DNA from: Cymodocea nodosa | Lineage: Eukaryota > Streptophyta > Magnoliopsida > Alismatales > Cymodoceaceae | Assembly (NCBI GenBank): GCA_036874045.1 | Contig: CM072340.1 | Coordinates: 8,075,001-8,139,000, forward strand | Length of the DNA stretch: 64,000 nt | Direction: 5' to 3' | Shown here: piece after piece, positions 1-64,000 of the stretch | How positions within the stretch are numbered: position 1 is the stretch's first letter | How the letters are laid out: each line of letters begins with the position of its first letter | Position numbers and translations under genes: made by a program | Notes under the pieces: model-generated | What the model was told of the DNA's origin: nothing | The model's input: only the letters and a program-made list of their open reading frames with translations | Database searches by the model: none

Positions 1-165
1 GTTCGAAATATTTATCCTTATGGAGCTATTGAAATTGAAAATCCTAAAAATCAGAATATATTTAAAGTAAATGGACAAAGACTTAGACCTATTCTGAAAA
101 TACCAAAAAGCTCCTTTGAAATTATAGAAGAAGTCAGAGTAGAGGACTACTTGAGCTTTATTTAG
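1..165 (+). pseudogene. integrase C-terminal end of GyA pol
   Basis: Frame 1 from base 1 is open to a TAG at 163-165 and gives 54 residues. It matches the C-terminal tails in GyB (36116-36328) and GyC (54129-54353), with the shared core NPKNQNIFKVNGQRLRPIL. This tail, with a GPY-like segment just before it in the other copies, is the DNA-binding C-terminal domain of gypsy integrases. The upstream part is outside the window. The segment itself has no lesion, but the rest of the element is broken, so I treat it as part of a pseudogene. Confidence 0.85.
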
Positions 166-728
166 TAAGAAATCAATTTTTATGTATATATATAAAAAAA
201 ATTTATAAAATATAAAAATTCGTTGCAATTCAACCGACCGGTTCCATCAGTATGACCGGAACATAAAAATATGTATATTAATTTTCAGTAAAAAGTTTTT
301 TTTTTTTTTTTTTTTGGTTTTACCGAAACATAGTATTGGTTCAACTGGAAAAAAATTAGGTCTGACTGAAACATAGTATCAGTTAAACTAGTAAAAAAAA
401 AACAGAAAAACTATTATCTTATGTTTTTTTTTATTACATCTGTTTGTACGGGAAGTCTGTTGAGCTACGCTTAACTCAACAAACTCCGTTGAGTCTTGAG
501 TTAGTCAACGAGCTTATTCTGTTGAGTTAACTGTAACTCAATGGAGTATTGTAGCTAAGACTGCGGATGAGAGAGCAATAGTTGGTTCAGGAAATGACCC
601 GATTACCCACTTAAACTTAGGGCTTATTTAGACTAAAACCTAGGGTTTTGGGGCCATTATCTGGCAAACCATTTAGAATTTAGAACAGTAGAGATCAGAG
701 TGATTCCGTGTTGTTGTGTAACTCCACG
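166..728 (+). other. GyA noncoding spacer between pol and the env-position ORF
   Basis: There is no coding signal. Two copies of a roughly 20-bp motif related to ACCGAAACATAGTATCGGTT lie near 322 and 365, next to a poly-T run at about 297-315. Degraded hairpins of the GTTGAGTTA / TAACTCAAC family lie at about 456-545. A degraded telobox-like palindrome around CCTAGGG lies near 639-648. The same order is seen in GyC (54354-54892) and, reversed, in GyB (35461-36115). The spacer probably carries the leader or promoter for the downstream ORF, which is inference. Confidence 0.6.
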
Positions 729-2942
729 ATGATGAAGATGACACCTGAGTTCTAGGAAGATGCAGTGGACACAACACAGTTTCTGAAAGAGTTAGAGGAA
801 TGACACACGTAGTAGAAGATTCGGAATACGACAAGAGAGAAAGAGCTACAAACGGTAGAATCAGAACTCTTCAACTTGAGGAAAGTTTTGGTGGATTTGG
901 GTATACAAATACCTCAAATAGTAGAAACAAAAATAAAAGTAGCGATAGAAATTGCTTTAAGCAAAGAGAGAAAAATAAGGCCGAACAATGAAGTAGCCCT
1001 AGAATTAATCCAATGCAAAGCCAGATTGTGGTTCAAAAAGCGCATTGCTGGTTGTGCAAGGGGTGCAATAAGGCGGCAGCAACAAGTAGAGGAAGAACAG
1101 GAGGAGCCGACTGCTGAAAGACCTGTTCCTGAGGAACAGTAGCTAGAACCTTCAGTTCCACCATTTAAGCCGTTGGCACGAGTAGAAATATTGGGGCCTT
1201 CGACTGAAGAAGAGTTAAAAGAATTTCAAGCACTAGTTCAAGTTGGAAGAAACCAAGGAGAATCAGAAGATTTAGCAGTAGCCAAAGCACATCTAGTATT
1301 TGATGCACTACGCAAAAAGAGGGCTGTAGAGAAATTGCAAGCCCAATATAAAATTAAAGTGGAATAACATCAAGAAGCTACTACCAGAACTACTGTCAGA
1401 TTTGCTGCAAAAGAAGCTAAAGCTGGTCCTTCGAGACCAGCAATTATTGAAAAAATTAAATAGGAAGAGCCAATACCTGTGGCTCAAAAGCGTGTAGAGC
1501 CTTTGTTTTTAGATTTAATCTCAGAAGAAGAAGAGGAAGACCAAGCACAATTAATCACACGAAGGAAAGATAAAGAGATAGTGCCTGAATATCAAAAAGA
1601 GATTAAATCTGAAGTACCAATATCAACAAGGCCTGTGGAGCCAATTTTTATAAACCTGCTATCCGATTCTGAGGAGGAGCAGGAGCAGCAGCAGCAGGAG
1701 CAAAGAAAAGAAGAAAATCAGGCTGAAATTAATCTACAGCCTGCGTAAGAAGAAGAAACAGAAATTAGGGTAGAAATTGAATTGCCCGTGACTCCATCCC
1801 AATCTGCCACAGAATTAGAAAGAACAGTGACAGAGTAGATTGGTAGTCAGGAGGAAGAAGAAAGAACAGAAAATGAAGAAGAAGCTGAACGAAGCCATTT
1901 GGACAGAAATGACTTTGCAGATTCTACTGAATTTAATGAAACAATTCAAGACAGAGTGGAGAGTTCTGTCGGCTCACCACCACAAACAAAAGCAAAAGCA
2001 AAAATTCAGGAATCTGCAGAACATGTTCAAGTTCAGCCTATGATAGAGGAAGATCAAGAACAAACCCCTCTAGAATAACAAAGTCACATTCCTAACCCGA
2101 TTGAAACAACAATTCTGAATGAAGTACATTTTTGGAGTTAGGAAGTTTATAATAAATATCAAGAGATTAGGGGTTATGATGTTATATATAGTAGACTAGT
2201 AAATTGGGATGGAATGTAAGAAATCAAAGAATTATTTGAATTCCAAGGTCTACTGAATTTTATTTCTCAAGAAAGAGGGCATGTAGTATATGAGAATCTA
2301 GTGCCCTGTTTTTATGCAAATTTGAGAGAAGAAGAAGGAAAATTAATTTCCAACGTGGAGGAAGCTGATGCACAGATAACACTAGAGCTTCTCCACAACA
2401 TTTTTGGATTAAAGAATGAAGGACAGGAAATTTTGGAAAGTACAACTACCGTTGAATGGACAGAATAGGAAATCAAGGACAATTTAGCTATCAATCCTAG
2501 TGTGCCATTATTAAATAGATTGAGGCATTTAAATGGTAAAGCACATATGATAGCCAACATTTTGATTAAGAATGCTTATCAATGACAAGGCCATGACATA
2601 GAACTGAGTCAATTTGTCAAATGGGCCATGTATGCAGTTGTAAATAGAATTCCAATAAATTGGTCTGCAGTTTTTATCTCCAAGCTAAGAACAGTAAAGA
2701 AGAAATTGTTTTATGGAGATTTGATTCCACTGTTGATGGTGGATTGTATTGATTTCACTAAATGGGCATCAAAAAGGATTAGATCAAGGACCATTTCAGT
2801 GAAAGAATACAGAAATTTTGTAGTTGCAAAGATAGTTGTACCTTCTAGAGGCATTACAAGAGTTGTAGAAAGAATTAATCAATTAGAGCTACAATTAGAG
2901 AAACTTCAGAAGGAAGTAGATGAACTTAGGAATAGAGACTAA
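729..2942 (+). pseudogene. env-position ORF of GyA (putative plant transposon-domain protein), broken
   Basis: One continuous frame of 738 codons runs from the ATG at 729 to the TAA at 2940-2942. It is interrupted by about fifteen stops but no frameshift. Where GyB can be compared, many stops replace Trp or Gln codons (TGG to TAG/TGA, CAG to TAG, CAA to TAA). The N-terminal third is basic. The middle is very acidic, with Glu/Gln runs around 1674-1701. From about 2120 the protein resembles the plant transposon-protein domain (Transposase_32 type), with the core FEFQGLL and a C-terminal leucine-heptad coiled coil at about 2868-2935. It sits where Athila elements carry their env-like ORF. No signal peptide or clear membrane segment is seen, so an envelope function is not supported. 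Confidence 0.7.
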
Positions 2943-3870
2943 ATTGTATTGTTCGTTTACTTGTATATAATTGTATGAAAAATGTCTGTGTATTTGTAAT
3001 GTAAATCGATTCATATGAATGAATATAAATTTTCAGATATACTTTTCATGTGTGTTTAGAATGATGAAATGAATTGAATTGAATGTTATATAAATTGAAT
3101 GTTATATAAATTGTGGAATATTATGAATGAATGTTTAACAGATTTACAATTTGTTGAATGACAGGATAGATGCTTGAAAATTTCTACATGTTGCAAGGTA
3201 AAATGTAAATTCTGCATAACATAAAATGACCTGCAAGTTAAATATTTATATAATGTTCAGATATAAATGAATTTTGATGAGAATGATGCATTAATGACAT
3301 AGATTTAACTTTATTTTAGTTAGCAGAATGAAAGAGAGAAAAAAAGCAGAGAGATACTTACGAGGAGTATACTTTGAGGTTGCTAAGTGTTAACTCAACG
3401 AACTTACTTCGTTGAGTTAAACGTAACTCCACGAGGTCAGTAATAAAATATAAGGTCACTCTGTTGAGTTATCTGTAACTCAATGAAGTTAGTCCATGGA
3501 GTTAGCAACAGTAACCGACATTATTCCGTTGAGTTATCTGTAACTCAATGAGGTTAGTTCATGGATTAAGTAGAATGGTTTAGCGGTTACCAAAATTTGA
3601 AATTAGTAGTGGTACATGCACCTATAAAAATAGGAACCACGATGCACGTTGCAAGACACGTTCTTGCAACGAGATTTATTCACTTTATGGATGTGCATTA
3701 TATATATAAAACAGAATGTTATTTACGAGTTACTAGCACTTTTAAAAGTAAGGAGAAAAGCATTGGAGGAACTGGAAGGAGAAGTAACTGATTCAACTTC
3801 ATCCGTCAACAAATATTTACTGAATGGAAAGCTTCAGACTGGTATGTAATTAATCTTCTACTATTTATTT
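2943..3870 (+). other. GyA spacer with hairpins and a candidate internal promoter before the capsid ORF
   Basis: AT-rich noncoding DNA. A GAATTGAATT-type simple stretch lies near 3070-3085. Hairpins of the GTTGAGTTA / TAACTCAAC family run from about 3390 to 3560. TATA-like sequences are at 3623-3630 (TATAAAAA) and 3701-3710 (TATATATAAA). A perfect 10-bp hairpin, CGTTGCAAGA with TCTTGCAACG, lies at 3647-3671. GyB keeps the AATAGGAACC context and a comparable TATA-rich stretch. Short open frames here have no recognisable content. A role in expressing the capsid ORF is inference. Confidence 0.5.
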
Positions 3871-5214
3871 ATGAGGACATGGACTCGTTCTCCTAGCACT
3901 AAACGATTAGTAAGAACACCTACCCAGGAACTTTCAACACAGAGGCGTACTGAAACATTTTCTGAACTAGATTTTAACAAAATTCTTTGGGGTGTAGCTA
4001 ACCTTTCTTTAAAAGAGAATGTAGAGATGACTGCTCTAGTAGAAAAACCATTAAGAGAAATTCTGTATCCTGAATTAGTTGATGAACCTTCATGTATTCG
4101 ATTGCCAAACTTTGAGGGAGATAGGTTTGAACTGAAATCTAATTATATTAGTCAATTGCCACATTTTCATGGATTAGAAAGAGAGGATGCCTATTATTTC
4201 CTTAAAGAATTTAATGAAGTTTGTCAAATGATGAAAATGCCGAACATGAGTATAGATGCTATTAAACTTAGATATATTCCTTTTGCTTTAAAAGACACAG
4301 CTAAGAGATGGTTATATACTATGTTGCCTGATTCAATTTCTGCATGGACTGAATTTTGTTCTGTTTTTCTGGAAAAATATTATCCAACACATCAAATGAT
4401 TAAAAAGAAAAAAGAAATATTAATGTGTAGTCAAAAATAGGGTGAATCATTCTGGAAATATTTTGAAAGATTTAAAGATTTACTAACTCAATGTCCACAT
4501 CATGCAATGAGTAAAGCACAATTAATAGGTATAATTTATAAAGGCATAGATGTTTCAATGAAATCTTTATTAGAATCTACTTGTCAAAATGGATTTCTGA
4601 AATTATGTAGTGAAGAAGCATGAGCATATTTAGAAAACTTTGCAAAAAGAACTGCACAGTGGGAAAACTCGGCTGAAGCTATTGTAGATAAAAGAATATT
4701 CCCAAGACGAATGCATGAAATAGATTCAAGTACTATGCTTGAAGTGAAATTAATTGAATTAACAAAGAAAATAAAAGAGTTATCATTAAATCAAAAGCTA
4801 GCAGAAAAGAATGCAAACATTAATGATTTAGATATTATTTATGCTAGAAACCAAAAAGATAACTTTGGAAATTCTTATAATCCTAATTAGAGAAATCACC
4901 CAAATTTATCTTGGAGAAACAACAATTTCCAAGGAGGAGAAAATGTAAATGAGAAGAATATAAGTTATGAAGCATTACTGGAACAAGGATCTAGAATAGA
5001 GAAATTAGAAAAGATAATCCAACAATTAAACAATCGTTTGGATTTTGTATTTGGAAATGATGCAATTCAAAATCAGAATAGAAATATACCACTTAGATAG
5101 AAGGAATCAATGGAAGTTAGACCTACTGGAGGATTACCAATACAAGCAATACTTAACCCTGTCAATAGAACTGTTAATGAAATTGATACCTCTTCTGAGA
5201 GGATAGCTGAATGA
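3871..5214 (+). pseudogene. capsid-type gag ORF (Retrotrans_gag domain) of GyA, located 3' of pol
   Basis: Reading from the ATG at 3871, the frame carries a Retrotrans_gag capsid domain (about 4100-4640; cores FHGLEREDAYYFL and AKRWLYTMLPDSI). It then carries the NPNWRNHPNLSW-type segment that follows the capsid in Athila gags, with Trp changed to a stop here. The frame has TAG 4438, TGA 4621, TAG 4888 and TAG 5098, then 38 more codons to TGA 5212-5214. There is no frameshift. The zinc knuckle normally found in gag is absent; in this family it opens the pol frame instead. GyB has the same ORF at 30910-32259, with a TAG at the same place as 5098. The first half is well conserved. A capsid ORF downstream of pol is not the usual Ty3 layout. 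Confidence 0.82.
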
Positions 5215-5399
5215 AGCAGTATAACTGAAGTAACTATATGTATATATTTGTTTATTTATAGTTAATAGTATTGTAGAGTTAGTCCTTAACTCAACGAACT
5301 TAGTCCGTTGAGTTATGCCCTAACTCCACGAGAGTGTGTAGTAGTTATGTTAATTTTTGTCTCTGCTAAATTTTTGTTTGTGTTATACAGAATCGACAA
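5215..5399 (+). repeat. short spacer with a GTTGAGTTA hairpin before the F-box gene
   Basis: This 185-bp stretch separates the capsid ORF from the F-box ATG. At about 5287-5333 it holds paired GTTGAGTTA / TAACTCAAC and GTGGAGTTA-type arms like those in the LTRs. GyB has the same arrangement at about 30765-30820. Nothing else is recognised. Confidence 0.55.
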
Positions 5400-5884
5400 A
5401 TGGAATTCATGTAATTACTGTTGGATACACTAAGTGAAGTACTGAGTAACTTGTCAGCTAAAGATCTATGCAGGCTGTGTTGTGTATCAAAGGAAATTAA
5501 AGATTGTATTGAAGAAAAATATTTTCAAGGACTACAAGCTGCAAAAATGACTAAGATGAGAGATGGATTCATATGGAGGTCATTTAATCGTAGTTCAATT
5601 AGCCATGAATATCTGAATATGGAAGAAACTACTGGAATTCCACCCAATACATTAGAAGGAATAGATCATGTTATGGGGATAGATGAATGATTAATCATAT
5701 ATAGAACCAGACTAAGGTATGCAAGTCTATTACCTGATATTTTGATAAGAAATCCTATAACAAGAGAAGAATGGAATATAGGAAGACCTAATAGATATGA
5801 AGTATCAATTGTAAATTGTGGGTCAGCTTTAATATTTTCTGATAAAAATTCTACCATTCCTGAAAAATTATATTATTGGAGACT
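5400..5884 (+). pseudogene. F-box gene carried by GyA, 5' part (interrupted by GyD)
   Basis: The ATG at 5400 opens an F-box motif at residues 6-40 (cores LSEVLSNLSAKDLC and RLCCVSKEIKDC). F-box proteins are substrate adaptors of SCF ubiquitin ligases that bind Skp1 through this motif. Codon 5 is TAA (5412-5414) and codon 97 is TGA (5688-5690). GyB has the same TGA, where Trp would fit. The frame continues after the TGA into an F-box-associated region and is cut at 5884 by GyD. Joining 5400-5884 (485 bp) to 15054-15705 (652 bp) gives 1137 bp, exactly the length of the uninterrupted GyB copy. No intron is seen. Confidence 0.85.
5880..5884. repeat. target-site duplication of GyD, left copy
   Basis: AGACT precedes the LTR and AGACC follows the far LTR at 15049-15053. 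This is a 5-bp duplication with one substitution. It lies inside an F-box codon run that is continuous in GyB. Confidence 0.85.
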
Positions 5885-7683
5885 TGTTTGGGTTTTCCCA
5901 GCACTACACTAGAAAAACTTGGATTTGTTACTTCTGTTTTTACTTAGTTAATTTATCTTTATGCCTATTCTTTCTTTTAGAAGTAAACAAACAACCTTTA
6001 ATACAATTTAGATATTAATTCCAATTTGTACTTTAACTGCAAGTGCACAGTGTCTATTGTATCAGTGTACAAGTACAGGTCGATCCCATAGGGAATTGCT
6101 GACGAATTTAGGAAATGTTTATTTGTGAACAATTCAAATTTATATTCAATAAGCACTCCGTTGAGTTACAGTTAACTCAATGGACTAAGTTCGTTGAGTT
6201 ATGGCTAACTCAACGGACTATCCTCGTGGACTTAAATTAACTCCACGAGCCTGTCTCTTCTTTATAATACTGCTATTTACAGAGGAATTCGGTCAACCAT
6301 TGGGCGATTCCACAGATTGTAAATAACATCAATTAAGCTTTTTAATGCTAGTTAACATTGGATTTATCATTAAGCAATACAAACATTCAGATGATTCAAA
6401 TAGTCACCATTAAAATCTTTAAGTTTTTTTGTACGAACCAATTTAAGTAAACTGTAAAATTAAAACTAACATAAAACAATCATAAAACTGATACAAATAA
6501 CATTAATCACGATACAACACAAACAATACAACACTCAAATACGACATACAAACAAAGATAAATTGTTTTTGGTATTTTTGTTTTGATGTAATGGGCGAAA
6601 GGTGAAATGTAAAGTAATCTCACTTGACAGTAAATACTTCCTACACTACTTGCAACGCGATTACACTACTGAAAATTAAACCACTTACAATTTTGTCTCC
6701 TCTCCTTATAGAATCGCGAGTCCAGAATTGCAAGATGATCTCCTTTTCAGCATACATGCATCAACCCGAAGCCAAGGCTAAAAGCTTTACGATCTCTTGA
6801 AATATGAGTTGGCGCTTGGTGAAAATGTCTTCCCTTCCCACGATGCGATCACTCCTCACAGTGGTTGTCAGGCACTGTGTTTGGCTCGGAATCGACCCGA
6901 CATCAGGCAAGTATCCTCACAGACCTCCGATGATTGGTGATTATGGTGGTGATAACGATGGTTGGTGTGATACTTCGGAGAATCGCCGATATTGTCTGCA
7001 AAAAGCTCGGTGCTCCTCCTCTATATACACTGGCCGTCCATCGATCACACACACTTCTTCTTTTTTTCTTCTTTTCTTTTATATTTCTTCAGTAGTAACT
7101 GCTTCTGCTTGAATGGTCAATTGCATTTCCTTACTTCAGATCAATGGTGATGATTTCTTTCTCCCTTCGCGATTGAATTCCTGCGTGATACATGCAAACG
7201 TGGTTTTTCCTTCCAACTGTCTATTCCTGCAACCGCTACAGTGGCATTTTGGAAAATAACTATAAAATACATGCAATAAAGAAATAAGCCGCTAACCTAA
7301 CATGTTACCTTAGTGTATATTCATGTAACTCAACGCGTATAGTTTTGCTAACTTAACAAGTTATAACTTAAGTAAATCTACCAGATCTCAACACGTGTCA
7401 GTAGCAGTTTAAACATAAAATAACATTTCGGAGAGTTACAGGTATAACTATTCGATGCTCAGATGCATTTTCAGATACTTAAGAATTTCACAGCCTGTAA
7501 TTTTCCGACAGTTCATAAATGTACTAAATTAACATTAATTCCCCAAAATTAAGCAGATTATTCAATTAAAGCATATAACAGTGCAATTATAACATAATGG
7601 CTTAATTCTCATATGATAAGCTAAATATTATGCAATTAACCATCATTTAACCGTTAATAATATGCACTTTTTCATTCTAAACA
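5885..7683 (-). repeat. GyD 3' LTR
   Basis: The 1799-bp LTR begins TGTTTGGG and ends TCTAAACA on the plus strand. On the element strand its TATA box is at 7076-7083 (TATAAAAG). Three hairpins of the GTTGAGTTA family lie at about 6157-6249: TCCGTTGAGTTA, then CGTTGAGTTA with TAACTCAACG (perfect, 6192-6215), then a CTCGTGGA-based one. It is about 480 bp shorter than the GyA and GyC LTRs because most of the U3 hairpin array is missing. Confidence 0.9.
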
Positions 7684-8949
7684 CTTCCCCCATACCTAAA
7701 TTTTACTAGTCCCTTAGCAAACTAAGATCTAATTAATTGGTCTTTCAAAAAGTGCTAGAATTAATTCTTCCCCTTTTGTTTTTTCTCTTCTATTTAGCAT
7801 AAACATATATTCTGTATGTTTCAGTAATCAACCTGCAAAGATATTTAGAATATATGTAAATTACATACAAAGTATATCATCTTCATATAGGTGTTAATTA
7901 TATTATCGTTTGTTCTTCTTTTCATCATCTGTTATCCTGAATTTTCCAATAAGTTTTTCTAGAAGAAATTTCAACAACATACGAATCAAAGTACAATCCA
8001 ATTCAATCTGATTAAGACAAGTAGAATAAAGAATTGTATTTCCATTAAACAACTTCAAAAGTCAATTCCAGATTCATATTTCAGCAATTCTAGATAACAG
8101 AAAATATACTCGATTCATAAGATATCTGTATTTCACAAAACACTTGTATCTTTTCAGAACAGTATATGTTTTTTTCTTTTCTTTTTTTTTGTGTACTTTA
8201 AAAGTTAATTTGACAAGCTTGAATCATACAAGAGCTTTCTAATGTACCCATGTAACGAGCTTTCAGTCAACAATCCCAGATCTGTTCAGGATCTTAGGTT
8301 GCCAGATTTTCAGAGTCCTTTTTCAGGTCAATAATCCTTACATACCTATCTGCTCAAGTACAAAAGGTTCGTGATCAAACAAGTCAATAAACTCTCAAAG
8401 TTTTGTTTCTCTTTTTTTTTCTAAAAATAAATGCATACACAAAACAAAGCATTAATCACATACTGTATATGCACGTATTTCATTAATACAAATGTAGTAA
8501 AACACCAATCTCATATAATCCTACTTCTATCATTTACTAAAAATATGAATCCATAATAATAAGCTCATACTTTATCTGTAGTTTAATAAGATCTACACAT
8601 AAATCATTCTACAAGTTCAATCAGTCAAAGTAAATGTATCTTTCATCATATGTGTTTCATTTAATCTAGAATTCACATCTCAGCTCCTTTAGGACTTCAG
8701 ATAATTTTCAGATTAAGCATTAAATATTCTGATTTCATTTTAAAATCGTGAAACTGTTAAACTCATGAAATTCAGAAAAATCATAAGATACTATATCTAG
8801 ATTTACATAAGTAATAAATTCTATAGCATCTTCTATAGCCTTCTAAATATAACATTCAAGCAGTTTATAAAAATTTTACAATCTCAATTATCGGATAGTT
8901 ACAGCAAGTTCATAAAAATTTTCAATTTCCTCAAAACTTTGCAGTACCA
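7684..8949 (-). other. GyD 3' noncoding module with polypurine tract
   Basis: On the minus strand the PPT (GGTATGGGGGAAG) abuts the LTR at 7684-7696. The remaining ~1.25 kb is noncoding and matches GyA 16229-17473, GyB 27815-29100 and, more distantly, the 3' region of copia CoE (about 62660-63446). It starts at a deletion junction with integrase at 8950-8953. I see no gene in it. Confidence 0.8.
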
Positions 8950-8953
8950 TTTT

Positions 8954-11900
8954 ATAAGTAGTTCTATAAGCCCAAAGTGCATCTATCAATCTATTAGCCC
9001 AATTTGTTCTAGTAGGATTTACTACTTTTTCCAAGGTAGGATTTACTACTTTTTCCAAGATTAATTTAATTTGTTTGTTTGCACTTTCTACTTGTCCACT
9101 TGTTTGCGGATGATATGATATTGCAATTTTGTGGTTTACTCCATATTTCTTCATTAAGGCTTCAAAACTTCTATTACATAAATGAGTTCCTCTATCACTG
9201 ATAATAGCTTTAGGTATTCCAAATCTGGCAAATATATTTGTTCTTATAAATAGTATTACCACTTTGTTATCATTAGTTTTTGTAGGAATAGCTTCTATCC
9301 ATTTAGATACATAATCCACCCCCAACAATATGTAATTAAATTGATTAGACATAGGAAATGGACCCATAAAATCTATTCCCCACACATCAAAGATTTCAAC
9401 CTCAACAATAGGATTAAGAGGCATCATATTCCTCTTTGATATTCTTCCTATTTGTTGACATCTTAAACAACTTAAGCAATATTTATAAGCATCTTTGAAT
9501 AGTGTTGGCGAATAAAACCCACATTGCAGAATTTTTGCAGTAGTTTTCCCAGAACCAAAATGTCCTCCACAAGCTTGGTCATGATAGAAAGACAATATGC
9601 TCGAATATTCATTTTCTGGAACACACCTCTTTAAAACCAGATCAGGACATTTCTTAAATAAGTAAGGGTCTTCCCAATAGTAATATTTTACTCTTGAGAA
9701 AAACAATTTCTTATCCTGTCTATTCCAATCCTTAGGTGTTAAACCAGTAACTAAGTAATTAACTATGTCTGCATACCAAGGCATTGTGTTGATGGTCATT
9801 AATTGTTCATCAGGAAAATTATCCTTAATTTCAATATTTGATTTTTCTATTTGTAATCTTGATAAATGATCTGCTACTACATTCTTACAACCTTTTTTAT
9901 CTTTAATTTCTAGATCAAATTCTTGCAATAATAATATCCATCGGATCAATCTAGGTTTAGTTTCTTTTTTCTTTATTAGATGTTTTAGAGTTGAATGATC
10001 CGTGTATACTATTACTTTAGCTCCAATCAAATATGATCTAAACTTTTCTAAAGCAAACACAACAGCTAATAATTCTTTTTCAGTAGTTGTGTAATTAACT
10101 TGAGCATCATTTAAGGTTTTGCTTGCATAATGAATCACTCTAGGAGATTTTTCTATCTTCTGTCCTAACACTGCTCCTATAGCAAAATCAGAAGCATCGC
10201 ACATTAATTCAAATGGATGGTTCCAATTAGGTGCTTGAATTATAGGAGTTGAAATTAAGCTAGTCTTAAGTTTGAAAAATGCTTCCTTGCAATTTTTATC
10301 AAAGTTAAATGGAACATCTTTTAATAGATTAGTTAAAGGTCTAGCTATCTTGCTAAAGTCTTTAATAAATCTTCTATAAAAACCAGCATGTCCTAGAAAT
10401 GATCTAATATCTTTTACTAATTTAGGTTCTGGTAGATTAGAAATTACTTCTATTTTAGCTTTATCTACTTTCAACCCTTTTTTAGAAACAACATGCCCTA
10501 AGACTATTCCTTGTTTAACCATGAAGTGACATTTTTCCCAATTTAAAACCAGATTTTTTCCACACAGTGTTTTAATATTTGGTCTAAATTGCTTAAACAC
10601 AATTCATATGAGTTACCATATACAGTAAAATCATCCATAAATATTTCTAAAAATTCTTCAGTCATTCCAGTAAATATGCCCTGCACACACCTTTGGAAGG
10701 TAGTTGGCGCATTGCATAATCCGAATGGCATTCTTTTAAAAGCATAAGTTCCATTAGGACAGGTGAAAGTTGTTTTCTCTTGATCCTCTAATGCTATTGG
10801 AATTTGATTATACTGTGAATACCCGTCTAGGAAACAAAAATATTCTTGCCCTGCTAATCTTTCCAGCATTTGATCTATAAAAGGTAAGGGAAAATGATCT
10901 TTCCTAGTCACAACATTCAGCTTTCTATAGTCTATACATACTCTCTAGCCTGATTGAATTCTAGTAGGTATCAAGTCTTGACTTTCATTCCTAATAATTG
11001 TTAATCCTAATTTCTTGGGAACTACATAGATTGGACTAACCCACGAGCTATCAGAAGTCAGATAAATTATGTCATTATCTAACCATTTAACTATTTCCTT
11101 CCTGACTACTTCTTTAAGGTTTGGATTTAATCTCCTCTCAGGAATTCTAACAAATTTGGCATTCTCTTCTAAATATATGTGGTGACAGCATAAAGTTGAA
11201 CTTAACCCTTTTATATCAGTCATAGTCCATCCTATTGCTTCTTTATAACTTTTTACTGCATCTTTTAATTTAGCTATTTGATCCTCTTTTAAATCTGAAG
11301 CAATAATGATTGGACAGGTTCGTTTATCTTCCAGAAATATATAGGTTAATTCAGGAGGTAAAGGTTTTAATTCTAAATGCTGCTCATCAGAAGCTAAAGC
11401 TCCTAATTGAACATCATCATTTTTTAAATTAATTTCTTCCTGATCTCCTTCGATATTTATGCTTTCACTTTCTTCTAAAGTTTCAGAATTGATTTGCTTA
11501 TTTAATTCTTCTTGAATCACATCATCTAACATATCTCCTTCATCCTCTAAAAAGTCTATGGTATGTAAGGACATTTCTAACTCCTCAAACCTTTCTAGTT
11601 TGAAAATATTTAATTGAGTATCCTCATTACCATATGCTAACTTCATTACTCCAGTTTTACAATTTATAACAGCCCCTGATGTTGCTAAAAATGGCCTTCC
11701 CAAAATTAAAGATGTATCACTATTTTTATGCTTAATTTGTTGGGAATCCAAAATTACAATATCAATAGGATATATAAAATTCTTGATTTTAATTAAGACA
11801 TCCTTTATTTTTCCTCTAGGGTATCTTATACATCTATCAGCTAATTGAATAACCATACTAGTAGGAGTTAAGCCTTCTAATCCTAAGGATGCAAATATAT

Positions 11901-13120
11901 CACTTGGCATAACATTTATACCTACACCTAAGTCTATTAAGGTTCTTTCTAGAATGGTATTTCCTATGGTGCATGATATAACAGGGATTCCAAGATCAGA
12001 TAACTTTTTAGGAATTTGTGGCAGAAATAGGGAACTACTTTGCTCAGCTAAAAAGACCTTTCTAAGAACTTTTCGCTCTTTTCTTAGTACACCAATCCTT
12101 CAAAAATTTAGCACAAGGTGGCATATTCTGCAATAGATCTAACAAAGGAATGTTAACTTGTACTTTTTCAAAAATTTCTCTGATTTTTTCTTGTTTTTCA
12201 GGAATTGTTTGTTGTAATCTTTCAGGATAGGGTGCTAAAGATTTTGATTTCAAAGACTCTTTTTCTTTCAGTTGATTTGTTTGATCATTTTTAGCTTCAA
12301 TTGCAGATTTAGATTGTTCTTCAGTGATTTCTAGATTTTCAGCTATTACATTTTCATTATCATTTTGATTTTTACTCTTGTCCATCTTCATATCATTTTC
12401 ATTTTGAGTTCTTGGTGGTATATCAGTTCCAGATCTTAATGTTACACATACATCTTCCAGATTTTCGTTACTTTCATGATGTTTTTGTATATCATTTTCG
12501 TGATTATGATCTTCAATTGTTTTTAGTTTTAAAGTGCATTCTTTAAATTCTCTTACATTAGTGTTTTCTGTTTGTTGTATATTTTGCAAGTTGTGCAGGT
12601 TTATAACATTATAATTTTCATTGTCCTGTTGCAAAACTTGTATTTTCATTGCATTTTTGTCTAATGCTTTTAATTTTGTTTTCAGATCATCTAATTTCAT
12701 TGCATTCAATTTTTGATCAATTTTCTTTATGGCTTTTTCAGTTTCGTAAATTATATCCTGTTTAGGTTCTAAATATGCCTCCTTATAGTTTAATCGGTTG
12801 ACTTCTTGTTGTTGACACACAAAGTATTCCAGTTTGTCCAGATTTTGCTCTATACTATGCTCCAGTTTGTCATAGCTATCCTAAACTTTAGTGTCTCTCA
12901 TCATATTACACATTCTATACTGACCATTAGTTGGGTAAACTATAGGATTCTCATACTCAACTCTATTATATTGAGGATAATTCATTTGTTGTTCATGGGA
13001 TCTAACAATCTGTAAATGTCTCAATTTCAAACAATCAGAAATGTCGTGTCCTTCAGAATTGCAGAATTCAAATATGCTAATTAAAGGTTTCAGAAATATT
13101 TGAGCATAAGCATATGCCAT
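8954..13120 (-). pseudogene. GyD pol frame: NC zinc knuckle-PR-RT-RH-truncated IN
   Basis: The probable start is the ATG at 13118-13120, about 120 bp after the PBS. The zinc knuckle lies at about 13031-13072; its first Cys is Phe (FEFCNSEGHDISDC). A Lys/Glu/Asn-rich linker follows. Protease has DLGVG near 11925, where GyC has DLGAG. RT is at about 11300-10560 with FMDD near 10630. RNase H runs from about 10205 ([13 protein letters not shown]). Integrase has an HHCC zinc finger near 9590-9450 and catalytic residues in [18 protein letters not shown] and QVESANKQ. After LWAYRTTYK the frame runs into the 3' noncoding module, so the integrase C-terminus is lost. Two net frameshifts (about 12070 and 10590) and several stops are present. 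No capsid domain precedes the knuckle. Confidence 0.85.
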
Positions 13121-13240
13121 ATTCTCAATTGCAGAAGAAAACACATAACTCTGACTATTAAAATGAAACAGCTCTAACAGTTGCTTATATCTATTCAATT
13201 CACTTCGACTCAATTCAATTCAATTCAGTTCAATTCAATT

Positions 13241-13257
13241 CCCTAGCAACGACGCCA
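13241..13257 (-). other. GyD primer-binding site (tRNA-Asp type)
   Basis: On the minus strand this reads TGGCGTCGTTGCTAGGG. It is complementary, with a few mismatches, to the 3' end of plant tRNA-Asp (ending GGCAACGGCGCCA). It lies 7 nt from the 5' LTR. A tRNA-Asp primer is typical of Athila elements. Confidence 0.8.
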
Positions 13258-13264
13258 TAAAACT

Positions 13265-15048
13265 TGTTTGGGTTTTCCCAACACTACACTAGAAAAACTT
13301 GGATTTGTTACTTCTGTTTTTACTTAGTTAATTTATCTTTATGCCTATTCTTTCTTTTAGAAGTAAACAAACAACCTTTAATACAATTTAGATATTAATT
13401 CCAATTTGTACTTTAACTGCAAGTGCATAGTGTCTATTGTATCAGTGTGCAAGTACAGGTCGATCCCACAGGGAATTGCTGATGAATTTAAGAAATGTTT
13501 GTTTGTGAACAATTCAAATTTATATTCAATAAGCACTCTGTTGAGTTACAATTAACTCAACAGACTAAGTTCATTGAGTTATGGCTAACTCAACGGACTA
13601 TCCTCGTGGACTTAAGTTAACTCCACGAGCCTGTCTCTTCTTTATAATACTGCTATTTACAGAGGAATTCGGTCAACCATTGGGCGATTCCACAGATTGT
13701 AAATAACATCAATTAAGCTTTTTAATGCTAGTTAACATTGGATTTATCATTAAGCAATACTAACATTTAGATGATTCAAACATTCACCATTAAAATCTTT
13801 AAGTTTTTTTGTACGAACCAATTTCAGTAAACTGTAAAATTAAAACTAACATAAAACAATCATAAAAATGATACAGATAACATTAATCACGATACAACAC
13901 AAACAATACAACACTCAAATACAACATACAAACAAAGATAAATTGTTTTTGGAATTTTTGTTTTGATGTAATGGGTGAAAGGTGAAATGTAAAGTAATCT
14001 CACTTGACAGTAAATACTTCCGACACTACTTGCAACGCGATTACACCATTGAAAATTAAACCACTTACAATTCTGTCTCCTCTCCCTATAGAATCGCGAG
14101 TCCAGAATTGCAAGATGGTCTCCTCTTCAGCATACAGGCATCAACCCGAAGCCAAGGCTAAAAGCTTTACGATCTCCTGAAATATGAGTTGGTGCTTGGT
14201 GAAAATGTCTTCCCTTCTTGCGACGCGATCACTCCTCACAGTGGTTGTCAGGCACTGTGTTTGGCTCGGAATTGACCCAACATCAGGCAAATATCCTCAC
14301 AAACCTCTGATGATTGGTGATTATGGTGGTGATAACAATGATTGGTGTGATACTTCGGAGAATCGCCGATACTGCCTGTAGAAAGCTTGGTGCTCCTCCT
14401 CTATATACACTGGTCGTCCATCGATCACACACTTCTTCTTTTTTTCTTCTTTTCTTTTATATTTCTTCAGTAGTAACTGCTTCTGCTTGAATGGTCGGTT
14501 GGATTTCCTTCCTTTAGATCAACGGCGATGATTTCTTTCTCCGTACGCGATTGAATTTCTGCGTGATACGTGCAAACATGATTTTTCCTTCCAACTGTCT
14601 GTTCCTGCAACCGCTACAGTGGCATTTTGGAAAATAACTATAAAATACATGCAATAAAGAAATAAGCCGTTACCTTAGTGTATATTCATGTAACTCAACG
14701 CGTACAGTTATGCTAACTTAACGAGTTATAACTTAAGTAAATCTACTAGATCTCGACACGTGTCAGCAGCAGTTTAAACATAAAATAACATTTTAGAGAG
14801 TTACAGGTATAACTATCTGATGCTCAGATGCATTTTCGGATACTTAAGAATTTCACAGCCTGCAATTTACCGACAGTTCATAAATGTACTAAATTAACAT
14901 TAATTCCCCAAAATTAAGCAGATTCTTCAATTAAAGCATATAACAGTGCAATTATAACATAATGGCTTAATTCTCATATGATAAGCTAAATATTATGCAA
15001 TTAACCATCATTTAATCATTAATAATATGCACTTTTTCATTCTAAACA
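13265..15048 (-). repeat. GyD 5' LTR
   Basis: The 1784-bp LTR has the same termini as 5885-7683. On the minus strand its TATA box, TATAAAAG, lies at 14454-14461. U3, towards 15048, carries one ACACGTGTC-type box near 14757-14766 and an AACTCGTTAAGTTAG-like motif near 14710-14725. Its right end is followed by the second TSD copy. Confidence 0.9.
14454..14461 (-). promoter_or_regulatory. TATA box of the GyD 5' LTR
   Basis: TATAAAAG on the minus strand, in the context AAATATAAAAGAAAAG. The same context is found in all related LTRs (18516, 48624 and, on the minus strand, 7076 and near 26999). It is the likely core promoter of this LTR family. Confidence 0.6.
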
Positions 15049-15053
15049 AGACC

Positions 15054-15705
15054 TATAGGAAATTGGGATGAAGATTTACGCTTAAGTGTGTATAATTTTC
15101 TGAATAGATCTTGGACTGAAAATATTATGATATATCTAGGACAAAAATCATTAATTAACAACATGCATGTCATACTTGATGGATATGTATATCTAGTCAC
15201 AGATATATCAATAGCATTTGGATCTGATTTATACATAGTAAGCATAGACAGTTATGATGAATATATAAAAATTTTACCTATACCGAGAGAAATAACTAAA
15301 CCACCATCTACAGAATTTGATAAAATTCAAATAGGAATGTGGTATAATGAATATGATGATGCTACTTTATGTCTGATAAGATGGTGGGATGAATTGATGA
15401 AATTTCAAATATGGATTATGAAAGACATAAATGAATGGAAGTGGGAAGAGGAATATATTGAAATAGATGTAGAAATAGAAACTGCTACATTACCCTGGAA
15501 CCGAAAAGGATCCCTTTCTACATTTCATATCATTAATGGTAATACACTTGTATTTGGAATTTATAATATATTAGACGTTTACAAATTAAGAAGGAACAAG
15601 AACTGCATTAAAATAGAATTAATAGCAAGAAGAATTATGCCTAAAAAGTTTGCTTGGACTAACACGTTTATTCCATTTGTTTCTACTTTTCAATCATGTT
15701 CTTAA
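15054..15705 (+). pseudogene. F-box gene carried by GyA, 3' part
   Basis: The frame continues from 5884 without an indel to TAA at 15703-15705. It encodes an F-box-associated (FBA-like) C-terminal region, the presumed substrate-binding part. Cores are LYIVSIDSYDEYI, MWYNEYDDATLCLIRWWDEL and FQIWIMKDINEWKWEEEY. No further stop occurs in this part. The predicted residues align with GyB over the whole length with no gap and roughly four of five residues the same by eye. I cannot name the host F-box gene it derives from. Confidence 0.82.
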
Positions 15706-16190
15706 GCTGTGATTTTGTGTGTTTAATGTTGTGTATTCTGCATTTATTTTTAGAAAAAAAAGAGAGAAAAATTTTAGTTTTCATTTTTATTTTATAAAAG
15801 AAAAAAACAAAATATCAATCCAGTTTGTTGGTATCTATTCTGGGAAACCAACTAGCTTGCTTGTGAGCCACCAAAGGCATAGGAGCTTGGGTTCCACACA
15901 AGACACTGATTTATCAATATTTGTTAAATGTTATTTTGTTATATATTCTGCTTTTATCTGTGAATGAAAAGTTTTTCAAAATCAAAAATCGAAATATGTA
16001 GAAGGAGATACAAACGAAACAAGGTATGTAACTGATTACTTATCTTGAATTTAGATTTAAACCCATTCGTTGAGTTAGGTGCTAAATCAACGAAACTGTA
16101 TTCATGCTTGCTACAATTACCATATTTATTGTCAAATCTTTTACATTGAGGACAATGCAAAATGTAGGTATGGGGGGGAGGTAATTAAAG
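15706..16190 (+). other. GyA region after the F-box gene: structured conserved block and first PPT-like tract
   Basis: A relatively GC-rich block at about 15828-15906 is nearly identical to its GyB counterpart (about 29385-29465). It can fold with outer arms near GGAAACCAA and TTGGGTTCC around an inner hairpin (TGGCT with AGCCA in GyB). A GTTGA/TCAAC hairpin lies at about 16068-16098. At about 16148-16183 is the Athila-style context GAGGACAATGC, then AGGTATGGGGGGGAGG, which looks like a PPT but is not followed by an LTR. Confidence 0.6.
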
Positions 16191-17473
16191 TAACAGCCAT
16201 GTAAGTTTGTTAATTAAAGGAATTAAAATGGTACTGCAAAGTTTTGTGGAAATTGAAAATTTTTATGAACTTGTTGTAACTATCCAATAATTGAGATTGT
16301 AAAATTTTTATAAACTGTAACTGCTTGAATGTTATATCTAGAATGCTATATAAGATGCTATAGAATTTACTATTTATGCAAATCTAGATATAGTATCGTA
16401 TGTTTTTTTTTCTGAATTTCATGAGTTTAACAGTTTCACGATTTTAAAATGAAATCAGAATGCTTAATGAAAAGAATTATCTAAAGTCTTGAAGGAGCTT
16501 AAATATGAATTCTAGATTAAATGAAACACATATGATTAAAGATACATTTAATTTGACTGATTAAATTTGTAGAATGATTTATGTGTAGATCTTATTAAAC
16601 TACAGAAAAAGTATGAGTTTATTGTTATGGATTCATATTTTCAGTAAATGATAGAAGCAGGACTATATGAGATTGGTGTTTACTGCATCTATATTAATGA
16701 AATACGTACATATACAGTATGTGATTAATGTTTTGTAAAAAAAAAAGAAAAGAGAAAAGAACTTTGAGAGTTTATTGACTTGTTTGATCACAAGCCTTTT
16801 GTACTTGAGCAGATAGGTATGTAAGGATTGTTGACCTAAAAAATGACTCTTGAAATCTAGCAACCTAAGATCCTGATCAGATCTGGGATTGTTAACTGAA
16901 AGCTCGTTACATGGGTACATTAGAAAGCTCCTATATGATTCAAGCTTGTCAAATTAACTTTTAAAGTACAAAAAAATACATATACTGTTCTGAAAAGATA
17001 CAAGTGTTTTGTGAAATACAGATATCTTATGAATCGAGTATATTTTCTATTATCTAGAATTACTGAAATATGAATCTAGAATTGACTTTTGAAGTTGTTC
17101 AATGGAGATACAATTCTTTATTCTACTTGTCTTAATCAGATTGAATTGGATTGTACTTTGATTCGTATGTTGTTGAAATTTCTTCCAGAAATCTTACTGG
17201 AAAATTCAAGATGACAGATGATGAAAAGAAGAACACACGATAAGATAATTAATACTTATGTGATGATGATATACTTTGTATGTAATTTACATATATTTTA
17301 AGTATATTTGCAGGTTGATTGCTGAAACATATAGAATATCTATATAATAATACTAGTTCTTATGCTGAACAGAAGAAAAAAAAAGGGAAGAATTAATTCT
17401 AGCACTTTTAGAAAGACCCATTAATTAGATCTTAGTTTGCTAAGGGACTAGCAAAATTTAGGTATGGGGGAAG
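16191..17473 (+). other. GyA 3' noncoding module and second (LTR-adjacent) PPT
   Basis: This is noncoding, with no open frame worth naming. The segment about 16530-17315 is homologous by eye to 62660-63446 in the copia element CoE. It also matches the gypsy copies at 7684-8949 and 27815-29100. The PPT at about 17460-17473 (GGTATGGGGGAAG) abuts the LTR and is preceded by GGGACTAGCAAAATTTA, a variant of the context of the first PPT. Confidence 0.75.
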
Positions 17474-18163
17474 TGTTTAGAATGAAAAAGTGCATATTAT
17501 TAATGGTTAAATGATGGTTAATTGCATAATATTTAGCTTATCATATGAGAATTAAGCCATTATGTTATAATTGCACTGTTATATGCTTTAATTAAAGAAT
17601 CTACATAATTTTAGGGAATTAATGTTAATTTAGTACATTTCTAAACTGTCGGTAAGTTGCAAGCTGTGAAATTATTAAGTATCCGAATTTTCTGATATTT
17701 CAGACAGTTATGTTTAACATACCGAACATATTTCGGATAGCTATGTTTAACATACCAAACATGTATCAGATAGTTATGTTTAAACTACCGAATAGTTATG
17801 TTTTAAAAGAATATTTTATTATTTCCTGAAATACACGTGTTGAAACCATAATGCTTGACTTAAGTGAGCTTTCGGTGAGTTATCTATAACTATCCGAAAT
17901 TGCAGTTGGGCATTGGATAGTTATATGTGTAACTCTCTGAAATCTCCTTTTATTTATAAAATAGTTGTGGACACATGTCATGTTCTGGGAAAGTGACTTA
18001 AGTGGATTTTCAATGAGTTATCCCTAACTATCTGAAATGCATCTGAGCATTGGATAGTTAGACCTGTAATTCTCCAAAATGTTTCTTTTATTATTAAATT
18101 GCTGTTGACACGTGTCGAGATCTAGTAGATTTATTGAAGTTATATATCGGTGAGTTAAGTCTC

Positions 18164-18289
18164 TAACTATCCAAAATGCATCTAGGCATCAGATAGTTAA
18201 GTTTCTAACTATCCGAAATGCATCTGAGCATCGAATAGTTAAGTTTGTAAGTATCCGAAATGCACTTGAGCATCGGATACTTAAATTTA
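18164..18289 (+). repeat. 42-bp U3 hairpin array, three copies
   Basis: Three units start at 18164, 18206 and 18248, exactly 42 bp apart. Each unit is a potential stem-loop with arms like TAACTATCCGA and TCGGATAGTTA around a loop such as AATGCATCTGAGCA. GyC has four units in the same place (48230-48397), and GyD has only one degraded unit. Confidence 0.85.
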
Positions 18290-18515
18290 TGCACGTGTTT
18301 TATAGTTAGATCAATGAAGCAAGTCCGTTGAGTTATCTGTAACTCCACGAACTATTTATTTTCTAATATGCCACTGTAGCGGTTGTAGAAACACGACAGT
18401 TGGAAGGAAAAACCACGATCGCACGTATCGCGTAGGGAGAAGAAATCATCGTCATTGATATGAATGAAGGAAATCCAATCGACCATTCAAGCAGAAGTAG
18501 TTACAACTAAAGAAA

Positions 18516-18523
18516 TATAAAAG
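18516..18523 (+). promoter_or_regulatory. TATA box of the GyA 3' LTR
   Basis: TATAAAAG in the context AAATATAAAAGAAAAG, conserved at the matching place in the other gypsy LTRs. Confidence 0.6.
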
Positions 18524-19755
18524 AAAAGAAGAAAAAGAAGTAAAGGGTGTGTGATCGATGGGTATGGCCAGTGTGTACAAAGGAGGAGCACTAAGCTTTC
18601 TGTAGGTAGCGTCGGCAATTCTCTGAAGTACCACACCAACCATCATTACCACCACCATAATCGCCAACCATCAGAGGTCTGTGAGGATACTTTCCTGATG
18701 TCGAGTCGATTCCAAGCCAAACACAGTGCCTGACAACCACTGTGAGAAGTGATCGCGTCGTAGGAAGGGAAGCCATTTTCACCAAGCGCCGACTCATATT
18801 TCAAGAGATTGTAAAGCTTCTAGCCTTGGCTTCGGGTTGATGCCTGTATGCTGAAGAGGAGATCATCTTGCAATTCTGGACTCGCGATTCTATAGGGAGA
18901 GGAGATAGACTTGTAAGTGGTTTAATTTTCAGTGGTGTAATCACGTCACATGTAGTGACGGAAGTATTTAATGTCGACTGAGATTACTTTACATTTCACC
19001 TTTCGCCTATTTCCACATTCATATTAAAACAAAAATACTAAAAATAACTTATCTGTGTTTGTATTTTGTATTTGAGTGTTGTATTGTTTGTGTTGTATCG
19101 TGATTAATGTTATCTTTGTCAATGTTGTGATTGTTTTATGTTTGTTTTAGTTTTACAGTTTACTGAAATTAGTTCGTTCAAAAGACTTAAAGATTTTAAT
19201 TGATATTGTTTGAATTATTTGAATGTTAGTATGCTTAATGATAAATCCAATGTTTACTAACATTAAAGAGCTTAATTGATGTTATTTACAATCTGTGGAA
19301 CCGCCTAATGGTTGGCTGAATTCCTCTGTAAATAGTAGTATTAAATAGGAAAGGCAGACTTGTGGAGTTAATTTAAGTCCATGTGGTTAGTCCGTTGAGT
19401 TAGCCATAACTCGACGAACTTTGTTCGTTGAGTTAATTGTAACTCAACGGAGGGCTTATTGAAGATATTAATTTGATTGTTTACAAACAGAATAGCTCTC
19501 AATTCTTAAACAATTCTCTATGGGATTGACCTGTACTTGCACACTAATGCAATAGACATTGTGCACTTGCAGTTAAAATACAAATTGGAATTAATATCTA
19601 ATTTGTGTGAAAGGTTGTTTGTTTACTTCTAAAAAAAGGAATAGGCATAAAGATAAATTAACTAAGTAAAAATAGAAGTTAACAAATCCAAGTTTTTCTA
19701 GTGCGTTATTGGAGATCCAAACTAGTTTTCTAGTGTCGTGCTGGGTAACCAAACA

Positions 19756-21184
19756 GTAAATATCTGAAATCCCTTCAATTTTGGATAGTTAAGGTTTTTC
19801 ATTCCAGATAGTTAGCTGTTTCTTTGATTTAATGTATTTTCGGTTACTTTCTTCTGAAGGACACGTGTCAGTCTCTCATCGCTTGACTTAAGTGACTTTT
19901 CGGAAGGTTACGATGTAACTATCCAAAAATTCTTAAGAATTGGAGAGTTACCTTCAGTAAGTATCTGAAATTGGTTTTAAGCTTCGGATTGTTAATTTTT
20001 TATTATTTCTAACTTAAGTAACTTTTCAGAAGGTTACTTGTGTAACTATCCGAAATGACTTAAGGTTTGGAGAGTTATCTTTTATAAGTATTCGAAACAT
20101 GCCTTCTCTATTGGATAGTTTATTTTTAATATTTTATGATGTTGTTTCAGAAGGACATGTGTTTCAATTTTAATACATGACTTAAGTGGTCTTTCAGAAT
20201 GTTAATTCTATCTATCCGAAATGATTTTGAGTTTCGAAAAGTTATCTTTCTAAGTCTTCAATTTTTTAAAAGCCTCCGAAGATTTTATTTTTACAGAATC
20301 TGCAACTATTATTAATTGACTAATTGTTGTGGCAAGATATCTTTTGATTGCAGATCTCGACTTTATTATGATTGAAGGTTGCTGGAAATAAATTACTGCA
20401 TAAGGCATCTGACCATTTCAAAATTCTTTCCACCATTTCAAAATTCTTTCCACCTATGCAAATCTCAAAGGAAGAATAAAAAGGATTTGCATAAAACTGA
20501 AACAAAAAAAAACACAAAATTTTTCAACACTCGAAAAAGAGAAATTGGCTGCTCAGGAATTCTGCAAACATTTTGAAGATTCGTTTGCAACAATGTCCAG
20601 AAGATCAAAAGCTATAGATCAAATCAAGAATTCTCCTCAGAGTTTCTTATGTCAACTCTTCATTGGAGTTGATCTAGTCTTGTGTGTCTTTTTATTTTGA
20701 GTCAGTGACTCCTAGTTTTAAACTATTTTCTCATTTGCTTTAAAACCCTAACTCACAAGGGTGTTGTGAGTATACCTTCACAAGGTCGAGGCCTTGGTGA
20801 AGAGAGTGAAGTGTGATACTTCACTTACTCAAGATTAGGGTCTTGAGCACACAAAGTTGGTGCTTTGTGTGAGGTTTTTGTTTAGCCTTTAAAAACATCT
20901 GTAAGGTTGTTGCTTAGCCTGCAAAAGCAACTTGTTTAAGGTTTGTGCTTTACCTTAAAAGCACTTAGTAGAATTCTCAAGGTTGTGGCCTTGAGGAGTG
21001 GACTACCCAATTTGGGGAACCACTATAAATCCTTTGTGTCTTTTAATTTCTACATTGCATTTTGTTATTTCAAAATCAATCAATTAGGGTTCATTAGTGT
21101 CAACTACTTCAGAAAATTTTAAAAGCAAAATAAACTTTATTAGGACACTATTCACCCCCTCTAGTGTGCCATTCGATTCTTTCA
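19756..21184 (+). repeat. CoG 5' LTR, left-truncated
   Basis: The LTR ends ...TTTCA at 21184, two bases before the PBS. Its left end is missing or hidden by the GyA LTR. About 19780-20280 carries degraded hairpins like those of the gypsy U3 (for example a TAACTATCC arm paired with GGAGAGTTA). A CTATAAAT sequence near 21024 and a chain of seven hairpins (20781-20995) lie closer to U5. No gene is seen in the LTR. Confidence 0.65.
20781..20995 (+). repeat. chain of seven consecutive short hairpins in the CoG LTR
   Basis: Perfect arms follow one another: CAAGG/CCTTG (20781-20796), GTGAAGT/ACTTCAC (20806-20824), CTCAAGA/TCTTGAG (20828-20847), CACACAAAG/CTTTGTGTG (20848-20871), GTTGCTT/AAGCAAC (20909-20931), TTTAAGGT/ACCTTAAA (20935-20959) and CTCAAGG/CCTTGAG (20976-20995). 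Stems are 5-9 bp and loops 5-9 nt. Confidence 0.8.
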
Positions 21185-21186
21185 AG

Positions 21187-21198
21187 TGGTATCAGAGC
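21187..21198 (+). other. CoG primer-binding site (initiator Met tRNA)
   Basis: TGGTATCAGAGC, the standard plant copia PBS complementary to the 3' end of initiator tRNA-Met, lies two bases after the LTR end. Confidence 0.95.
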
Positions 21199-21228
21199 TT
21201 GGTTATCTTTGTAATAGATTTAATCAAT

Positions 21229-23093
21229 ATGAGATCAATGGTAGAGGGTCAACATGTACACCGACCTCCACTATTTGATGGTAATAATTATGGCTTTTGG
21301 AAAAACAAAATGACTAATTTTTTAAAATCTATGGATGTGAAGTTATGGAGAGCAGTGGTGCGTGGAATACAACTTCCAAATGTTCCTGAAGATATGTGGA
21401 ACGATGAAGATGAGAAGAAAATTCAATTGGATGCAAAAGGAATGAATGCACTAACTTGTGAAATCACTGCTGATATATACAACAAGATTTCTGCTTGTTC
21501 TAATGCACATGAAGCTTGGCGTGCATTAGAAATTACATATGAGGGAACAAATGAGGTGAAGAATACAAAAATAAGTATCCTACTAAGAAAATATGAGATG
21601 TTCAAAATGAAAGAGAATGAGAGTATCACTGATCTCATATCTCATTTCATTGAGATCATAAATGGACTGAAGAATCTTGGGAAAGAATTTCCCATGAAAG
21701 AACAGGTTATCAAAGTTTTGAGAAGCTTGAATAAGGACTGGAAAGCTAAGGCAACATCACTCCAAGATTCAAAAGATATGAGGACCTTTACTTTGGAAGA
21801 TCTCACTAGCAATCTGTTAGCCTATGAGACTCAACTAAAAGACTAGAAAGAAGAAGAAGGAGAAACCTCAAGGAAGGTTGAAAAGAAGAAGGAACTAGCA
21901 TTGAAGGCTCAACAACCACCTAAGGAGCTTGATAATGAATTTCTAGAAGAATTGGCCTATATTATCAGAAAATACAGAAAATTCTGGAAGAAAGGAAAAA
22001 GCCATGACAAAGGGAAGCAATCTACTACAAAATGCTTCAACTACAACAGATATGGGCATTTTCAGAGCCAATGCACATATCAAAAGAAGGATGAAAGAAA
22101 GAACTTTGACAAGAAGAAATCTCATGGAAAATAGAAGTTTCATCAGAGAAGATTTAATCAAGAGAAGAAGAAAACATTCCAAGTTACTTGGGATGACTCT
22201 ACAGAATCTAAAGTATCTAAAGGTACCAGTACTAATGGTACATAGACTAAGTCTGAGTCTAAAGAACTAGCCAATGTTTGTTTTATGTCTAACACCAATG
22301 AGGTACATTCTGATTCTAATATAGCTAATGAAATAATTTCTGATAACGATTCTGATGTATCTGATATAAATCAAGATGATTATAATGAACCATTGGAAGA
22401 ATTGAAAAATGTTAGTCTAGAAAATTCTATATTAAAAAGGAAGTTATCTAATAGTAATAAAATTGCTGCTAAGCTAGAAAAGGAAATTACTACATTAAAA
22501 ACTAAAAATTCTGCATTAAAGAAGAATAAATGTGTTGCTGATAGTTCTGATATGCATGATAAAATTTTTGAACTTGAAAAATATAATTCAGAACTTATTA
22601 AAGAACTAAAGGATAAATTTTTAGAAAACAAAAGGCTACAAGATGAAACTGAAAAATTGAATGAAAAACTTAAAAATCAATGTGTAGAAAAATCTAGTTC
22701 TAATTCTGATATAGAAAAATTAGAACAAGAAATCGGTAGACTAAAATTTAAACTAGGAGCTTTTACCAAAGGAGATAAGAAACTGACCAATATTATTAAT
22801 AGTTATAAAGTCTTTGGTGATAGAAATGGTATAGGTTTTAACTATGAACCACCAAAAACATATGCTTCTGTTAATTTTTCAAACAACTATAAAATGGATT
22901 ATGAAAATGGCTATTTGAAAACAATTAATAAAGAGAAAGTTATCTATGTGTTAAAAAGAAATTCTGTTAATCGAAATAACACATGGATCTCAAAACAAAA
23001 TAGATTTCAAATATTTTTCATTGACAAAAATGGACCTAAGAAAATATGGGTACCAAAGGATGTGATTGTGACTGTTCTTGCAGGTCAAATCTA
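21229..23093 (+). pseudogene. CoG gag with capsid, zinc knuckle and coiled coil, broken
   Basis: The ATG at 21229 opens a UBN2-type capsid (cores RPPLFDGNNYGFWK and HEAWRALEITYEGT). The frame meets stops at 21844, 22132 and 22246 but no frameshift before about 23085. The zinc knuckle near 22030-22075 reads CFNYNRYGHFQSQC; the second Cys of CX2CX4HX4C is Tyr. From about 22300 to 22770 the protein is a Lys/Glu/Asn-rich coiled coil, the extended gag typical of SIRE-type elements. It ends with KKIWVPKD just before protease. A frameshift near 23085-23093 separates it from protease. Confidence 0.85.
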
Positions 23094-23099
23094 AAAGAT

Positions 23100-24496
23100 T
23101 ATGATGGGTGATGGACAATGGTGCTTCAAAGCATATGACTGGAGATAAATCTGTCCTAAAAGATTTGAAGAAAATTGATGGAGGAAATGTCAGATTTGGT
23201 AATGATTAGAAAGGTGAGATTATTGGTATTGGATCTATTTATGTAAATGATAAAATGATTATAGATAATGTTTTGTTAGTTGAAAATTTAGAGCATAATT
23301 TAATTAGTATTACTCAGTTGGAAGATAAAGTTTATATGGTTTTGTTTAAATCTAAGAAATGCCTTGTTATTGATGAAAATTCTAATGAAATCAAATTTAC
23401 TACTCATAGAAGAAATGATGTATGTTTTCTAAATTTACCTGATGATGTTTCTACTGCTGATTCCTGTTTAATTGCTAATAACTTAGACAATGCATGGTTA
23501 TGGCATTGTAGACTAGGTCATATTCATATGAAGTAACTAGATAAGTTAGCTAAGAAGAACCTAGTAGATGGTTTACCCAATTTGAAATTTAAAAAGGATA
23601 AAATCTGTGATGCATGTGAATTGGGAAAATAGAAGAAGAGTTCTTTTAAATCGAGTAAGCAAATTATATTTAGAAGAATTTTAGAATTAATTCACATGGA
23701 TTTATTTGGCCCTACTAGAACAGAAAGTTTAGGTTGAAAGAGAGATGTATTTGTTCTAGTTGATGATTTTTCAAGATATTCTTGGGTAATATTTCTAAGA
23801 CACAAGAGTGAAGTATTTGAGGAGTTTAAGATCTTTCTAAATCTTGTTCAAAATGAAAAGCAATTAAAAGTTCAAAAAATTAAGAGTGATCATGGAGGAG
23901 AATTTGAAAATGAAAACATGGAAAAGCTTTGTTAAGATCTAGGAATAGAACATAGATTTGCCTTTCCTAGAGTCCTTTCTCAGAATGGAGCTATAGAGAG
24001 AAAGAATAGATCTCTTCAAGAAATGGCTCAAACTATGCCTAATGAAAATAAGGTTGCTTATTATTTTTGGGCTAGGGCAGTTAGTACTACATGTTATATT
24101 TTAAATAAAGTAACACTAAGAAGAGAATTGAATAAGACTCCTTTTGAACTATGGATGGGAAGAATTCCTAAAGTTCATTATTTTAAAGCTTTTGGATCAA
24201 AATGTTTTATTCTGAATACAAAAGAGAACAAAGATAAATTTGAAGCAAAATCTAAAGAAGGTATATTTTTGGGATATTCTTCAAGAAGTAAAGCTTATAG
24301 AGTTTATAACAAAATTTCTTTGGCTATTGAAGAATCTATGCATGTAAATTTTGATGAAGAGCCAAGTAATATTTCAAAAGAAATTATTGATACTTCTGAT
24401 TATGAATGTGATGAATTAAATATTGGAGAATCAAGTACCATGGGTCAAGAAAGAAATGTTAACCCTATGACTCAAATTCTTGCCTCAACACCCTAA
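23100..24496 (+). pseudogene. CoG protease and integrase, broken
   Basis: The frame is read from 23111 onward. Protease has DNGASKHMTGD, so the active-site triad is DNG instead of D-S/T-G. Integrase has the HHCC finger (WHCRLGH, then CDAC near 23610) and all three catalytic carboxylates: Asp in HMDLFGP, Asp in SDHGGEF and Glu in NGAIERKNRSL. In-frame stops lie near 23209, 23534, 23632, 23737 and 23935. The frame ends at TAA 24494-24496, where a frameshift leads into RT. The C-terminal GKEGIFLGYSS-like region is present. Confidence 0.85.
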
Positions 24497-25767
24497 GGAG
24501 TTTATTATTGGTGATATTTCTAAAGGTGTGCAAACAAGATCTAGGATTAATGTATCTGGGTGCTATGCTTTTCTATCTGAAATAGAACCTAAAAACATTG
24601 ATGAGGCATTAAATGATGAATTTTGGATTAGTGCCATGTAGGAAGAACTCAATCAGTTTAGAAGAAATGAAGTTTGGGACTTAGTTCCTAAACCTCAAGA
24701 TCATTCAATTATTGGCACTAAATGGATATTTAAGAATAAATCTGATGAATCAGAGCATATAATTAGAAATAAGGCTAGTCTAGTAGCTCAAGGGTATAAC
24801 TAGCAAGAGGGAATAGATTTTGAAGAAACTTTTGCTCCTATAGCTAGATTAGAATCAATTAGAATTTTTCTAGCTTTTGTTGCTCATATGAATTTTAAAT
24901 TATATCAAATGAATGTTAAAAGTGCATTTTTAAATGGTTTCATTAAAGAAGAAGTATTTGTTAGGCAACCCCTAGGTTTTGTTGATGCAGATTTTCCTGA
25001 GCATGTTTTCAAACTAAAGAATGCCTTGTATGGTTTGAAACAAGCTCCGAGAGCTTGGTATGATAGGCTGAAATCTTTTCTGTTAGATAATGGTTTTTCT
25101 ATTGGTAAGGTTAACAATACCTTATTCTTTAAGAAAAATCATCTAGGTTTGTTAGTTGTTTAGATTTATGTTGATGATATCATTTTTGGAGAAACTAATG
25201 AGGATTTAAGTAATAAGTTTGTAGATCAGATGAAGAATCAGTTTGAGATGAGTCTAATGGGTGAGTTGAAATTCTTTTTGAGATTGCAGATTAAACAAGT
25301 AGAAAAAGGAATTTTTGTATATCAAGAAAAATATACAAAGCAACTTTTAGAAAAATTTGGAATGAGTAACTGCAAGTCCTCAAGCACTCCAATGAGTTCA
25401 TCAATTAAATTGGATAAAGATGAATCTAGACTAGCTGTTGATATTACAAAATATGAAGGAATGATAGGTTCTCTTCTTTATTTAACAGCTTCTAGACCTA
25501 ATGCATGTTCAGTGTTTGTGCCTGTGCTCGTTTTCAAGCTCAACCAAAAGAATCTCACCTATTTGTAGTTAAAAGGATAATGAAATACCTGTAAGGAACT
25601 TCAAATTTTGGTTTAATGTATTTCAAGGATAGCAGTTTGGATCTAATTGGATACAGTGATGCTGACTATGCTGGATGCAAATCTAATAGAAAGAGTACTA
25701 GTGGAACTTGCCAATTGTTTGGCAGTTCATTAATTTCATGGTTCAGTAAGAAGCAGAATTGTGTTGT
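24483..25767 (+). pseudogene. CoG reverse transcriptase and 5' part of RNase H, truncated by GyB
   Basis: RT starts near the GVQTRSRIN linker (24526). It has [27 protein letters not shown] and the catalytic YVDD box (near 25167). Stops lie near 24641, 24800 and 25161, and a frameshift near 25505. RNase H begins with IGYSDADYAGC (25639) and reads to FSKKQNCV, where it is cut at 25767 by the LTR of GyB. The remaining catalytic residues are not in the window. Confidence 0.85.
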
Positions 25768-27814
25768 TGTTCAGGTTGCATTAGGTGGCACTAGAGAACT
25801 TGTATTGGTTCCGAGGCAACAACACTAAATAGCTTGTATTGTTAACTTCTATTTTTAACTTAGTTAATTTGTCTTTATGCTTATTAATAATTCCTTTTTA
25901 GAAGTAAACAAACAACCTTTCACACAAATTAGATATTAATTCCAATTTGTATTTTAACTGCAAGTGCACAGTGTATATTGTATTTGTGTGCAAGTATAGG
26001 TCGATCCCATAGAGAAATTGAGTAAGAATTGTGTACTGTTCTGTTTTTTTATAATATACTTAATGTGTTCAGTAATCCCTCTGTTGAGTTACAGTTAACA
26101 CAATGGACTAATCTCGTGGACTTAAGTTAACTCCATGAGCCTATCTTTTCAGTTTAATACTGCTATTTGCAGAGGAATTCGGCCAACCATTGGGCGGTTC
26201 CATAGATTGTAAATAACATCAATTGAGCTCTTTAATGCTAGTGAATATTAGATTTATCATTAAGCAACACTAACATTCAAATATTTCAAACAGTAACCAT
26301 TAAAATCTTTAAGTATCTAGAACAATCGATTTCAGTAAACTATAATACTATTTTCTATTTTCTGAATCAAACAAACACAAAACATTCACAATACTAACAA
26401 TAATAACTTTAATCATAATACAAAACAAACAATACAACACTTAAATACTAAATATAAACTCAAATAAGTTGTTGTTTTTGGTATTTTTGTTTTGAGATGT
26501 TCATGAAAATGGGCGAAAGGTGAAATGTAAAAATCTCTATCGACAGTAAATACTTCCGTCACTACATGCTATGCGATTACACCATTGAAAACTTAATCAC
26601 TTACAATTCTACCTCCTCTCCCTATAGAATCGTGAGTCTAGAATTGCAAGATGATCTCCTCTTCAGCATACTAGCATCAACCCAAAACCAAGGCTAGAAG
26701 CTTTACGATATTCTGAGATATGAGTCGGTGCTTGGTGAAAATGGCTTCCCTTCCCGCGATGCGATCACTCCTCACAGTGGTTGTCAGGCACCATGTTTGG
26801 CTCAGAATCGACCCGACATCAAGAAAGTATCCTCACAGACCTCCGATAGTTGGTGATTATGGTAATGTTGGTGAATTGTTGGTGATGGTGTGGATGATTC
26901 AGTGAACTTCCGATGCTGCCTGTAGTTAGCGCGGTCCTCCACCTTTACACACACTACCACACACCGCTAACCACACCTTCTTCATTTTTTGTCCTCTTCT
27001 TTTATATTTCTTTGGTAGTAACTACTTCTACTTTAAATGATCGGTTGGATTTCCTTCATTTAGATCAACGATGGTGATTTCTTCTCCCTTCCACAAGTGA
27101 ATTCCTACGTAATATGTGCAATCGTGGCTTTCCTTCGAATGTCCTATTTCTGTAACCGCTACAGTGGCATATTAGAAATTAAATGGTCAATGGAATTACA
27201 GATAACTCAACAGACTTACTTCATTGATTTAACTATAAAACACGTGCACTAAAGAAATAAGCTACTAACATAACGTGTTACCTTAGTATGTATTCATGTA
27301 ACTCAACACGTACAATTATGCTAACTTAATGAGTTAAACATGTGCATCTCATGTGATACTAAAACATTTAAATTCAACACGTGCATAATTTTAACTTAAC
27401 AAGTTCAAATATTTCGGACACTTACGAACTTGACTATCCGATTCCCAGATGCATTTCAGATAGTTAACAGATAACTTACCAAAAATCTACTTAAGTCATG
27501 CATTATGGTTTCAACACATGTACTTCAGGAAATAATAAAATATTCTTTAAAACATAACTGTCCAGTACATTAAACATAACTCTCTGAAATAACAGAAAAA
27601 TTCGGATACTTAAGAATTTCACAGCCTGTAATTTACAGACAATTCAAAAATGTACTAAATTAACATTAATTCCCTAAAATTATGTAGATTCTTTCATTAA
27701 AGCATATAATAATGCAATTATAACATAATGGCTTAATTCTCATATGATAAGCTAAATATTATGCAATTAACCATCATTTAACCGTTAATGTTATGCACTT
27801 TTTCATTCTAAACA
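25768..27814 (-). repeat. GyB 3' LTR
   Basis: The 2047-bp LTR begins TGTTCAGG and ends TCTAAACA on the plus strand. Its U5 end (near 25768) differs from the other gypsy LTRs, so GyB is a separate subfamily. The minus-strand TATA box lies at 26999-27006. U3 contains a segment (27241-27363) that is homologous in reverse complement to the CoE LTR at 56584-56713. Hairpins of the GTTGAGTTA family lie at about 26085-26140. Confidence 0.88.
26999..27006 (-). promoter_or_regulatory. TATA box of the GyB 3' LTR
   Basis: TATAAAAG on the minus strand, at the position conserved among the gypsy LTRs. Confidence 0.5.
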
Positions 27815-29553
27815 CTTCCCCCATACTTAAATTTTGCTAGTCCCTTAGCAAACTAAGATCTAATTAGTTGGTCATTCTAAAGTGCTAGAATTAATTCTTC
27901 ACCTAGTTCTTCAAAATAATAAATTAGATTATTATATAGATTTTCTATATATTTCAGTAATCTGTTTTAACTTTGTTTTCTCCTTTTCAACTTGCAAATA
28001 TACTTAGAATATATGTAAATTACATACAAAATATATCAGCATCACATAGGTGTTAATTATATTATCGTTTGTTCTTCTTTTCAGCATTTGTCATCTTGAG
28101 TTTTCCAATTTGATTTCCAAAATAAATTTCAAGTACATACAAATCAAAACACAATCTAATTCAATATGATTAAGACAAGCAGAATAAAGAATTGTATTTC
28201 AAATAAACAACTTCAAAAGTCTATTCTAGATTCATACTTCAGCAATTTTAGATAACAGAACATATACTCGATTCAAAAGATATCTGTATTTCACAAAACC
28301 CTTGTATCTTTTCAAAACAGTATATTCATATTTGTACTTTAAAAGTTAATTTGACAAGCTTGAATCATACAAGAGCTTTCTAGTGTACCCATGTATCGAG
28401 CTTTCAGTCAACAATCCTAGATCTGATTAGGATCTTAGGTTGCTAGATTTAAAGAGTCCTTTTCAGGTCAACAATCCTTACATACCTATCTGCTCAAGTA
28501 CAAAAGGCTTGTGATCAAATAAGTCAATAAACTCTCAAAGTTTTTTTTTTGAAGAAACAATATATTTATATATTTCATTATTACAAATGCAATAAAACAC
28601 AAATCTCATATAGTCCTGCTTCTATTATTTACTGAAAATATGAATCCATGTTAATAAGCTCATACTTTTTTTGTAGTTTAATAAGCTCTACACATAAATC
28701 ATTCTACAAGTTTAATTAATCAAATTAAATGTATCCTTGATCATATGTATTTTATTTAATCTAAAAATCAACATTTCAGCTCTTTCAAGATTTCAGATAA
28801 TTACTGAGTTTCAGTTAAGCATTTCGATTTCATTTTAAAATTGTGAAATTGTTAAACTCATAAAATTCAACAACAACATAAGATACTATATCTAGATTTG
28901 TATGAATAATAAAATTTGTAGCATCTTATATAAGATTATAAATATAACATTCAAGTAGTCATAGTTCTTAAAAATTTTATAGTTTCAAATATCAGATAGT
29001 TACAGCAAATTCATAAAAAAAAATTTTCAATTTCCATAGAACTTTTGTAGTACCATTCTAATTCCTCTAATTAACAAAATTATATGGCTATTACTTTAAT
29101 TACCTCCCCCCATACCTACATTTTGCATTGTCCTCAATGTAAAAGATTTTACAATAAATACAGTAATTATAGCAGACATGCATATTGTTTTGTTAACTTA
29201 GCATCTAATTCAACAAACTTAGTTGAAATGTAAATTTAGGATAAGTAATCAATTACATACCTCATCCTTTTGTATCTCCTTTAGTATCTTCCGATTTTTG
29301 ATTCTGAAAAACTTTTCATTCACATAAAAGCAAAGTAACAACATAACAATTTAACTTGTTAAATCAGTGTCTTGTGTGGAACCCAAGCTCCTACGCCTTT
29401 GGTGGCTCACAAGCAAGCCAGTTGGTTTCCCAGAACAGATACCAACAAACTGGATTGATATTTTGTTGTTGTTGTTGTTTTTTTTTTTAGAATAAAACTA
29501 AAATTAAGAAAATTGCAGAATACACAAAAAATTTAAAAGCACAGAATCATAGT
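27815..29553 (-). other. GyB 3' noncoding region with two PPT-like tracts and the structured block
   Basis: The LTR-adjacent PPT lies at 27815-27826 (plus-strand ACTTCCCCCAT context). The shared noncoding module follows to about 29100. A second tract (plus-strand CCTCCCCCCATACC) is at about 29103-29116, followed by CATTGTCCTCAATG. The structured block that also follows the GyA F-box gene is at about 29385-29465. No gene is seen. Confidence 0.7.
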
Positions 29554-30690
29554 TTAAAAACATGATTGAAAAGTAGTAACAAATGAAATAAATGTGTTAA
29601 TCCATGCAAACTTTTTAGGCATAATTCTACTTGCTATTAATTTTGTGTTAATGCAATTTGCTTTCCTTTTTAGCTTGTAAACTTGCAGTATGTTATCAAT
29701 ACAAAATATAAGTGTATTACCATTAATGAAATGAAATGCAAAAAGGGATCCTCTTATGTTCCAAGATAATGTAGCTATTTCTATTTCTACATCTATTTCA
29801 ATATATTCTTCTTCCCAATTCCATTCATTTAGGTCTTTCATAATCCATATTTGGAATTTCTTCAATTCATCCCACCATCTTATCAGACATAAAGTAGCAT
29901 CATCATATTCATTATACCACATTCCCAATTGAATTTGATCGTATTCTAAAGTTGGTGGTTTAGCTATATCACTCGGTATAGGTAATATTTCTATAAAACC
30001 ATCATAACTGTCTATGCTTACTATGTATAAATCAGATCTAAATGCAACTGAGATATCTGTGACTAGATATATATATCCATCAAGTATGATATGCATGTTG
30101 TTAATTAATGATTTCTGTCCTAAATATCTCATAGTATTTTTAGTCCAAGATCTATTTAGAAAATTATACATATTTAAGCATAAATCTTCTTCCCAATTTC
30201 CAGTTGGTCTCCAATAATATAATTTTTCAGGAATGGTCGAATTTTTATCAGAAAATGTTAAAGCTAACCCACAATTTTCAGTTGGTACTTCATATTTATT
30301 AGGTCTTCCTATATTCCATTCTTCTCTTGTGATAGGATTTTGAATCAAAATGTCGAGTAACAGAATTGCATACCTTGGTTTGGTTCTGTATATAATTAAT
30401 CATTCATCTATCCCCATAATATGATCTATTCCTTTTAATGCATTGGGTGGAATTCCAACAGTTTCTTCCATATTCAAATATTCATAACAAATTGAACTAC
30501 AATTAAATGACTTCCATAAAAATCCATTTCTAATCTTAGTCATTTTTGTAGCTTGTAGTCCATGAAAGTATTTTTCTCTGACACAGTCTTTGATTTCCTT
30601 TGATACACAACACAATCTGCACAGATCTTTAGCTGATAGGTTACTTAGTACTTTCCTTAGTGCATCTAGTGGTAATTTCATCAATTCCAT
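29554..30690 (-). pseudogene. F-box gene carried by GyB, full length with one in-frame TGA
   Basis: The ATG is at 30688-30690 and the frame runs 379 codons to 29554. Residues 6-40 are a good F-box: LPLDALRKVLSNLSAKDLC, then RLCCVSKEIKDC. F-boxes bind Skp1 in SCF ubiquitin ligases. The rest is an FBA-like region with LYIVSIDSYDGFI, RWWDELKKFQIWIMK and NEWNWEEEYIEID. The only lesion is TGA at codon 97 (30400-30402), shared with GyA. No intron is seen. The gene lies in the same orientation as the element, between the capsid ORF and the 3' PPTs, so it would be part of the genomic transcript. The host source is unknown. Confidence 0.88.
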
Positions 30691-30909
30691 CTGTTGTGAT
30701 TCTGTATAACATAAATAAAAATTACAGAGACAAAATTAACATAGTTACTTCACACCCTTGTGGAGTTAGGTCATAACTCAATGGACTAAGTTCGTTGAGT
30801 TAAGTAATAACTCTACGATACTACTAACTATAATTAAAATTATACATTTTTTATTTATTTATGTTTTTCTACTTACTATATTATACATAATTACTTTAGT
30901 TATATTGTT
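30691..30909 (-). repeat. spacer between capsid ORF and F-box gene in GyB, with hairpin
   Basis: A 219-bp noncoding stretch. Paired GTGGAGTTA- and GTTGAGTTA-type arms lie at about 30765-30820, matching 5287-5333 in GyA. Confidence 0.5.
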
Positions 30910-32259
30910 TCATTCAACTACCCTCCTAGAGGAGGTATCAATTTCATTAATAGTTCTGTTGATAGGATTAGGTATTGCTTGCATTGGCAATCCTTCAGTA
31001 GGTCTAACTTCCATTGATTCTTTCTATCTAGGGGGTATATTTCTATTTATATTTTGATTTTGAATTGTAGCATTTCCAAATACAAGATCCAAATGATTGT
31101 TTAATTGTTGGATTATCTTTTCTAATTTTTCTATTCTAGATCCTTGTTCAATTAAAGCTTCATAACTTATATTTTTATCAATTATATTTTCTCCTCCTTG
31201 AAAATTGTTGTTTCTCCAAGATAAATTCGAGTGATTTCTCCAATTAGGGTTATATGAATTTCCAAAGTTATCTTTCTGGTTTCTAGCATAAATAATATCT
31301 AAATCATTAATGTTTGCATTCTTTTCTGCTAGCTTTTGATTTAATGATAACTCTTCTATTTTCTTTGTTAATTCAGTTAATTTAACTTCAAGCATAGTGC
31401 TTGAATCTATTTCATGCATTTCCCTTGGCAATATTCTTTTATCTGCAATAGCTTTAGCTAAATTTTCCCATTGTGTAGTTCTTTTTGCAAAGTTTTCTAA
31501 ATATACCCATCCTTCTTCACTATACAGTTTTAAAAATCCATTATGACAAGTAGATTCTAATAAAGATTTCGTTGAAACATCTATGCCTTCATAAATTATA
31601 CTTATTAATTATGCTTTACTCATTATATGATGTGGACATTGAGTTAGTAAATCTTTAAATCTTTCAAAATATTTCCAAAATGATTCTCCCTGTTTTTGGC
31701 TACACATTAATATTTCTTTCTTCTTTTTAATCGTTTGATGTGTTGGATAATATTTTTCTAGAAAAATAGAGCAAAATTCAGTCCATGCAGAAATTGAATC
31801 AGGCGATAAAGTATATAACCATCTCTTAGCTGTGTCTTTTAAAGCAAAAAGGATATATCTAAGTTTAATAGCATCAATACTCATGTTCGGCATTTTCATC
31901 ATTTGACAAACTTTGTTAAATTCTGTAAGGAAATAATAGGCATCCTCTCTTTCTAATCCATGAAAATGTGGCAATTGACTAATATAATTAGATTTCAGTT
32001 CAAACCTATCTCCCTCAAAGTTTGGTAATCAAATACATGAAGGTTCATCAACTAATTCAAGATACAGAATTTCTCCTAATGGTTTCTCTATTGGAGTAGC
32101 CATCTCTTCATTCTCTTTTAAAGAAGGGTTAGCTACACCTCTCAGGATTTCATTAAAATCTAATTCAGAAAATATTTCAGTTCGTCTCTGTGTTGAAGAA
32201 TCCTATGTGGGTGTTCTTACTAATCTTTTAGTGCTAGGAGAATGAATCCATGTGCTCAT
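30910..32259 (-). pseudogene. capsid-type gag ORF of GyB, located 3' of pol
   Basis: The frame runs from the ATG at 32257-32259 to TGA 30910-30912 without a frameshift. The Retrotrans_gag capsid domain (FHGLEREDAYYFLTEF, AKRWLYTLSPDSI, FWKYFERFKDLL) lies at about 31980-31450. The Athila-type segment NPNWRNHSNLSWRNNN follows, then a coiled coil (GSRIEKLEKIIQQLN). Stops include TAG near 32203, TAG near 32029, TAA near 31609 and TAG 31024-31026. The last is at the same codon as in GyA, followed by 38 conserved codons. No zinc knuckle is present. Its position after the env-position ORF repeats the GyA layout. Confidence 0.85.
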
Positions 32260-33227
32260 AAACTCTTAATATAAAGTAAAATAATAGAAGATTAATTACA
32301 TACCAGTCTGAAGCTTTATACTTAGTAAATAGTTGTTGACAGATGAAGTTGAATCAGCTGCTTCTCCTTCCAGTTCTCCAATGAGGTTTCTTTTCTTTCA
32401 AAAGTGTTGGTAACTCATGAATAACATTTTATTCTATATTTATAATGCATGTCCATAAAGCAAATGAATCTTGTTGCAAAAATGTTTCTTGTAACGTGTA
32501 GTGCGGTTCCTATTTTTATGGGTATATGTATCACTTCTTATTTCAAATTTTAATAACCACTAGATCTACGAAGTTTTGTTCGTGGCTAAAAGAATAACCT
32601 TTTAGCTTAATCCATGAACTAACCTCGTTGAGTTATAGTTAGCTCAACAGACAAACTTCAGTTACTATTGCTAACTCCACGGATTAACTTCCTTGGGTTA
32701 TATATAACTCAACAGAGTGACCTTATATTATATTATTGACTTCGTAGAGTTAAGGTTAACTCAACGAACTTACTTCGTTGAGTTAATACTTAGCAACCTT
32801 TAAGTTACTCCTCGTATTAACTTCTATATTTTTCTTCTCTCCTACATTCTGTTAACTTAAATCAAGTTAAATACATGTCATTAAACTCATTTGAATTTGA
32901 TCATTATATAAATATTTAACTTACAGTTCATTTCATATTATGTAGAATTTATATTTTACTCTATAGCATATAGATATTTTCAGCATTAACCAGTTATCTT
33001 GAATTTAATCCCGTTATTTATAAAATTTATAACTCTTTTAAATAGTTTTGCACATTGTTCAAACAGTTATATAATATTCAAGATAATTCATCGATTACAT
33101 CATTCTCCAATATTAATACAAAAACATCTGAAAAATATACATTCATTTATATGAATAATTTTCATTACAAGCAATCAAATATTTTTCATACAATTATATA
33201 CCAGTACAAGTAGACAAACAATACAAA
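32260..33227 (-). other. GyB spacer with hairpin cluster and candidate internal promoter
   Basis: Noncoding counterpart of 2943-3870. Hairpin arms of the GTTGAGTTA / TAACTCAAC type run from about 32570 to 32790. The ATAAAAATAGGAACC context lies near 32505-32520 and a TATA-rich stretch near 32430-32440. Nothing else is recognised. Confidence 0.5.
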
Positions 33228-35460
33228 TTAATCCTTTCTCCTAAGTTCATCTACTTCCATTTGGAGTCTTTCTACTTGTTGCTCTAATTGATTAATCCTT
33301 TCTACAGCTCCTGTAACTCCTTCAAAAGGTTCAGCTATCTCTATAACCACATAACTTCTGTACTCTTTCACTAAAATGGTTCTAGATCTTATCCTTTTGG
33401 ATGTCCATTTCGTGAAATCGATGCAGTCCACCATCAGCAGTGGAATCAAATCTCCATAAAATAATTTCTTCCTCACTATTCTCAGCTTGGAGATAAAAAT
33501 TGCAGACCAATTTATCTGAATTCTTTTCACAACTACATATGTGGCCCATTTGACAAATTGACTCAGTTCTATGTCATGGTCTTGTCATTGGTAGACATTC
33601 TTAATCAAAATGTTAGCTTTCAAGTGTGCTTTACCATTTAGCTGCTTTAGTCTATTTAATAATGGCACACCAAGATTGACAACTAAACAATCCTTTATGG
33701 TCTGTTCTGTCCACTCGACTGTAGTTGTGCTTTCCAAAATTTCCAGTCCTTCATTCTTCAATCCAAAAATATTGTGGAGAAGCTCTAGTATTATCTATAC
33801 ATCAGTTTGCTCCACATATGAAATTAATCCACTTTCTCCTTCCCTTAGGTTTGCATAAAAGCAGGGCACTAGATTTTCATATACTGTATGCCCTCTCTCT
33901 TGAGAAATAAACTGTAGTAGACCTTAGAACTCAAATAAATCGTTGATTTCTTGCATTTCTTCCCAATTTACTGGTCTATTGTAAATGATATCACAACCCC
34001 TTATCTCTTGGTATTTATTATAAGCTTCCTGACTCCAAAAGTGTACTTCATTTAAAACTGTTTTTTCAGTTGGGTTAGGAATGTGAATTTGTTGCTCTAG
34101 AGGGGTTTGTTCTTGAACTTCCTCTTCCATAAGCTGAATTTGAACTTGCTGAAAATGCTCCACAGATTTTGGCATTTTTGCTTCTACTTTTGTTTGTGGT
34201 GATGAGCCGGTAGAACTCTCCACTCTATCTTGAATACTGTCTAAAATTTGCTGAAGAGTTCTTTGCTCTTCAATAGAATCTGTCGAGTCATCTCTTTCCA
34301 TTTGTAATTGTTCAGCTTCTTGTTCATTTTCTTCTTTTTCTTCTTCCTCCTAACTACCAATCTGCAATGTCACTGTTCTTTTTGATTCTGTGGTAGATTG
34401 GGATGGAGTTACAGGCAAATCACCTTCTGCTCTAATTTTTGTTTCTTCTTCTTGTACAAGTTGCAGACTAGTTTTAGCTTGATTTTCTTCTTCTTTTTGC
34501 TCTTGCTCCTCTTCAAAATCAGATAGTAGGTTTACAAGAATCGGCTTTACAAGCCCTATTAATCTTGGTATTTCAGATTTAATCTCCTCTTGATGTTCAG
34601 GCACCATCTCTTTTCCTTTCCTTCTTCTGATTAATTGTGCTTGGTCTTCCTCTTCTTCATCTGAGATTAAATCTACAAAAATTTGATCTGTAGGCCTTTG
34701 AGCCATAGGTACTAGCTCTTCCTATTTAACTCTTTCCATAATTATTGGTCTCGAAGGACCAGCTTCATCTCCTTTTGTGGCAGGTCAAGCAATAGCTTCA
34801 TGATGTTGTTCCACTTTGATTTTATGTTGGGCTTTCAACTTTTCTGCAGCCCTCTTTTTGCATCGTGCATCAAACACCAAATGTGCTATAGCTACTACCA
34901 ATTCTTCTAGTTCTCCTTAGTCTTTTTCTATTTGAACCAGTTCTTGAAATTCTCTTCTTTCTTCTTCAGTAGAAGGCCCCAAAATTGCTACTCGTTCCAA
35001 CGACCTTGGTAATGGAATTGAAGGTCCTAGCTGTTGTTCCTTAGGAACAGGTCTTTCAACAGTCGGTTCCTCTTGTTCTGCAGTTGCCTCTTCTTCATTT
35101 TCTTTCCTTTGTTTCTCCTAGATTACCCACTACACCCGTCTACCTATGTGTCTTTTGAACTAGAGGCGGGACTTACGTTAGATTAGTTCTAGGGCAACTT
35201 CATTATTTGGCCTGATTTTTCTTTCTCTACTTACAGCAATTTCTATAGCAACCTTAATTCTAATTTCCATTATCTAAGGGATTTGTATACCCAAATCTAC
35301 TAACTCTTTCCTCCAATAGAAAAGGTCAGATTCTACCTTTTGTAGCTCTTTCCCTTGTCGTATTCTTGATTTTTTGTCTCGTGCGCCATTCCTCTGTATC
35401 TTTGAGAAATTCTGACGTGTCTATTGCATTTTCCCAGAATTCAGGTGTCATCTTCCTCAT
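33228..35460 (-). pseudogene. env-position ORF of GyB (putative plant transposon-domain protein), broken
   Basis: The start is the ATG at 35458-35460 and the end is 33228. One net frameshift lies in the N-terminal third; from 34706 to the end the frame is constant. The middle is Glu/Gln-rich (34350-34706). The domain region has NEVHFWSQEAYNKYQE and EINDLFEFQGLLQFISQE (about 34080-33920), and continues to LVPCFYANL and a conserved C-terminus (IDFTKW) ending in a coiled coil. GyB keeps Gln at three sites where GyA and GyC have stops. No signal peptide or fusion-type segment is visible, so I call it env-position, not env. The family role is unknown. Confidence 0.72.
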
Positions 35461-36115
35461 CGTGGAGTTACACAATAGAATGGAATCACTCTGATCTTTA
35501 CTATTCTAAGTTCTAAATGATTCTACGGATAATGCCCTCAAACCCTAAGTTTAGTATAAATAAGTCCTAAATTTAGGCGGGTAATCAGGTCATTTTCCAT
35601 GCAAAACTCTCGCTCTCTCGTTCGTGGAATTACGGTTAACTCCACAGACTAAGTCTGTGGACTTAACTCTAACTCAACGGGGTAAATTCGTTAACTTATC
35701 CTAGACTCAACGAAGTAAATTCGTTGACTTATGTGTAATTCAATGGACTTCCCATAAAGTTATATCAAATAAAAATACATATAATAATAATTTTTACTTC
35801 AATCAAGACCGAAGAATTTTCGATACAGCCGATCTTACTTTTTCTACATTTTAAAATTTTCTGGTCAAACTATTATATTCCTCGGTTGAACCTAAATTAC
35901 ATATATATATATATATATTTCTTTTCTTTCCTTTTTTTTTTCTTTCTCTATCGGTTGAACCAATACTGTACTTCGGTAACATTGACATTAAACTAAATAT
36001 AATATAAATATCTCATCATTTTTTTTATATTTTTGTGTTTCAGTCAGACCGATGGATCTTGTTGGTTAAATCGTAAATTTTTTTTTTTTTAAAAAAGTTC
36101 TTACTAAGTGAAGCT
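35461..36115 (-). other. GyB spacer between pol and the env-position ORF
   Basis: Noncoding. Hairpins with GTGGA- and GTTGA-type arms lie at about 35625-35755. An AT microsatellite lies at about 35903-35920 and pyrimidine runs at about 35921-35950. It corresponds to 166-728 and 54354-54892. Confidence 0.55.
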
Positions 36116-39100
36116 TTAGTAATACTCTACTTTTACTTCTTCTATAATTCTAAATGAAATTTTTGGTATTTTCAAAATAGGCCTAAGTCTTTGTCCATTT
36201 ACTTTAAATATATTCTGATTCTTAGGATTTTCAATTTCAATTACTCCATAGGGATAAATATTTCGAACTATGTAAGGTCCTGCCCATCTAGATCTTAATT
36301 TTCCTAGATGGTTATGGAGTCTAGTCATGTAAAGATATACTTCTTATCCTATTTCAAAGGTTTTTGGAATAATTTTCCTATCATGCCAAAACTTCATTTT
36401 CTCTTTTTCTCTTACTGTTTTTGAATAAGCTTCATTCTTAAATTCTTCTAATTCAATCAATTGTATTTTCCTATTTTTAGCAGCTTGATTTAAATTAGTG
36501 TTGAGAGTTTTTAATGCCCAATAAGCTTTATGTTCAATTTCTGTTGGTAAATGACAACTCTTTCCATATACTAGCCTAAAAAGTGACATACCTAAGTTTG
36601 TCTTATAAGCAGTTCTGTAAGCCCAAAGTGCATCTATCAATCTATTAGCCCAATTTGTTCTAGTAGGATTTACTACTTTTTCTAAGATTAACTTAATTTG
36701 CTTGTTTGCACTTTCTACTTGTCCACTAGTTTGCGAATGATATGATGTTGCAATTTTGTGGTTTACTCCATATTTTTTATTAAGGCTTCAAAACTTCTAT
36801 TACAGAAATGAGTTCCTCTATCACTGATAATAGCTTTAGATAGCTCAAATCTGGCAATTATATTTGTTCTTATAAATTGTATTACTACTTTGTTGTCATT
36901 AGTTTTTGTAGGAATAGCTTCTATCCATTAGATACATAATCCACCCCAAACAATATATAATTAAATTGATTAGACGTAGGAAATGGACCCATAAAATCTA
37001 TTCCCCACACATCAAAGATTTCAACCTCAACAATAGGATTAAGAGGCAGCATATTCCTCTTCGATATTCTCCCTATTTGTTGACATTTTAAATAGCTTAA
37101 GCAATATTTATGAGCATCTTTGAATAGTGTTGGCCAATAAAATCCACATTACAAAATTTTAGTAGTAGTTTTCCCTGAACCAAAATGTCCTCCACATGCT
37201 TGGTCATGGGAGAAAGACAATATGCTCAGATATTCAGTTTCTGGAACACACCTCCTTAAAACTAGATTAGGACATTTCTTAAATAAGTATGGGTCTTCCC
37301 AATAATAATATTTTACTCTTGAAAAGAACAATTTCTTATCCTGTCTGTTCTAATCTTTAGGTGTTAAACCAGTAATTAAGTAATTAACTATGTCTGCATA
37401 CCATGACATTATGTTGATGGCCATTAATTGTTCATTAGGAAAATTATCCTTAATTTTAATATTTGATTTTTCTATTTGTAATCTTGATAAATGATCTGCT
37501 ACTACATTCTCACAACCTTTTTTAACTTTAATTTCTAGATCAAATTCTTGTAATAATAATATCCACCGGATCAATCTCGATTTAGTCTCTTTTTTTGCTA
37601 TTAGGTGTTTTAAAGCTGAATGATCCATGTATACTGTCACTTTAACTCCAATCAGATATGATCTAAACTTTTCTAAGGCAAACACAACAGCTAACAGTTC
37701 TTTTTCAGTAGTTGTATAATTAACTTGAGCATCATTTAAGGTTTTGCTTGTATAATGAATCACTCTAGGAGATTTTTCTATCTTCTGTCCCAACACTACT
37801 CCTATAGCAAAATCAGATGCATCGCACATTAATTCAAATGGATGCCTCCAATCTGGTGCTTGAATTATAGGAGTTGAAATTAAGCTAGTTTTAAGCTTGA
37901 AAAATACTTCTTTGCAATTTTTATCAAAATTGAATGGGACATCTTTTAATAGATTAGTTAAAGGTCTAGCTATTTTGCTAAAATCTTTAATAAATCTTCT
38001 ATAAAATCCAGCATGTCCTAGAAATGATCTAATATCTTTTACTAATTTAGGTTCTGGTAGATTAGAAATTACTTCTATTTTAACTTTATCTACTTTCAAC
38101 CCTTTCTTTGAAACATGTCCTAAGACTATTCCTTGTTTAACCTGAAGTGACATTTTTCCCAATTCAGAACCAGATTTTTTTCCACACAGCGTTTTAATAC
38201 TTGGTCTAAATTGTTTAAACACACTTCATATGAAGCTCCATAAACAATAAAATCATCCATAAATATCTCTAAAAAATCTTCAGTCATTCTAGTGAATATG
38301 CCTTGTATACACCTTTGAAAGGTGGTTGGAGCATTGCATAGTCCGAATGGCATTCTCTTAAAAGCATAAGTTCCATTAGGATAGGTGAAAGTTGTTTTCT
38401 CTTGATCCTTTAATGCTACTAGGACTTAGTTATATCTAGAATACCTGTCTAGGAAACAAAAATAATCTTGCCTTGCTAATTTTTCTAGCATTTGATCTAT
38501 GAAAGGTAAGGGAAAATGATCTTTCCTAGTCACTACATTCAGCTTTCTATAATTTATACACACTTTCCTGCCAGATTGAATTCTAGTAGGTATCAAGTCT
38601 TGACTTTCATTCCTAATAACTATTAATTCTGATTTTTTGGGAACGACATGGATTGGGCTAACCCATGAGCTATCAGAAATCAGATAAATTATGTCATTAT
38701 CTAACCATTTAACTATTTCCTTCCTGACTACTTCTTTTAGGTTTGGATTTAATCTTCTCTTAGGAATTCTAATAGGTTTAACATTCTCTTCTAAATATAT
38801 GTGGTGATAGCATAAAGTTGCACTTAACCCTTTTATATCAGTCATAGTCCATCCTATTGTTTCTTTATAAGTTTTGACTACATCTTTTAATTTAGCAATT
38901 TAGTCCTCTTTTAAATCTGAAGTAATAATGATTAGACAAGTTTGTTTTTCTTCCAGAAATATATAGGTTAATTCAGGAGGTAAAGGTTTTAATTCTAATT
39001 GCTGCCCATCAGAGGCTAGAGCTCCTAATTGAACATCATCATTTTCTTCCTGATCTCTTTTTATATTTATGCTTTCACTTTCCTCTAAAGTTTCAGAATT

Positions 39101-40736
39101 GAGTTGCCTATTTAACTCTTCTTGAATCACATCATCTAGCATATCTCCTTCATCCTCTAAAAAATCTATAGTATGTAAGGACATTTCTAACTCCTCAAAC
39201 TTTTCTGGTTTGAAAATGTTTAGTTGAGTATCCTCATTACCATATGCTAACTTCATTACTCTAGTTTTACAATTAATAACTACCCTTGATGTTGCTAAAA
39301 ATGGTCTTCCCAAAATTAAAGATGTATCACTATTTTTATGCTTAATTTGTTGGGAATCCAAAATTACAATATCAATAGGATATATGAAGTTTTTGATTTT
39401 AATTAAGACATCCTCTATTTTTCCTCTAGGGTATCTTATACTTCTATCAGCTAATTGAATAACCGTACTAGTAGGAGTTAAGCCTTCTAATCCTAAGGAT
39501 GCAAATATATCACTTGGCATAACATTTATACCTACACCTAAGTCTATTAAGGTTCTTTCTAGAATGGTATTTCCTATGGTGTATGATATAACAGGGATTT
39601 CAGGATTAGATAACTTTTTAGGAATTTATGGCAGAAATAGGGAACTACTTTGCTTAGTTAAAAAGACTTTCCTTAAAACTTTTTGCTCTCTTTTCTTAGT
39701 ACACCAATCCTTAAGAAATTTAGCACAAGGTGGCATTTTCTGTAATAAATCTAACAAGGGAATGTTAACTTGTACTTTTTCAAAAATTTCTCTAATTTTT
39801 TCTTGTTTTTCAAGAATTATTTGTTGTAATATTTCAGGATAGGGTGCTAATAATTGTGATTTAAAAGATTCTTTTTCTTTCATTTGATTTGTTTGATCAT
39901 TTTTAGTCTCATTTGCAGATTCAGATTTTTCTTCATTGATTTCTGTCTTTAGATATTACATTTTCATTTTCATTTTGGTTTTTGTTCTTATCCACCTTCA
40001 TATTATTTTCATTTTAAATTCTTGATGGTATATCAGTTCTAGATCTTAATGTTATACATACATCTTCCAGATTTTCGTTACTTTCTTGATGTTCTTGTAT
40101 ATCATTTTCGTGATTATGATCTTTGACTATTTTTAGTCTTAAATTGCACTCTTTAAATTCTCTTGCATTGGTATTTTCTTTTGTTTGTATGTCTTGCAAA
40201 TTATGCAGATCTATAACATTAGAATTTTCATTTGTATTGTCCTATTGCATAACTTGTAATTTCATTATATATTTGTTCAATGCTTTTAGTTTTCTTTCCA
40301 GATCATCTAATCTCATTACATTCAATTTTTGATCTATCTTCATTATGATTTTTTCAGTTTCGTAAATGATATCAATTTTGGGTTCTAAATATACTTCCTT
40401 ATAGTTTAATAGGTTGACTTCTTATTGCTGACACATAAATTGTTCTAGTTTGTCCATGTTTTGCTCTATGCTACGCTCCAGTCTGTCATACCTATCCCAA
40501 ACTTCCTTGTCTCTCAACAAATTACACATTCTAAGCTGACCATTAGTTGGGTAAACCATAGAATTCTTATACTCAGATCTATTATAGTTAAGATAATTCA
40601 ATTGTTGTTCATGTGATCTAACCATCTGCAATCGTTTCAGTTTCAAATAATCAGAAATGTCGTGACCTTCCAATTTGCAAAATTCACATATGCTAACTAT
40701 AGGTTTCAGAAATCTTTGAGCATAAGCATATGCCAT
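36116..40736 (-). pseudogene. GyB pol frame: NC zinc knuckle-PR-RT-RH-IN, broken
   Basis: The probable ATG is 40734-40736. The zinc knuckle reads CEFCKLEGHDISDY, its last Cys now Tyr. After a charged linker the protease has DLGVG near 39535. RT (about 38860-38170) keeps FMDDFIVYG near 38260. RNase H has [13 protein letters not shown] near 37820. Integrase has the HHCC start ([15 protein letters not shown], about 37200), the catalytic core with many lesions at about 37050-36660, and the GPYIVRNIYPYG tail ending at 36116. At least three net frameshifts and many stops are present. Domain order is that of Ty3/gypsy, but the capsid that should precede the knuckle is not here. Confidence 0.85.
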
Positions 40737-40774
40737 ATTCTCCATAGAAGTAAACACACAACACTTTTGCTATT

Positions 40775-40779
40775 AAAAC
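40775..40779. repeat. target-site duplication of CoF, left copy
   Basis: AAAAC, identical to 46440-46444 on the other side of CoF. Confidence 0.9.
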
Positions 40780-41086
40780 TGTTATGCGAAGAGAAGTGCA
40801 GAAAGGGAGAAGCTTGGACTCGTGGAGAAGAAAGAAGAAGACAAATGGGAAAAACATGTGAAACAACTGCAAAAACACCAAGGTTTAACGTGGTTCCCCA
40901 ATTGGGTACGTCCATGGATGGAGCTCAACTGAATGATTCTCTCTAGGTGATCACAAAGGGATACAAGATTCATCATCATCTAAAAGCACACGTTGGGTGT
41001 CTATTTATAAGATTTGTGTACCCCCAAGTGGCTAAGGACAAAACTACCCTTATGTGTAACAAACTAATTCAAGACACATAATAACA
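40780..41086 (-). repeat. CoF 3' LTR
   Basis: 307 bp, starting TGTTATGCG on the plus strand and ending ATAACA. The PPT on the minus strand lies at 41087-41098. Confidence 0.93.
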
Positions 41087-41160
41087 ATCTCCACCTTGCC
41101 TTGAATTTACAAACTCCACCTAGAACCAAACAAATTTCCATCTTCAAAAGATCCGAAGGG

Positions 41161-43855
41161 TCAACTATAAGCAAACACATTAAGTAAGTCTAAGCATTGC
41201 TTAAACTTGCTTTCAAGAACGCCTTTTGTAAACATATCGGTTGGATTGTCATGTGTGTTGATCTTCAAAATCTTCACGCAATCTTCTGTTCTAAGAAAGT
41301 GATAACGAACATCAATGTGCTTTGTCTTGTCATGAAACACATTATCCTTCGTTAAGCTGATGGCACTAAGACTGTCACAGAAAATTTCTACTTTATCATA
41401 TCACAGATCAAAGTCTCCAAGTAACCCCTTTAGCCAAATAACTTCTTTTGCAGCTTCTGTCATCGCCATATACTCAGCCTCTATGGTGGATAAAGATATA
41501 GTAGGCTGTAGAGTAGATTTCCAACTAATAATGGAATCTACCAATGTGAAGACATATCCTGTTAAGGATCTACGCTGATCAACATTACCTGCAAAATCTG
41601 AATCAGAATATCTAGCTACACTACAGTTATGTTTAACACCATAAATTAGTCCTACATTAGACGTGCCCTTCAAGTACCTAAAGATCCTTTTCACGGCCTG
41701 CCAATGACTCTTCCTTGGATTTGACATAAACCTACTTACAACACTAAGAGGGTAAGCAAGATCTAGACGAGTACAAACCATGGCATACATAAGATTGCCA
41801 ACTGCTTGTAAATATGGAACTTTCTTCATGTACTCTTTTTCAGATTGTGTTTGAGGTGCCATAGCAATTGATAATCGTAGGTTCCTATCATAGGGCGTTC
41901 CGATGGCCTTGCTTGAAGCCATGCCAAACCTGCTCAAAATCTTTAGAACATAACTGCACTGATGGAGAAATAATCTTCCAATGTTCCTATCACAATAAAT
42001 CTCCATCCCAAGGATTTTACCTACCGGTCCTAAATCCTTCATTGCAAATTCAGATTTCAATGTGTCTTTTAAAACCTGTATTTCATTGACATCTTTGGCT
42101 GCAATCAAAATGTCATCCACATACAAGAGCAAGTAAACAAATTCTTCTTTAATTTGTTTAATATAGACACATGAATCAAAACTACTTCTAACAAAACCAA
42201 CATTAGTGATAAAAGAATCAAATCTTTTATACCACTACCTGGAAGATTGTTTCAACCTATACAAAGATTTTTGCAGCTTACAAACGAGGTCTGATCTACC
42301 TCTTTCTACAAAACCTGTTGGCTGTTCCATCCAGATGTCCTCATCTAAATCACCATGCAAGAAAGCTATTTTCACATCCAACTGTTCAAGTTCTAAATCC
42401 TTTACTGCAACAATTGCCAAAAGGACTCGAATGGAAGTGTGTCTAACTACTAGAGCAAAGACTTCATTGAAGTCCACACCCTCCTTCTGTGAAAACCCTT
42501 TTGCTACCAATCTTGCCTTATATTGTATTCCAAGGTTGTCCACTGTTCCTAATTTCCTTTTGAACACCCATTTGCAACCAACAATTTCCTGTCCTTAGGA
42601 CGTTTTACCAACTCCCAAGTCCTATTCTTATGCAAAGATTGTAGTTCTTCTTGCATAGCTCCCAACCAATGTGCGGCTTCTGGTCCGCTAATGGCAGCAT
42701 CAAAACTAGGTGGGTCAGCATCCTCCACCTCACTAGCTACCTATAGGGCAAAAGCAACCATATTATTATAGCCATACCTCTATGGAGGGTGAACATCTCG
42801 CCTAGGACGATCTCTGGCAACACACCTTGAACGTGTGTCCTCAACAAATTCATCTCCTCGATCATCTTCTAAAATCAAACGTTGATCTATATCAATAGGA
42901 ACAAACTGATCAGATATCAACGGTTGATTCAAATCAAGCTCCACCTGCTTAGGAGTACTAGGTGGATTCAAAGTAGTTGGGTTTTCTTTCTTGTGCATCA
43001 AAGAAACCTCATCAAAGGTAACATCCCTGCTATGAATGACCTTTCTTGTTTCTTTATCATATATCCTATATCCTTTTACTCCCATTCCATATCCCATAAA
43101 GATGCCTTCCTTGGCACGCGACTCTAATTTACCATGATTCACATAGTAATACGTAGGACATCCAAATACTTTCAATTTGGAATAGTTAGCCGCTTTATCC
43201 ATCCATACTTCATAAGGGATCTTGTCGCCAATTGCATTAGATGGCGACCTGTTCACCAAATAGGAGGCTGTGTTAATAGCTTCAGCCCAAAAATATTTTT
43301 CCAGCCTAGCATGAGAGAGCATACACCTAGCTCCAACAACGTCCTATTAAGATGTTTTGCAACTCCATTTTGTTGTGGAGTTCCCCTAACAGTATAATGC
43401 CTAGTTATTCCTGCATCTATGCAAAAAATGTCAAATTCATTTGAGCAAAATTCTAAACCATTATCTGTTCTTAAGTATTTTACTTTCCTCCCTACTTAGT
43501 TTTCAACAATAGCCTTCCATTGTTTAAAGTTCTTGAAGGCCTCACTCTTATGTTTCATAACGAAAACCCAAGTCATATGACTAAAGTCATCAACAATGGA
43601 GAGAAAATACCTAAAACCTGCTAAAGAGAGTTGTTGAGATGGTCCCCAACAATCTGCATGGACATAATCCAACTTCCCCTTAGTAGAATGTTCTGCTCTT
43701 CCAAAGGAAACACATTTCTGTTTCCCATAGATACAATGCCTACATAAATCAATATCTGTAAAGATATGACCATCTAACCTGCCAAGTGTACTGAGCTTCT
43801 GCATTTCCTTTAGGCCCAAGTGTCCTAACCTGGAATGCCAAATAGCTGACATAGA
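41161..43855 (-). pseudogene. CoF integrase, reverse transcriptase and RNase H, broken
   Basis: Integrase starts with an HHCC finger (WHSRLGHLGLKEM, then CRHC). Its Asp residues lie in HADCWGP and RTDNGLEF. The catalytic Glu is Lys (NGVAKHLNRT, codon at 43355-43357). A frameshift lies between 43496 and 43322 and others between 42780 and 42567. RT has LDVKIAFLHGDL and LYRLKQSS, and YVDD near 42120. RNase H has YSDSDFAG and STIEAEYMAM. A stop near 41401 interrupts it, then the frame reads on to TGA 41161-41163 with the conserved PTDMFTKG end. Confidence 0.87.
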
Positions 43856-45074
43856 CTATTGATCACTTATTGTCGTAGCTACCGATCCAATGATAGGTTT
43901 GCCTTGAAGAATGTATAAAGGTCCATCCTTGATTCCCTTCATTACAACTAGGGAACCTTTCAAAATGTGAAGTTTACCTCCACCTGAAAAACTAAAACCT
44001 TTTTGATCAAGAGCCATTAGTGAAATAAGGCTCTTGCCCAACCTTGGCACATGCCAAACATTCTCCAAGACTTTGATTGTCCCATCATGCATCCTAAATC
44101 TGATAGATCCAAAACCTATTCTGTCACAAACATCATTATCTACTAAAGTGACCTGTCCATCATCTACCTCCTCATATGTATGGAAATATTCTCTGTTGGG
44201 AGTCATATGATGTGATGCACCAGAATCCATTATCCAACTCTGATCAGAGTAGACACTACAGCATATAGTAAGGGAGAAATCACAGTTAGACCTTGAGTCT
44301 CCATTTTCAGTGACTATTGCATTTCCCTTAATCTTCAATTTAGGGCAGTTTACCTTCCAATGCCCCTTTTCCTTGCAATAATTGCAAGTGTCCTTGGAAA
44401 ATCTACCTCTAGACTTACTTCTGCCTCTACACCCGTTGTCTCTTCTACTCTGCCGTCCTCTAGACTCTGAATGATGCACTATTAAACCTGATCTGCCAGC
44501 ATCATTGCTACCATGTGTAGCCAAATGTCTCAATTCTCGAGAATGAAGACTCGATCTTACCTCCTCTAAGGTAATAGAAACTTTGCCAACCACAAAAGAT
44601 TGCACAAAATTCTCAAAGGAGAGAGGGAGAGATACCAATAAGATGAGAGCAGCATCCTCATCCCACAGTAACACCAATGTTCCTCAACTCCATGAGAATG
44701 GTGTTGAGCTGATCCAAATGTTGCTTCAATGGTGTACCTTCCTTCATTCTTAGAGAGAACAACCTTTGCTTCAACAACAGCTTATTCGTAAGAGACTTAG
44801 TCATATACAGAGATTCTAACTTATTCCAAAGACCCAAAGCTGTATTTTCATCTACTACCTCAATGATTATCTCATCTAATAAACATAGTAGAATAGTCGA
44901 ATGTGCCTTCTCCTCTTGCTGTTCAAATTCGGCAGACTTCTTATCTAGGGTTGTCTCCACATTTAAGGGAGTCCAAATACCTTACTGTTTCAAAAGTGCC
45001 TTCATCTTAATCTGCCACAAACTAAAGTTGTTCTTGCCGTTGAACTTCTCAACTTTCAAGGCTGAAGATGCCAT
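43856..45074 (-). pseudogene. CoF gag and protease, broken
   Basis: The ATG is at 45072-45074. The N-terminus fits a Tork-type gag (MASSALKVEKFNG), with a stop near 44983 and a frameshift near 44665. The capsid has GLWNKLESLYMTKSLTNKL. The zinc knuckle CNYCKEKGHWKVNC (near 44365) is intact, and so is protease DSGASHHMT (near 44225). A basic Arg/Ser-rich stretch precedes the knuckle. The frame meets a TAG at 43856-43858 before integrase. Of the copia elements here, CoF is the only one with an intact knuckle and protease triad. Confidence 0.87.
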
Positions 45075-46118
45075 GACAATAGAACAACACAAACACAACA
45101 AGCAAATACCAAAGAATTCGGACAACAAATAAGCACAAAATTTGCTATCCTAAAGCTGCGAATGAATATTTCATTCAAAATATCCCAACTAGCAAAATGT
45201 AGCTACCAAATTCAAAAGATCACTTGCAAAGAATCCCAAACAAACAAAGAAGAGCCAAGATCACACGTATTGTCTCAAAATTCCCAAAGAACTTCAAAGA
45301 ATTCCAAAGAACTTCTAAAGAATTCCAAAGAACTAGCCACACTTGATCTACCCAAAAAGGCTGAAAAAAGAATTCCGCAAAATCACAACAACGAACTTCA
45401 AAAGTTATGATAGGAATTCTTACTACTCGTTTCACCAACGTGGAAACGACAGATGACCAAGTGCACGTTGTCAAATTCAAGATTGCAGGCGTCGAACAAG
45501 AATTCCAACCACGGATGCTTTGTCACGAACACAAGTTGCGAGCAAAGATCGCGTGAGTAAACCGCGAGCACTGGCGTCAAACGAAGAACACAAGCATTGA
45601 TACGTGAACACTGGCGTCGAGCGGAACGCGAGCGATCACGCATGGGAGTTGGCGCAGGCAACGATGTAGACGAATGCACGTAGGCGCTAGCGTTGGGCGA
45701 TGACGTGAGCGAATACGCATGGGTGCTGGCGCGGATGAAGACGCAGGTGAATACGCACGGGTGCTGGCGTAGGCAAAGACGTAGACGATCGCGTGGGCAA
45801 GAACGTAGGCGAATGCGCGCGGATGCTGGTGTAGGCAAAGACGCGGACGATCGCGTAGGCAAGAACGTAGGTGAATGCACGCAAATGCTGGCATGGGTGG
45901 AGACGCGGATGATCGCGAGGGCAAGAACGCAGGCGAATGCGCACGGACGTTGGCGTTGGGTGCGAGCAATGAGCGCGGGCATTGGGTGTGGGCGTTGGGC
46001 ACGGGCGTCGGGCATTGGGCACAGGCGTTGGGTGTGTGCGTGGGCGTCGGCTCGTGCATTGGCCAAGATCTTTCTTTTATTCTTTCAAGACTAATCCATG
46101 GCCAACTCCTCAAGCTTC
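45075..46118 (-). repeat. CoF 5' leader with GC-rich 62-bp minisatellite
   Basis: The untranslated leader is over 1 kb. About 45500-46075 is strikingly GC-rich against the AT-rich window. Units starting at 45762, 45824 and 45886 repeat at exactly 62 bp (TGCTGGCGTAGGC-like starts), with a further related start at 45948 and a 38-bp step from 45724. Shorter GCGTTGGG-type repeats follow to about 46040. Long frames on both strands here are composition artefacts. Confidence 0.85.
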
Positions 46119-46130
46119 GCTCTGATACCA
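46119..46130 (-). other. CoF primer-binding site (initiator Met tRNA)
   Basis: On the minus strand TGGTATCAGAGC, two bases from the 5' LTR. Confidence 0.95.
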
Positions 46131-46132
46131 CT

Positions 46133-46439
46133 TGTTATGCGAAGAGAAGTGCAGAAAGGGAGAAGCTTGGACTCGTGGAGAAGAAAGAAGAAGACAAATG
46201 GGAAAAACGTGTGAAACAACTGCAAAAACACTAAGGTTTAACGTGGTTACCTAATTGGGTACGTCCATAGATGGAGCTCAACTAAATGATTCTCTATAGG
46301 TGATCACAAAGGGATACAAGATTCATCATCATCTAAAAGCACACGTTGGGGGTCTATTTATAACATTTGTGTACCCCCAAGTAGCTAAGGACAAAACTAC
46401 CCCTATGTGTAACAAACTAATTCAAGACACATAATAACA
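46133..46439 (-). repeat. CoF 5' LTR
   Basis: 307 bp, same ends as 40780-41086. Followed by the TSD copy AAAAC at 46440-46444. Confidence 0.93.
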
Positions 46440-46478
46440 AAAACAAAATAGCACTTATAGTTGCTTAGCTTCTCAATT

Positions 46479-46495
46479 CCCTAGCAACGGCGCTA
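46479..46495 (-). other. GyB primer-binding site (degraded tRNA-Asp type)
   Basis: On the minus strand it reads TAGCGCCGTTGCTAGGG, a degraded version of the tRNA-Asp PBS seen in GyC. It lies seven bases from the 5' LTR remnant. Confidence 0.75.
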
Positions 46496-46502
46496 GAAGA
46501 CT

Positions 46503-47543
46503 TGTTCAGGTTGCTTAGGTGGCACTAGAGAACTTGTATTGGTTCCTAGGCAACAACACTAAATAACTTGTATTTGCTAACTTCTATTTTTAGCTTAGTT
46601 AATTTATCTTTATGCTTATTAGTAATTCCTTTTTAGAAGTAAACAAACAACCTTTCACACAAATTAGATATTAATTCCAATTTGTATTTTAACTGCAAGT
46701 GCACAGTGTATATTGTATTTGTGTGCAAGTATAAGTCAATCCCATAGAGAATTGAGTAAGAATTGTGTACTGTTTTATTTTTTTTATAATATACTTAATG
46801 TGTTTAGTAATCCCTCCATTGAGTTACAGTTAACACAATAGACTAATCTCATGGACTTAAGTTAACTCTACGAGCCTATCTTTTCAGTTTAATACTGCTA
46901 TTTACAAAGGAATTTGGCCAACTATTGGGCGGTTCTACAGATTGTAAATAACATCAATTGAGCTCTTTAATGCTAGTGAATATTAGATTTATCATTAAGC
47001 AACACTAACATTCAAATATTTCAAACAGTAACCATTAAAATCTTTAAGTATTCGGAACAATCGATTTCAGTAAACTGTAATACTATTTTCTATTTTCTGA
47101 ATCAAACAAACGCAAAACGTTCACAATACTAACAATAATAACTTTAATCACAATGCAAAACAAACAATACAACACTTAAATACTAAATATAAACTAAGAT
47201 AAGTTGTTGTTTTTGGTATTTTTGTTTTGAGATGTTCATGAAAATGGGTGAAATGTAAAAATCTCTATTGACAGTAAATACATCCGTCACTACATGCTAC
47301 GCGATTACACCACTGAAAACTTAATCACTTACAATTCTACCTCCTCTCCCTATAGAATCGCGAGTTCAAAATTGCAAGATGATCTCCTCTTCAGGATACT
47401 GGCATCAACCCAAAACCAAGGCTAGAAGCTTTACGATCTCTTGAGATATGAGTCGGTGCTTGGTGAAAATGGCTTCCCTTCCCACGACGCGATCACTCCT
47501 CACAGTTATTGTTAGGCACCATGTTTGGCTCAGAATCGACTCG
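46503..47543 (-). repeat. GyB 5' LTR remnant, cut by GyC
   Basis: It matches 25768 to about 26815 of the GyB 3' LTR. It stops at CGACTCG where the GyC LTR starts. U3 and most of the promoter are missing here and would lie beyond GyC, outside the window. Confidence 0.88.
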
Positions 47544-48229
47544 TGTTTAGAATGAAAAAGTGCATATTATTAACGGTTAAATGATGGTTAATTGCATAAT
47601 ATTTAGCTTATCATATGAGAATTAAGCCATTATGTTATAATTGCACTATTATATGCTTTAATTAAAGAATCTACTTAATTTTGGGGAATTAATGTTAATT
47701 TAGTACATTTTTGAACTGTCGGTAAGTTGTAGGTAGTGAAATTCTTAAGTATCCAAATTTTTTGATATTTTGGACAGTTATGTTTAACATACCAAACATA
47801 TTTTGGATAGTTATGTTTAACAGATCGAACATGTCGGATAGTTATGTTTAAATTGCTGAATAGTTATGTTTTGAAAGAATATTTTATTATTTCCTGAAGT
47901 ACACGTGTCAAAACCATAATGCATGACTTAAGTGAAATTTCGATGAGTTATCTATAACTAACCGAAATTGCAGCTGGGCATCGGACAATTATATGTGTAA
48001 CTCTCTGAAATCTCTTTTTATTTATAAAATAGCTGAGGACACGTGTCACGTTCTAGCAAAGTGACTTAAGTGGATTTTCAGTGAGTTATCTCTAACTATC
48101 TGAAATGCATCTGAGCATCGGATAGTTAGCTCTGTAACTCTCCGAAATGTTTATTTTATGATTAAACTACTGTTGACACGTGTCGAGATCTAGTAGATTT
48201 ATTTAAGTTATATATTGGTGAGTTATCTG

Positions 48230-48397
48230 TAACTATCCGAAATGCATCTGAGCATCGAATAGTTAAATTTATAACTATCCGAAATGCATCTGAGCATCAG
48301 ATAGTTAAGTTTATAACTATCCGAAATGCATCTAGGCATCAGATAGTTAAGTTTGTAAGTATCCGAAATGCACCTAAGCATCGGATAGTTAAATTTA
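48230..48397 (+). repeat. 42-bp U3 hairpin array, four copies
   Basis: Units start at 48230, 48272, 48314 and 48356. Each has arms like TAACTATCCGA and a complementary CGGATAGTTA-type arm around a 13-14 nt loop. GyA has three units. Confidence 0.88.
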
Positions 48398-48623
48398 TGC
48401 ACGTGTTTTATAGTTAAATCAACGAAGAAATTTTGGTGAGTTATCTGTAACTCCATGGACTATTTATTTTCTAATATGCTACTGTAGCGGTTGCAGGAAC
48501 AGGCAGTTGGAAGAGAAAAACCACGCTTGCACGTAGCGCGCAGGGAGAAGAATTCATTGCCGTTGATATGAATGAAGGAAATCCAATTGACCATTCAAGT
48601 AGAAGTAGTTACTACTGAAGAAA

Positions 48624-48631
48624 TATAAAAG
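48624..48631 (+). promoter_or_regulatory. TATA box of the GyC 5' LTR
   Basis: TATAAAAG in the conserved AAATATAAAAGAAAAG context, downstream of the U3 hairpin array. It would be the core promoter for the genomic transcript. Confidence 0.65.
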
Positions 48632-49844
48632 AAAAGAAAAAGAAGAAAAGGGTGTGTGATCGATGGACGGCTAGTGTGTACAGAGGAGGAGCACCGAGCT
48701 TTCTGTAGGCAGTATCGGCAATTCTCCAAAATACCACACCAACTATCGTTACCACCACCATAATCACCAACCATCGGAGGTCTGTGAAGATACTTTCTTG
48801 ATGTCGGGTTGATTTCGAGCCAAACACAGTGCCTGACAACCACTATGAGGAGTGATTAGGTCGCGGGAAGGGAAGCCATTTTCACCAAGCGTCGACTCAT
48901 ATTTCAGGAGATCGTAAAGCTTTTAGCCTTGGCTTCGGGTTGATGCCTGTATGCTGAAGAGGAGATCATCTTGCAATTTTGGACTCACGATTCTATAGGG
49001 AGAGGAGACAGAATTGTAAGTGGTTTAATTTTTAGTGGTGTAATCGCGTTGCAAGTAGTGACAAAAGTATTTACTATTGAGTGAGATTACTTTACATTTC
49101 ACCTTTCGCCCATTTCCACGTTCATATTAAAACAAAAATACCAAAAACAATTTATCTTTGTTCGTATTTTGTATTTTAGTGTTGTATTGTTTGTGTTGTA
49201 TCGTGATTAATGTTATCTTCGTCAGTGTTGTGATTGTTTTATGTTTTTTTTAGTTTTATAGTTTACTGAAATTGGTTCATTTAAAAGACTTAAAGATTTT
49301 AATTGTTATTGTTTGAATTATCTGAATGTTAGTATTGCTTAATGACAAATTCAATGTTTACTAACATTAAAAAACTGAATTGATGTTATTTACAATCTGT
49401 GGAATCGCCCAATGGTTGGCCGAATTCCTTTGTAAATAGCAGTATTAAAAAGAAAAGGTAGGCTCGTGGAGTTAACTTAAGTCCACGAGGTTAGTCCGTT
49501 GAGTTAGCCATAACTCAACGAACTTTGTCCGTTGAGTTAACTGTAATTCAATGGAGAGCTTATTGAATATATAAATCTAATTGTTAACAAACGAACAGTT
49601 CTCAAGTTCTTCAGCAATTCCCTATGGGATCAACCTATACTTGCACACTGATACAATAGACATTGTGCACTTGTAGTTAAAGTACAAATTGGAATTAATA
49701 TCTAAATTGTATTAAAGGTTGTTTGTTTACTTCTAAAAGAAAAGAATAGGCATAAAGATAAATTAACTAAGTAAAAAAAAAAAAATAGAAGTAACAAATC
49801 CAAGTTTTTCTAGTGTAGTGCTAGGAAAACACAAACAAGTTTTA

Positions 49845-49860
49845 TGGCGCCGTTGCCAGG
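49845..49860 (+). other. GyC primer-binding site (tRNA-Asp)
   Basis: TGGCGCCGTTGCCAGG, complementary to the 3' end of plant tRNA-Asp (GGCAACGGCGCCA) with one mismatch towards its end. It is the best preserved PBS of the family and lies seven bases from the LTR. Confidence 0.9.
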
Positions 49861-49966
49861 TAATTGAATTGAATTGATTTTAATTGAATTGAATTAATAT
49901 AAGCAACTGTTAGAGCTGTTTCATTTTAATAGCCAGAGTTGTGTGTTTTCTTTTGTAATTGAGAAT

Positions 49967-52900
49967 ATGGCATATGCTTATGCTCAAAGATTTCTGAAAC
50001 TTGTATTTAGCATATGTGAATTTTGCAATTCTGAAGGACACGACATTTTTGACTGTTTGAAACTGAGACGTTTACAGATGGTTAGATCCCATGAACAATA
50101 AATAAATTATCCTCAGTATAATAGAGCCGAGTATGAGAATCTTATAGTTTACCCAACTGATGGTCAGTATAGAATGTGTAATATGTTGAGAGACATTGAA
50201 GTTTGTGATAGGTATGACAGACTGGAGCATAGTATAGAGAAAAATCTGGACAAATTAGAACACTTTATGTGTCAGCAACAAGAAGTCAACCAATTAAATT
50301 ATAAGGAAGCATATTCAGAACCTAAAAAGGATATAATTTACGAAACTGAAAAAACCATAATGAAAATTGATCAAAAATTGAATGCGATGAGATTAGATGA
50401 TCTGGAAAGAAAATTAAAAGCATTAGACGAATATACAATGAAAATACAAGTTATGGAACAGGACAATGAAAATTATAATGTTATAAATCTGCATGATTTG
50501 CAAAATATACAGCAAACAGAAAATCCTAATGCAAGAGAATTTAAAGAATGCACTTTAAAACTAAAAACAATTGAAGATCATAATCACGAAAATGATATAC
50601 AAAAACATCATGAGAGTAATGAAAATCTGGAAGATGTATTTGTAACATTAAGATCTAGAACTGATATACCACCAAGAACTCAAAATGAAAATGATATGAA
50701 GGTGGATAAGAGTAAAAATCAAAATGATAATGAAAATGTAATAGCTGAAAATCTAGAAATCATTGAAGAACAATCTGAATCTGCTAGTGAAGCTAAAAAT
50801 GATCAAATAAATCAACTAAAAGAAAAAGAATCTTTTAAATCACAATCTTTAGCACCCTATCCTGAAAGATTACAACAAACAATACCTGAAAAATAAGAAA
50901 AAATCAGAGAAATTTTTGAAAAAGTACAAGTTAACATTCCTTTGTTAGATCTATTGCAAAAAATGCCACCTTGTGCTAAATTTCTGAAGGATTGGTGTAC
51001 TAAGAAAAGAGAGCGAAAAGTTCTTAGAAAGGTCTTTTTAGCTGAGCAAAGTAGTTCCCTATTTCTGCCACAAATTCCTAAAAAGTTATCTGATCCTGGA
51101 ATCCCTGTTATATCATATACCATTGGAAATACCATTCTAGAAAGAACCTTAATAGACTTAGGTGCAGGTATAAATGTTATGCCAAGTGATATATTTGCAT
51201 CCTTAGGATTAGAAGGCTTAACTCCTACTAGTACGGTTATTCAATTAGCTGATAGAAGTATAAGATACCCTAGAGGAAAAATAGAGGATGTCTTAATTAA
51301 AATCAAGAATTTTATATATCCTATTGATATTGTAATTTTGGATTCCCAACAAATTAAGCATAAAAATAGTGATACATCTTTAATTTTGGGAATGCCATTT
51401 TTAGCAACATCAAGGGCTGTTATAAATTGTAAGACTGGAGTAATGAAGTTAGCATATGGTAATGAGGATACTCAATTAAATATTTTCAAACTAGAAAGGT
51501 TTGACGAGTTAGAAATGTCCATACATACCATAGACTTTTTAGAGGATGAAGGAGATATGTTACATGATGTGATTCAAGAAGAATTAAATAGGCAAATCAA
51601 TTCTAAAATTTTAGAAGAAAGTGAAAGAATAAATATAGGAGATTAGGAAGAAATTAATTTTGAAAATTATGATGTTCAATTAGGAGCTCTAGCTTCTAAT
51701 GGGCAACATTTAGAATTAAAACCTTTACCTCCTGAATTAACCTATATATTTCTGGTAGAAAAATGAACCTGTCCAATCATTATTGCTTTAGATTTAAAAG
51801 AGGATCAAATAGCTAAATTAAAAGATGTAATAAAAAGTTATAAATAAGCAATAGGATGGACTATGACTGATATAAAAGGGTTAAGTTCAACTTTATGCTG
51901 TCACCACATATATTTAGAAGAGAATGCTAAACCTGTTAGAATTCTTGAGAGGAGATTAAATCCAAACCTTAAAGAAGTAGTTAGGAAGGAAATAGTGAAA
52001 TGGTTACCAAGAAATGACATAATTTATCTGATTTCTGATAGCTCGTGGGTTAGTTTATTCCATATAGTTACCAAGAAATCAGGATTAACAGTTATTAGGA
52101 ATGAAAGTCAAGACTTGATACCTACTAGAATTCAATCAGGCTGGAGAGTATGTATAGACTATAGAAAGCTGAATGCTGTGACTAGGAAAGATCATTTTCC
52201 CTTACCTTTTATAGATCAAATGCTGGAAAGATTAGCAGGGCAAGAATATTTTTGTTTCCTAGACAGGTATTCAGGATATAATCAAATTCTAGTAGCATTA
52301 GAGGATCAAGAGAAAACAACTTTCACCTGTCCTAATGGAACTTATGCTTTTAAGAGAATGCCATTCAGATTATCCAATGCACCAGCTACCTTTCAAAGGT
52401 GTATGAAGGGCTTATTTATTGGAATGACTGAAGATTTTTTAGAAATATTTATGGATGATTTTACTGTATATGGTAACTCATATGAAGTCTGTTTAAAAAA
52501 TTTAGACCTAATATTAAAACGCTGTGTGGAAAAAAATTTGGTTTTAAATTGGGAATAATGTCACTTCATGGTTAAACAAAGAATAGTCTTAAGGCATGTT
52601 GTTTCTAAGAAATGGTTGAAAGTAGATAAAGCTAAAATAGAAGTAATTTCTAATCTACCAGAACCTAAATCAGTAAAAGATATTAGATCATTTCTAGGAC
52701 ATGTTGGTTTTTATCGAAGATTTATTAAAGACTTTAGCAAGATAACTAGACCTTTAACTAATCTATTAAAAGATGTTCCATTTAACTTTGATAAAAATTG
52801 CAAGGAAGCATTTTTTAGACTTAAGACTAGCTTAATTTCAACTCATATAATTCAAGCACCTGATTGGAACCATCCATTTGAATTAATGTGCGATGCTTCT

Positions 52901-54353
52901 GATTTTGCTGTAGGAGAAGTGTTAGGGCAAAAGATAGAAAAATCTCCTAGAGTGATTCATTATGCAAGCAAAACCTTAAATGATGCTCAAGTTAATTACA
53001 CAACTACTGAAAAAGAATTATTAGCTGTTGTGTTTGCTTTAGAGAAGTTTAGATCATATCTGATTGGAGCTAAAGTAATAGTATACACAGATCATTCAGC
53101 TCTAAAACATCTAATAAAGAAAAAAGAAACTAAACCTAGATTGATCCGATGGATATTATTATTACAAGAATTTGATTTAGAAATTAAAGATAAAAAAGGG
53201 TGTGAGAATGTAGTAGCAGATCATTTATCAAGATTACAAATAGAAAAATCAAATATTGAAATTAAGGATAATTTTCCTGATGAACAATTAATGACCATCA
53301 AAACAATACCTTGGTATGCAGACATAGTTAATTACTTAGTTATTGGTTTAATTACTAAGTTGTTTAAGATGTCAACAAATAGGAAGAATATCAAAGAGGA
53401 ATATGATGTCTCTTAATCCTATTGTTGAGGTTGAAATCTTTGATGTGTGGGGAATAGATTTTATGGGTCCATTTCCTATGTCTAATCAATTTAATTACAT
53501 ATTGTTGGGGGTGGATTATGTATCTAAATGGATAGAAGCTATTCTTACAAAAACTAATGATAACAAAATGGTAATACAATTTATAAGAACAAATATATTT
53601 GCCAGATTTTGAATACCTAAAGCTATTATTAGTGATAGAGGAACTCATTTCTGTAATAGAAGTTTTAAAGCCTTAATGAAGAAATATGGAGTAAACCACA
53701 AAATTGCAAAATCATATCATCCACAAACAAGTGGACAAGTAGAAAGTGCAAACAAACAAATTAAGTTAATCTTAGAAAAAGTAGTAAATCCTACTAGAAT
53801 AGATTGGGCTAATAGATTTATAGATGCACTTTAGGCTTATAGAATTGCTTATAAAACGAGCTTAGGTATGTCACCTTTTAGGCTAGTATATGGAAAAGGT
53901 TGTCATTTACTTGTTGAAATAGAACATAAAACTTATTGGGCATTAAAAACTTTGAACACTAATTTAAATCAAGCTGCTGAAAATAGAAAAATGCAATTAA
54001 TTGAATTAGAAGAATTTAGAAATGAAGCTTATTCGAAGACTGTAAGAGAAAAAAAGAAAATTAAATTCTAGCATGATAGAAAAATTATTCCGAAAAGCTT
54101 TGAAATAGGACAAGAAGTATATCTTTATATGGCTAGACTCTATAACCATCCAGGAAAATTAAGATCTAGATGGGCAGGACCTTACATAATTCGAAATATT
54201 TTTCCTTATGGAGCTATTGAAATTGAAAATCCTAAAAATCAAAATATATTTAAAATAAATGAACAAAGACTTAGACTTATTCTGAAAACACCAAAAAACT
54301 TCTTTGGAATTATAGAAGAAGTAAGAGTAGAGTACTACTCGAGCTTTACTTAG
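49967..54353 (+). pseudogene. GyC pol frame: NC zinc knuckle-PR-RT-RH-IN, with a deletion in integrase
   Basis: The ATG at 49967 begins MAYAYAQRFLK, followed at once by an intact CCHC knuckle, CEFCNSEGHDIFDC. One frame, with stops but no frameshift, then runs to 53416. Protease has DLGAGINVMP (near 51155). RT has FMDDFTVYGNSY (near 52450). RNase H has [13 protein letters not shown] (near 52890). Near 53350 about 260 bp present in GyD are missing, removing most of the HHCC finger and changing frame. The core continues with [17 protein letters not shown] and QVESANKQ. The tail GPYIIRNIFPYG ends at 54353. This copy shows most clearly that no capsid domain lies between PBS and knuckle. Confidence 0.88.
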
Positions 54354-54892
54354 TAAGAAATTAGTTTTTATGTTTATATATATAAAAAAAATATTAAAAA
54401 AAAATATAAAATATAAAAATCATTGCGGTTCAACCGATCGGGTCCATCGGTATGACCATAACATAAAAAATATGTTTATTAATTTTCAGAAAAAATATTG
54501 GTTTCACCGAAACATAGTATCGGTTCAATCGGAAAAAAAATTAGGTCTAACCGAAACATAGTATCGGTTAAAGCAGTAAAAAAATAGAAAAACTATTATT
54601 TGTAGTATTTTTATTATTATATCTGTTTGTATGGGGAGTCCGTTGAGTTACGCTTAACTCAACGAGCTTATTTCGTTGAGTCTTGAGTTAGTCAACGAGC
54701 TTATTCCGTTGAGTTAACTGTAACTCAACGGAGTACTGTAGCTAAGATCGCAAATAAAATACTAATAGTTGGTTCGGGAAATGACCCGATTACCCGCCTA
54801 AACTTAGGGCTTATTTAAACTAAACCCTAGGGTTTTCGGGGCATTATCCAGCAAATCATTTAGAATCTAGAACAGTAACATTTTGGACAAAA
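54354..54892 (+). other. GyC spacer between pol and the env-position ORF
   Basis: Noncoding. Two copies of ACCGAAACATAGTATCGGTT lie at 54506 and 54550, 44 bp apart. Three hairpins follow: CGTTGAGTTA/TAACTCAACG (54641-54664), CGTTGA/TCAACG (54674-54697) and the perfect 12-bp TCCGTTGAGTTA/TAACTCAACGGA with loop ACTG (54705-54732). A palindromic telobox AAACCCTAGGGTTT lies at 54822-54835. The last bases (about 54876-54892) look like filler at a deletion junction. Confidence 0.7.
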
Positions 54893-54895
54893 TAG

Positions 54896-56014
54896 ATTGG
54901 TAGTCAGGAGGAAGAAGAGAGAGCAGAGAATGAAGAAGAAGCTAAAAGAAGTCATTTGGACAAAAATAACTTCATAGATTCCATTGAAGAGCAAGAAACT
55001 CTTCAGCAATTTATGGAGAGAATTCAAGACAGAGTGGTGTGTTCTGCCAGCTCACCACCACAAGCAGAAACAGAAATTTAGGAATCTGTAGAAAATGTTC
55101 AAATGCAGCTTATAGAAGAGGAAGAGCAAGAACAAACCCCTTTAGAATAACAAAGTCACCTTCCTAACCCGATTGAAACAACAATTTTGAATGAAGTACA
55201 TTTTTATAGTTAGGAAGCTTATACCAAATACCAAGAAATAAGGGGTTACAACATTATTTACAGTAGACCAGTAAATTAGGATGGAATGCAAGAAATCAAA
55301 GATTTATTTGAATTCCAAGGTCTACTGCAATTCATTTCTCAAGAAAGAGGGCATGTAGTTTATGAGAATTTAGTGCCCTGTTTTTATGCAAATTTAGGAG
55401 AAAGAGAAGGAGGATTAATTTCAAACGTGGAGGAAGCTGATGTACAGATAACACCAGAGCTTCTCCATAACATTTTTGGTTTAAAGAATAAAGGAATAAA
55501 AATTTTGGAAGATACAACTACAGTCGAGTGGACAGAATAGCAAATTAAGGATTGTTTAGCTATCAATCCTAGTGTGCCTTTATTAAACAGATTGAAGCAT
55601 TTAAATGGTAAAGCACACATGGTAGCTAACATTCTAATTAAGACTGTCTATCAACGACAAGGCCATGACATAGAATTAAGTCAATTTGTCAAATGGGCCA
55701 CATATGCAGTTGTAAATAAGATTCAAATAAATTGGTTTATAGTTTTTATCTCCAAGCTGAGAATAGTGAAGAAGAAATTGTTTTATGGAGATTTGATTCC
55801 ACTACTGATGGTGGACTGTATCGATTTCACTAAATGGACATAAAAAAGGATCAGATCTAGAACCATTTCAGTGAAAGAATACAGAAATTTTGTAACTGCA
55901 GAATTAGCTGTACCTTCTAGAGGAATTACAGGAGCAGTAGAGAGGATTAATCAATTAGAGCTTCAATTAGAAAAACTCCAGAAGGAAGTAGATGAACTAA
56001 GGAATGGAGATTAA
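54896..56014 (+). pseudogene. env-position ORF of GyC, C-terminal half only
   Basis: The first ~1.1 kb of the ORF, including the ATG, is deleted relative to GyA (between about 693 and 1836). The remainder stays in one frame to TAA 56012-56014. It covers the end of the acidic region, the plant-transposon-type domain (DLFEFQGLLQFISQERGHVV) and the C-terminal coiled coil. Stops at 55148, 55211 and 55538 match GyA stops at 2076, 2139 and 2466, where GyB has Gln codons. It cannot be expressed as a full protein. Confidence 0.75.
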
Positions 56015-56442
56015 ATTGTATTGTTCATCTACTTGTATAAAATTGTATGTTGTACTTGTATTGTAAATTGATTCATATTAATGAATGTAAATTTTTCAGA
56101 TGCAATTTTCATACGTGTTTTGAATGTGAATGTTGAGTATTTTTGTTTTGATGATGTGCGCTAAATGAAAATAATCATATTTGCTCAATTACTATTGCTT
56201 GTGAAAAGAAATTAAAATCATCAATTAATACAGAAAAGGCTTACTAATATAAATACTTGTCTGTATTGGATCTGAAATTAATAACTAGTCGTTTCATTGC
56301 ATTAATTTCTCATTTAGCTAAACATTAAGTTAACGTGTGTTTTTATTGAAAAGCATGATATGTTTTAAAGTTATATCTTCTGTATCATGAACATTGTACG
56401 TTTAGACAACTCGTTAAGTTAGAGTTTTGTTTGTATAGAGGT

Positions 56443-57016
56443 CACGTGAGAACTTGTTAAGTTAGAGGCTTAAAGGTTAAAATAGGTCACGTGATAACTC
56501 GTTAAGTTAGTGAGTAAAAGAAGAGACGAACTCGTTAAGTTAGTGTTATACACGTGGTGAAATTATAAGTTACGAATGTTGTATTGTATCACGTGAGGTG
56601 CACATGTTTAACTCGTTAAGTTAACATAACTAAACGTGTTGAGTTGCTATATTGAACACTAAGGCAACGCGTTAGGTTAGCGTTATAAACTTAAGTTGTT
56701 ATTTTTGCACGTGGTAAAATTCTTATAATAAAAACATTTGTTTATTACTAAATCAGTGAGTTAAAGTTTTTTGGAGATTTACAGTCGTAACTATCTGAAA
56801 GGTAACTTAAGTCATGTTTTCAGGTATTGACATGTGTCTCACTAGTTTTATAATATAAAGAGTTTTTCGGTGACTTATATCCATAACTATCCGAAACTTA
56901 AACTGTTTTCGGTGAGTTATCGTTTAACCTTCCGAAAGAAAGATTAAGCTAGTTCGTTGAGTTAGCATAACACCACAGACATAGTTCGTTGAGTTAGCTA
57001 CAATACTTGTCACGTG
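56443..57016 (+). promoter_or_regulatory. cluster of six CACGTG boxes in the CoE U3
   Basis: CACGTG lies at 56443, 56488, 56551, 56590, 56708 and 57011. It alternates with AACTCGTTAAGTTAG-like motifs (near 56409, 56452, 56497, 56529, 56612 and 57030). CACGTG is the plant G-box core bound by bZIP and bHLH factors. A regulatory role here is inferred from density and position upstream of the TATA box. Confidence 0.5.
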
Positions 57017-57317
57017 AAATGGCACATGAGGAACTTGTTAAGTTAGAAACGTTAAGTTATATATATATATACTTGTGTTACTCGTTTAGCTAACATTAAA
57101 GTAACGACTTCTTATTACACTGATGAAAAATTTTTGGACGAGAAAGTTTATTTTGTAGGAAATTTTTCAGAGATCCAAGACTGTTGATTAAAGGAAATTC
57201 GAAATATAAACGTGGGTTGGAACGTGTGTGTTTCGATGAAGGAAAAAGAAAAGACGTGGAGAAGTGGAAAACTGGTAGTGATTAAACGTGGAGGATATGC
57301 ATGAAATGAAGATACAG

Positions 57318-57325
57318 TATAAAAG
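57318..57325 (+). promoter_or_regulatory. TATA box of the CoE 5' LTR
   Basis: TATAAAAG in the context ACAGTATAAAAGGCAT, downstream of the CACGTG cluster and about 570 bp before the LTR end. Confidence 0.65.
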
Positions 57326-57890
57326 GCATAGAGTTCTCGTTGGTCAAACCATCCTTGCACACAAAACGAAAAATATTTTCAAGGATCAAACTATCCCTGC
57401 ACACCAAAAGAAAAATCTCTTTCAAGGATCAAAAACACCTTCTCAGGGAAAATCTCTCAAGTGAAAGAAAATTCAGTGAAGCATAAAAAGGTAAGATTTT
57501 CGTCACTGAAGATTTGAAGTATCAGAAGAAAGCAAATTCGGTGAAGCATAAAAAGACAAGATATTCGTCACTGAAGAATTGCTGAAGAATAAAGAAGAAG
57601 AACAAGAAGAAAGATCTCAAATAGGGAGAAATGTTTTAAATTCCGCAAATTAGTTTTCTCTGTTTGTAGTTATGAAATTGTATAGATGAAACATGGTATC
57701 GAAATATAATTGAATCTATAATTTCTGAGGAGAATTGAATTGTATATTGTAATTGAAACCTTGAATAAAAATGATTTTATGAAAACAATGTCTCGACTTG
57801 TTTTTGAGATTTAAAGTTTCAATTATATTTCAGAAAATATTAAAAATACACAATTCACCCCCCTCTTGTGTAGCCATGCGATCCTACAAG

Positions 57891-57902
57891 TGGTATCAGA
57901 GC
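57891..57902 (+). other. CoE primer-binding site (initiator Met tRNA)
   Basis: TGGTATCAGAGC two bases after the LTR end. Confidence 0.95.
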
Positions 57903-58088
57903 TTTGCTAATAATCTTTGAAATAAAATCTATACCAACTTATTTAATATCATTGCTTATTCTACCTTTCTTGTTTTTAAACAGAAATTAATATCTGAGCA
58001 TACGTTTAACTTTCTTGATTTAAGGCTCAAGTTGTTTTAAAGCTTTTAGACTGTTTAAAATCAAATAGGTTGAAAAATCTAAGGTAAG

Positions 58089-60324
58089 ATGGCTACTAGA
58101 AATGGTAATTTTTCTTTATATGAAGGCCAAAATCTTAATCGTCCTCCTTTATTTGATGGAATACATTTTGAATATTGAAAATATAGGATGACTGTTTTCC
58201 TTCAAAGTATAGATCATAAGTTGTGGTTCATGATTTCTAAACCATATACTTCATTAACTACTCCTTATAATACTTGGACAATTACTGAAAAAGAAAATGA
58301 AACTCTGAATGCTAAGGGTTTAAATATTTTATTTTGTGCATTGAGTTATAAACAGTTCAGTAAAGTGTCAGCATATAAATCTGCTTATGAGGTGTGGCAT
58401 GCATTAGAAGTTTCACATGAAGGTACTTCTCAAGTTAAAGAGACTAAAATAAACATGTTGATTCATAAGTATGAACTCTTTAAGATGCATGAAGACGAAA
58501 ATGTTTCTGAGATGTTTTCCAGATTTCTTGATATCATAAACTCTTTAAAATGTTTAGGAAAGAATTTTGAATAGAAGGATTTGGTGAGGAAAATTCTCAG
58601 ATCCCTAAGTTCTAAATGGTCTTAGAAAGTAACATCAATTGAGGAATCACGAGACTTAAATGTTTATACTATGAATGAACTTATAGGAAATTTAACAGCT
58701 TATGAAATTCAATTAAATGAATCACTGAGTCACAACAAATTAAAAATGAAGAAAGAAATAGCCTTCGAAATTAATTCAAATTCAGATATATCTATTGATT
58801 CTGACGAGGATTTGATTTTGTTGACTAGGAAATTCAAGAAAGCATGGAAAGCTAGGAAACAGTAAAGGAACAAAAATGATAAACCCTCAACGTCAAAATC
58901 ACTGAATGACAAGAATTCTTCATCCAAAAAGTATGTATGTTACAACTATAAGAAACTTGGACATCTTTCTCCAGATTGTCCTATGAGGAAAAATGAAAAG
59001 CAAAGTAGGACAAATCAGAAGAAGACGGCTTAGAAAACTTAGAAAAAGTTTTACAAGAAAAAGGCTTTGAAGGTCACTTGGGATGACACGTCTGAAGAGT
59101 CTGAATCTGAGGAATCAGCATCAAAATCTTCACATTCAGAAGAACAAGAGTTAAAAGATGTTGCTCATGGCAGATGAGTCTAAGGTAATATCTGATCTTG
59201 AAAGTCATTCAGATTTCAACTTTGATGAATTATTATGTGCTTATCATGCATTATTACAAAAACTTAAAGTATGTAAACTGGAAAATAAGAATATTAGAAA
59301 ATTTTCATCCATTATGGAAGAAGAAAATTGTTTCCTGTCTACTACATTAGAAAAGTTTAAATATGATAATGAAAATCATGCTAGAGATTTGCAAAAATTT
59401 AGATTTAATGAATGTATCTTGCATGAACAAATACAAAATATAAATGCTGAAAAATTAAAGATAGAATCTGAAAATGAAATGTTGAGAAACAATATAAATG
59501 AACTTGAATTAGAGATAGATAAATTAAAACTGAGAGAGCAAGATTTAAATTCTACCATTGAGAAATGGAATTTAAGTCAAACTAAGTTAGACAAACTAAC
59601 TAGTACCCCTGCGGCGTCTTATAAATTTGGCTTAGGATTTGATTATCCTGAATCTCAAGCTAATAAACGATTTATTAGTTGCAGTTCAAGTAAATCTAAG
59701 ACTAAAATTCCTTTTATTATGAAACAAGGTAATAAATATGTAGAAGTAGGTACTTCAATTGATTAATCATGCAGTAATAATATAAATCAATGTGATTTGT
59801 CAAATTGTACTTCTAACATGACTATAAATGTTTCTAAAAATCTTGTTTCTTGTTCTGGAAATTCAGTTTCTAATGTTTCTAAAATTTTAGACAATTGTAG
59901 TATACTGAAAATTCAGAAACCTGAGCATGTAATTCAATACACTAGTATTAGACCAATTACTCATTCTGCATGTGATAAAACTAAAAATTCTTATGTAGAA
60001 AAAGATTTTGTATATACGAAAAATGTTAATACAAGTACAAAATCTTGGTATGAACTTACTGAAATAAATAAGCATGACCAAAATAAATTAACATCTGATA
60101 AAAATCTGTTTGGTCTTGATTATACTACATCTGAAAACAAAAAGAATGATTGTAAAAGTAATAATGCTATATGTGAGTATGAAGCTAATGATAAATCAAT
60201 AGTACTTACAACTAATAAGAATATAAATGATAATGTTAAACTATTTTTAAACAAAAAAAAGAAATATGCGTTTAATGAACTTGGTCCTCAACAACATTGG
60301 GTACCAAGAAAAAGTTTTTCTTAA
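58089..60324 (+). pseudogene. CoE gag with capsid, zinc knuckle and long coiled coil, broken
   Basis: The ATG at 58089 starts a UBN2-type capsid (RPPLFDGIHFEY, YEVWHALEVSHEGT). Stops lie near 58176, 58572 and 58623. The knuckle near 58938-58980 is CYNYKKLGHLSPDC, where the second Cys is Tyr as in CoG. A frameshift near 59150 leads to a coiled coil (about 59270-59600; ESENEMLRNNINELELEIDK). A Ser/Asn/Lys-rich tail follows, ending QQHWVPRK at about 60310. The extended gag is typical of SIRE-type copia elements. The segment after 59766 (TAA near 59764) has no recognised domain. Confidence 0.82.
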
Positions 60325-60327
60325 TTT

Positions 60328-60600
60328 GTGTTGCAGGAGGAAACAACATCAAAATGGATCTTGGACAATGGAGCGTCAAGTCACATGACCGGACAGAAAA
60401 GTCTATTACAAAATTTTACAAATACCATGAAAGGAAGTGTAACATTTGGAAACAAAAGCAAAGATAAAATCATAGGTGTGGGCAATGTTCAAATAACTCC
60501 TACTTGTATTATTTCGAATGTACTATATGTAGAAAACCTAGGATTTAATTTGCTGAGTGTCATAAAACTAACTGAAAATGGATAAAGGTATATTTTTTTA
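60328..60600 (+). pseudogene. CoE protease fragment
   Basis: The aspartic protease has WILDNGASSHMTG, so the triad is DNG instead of D-S/T-G. The fold continues through VTFGNKSKDKIIGVGNVQI and NVLYVENLGFNLLSV. It breaks at TAA 60583-60585, close to a deletion junction at about 60600. Integrase, which should follow, is absent. Confidence 0.82.
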
Positions 60601-62383
60601 AATTAGAGATCAATAGAGAGATTGATGATTTATCTGAGAAAATCAAAAATATGAACTTAAATGATCAAACTAATGATGAAAGTGATGTACCTTTAGATGT
60701 TGATGAGAATATTGAGGAAAATCAAAGAAATTGGTGTTATTCTTCATCACATCCCATTACTCAAGTCATTGGTAATATTAATGAGGGAGTTAAAACTAGA
60801 GCTTCAGTAAATTTAAATAATATGTGTATGCTTGTTTCTATGGTGGAACCAAGGAATATATAAGAAGCATTATCTGATGAAAATTGGATAGTGTCAATGC
60901 AAGAAGAACTAAATCAATTCATTAGAAATGATGTATGGGAATTAGTCTCTCCACTAGAAAATCAGTCCATAATAGGTACAAAGTGGATCTTTAGAAACAA
61001 AACTAACGAAACTGGTCAAGTTATAAGGAATAAAGCTAGATTAGTTGCACAAGGGTATACATAGGAAGAAGGATTTGATTATGATGAAACATTTGCTCCA
61101 GTGGCTAGGTTAGAAAGTATTAGAATATTATTGGCCTATGCTTATTATATGGATTTTAAATTATATCAAATGGATGTAAATAGTGCATTTCTAAATGGTT
61201 TAATTAATGAAGAAGTCTATGTAAAACAACCACCTGGATTTGAAGATATTAAAAATCCTGACTTTGTGTATAAATTGAAGAAAGCCTTATATGGTTTGAA
61301 GCAAACACTTAGATCATGGTATGAAAGATTGTCTACTTTTTTAATAGAAAAAGGCTATATCATGGGAAAAGTGGATCATACTCTATTTATTAAGAGAGAT
61401 GGTAAAGAACAGATTGTTGTTCAAATATACGTGGATGATATAATCTTTGGAGCAACCTCTGATAAGTTGATAGAAATATTCTCTAAAGAGATGACTAATT
61501 AGTTTGAAATGAGTATGATAGGAGAACTTTCATATTTTCTAGGACTTCAAATTAAGCAAATGGATAAAGGTATATTTTTAAATCAGGAAAAATATGCAGA
61601 TGAAATGTTTAAGAAATTTAATTTTAATGATACAAGGATTCAAGGAACTCCTATGAGTACTACTTTAAAGTTAGATATTGATGACATAGGAAAATCTATA
61701 GATCAAAGAAAATACAGAAGTATGATTGGTTCTTGACTTTATTTGACTACTAGTAGACCTGATATTATGTTTGCTGTGTGTGTTTGTGCTAGATTTCAAT
61801 CTAATCTAATCCTAAAGAATCACACTTAGTTGCAGTTAAAAGAATATTTAGATATATACAAGGAACTAAAAATTTCAGACTGTATTATTTTAAGGATAGT
61901 TCAATAGATCTTATAGGATATACTGATGTTGATTATGCAGGATCTAAATCTGATAGAAAGAGTACCAGTGACACATGTCAATTATTGGGAAATAATTTGG
62001 TGTCATGGTTTAGTAAAAAGCAAAACTGTGTAGCACTTTCTACTACAGAAGCTGAATATGTTGCTGTTGCACTGTGTTGTACTCAGATTCTATGGATAAG
62101 GCAAACTTTAGAAGATTTTGGATTATCTTATGATACAACTGAGATTTATTGTGACAGTAGTTCTGCAATAAATCTTTCCAAAAATCCTGTATTACATTCA
62201 AGAGCAAAGCATATAGAGGTTAGTCATCATTTTCTAAGAGATAACGTAATTAAAGCAAAAATTAAATTAGAATTTGTGTCTAGTAAAAATGAATTAGCTG
62301 ATATATTTACAAAACCTCTAGATGAAAATACATTCTGCAACATTAGATTAAATTTAGGTATTTGTAGGCTATGTGATGTATAA
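60600..62383 (+). pseudogene. CoE reverse transcriptase and RNase H, broken
   Basis: The frame begins in the linker between integrase and RT (GVKTRASVN near 60786). RT has ARLVAQGYT, YQMDVNSAFLNGLINEEVYV, LYGLKQTLRSWYERL and YVDDIIFG (near 61430). Stops lie near 60860, 61062, 61500 and 61734, and a frameshift lies in 61780-61850. RNase H has IGYTDVDYAGS and a complete C-terminal half: STTEAEYVAV, IYCDSSSAINLSKNP, HIEVSHHFLRD and ADIFTKPL. It ends at TAA 62381-62383. Confidence 0.87.
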
Positions 62384-63446
62384 AATGCTTAAACTCCACA
62401 TAAAAAGATAAATATTATTGATGATGTTGTTCACCTCATAGATATTATATACTTATTATAAATATCTAAAGTAATATCTAAACTGCTGCTTAAGATACTA
62501 TGTATTTATTTTAAAATCATAGTAGTATCTTATTGATTTTAAGTAGTTTATCAATTTTAATGGTTTTTATGATTTTAAGTGGAAGTGTAAATGAAAAACA
62601 TTAAATACTTCTGACATTCTGAAATTTTGATTAAATGTTTTCTTTGAATCAAGGAAAATCCATATGATCATGCATAAATTTGACTTAATTGATTAAACTT
62701 GTAGAATAAGTTATATGTAACTCATCTTAAACTGTTAATCAAAAGTATAAGCTTATTGAAAATGATTCATATTCTAAGTACAATCTTAGAAGTAAAAATT
62801 GTATGAGATTTGTGTTTTATTGCATCTGTATTAATGGAATACATATATACTGTGCTTAAAATGAAAAGTGCTTACAAAGTGAAAATCTTTGAGAGTTTAT
62901 TGATCAGTTTGATCACTAGCCTTTTGTACTTGAGCAGATAGGTATGTAAGGATTGTTGTCCTGAAAAAGGATTCTTTAAATCTGGTAACCTAAGGTCTTG
63001 ATCAAATCTGGGATTGTTGACTAAAGGCTCATTACACGGGTACATTAGAAAGCTCTTGTATGATTCAAGCTTTTCAAACTAACTTTTAAAGAAAATTATC
63101 AATATTTACTGTTTTGAAAAGAAAAAGTTGTTTATTAGTTACAGATATCTTTGAATCGCATATAGTTTCTACCAATATGACTACTGATTTATTGAATCAA
63201 CATTAGTACTTTTGAAAACATTTATTTGAGATACATTCTTTTATTCTCCTTGAATTAATCACTTTGAGTTCAAAGTTGTGTTTTGATTCATATATAGTAG
63301 GAATTGATTCTGGAAATCATTTTTGATGATGTCAGGATAACAGAAGTTTTTGAAAAGAAAATTTAAAAGTATAGTTATACTTAACATCTATTGTCACTAC
63401 AAGTATATTTTGTATTTTGATTGAATATATTTGAAGTATATTTGTA
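62384..63446 (+). other. CoE 3' noncoding module, homologous to the gypsy 3' module
   Basis: No gene is seen. From about 62660 to 63446 it aligns by eye with GyA 16530-17315 on the same strand. The best stretch is about 62885-63075, with shared landmarks GAGAGTTTATTGA, TTTTGTACTTGAGCAGATAG, GTATGTAAGGATTGTTG and GGTACATTAGAAAGCTC. Homology ends at the PPT. Confidence 0.8.
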
Positions 63447-63455
63447 GGGGGAGGA
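63447..63455 (+). other. CoE polypurine tract
   Basis: GGGGGAGGA follows TATTTGTA and precedes the presumed start of the 3' LTR. This tract form is usual before copia 3' LTRs. Confidence 0.7.
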
Positions 63456-63462
63456 TTAACAA

Positions 63463-64000
63463 TGTCGAAAATAGATTAATATAATTTAGAATACAAATCT
63501 TAGTTAATCTAAATTAATGTACTCTTAAAATCTTGATGAAATAATTTAAAAAGACAAATAAACTATTTTAGATTCAAAGGACAAAATGTTCAAATAGTTT
63601 ACAATGTTCTCAAGATAATGTTAAGTTTAGCATGTGTGTTGTTTTCGGAACGTTTCAGTTGGAAGCATCTGAAAATTGTTGTGTACTAACTAGATTTTTT
63701 GTTAGATAAGGTAACGTGTAAAACTGCCTTTGTACAGCGTTTTACTCGTTATGTTAGTTAACTCAACGAGTTTTACTTGAATATTTCGGGTACCTTGATT
63801 GAATAAACTTTATTTAATATTTATTTAATTTCTAAACCCGACTTCTCTTCACGTTAAGTTATACGCCTAAAAACCCTATTTAAACACTTATTACATGGGA
63901 ACTTAGGTTATTTGTAAACTTTGTCAAGAAAATCTTTCCCGCTTGGTTCTTATTACACTGGTGAAAAATTTTTGGACGAGAAAGTTTATTTTGCAGGAAA
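63463..64000 (+). repeat. CoE 3' LTR, cut by the window edge
   Basis: The TG at 63463 is the most likely LTR start but is not confirmed. U3 has a GTTAACTCAACGAG-type motif near 63757-63770. The last 54 bases match the 5' LTR at 57109-57162. The upstream 480 bp do not resemble the 5' LTR by eye. Confidence 0.55.

Follow-up and report, generated by a model that had tools for sequence, protein, structure and literature searches.

A noncoding module of about 1 kb common to copia and gypsy retrotransposons of Cymodocea nodosa

Copia and gypsy elements of the window

The stretch of DNA analysed here (64,000 nucleotides, hereafter the window) corresponds to C12:8075001-8139000 of the 374.6-Mb assembly of Cymodocea nodosa, and contains nested copia and gypsy elements. 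The copia element CoE is inserted into the gypsy element GyE on the same strand: homology between GyE and GyA stops at 56130, and the CoE LTR begins at 56131. The 5' LTR of CoE (56131..57888, +; TGTTGAG ... CCTACA), whose ends agree with those of a 3' LTR found in locus L062, is followed by a Sirevirus-type CA/AGTGG/TATCAGAGC junction (57887..57902, +; judged after PMC2829016), with the PBS at 57891. The remains of gag-pol (58179..62383, +) comprise gag_2, RVT_2 and RNase H and end at a stop at 62381; the integrase is mostly deleted, about 1.08 kb being missing between 60584 and 60603 by comparison with locus L055. The RNase H ORF was covered over 84-100% of its length by each of at least 120 relatives, five of which were inspected and ended similarly, and the protein relatives with names were nearly all from flowering plants. 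The assignment of CoE to the copia type rests on the domain matches and on these RNase H relatives.

Downstream of pol, CoE carries the noncoding module described below (62410..63446, +), an internal AGGGGGAG octamer (63446..63453, +), a further stretch of copia linker (63454..63945, +), which was present in 19 of the 20 copia loci sampled on contig C1 and ends at a deletion junction, and the start of a truncated 3' LTR (63946..64000, +). The latter matches 57109-57162 of the 5' LTR, with about 978 bases of U3 missing; within the window, the two LTRs have only these last 54 bases in common, and past the window end the match reaches 93% over 780 columns (L002). CoE is a deleted Sirevirus-type copy: besides these U3 bases, it has lost its extra ORF and its terminal PPT.

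Several rearranged copies were observed alongside. Directly behind the 3' LTR of CoE, L002 ~3549-3640 resembled, by eye, the reverse complement of CoE 60600-60690, and CoE may adjoin an inverted second copy. The short sequence GGATAAAGGTATATTTTT forms a direct repeat, being present at both 60579-60600 and 61562-61580, and deletions seem to use it, since L026 joins 60584 to 61589. Five copia loci of C1 (L055, L058, L059, L060 and L061) were 99.1-99.8% identical over 5.4 kb and were devoid of 61374-62365 (RT/RNase H) but had kept the module; they are apparently a young, non-autonomous group. In another copia copy (L045 895-1690), a 5' LTR-type U3 piece (56133-56964) was joined to pol at 61914.

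Sireviruses are the SIRE/Maximus lineage of Ty1/copia and, in the sections of Bousios et al. (2010; PMC2829016) used here, are described as having long linkers that separate pol from the 3' LTR and in some cases include an env-like ORF; these linkers are very diverse (4.8% mean identity) and hold 3-5 PPT copies. Other features given there are a AGGGGGAG-AT-TG terminal PPT with an inverted repeat, a CA/AGTGG/TATCAGAGC junction and a C-rich LTR end. In a CoE-family copy that begins in L051, the AT and then the 3' LTR's TG come directly after AGGGGGAG at L062 1227-1238. CA/ATTGG or CA/AGTGG with TATCAGAGC was found at the 5' LTR end of CoE (57887-57902) and of CoC (near 21187), and an inverted repeat was seen by eye at the PPT/3' LTR junction of L062 (TTTTGTCATCATCAAAA before, TTTTGATGATG after). 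Only one linker octamer was found in CoE 62384-63946 (at most one mismatch) and, unlike the 3-5 PPT copies of those sections of PMC2829016, two exact GGGGGAG-type tracts lie between pol and the 3' LTR in L051 and L062.

Among the gypsy elements, GyD (5882..15048, -; LTRs 5882-7683 and 13262-15048) lies inside GyA. The superfamily labels of the original prediction hold, as RVT_1, RT_RNaseH, integrase H2C2 and rve were identified in GyD, alongside the copia domains gag_2 and RVT_2 of CoE; GyD has RT, RNase H and integrase, and GyB and GyE have parts of this set. The PBS TGGCGCCGTTGCC, which we take to be of the tRNA-Asp type, was found exactly at 49845 and with at most two mismatches at 13245 and 46483. 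A second RNase H before the integrase marks Tat elements; no such second family was detected in GyD 8891-10603 at E 1e-3. The Athila ORF-1 domain PF03078, which according to the part of PMC6317226 drawn on occurs in 16% of Athila elements, had no match in the window ORFs scanned (intact pieces). In GyA, an additional PPT-like tract lies inside the element, immediately before the module (16173..16180, +), the terminal PPT being at 17464; an extra linker PPT is attributed to the Athila/Calypso/Diaspora lineage, as cited in the sections used of PMC2829016, and the env-like proteins of this lineage are described in part of PMC1142308 as poorly conserved.

The gypsies also exhibited domains beyond this set. 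An extra frame upstream of the module (30403-30735, -) contained an F-box domain (PF00646, E 1.6e-11); a similar frame was found at 5415-5687 (+), and frames 15046-15702 and 29557-30399 gave weak F-box-associated matches. A gag-like domain (PF03732) was located downstream of the integrase region in GyA (3850-4437, +) and GyB (31612-32028, -), with E values of 1.5e-7 and 7e-17, respectively, which is an odd location for gag. Moreover, many copies of TAACTATCCGAA / TTCGGATAGTTA boxes were observed in both copia and gypsy LTRs (17695-18288, 47765-48398 and 19886-20257); they recall the palindromic repeats reported for Sirevirus LTRs.

A module common to the two superfamilies

The original prediction was that a noncoding 3' segment of CoE aligns with segments of GyA, GyD and GyB. 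Pairwise alignment of CoE 62384-63460 confirmed this homology in the predicted orientation, with 73.3% identity to GyB (996 columns, E 9e-167), 70.9% to GyA (1087 columns, E 4e-155) and 70.0% to GyD (1085 columns, E 1e-145); the gypsy modules were 80-88% identical among themselves. When five sub-segments of 62384-63446 were each compared with the three gypsies, the real score was reached by 0 of 200 dinucleotide shuffles in all 15 comparisons, and for the whole stretch by 0 of 100 shuffles for each gypsy. Collinearity extends along the entire module. In the gypsies, it was delimited by alignment at 16257..17314 (+) in GyA, 7831..8888 (-) in GyD and 27990..28945 (-) in GyB.

Its extent in CoE had been given as 62660-63446. 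The homology of that interval stands, whereas the start does not: the module begins near 62410, directly behind the pol stop, and ends at the internal AGGGGGAG; within it, 62416-62656 has weaker (39-42% divergent) yet significant homology. Beyond 63456, no significant homology was found between CoE and GyA or GyD (score reached by 298 and 247 of 300 shuffles, respectively), and that with GyB was marginal (7 of 300). The homology fades at both ends; identifiable breakpoints between two parents are the feature by which a template-switch chimera is judged. Many copies of a homologous noncoding module, about 1.04 kb long, are carried by a copia family of Sirevirus type and a gypsy family that is Athila-like.

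An exact 21-mer from the module core had 2,911 occurrences genome-wide, and its reversed control had none. First-look searches gave 3,771 candidates for the copia module, the best 40 scored being CoE itself and 39 places at 96-97% identity, and 5,314 candidates for the gypsy module, the best 40 scored being GyA itself and 39 places at 92-94%. To describe the genomic contexts, 40 places with an intact core 21-mer were picked by hand on contig C1, about every second or third. Both contexts were found among them: 20 places had CoE-type pol upstream and 20 had gypsy linker and/or gypsy LTR, with no third context among the 40. Two of the loci had truncated modules (L027 and L050), and L031 and L032, which lie 15.5 kb apart with similar flanks, are apparently one duplication. 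Because of the 2,911 core 21-mers and the two element contexts, the module is not a chimera of one locus. An independent repeat inserted separately in each element also found no support, all 40 sampled places being inside one or the other element type.

The module had been taken for a chimeric 3' end stopping at the CoE PPT, a reading that the other copia copies do not support. In the 11 copia loci examined for this purpose, the linker matched CoE up to 63945 in seven, up to 63957 in two and to 63717 in L042, while L027 was rearranged. The approximately 2.3 kb behind the module end of L051 was matched by 16 of the 19 other copia loci, and 17 of the 20 contained the C-terminal part of an extra ORF. 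In L051, the extra ORF region consists of three adjacent open pieces split by stops (3647-4084, 4088-5053 and 5057-5419), and it continues in L062 2-391. It is followed in L062 by TTTTGTCATCATCAAAA-AGGGGGAG-AT-TGTTGAG...TTTTGATGATG, which correspond to the terminal PPT, attachment site and inverted repeat of Sireviruses; the LTR is 95.6% identical to the 5' LTR of CoE over the first 636 columns. In this copy, the one traced to its 3' LTR (L051 and L062), 3.3 kb separate the module from the terminal PPT downstream of it. The octamer at CoE 63446, which lacks the Sirevirus AT/TG after it, is therefore internal and was rejected as the terminal PPT. The copia order is pol, module, extra ORF and LTR.

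The module is not the only part in common. Pieces of the copia extra ORF matched the post-integrase region of GyB, GyE and GyA with 32-34% identity over 114-133 residues (E 8e-23 to 2e-14), the homologous gypsy frames all containing stops (GyA 2094..2687, +; GyB 33483..34076, -; GyE 55166..55759, +). These ORF pieces had no match above the curated cut-offs in Pfam, none in NCBIfam and a single match in PDB (E 0.99). In the LTRs, a U3 patch of CoE (56501..56680, +) matched the GyB LTR (27434-27265) in the same orientation, at 73% over 181 columns (E 5e-26). The CoC LTR matched those of GyA, GyE and GyB at 60-71%, and CoE U3 was as much as 89% identical to a gypsy LTR over 107 columns (L034); several U3 matches are repeats or in inverted orientation and carry lower weight. 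Overall, 28 of the 30 copia-gypsy matches in the window were in U3 or linker and two weak ones elsewhere (23219-23387). The gypsy order (pol-ORF-...-module-LTR) differs from the copia order.

The conserved core

The slowest part of the module is a core of 196 nt (CoE 62884..63079, +), which was 88-89% identical between CoE and the gypsies, versus 58-80% for the remaining segments. Differences nearly fixed between the families (at least 80% in each) were found in 11 of the 196 core columns and 176 of the 741 columns outside (58 modules, p 7e-10). Net copia-gypsy divergence was 0.052 in the core, versus 0.159, 0.232, 0.273 and 0.325 in the other segments; the core has diverged 3-6 times less than its flanks. 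Almost half of its columns (97 of 196) were invariant in all 58 modules.

A coding role of the module was rejected, as no ORF is conserved. GyA contains an antisense ORF of 96 aa, to which one of 68 aa corresponds in CoE; in GyD and GyB, no antisense frame crossing the core stays open for 45 codons or more. No codon-phase bias was detected in the core (11/70, 17/70 and 13/70 variable columns), and a search for protein homologs of the module returned two candidates, neither with E ≤ 1. The module was not found in viral contigs, GTDB contigs, plasmids or phages; an 18-mer match in viral contigs proved non-homologous, and no relatives of the GyD ORF or of the CoE RT were confirmed in viral contigs. 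A putative splice donor GGTATGTAAG in the core and a putative acceptor TTTGCAG/TTTGTAG at the module end were noted by eye.

Compared with shuffled sequences, the sense strand of the core had fold z scores of -2.4, -3.2, -3.1 and -2.9 in the four window copies, and the antisense strand 0.2, -1.5, -0.8 and -2.7 (the last in GyB). In a scan with 205-nt windows, none of 11 windows of GyA was below z -1.9, and in the CoE linker 4 of 14 windows, all four outside the core, reached z -2.6 to -3.7 (62384, 63311, 63620 and 63723). Because these CoE windows score comparably, the fold score alone is modest evidence for an RNA structure in the core. The 69 predicted pairs were formed in 96% of cells on average over the 58 copies. 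Covariation was scant, with double changes in 3 of the 69 pairs, one of which, the outermost, exhibited a clean A-U to U-A swap between families; two pairs were lost in copia. RNAalifold found one pair with both sides changed among the four window copies. In Rfam, 62384-64000 had a single, sub-threshold match (snR40 at 63666-63756, minus strand; 19.3 bits versus 50).

Origin of the module and relation to known systems

A profile search found the module in all 60 loci L002-L061. The tree was built from 58 modules, i.e., 54 of these loci and the four window copies. L002 and L010 were left out as they correspond to copies in the window, L020 as it coincides with L022, L021 as it was not part of the sample, and L027 and L050 as they are truncated. 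In this unrooted tree of one genome, 27 copia modules were separated from 31 gypsy modules, with no exceptions (UFboot 100, FastTree 1.0), and the split was repeated in all five sub-segments (support 1.0, 1.0, 0.985, 1.0 and 1.0). The copia and gypsy modules thus form two separate old lineages, and a recent local chimera is not supported. Given this clean split, there is no sign of later exchange between the families, either in the 58-module tree or in the five sub-segments; such a tree gives neither a count nor a direction for exchanges that preceded the split.

We consider it probable that a single ancient exchange between copia and gypsy carried the module into the second family, and that it has since been inherited within each family. 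The likeliest routes would be recombination in a mixed particle at the reverse transcription step, or a copy made from the transcript of a nested or deleted element. An exchange between elements, as originally predicted, is thus the best-fitting reading, and template switching, the mechanism then named, is a possible one. As the extra ORF and the U3 patches are also common to both families, the post-pol region was probably exchanged in a larger block or on more than one occasion; the difference in ORF-module order implies that the common parts would have needed more than one simple step.

As a weaker part of this reading, the 196-nt core may act as a cis-acting element of the element RNA, e.g., in export, packaging or dimer formation. 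This suggestion draws on its near-constancy between families, on the lack of a conserved reading frame and on a sense-strand fold better than that of shuffles. The differing order of module and ORF disfavours a role limited to expressing the extra ORF. More tentatively still, and with rather more doubt than belief, the core might be a portable cis-acting RNA element serving both Pseudoviridae- and Metaviridae-type cycles, which crossed superfamilies, was selected in both and belongs to an exchangeable post-pol cassette with the extra ORF and U3 patches.

The exchange could also have taken place at the DNA level, through nesting followed by deletion with read-through transcription (transduction) or by unequal recombination, rather than by switching between co-packaged RNAs. 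Nesting is seen in the window, with CoE in GyE at 56130 and GyD in GyA, and CoE itself is a deleted copy, but no intermediate was found, and the age of the event has erased the breakpoints, making the routes indistinguishable here; we regard this course as rather unlikely, though the strongest of the alternatives. An independent uptake by both families from a host sequence or another repeat is improbable. The F-box frame just upstream of the gypsy module indicates that host capture occurs in that family, and the fading of homology at both module ends is in line with such an uptake; against it, none of the 40 sampled exact-core places (one contig, intact 21-mer) was outside the two families, the module is collinear throughout, and U3 and ORF are common as well.

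The core alone might have been exchanged a second time long ago, before the spread of each family, which would explain its low net divergence (0.052 versus 0.159-0.325) without selection. Consistent with this, the core was not less diverse than its flanks within copia (0.045 versus 0.044-0.056); within gypsy, it was slightly less so (0.070 versus 0.078-0.112). However, the core alone still separates copia from gypsy (support 0.985), it was less variable than the rest among the three window gypsies (18/194 versus 122/732 columns, p 0.009), and, in the four window copies, core and flanks did not differ significantly in the number of copia-gypsy differences per gypsy-gypsy difference (p 0.16-0.20). 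We give this later replacement a small chance, similar to that of independent uptake. Inheritance from a common ancestor of copia and gypsy would account for the presence of the module in both superfamilies, but is very hard to reconcile with noncoding flanks that are still 58-80% identical when the coding regions gave no blastn match at E 1e-4. Finally, that the module behind CoE pol is merely the 3' end of the host gypsy GyE, as the same-strand nesting and the rearrangement of CoE at 63945 might suggest, was rejected as next to impossible, because the CoE module groups with 26 other copia modules, all 39 other best-scoring places are 96-97% identical to it, and pol lies upstream in 20 of 20 copia loci on C1.

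In the literature examined, documented exchange between LTR elements is mostly within families or concerns captured ORFs, and we met no report of a noncoding block common to copia and gypsy, subscription journals being mostly outside this search. A noncoding block that has apparently crossed superfamilies and spread in both, with a core of about 200 nt nearly unchanged, suggests a cis-acting signal usable by copia and gypsy alike. This is relevant to the question of whether RNAs of the two enter a common particle, to the way in which long linkers are assembled and to classification by noncoding sequence, and the core is a concrete object for testing.

The CoE family resembles Sireviruses in its long linker, terminal PPT, inverted repeat, 5' junction and C-rich LTR end, but differs from them in that a kilobase of its linker is homologous to gypsies, nothing of the kind being mentioned in the consulted sections of PMC2829016. 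Similarly, the window gypsies resemble Athila/Calypso/Diaspora in their Asp-type PBS, post-pol extra ORF and extra PPT-like tract; the part of PMC1142308 used here mentions no sequence common to copia elements, unlike what we found. Bean copia and gypsy families with extra ORFs have been described, the gypsy ORF2 being unrelated to env-like proteins (PMC4093653, in part). Template switching has been proposed to fuse plant LTR elements, with BARE2 and VejuL named as examples (Sabot and Schulman 2007; PMC1950507, in part). New elements made from parts of two LTR elements are the point of likeness; the cases in the portion of that paper used here are recent, lie within families and show target duplications and three LTRs, whereas the present one is old, noncoding and between superfamilies. 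In bdelloid rotifers, extra ORFs are common to unrelated retroelements (PMC5408684, in part), which resembles our finding of the same module downstream of pol in unrelated element types; the rotifer cases presented there are protein-coding, whereas here the best conserved common part is noncoding.
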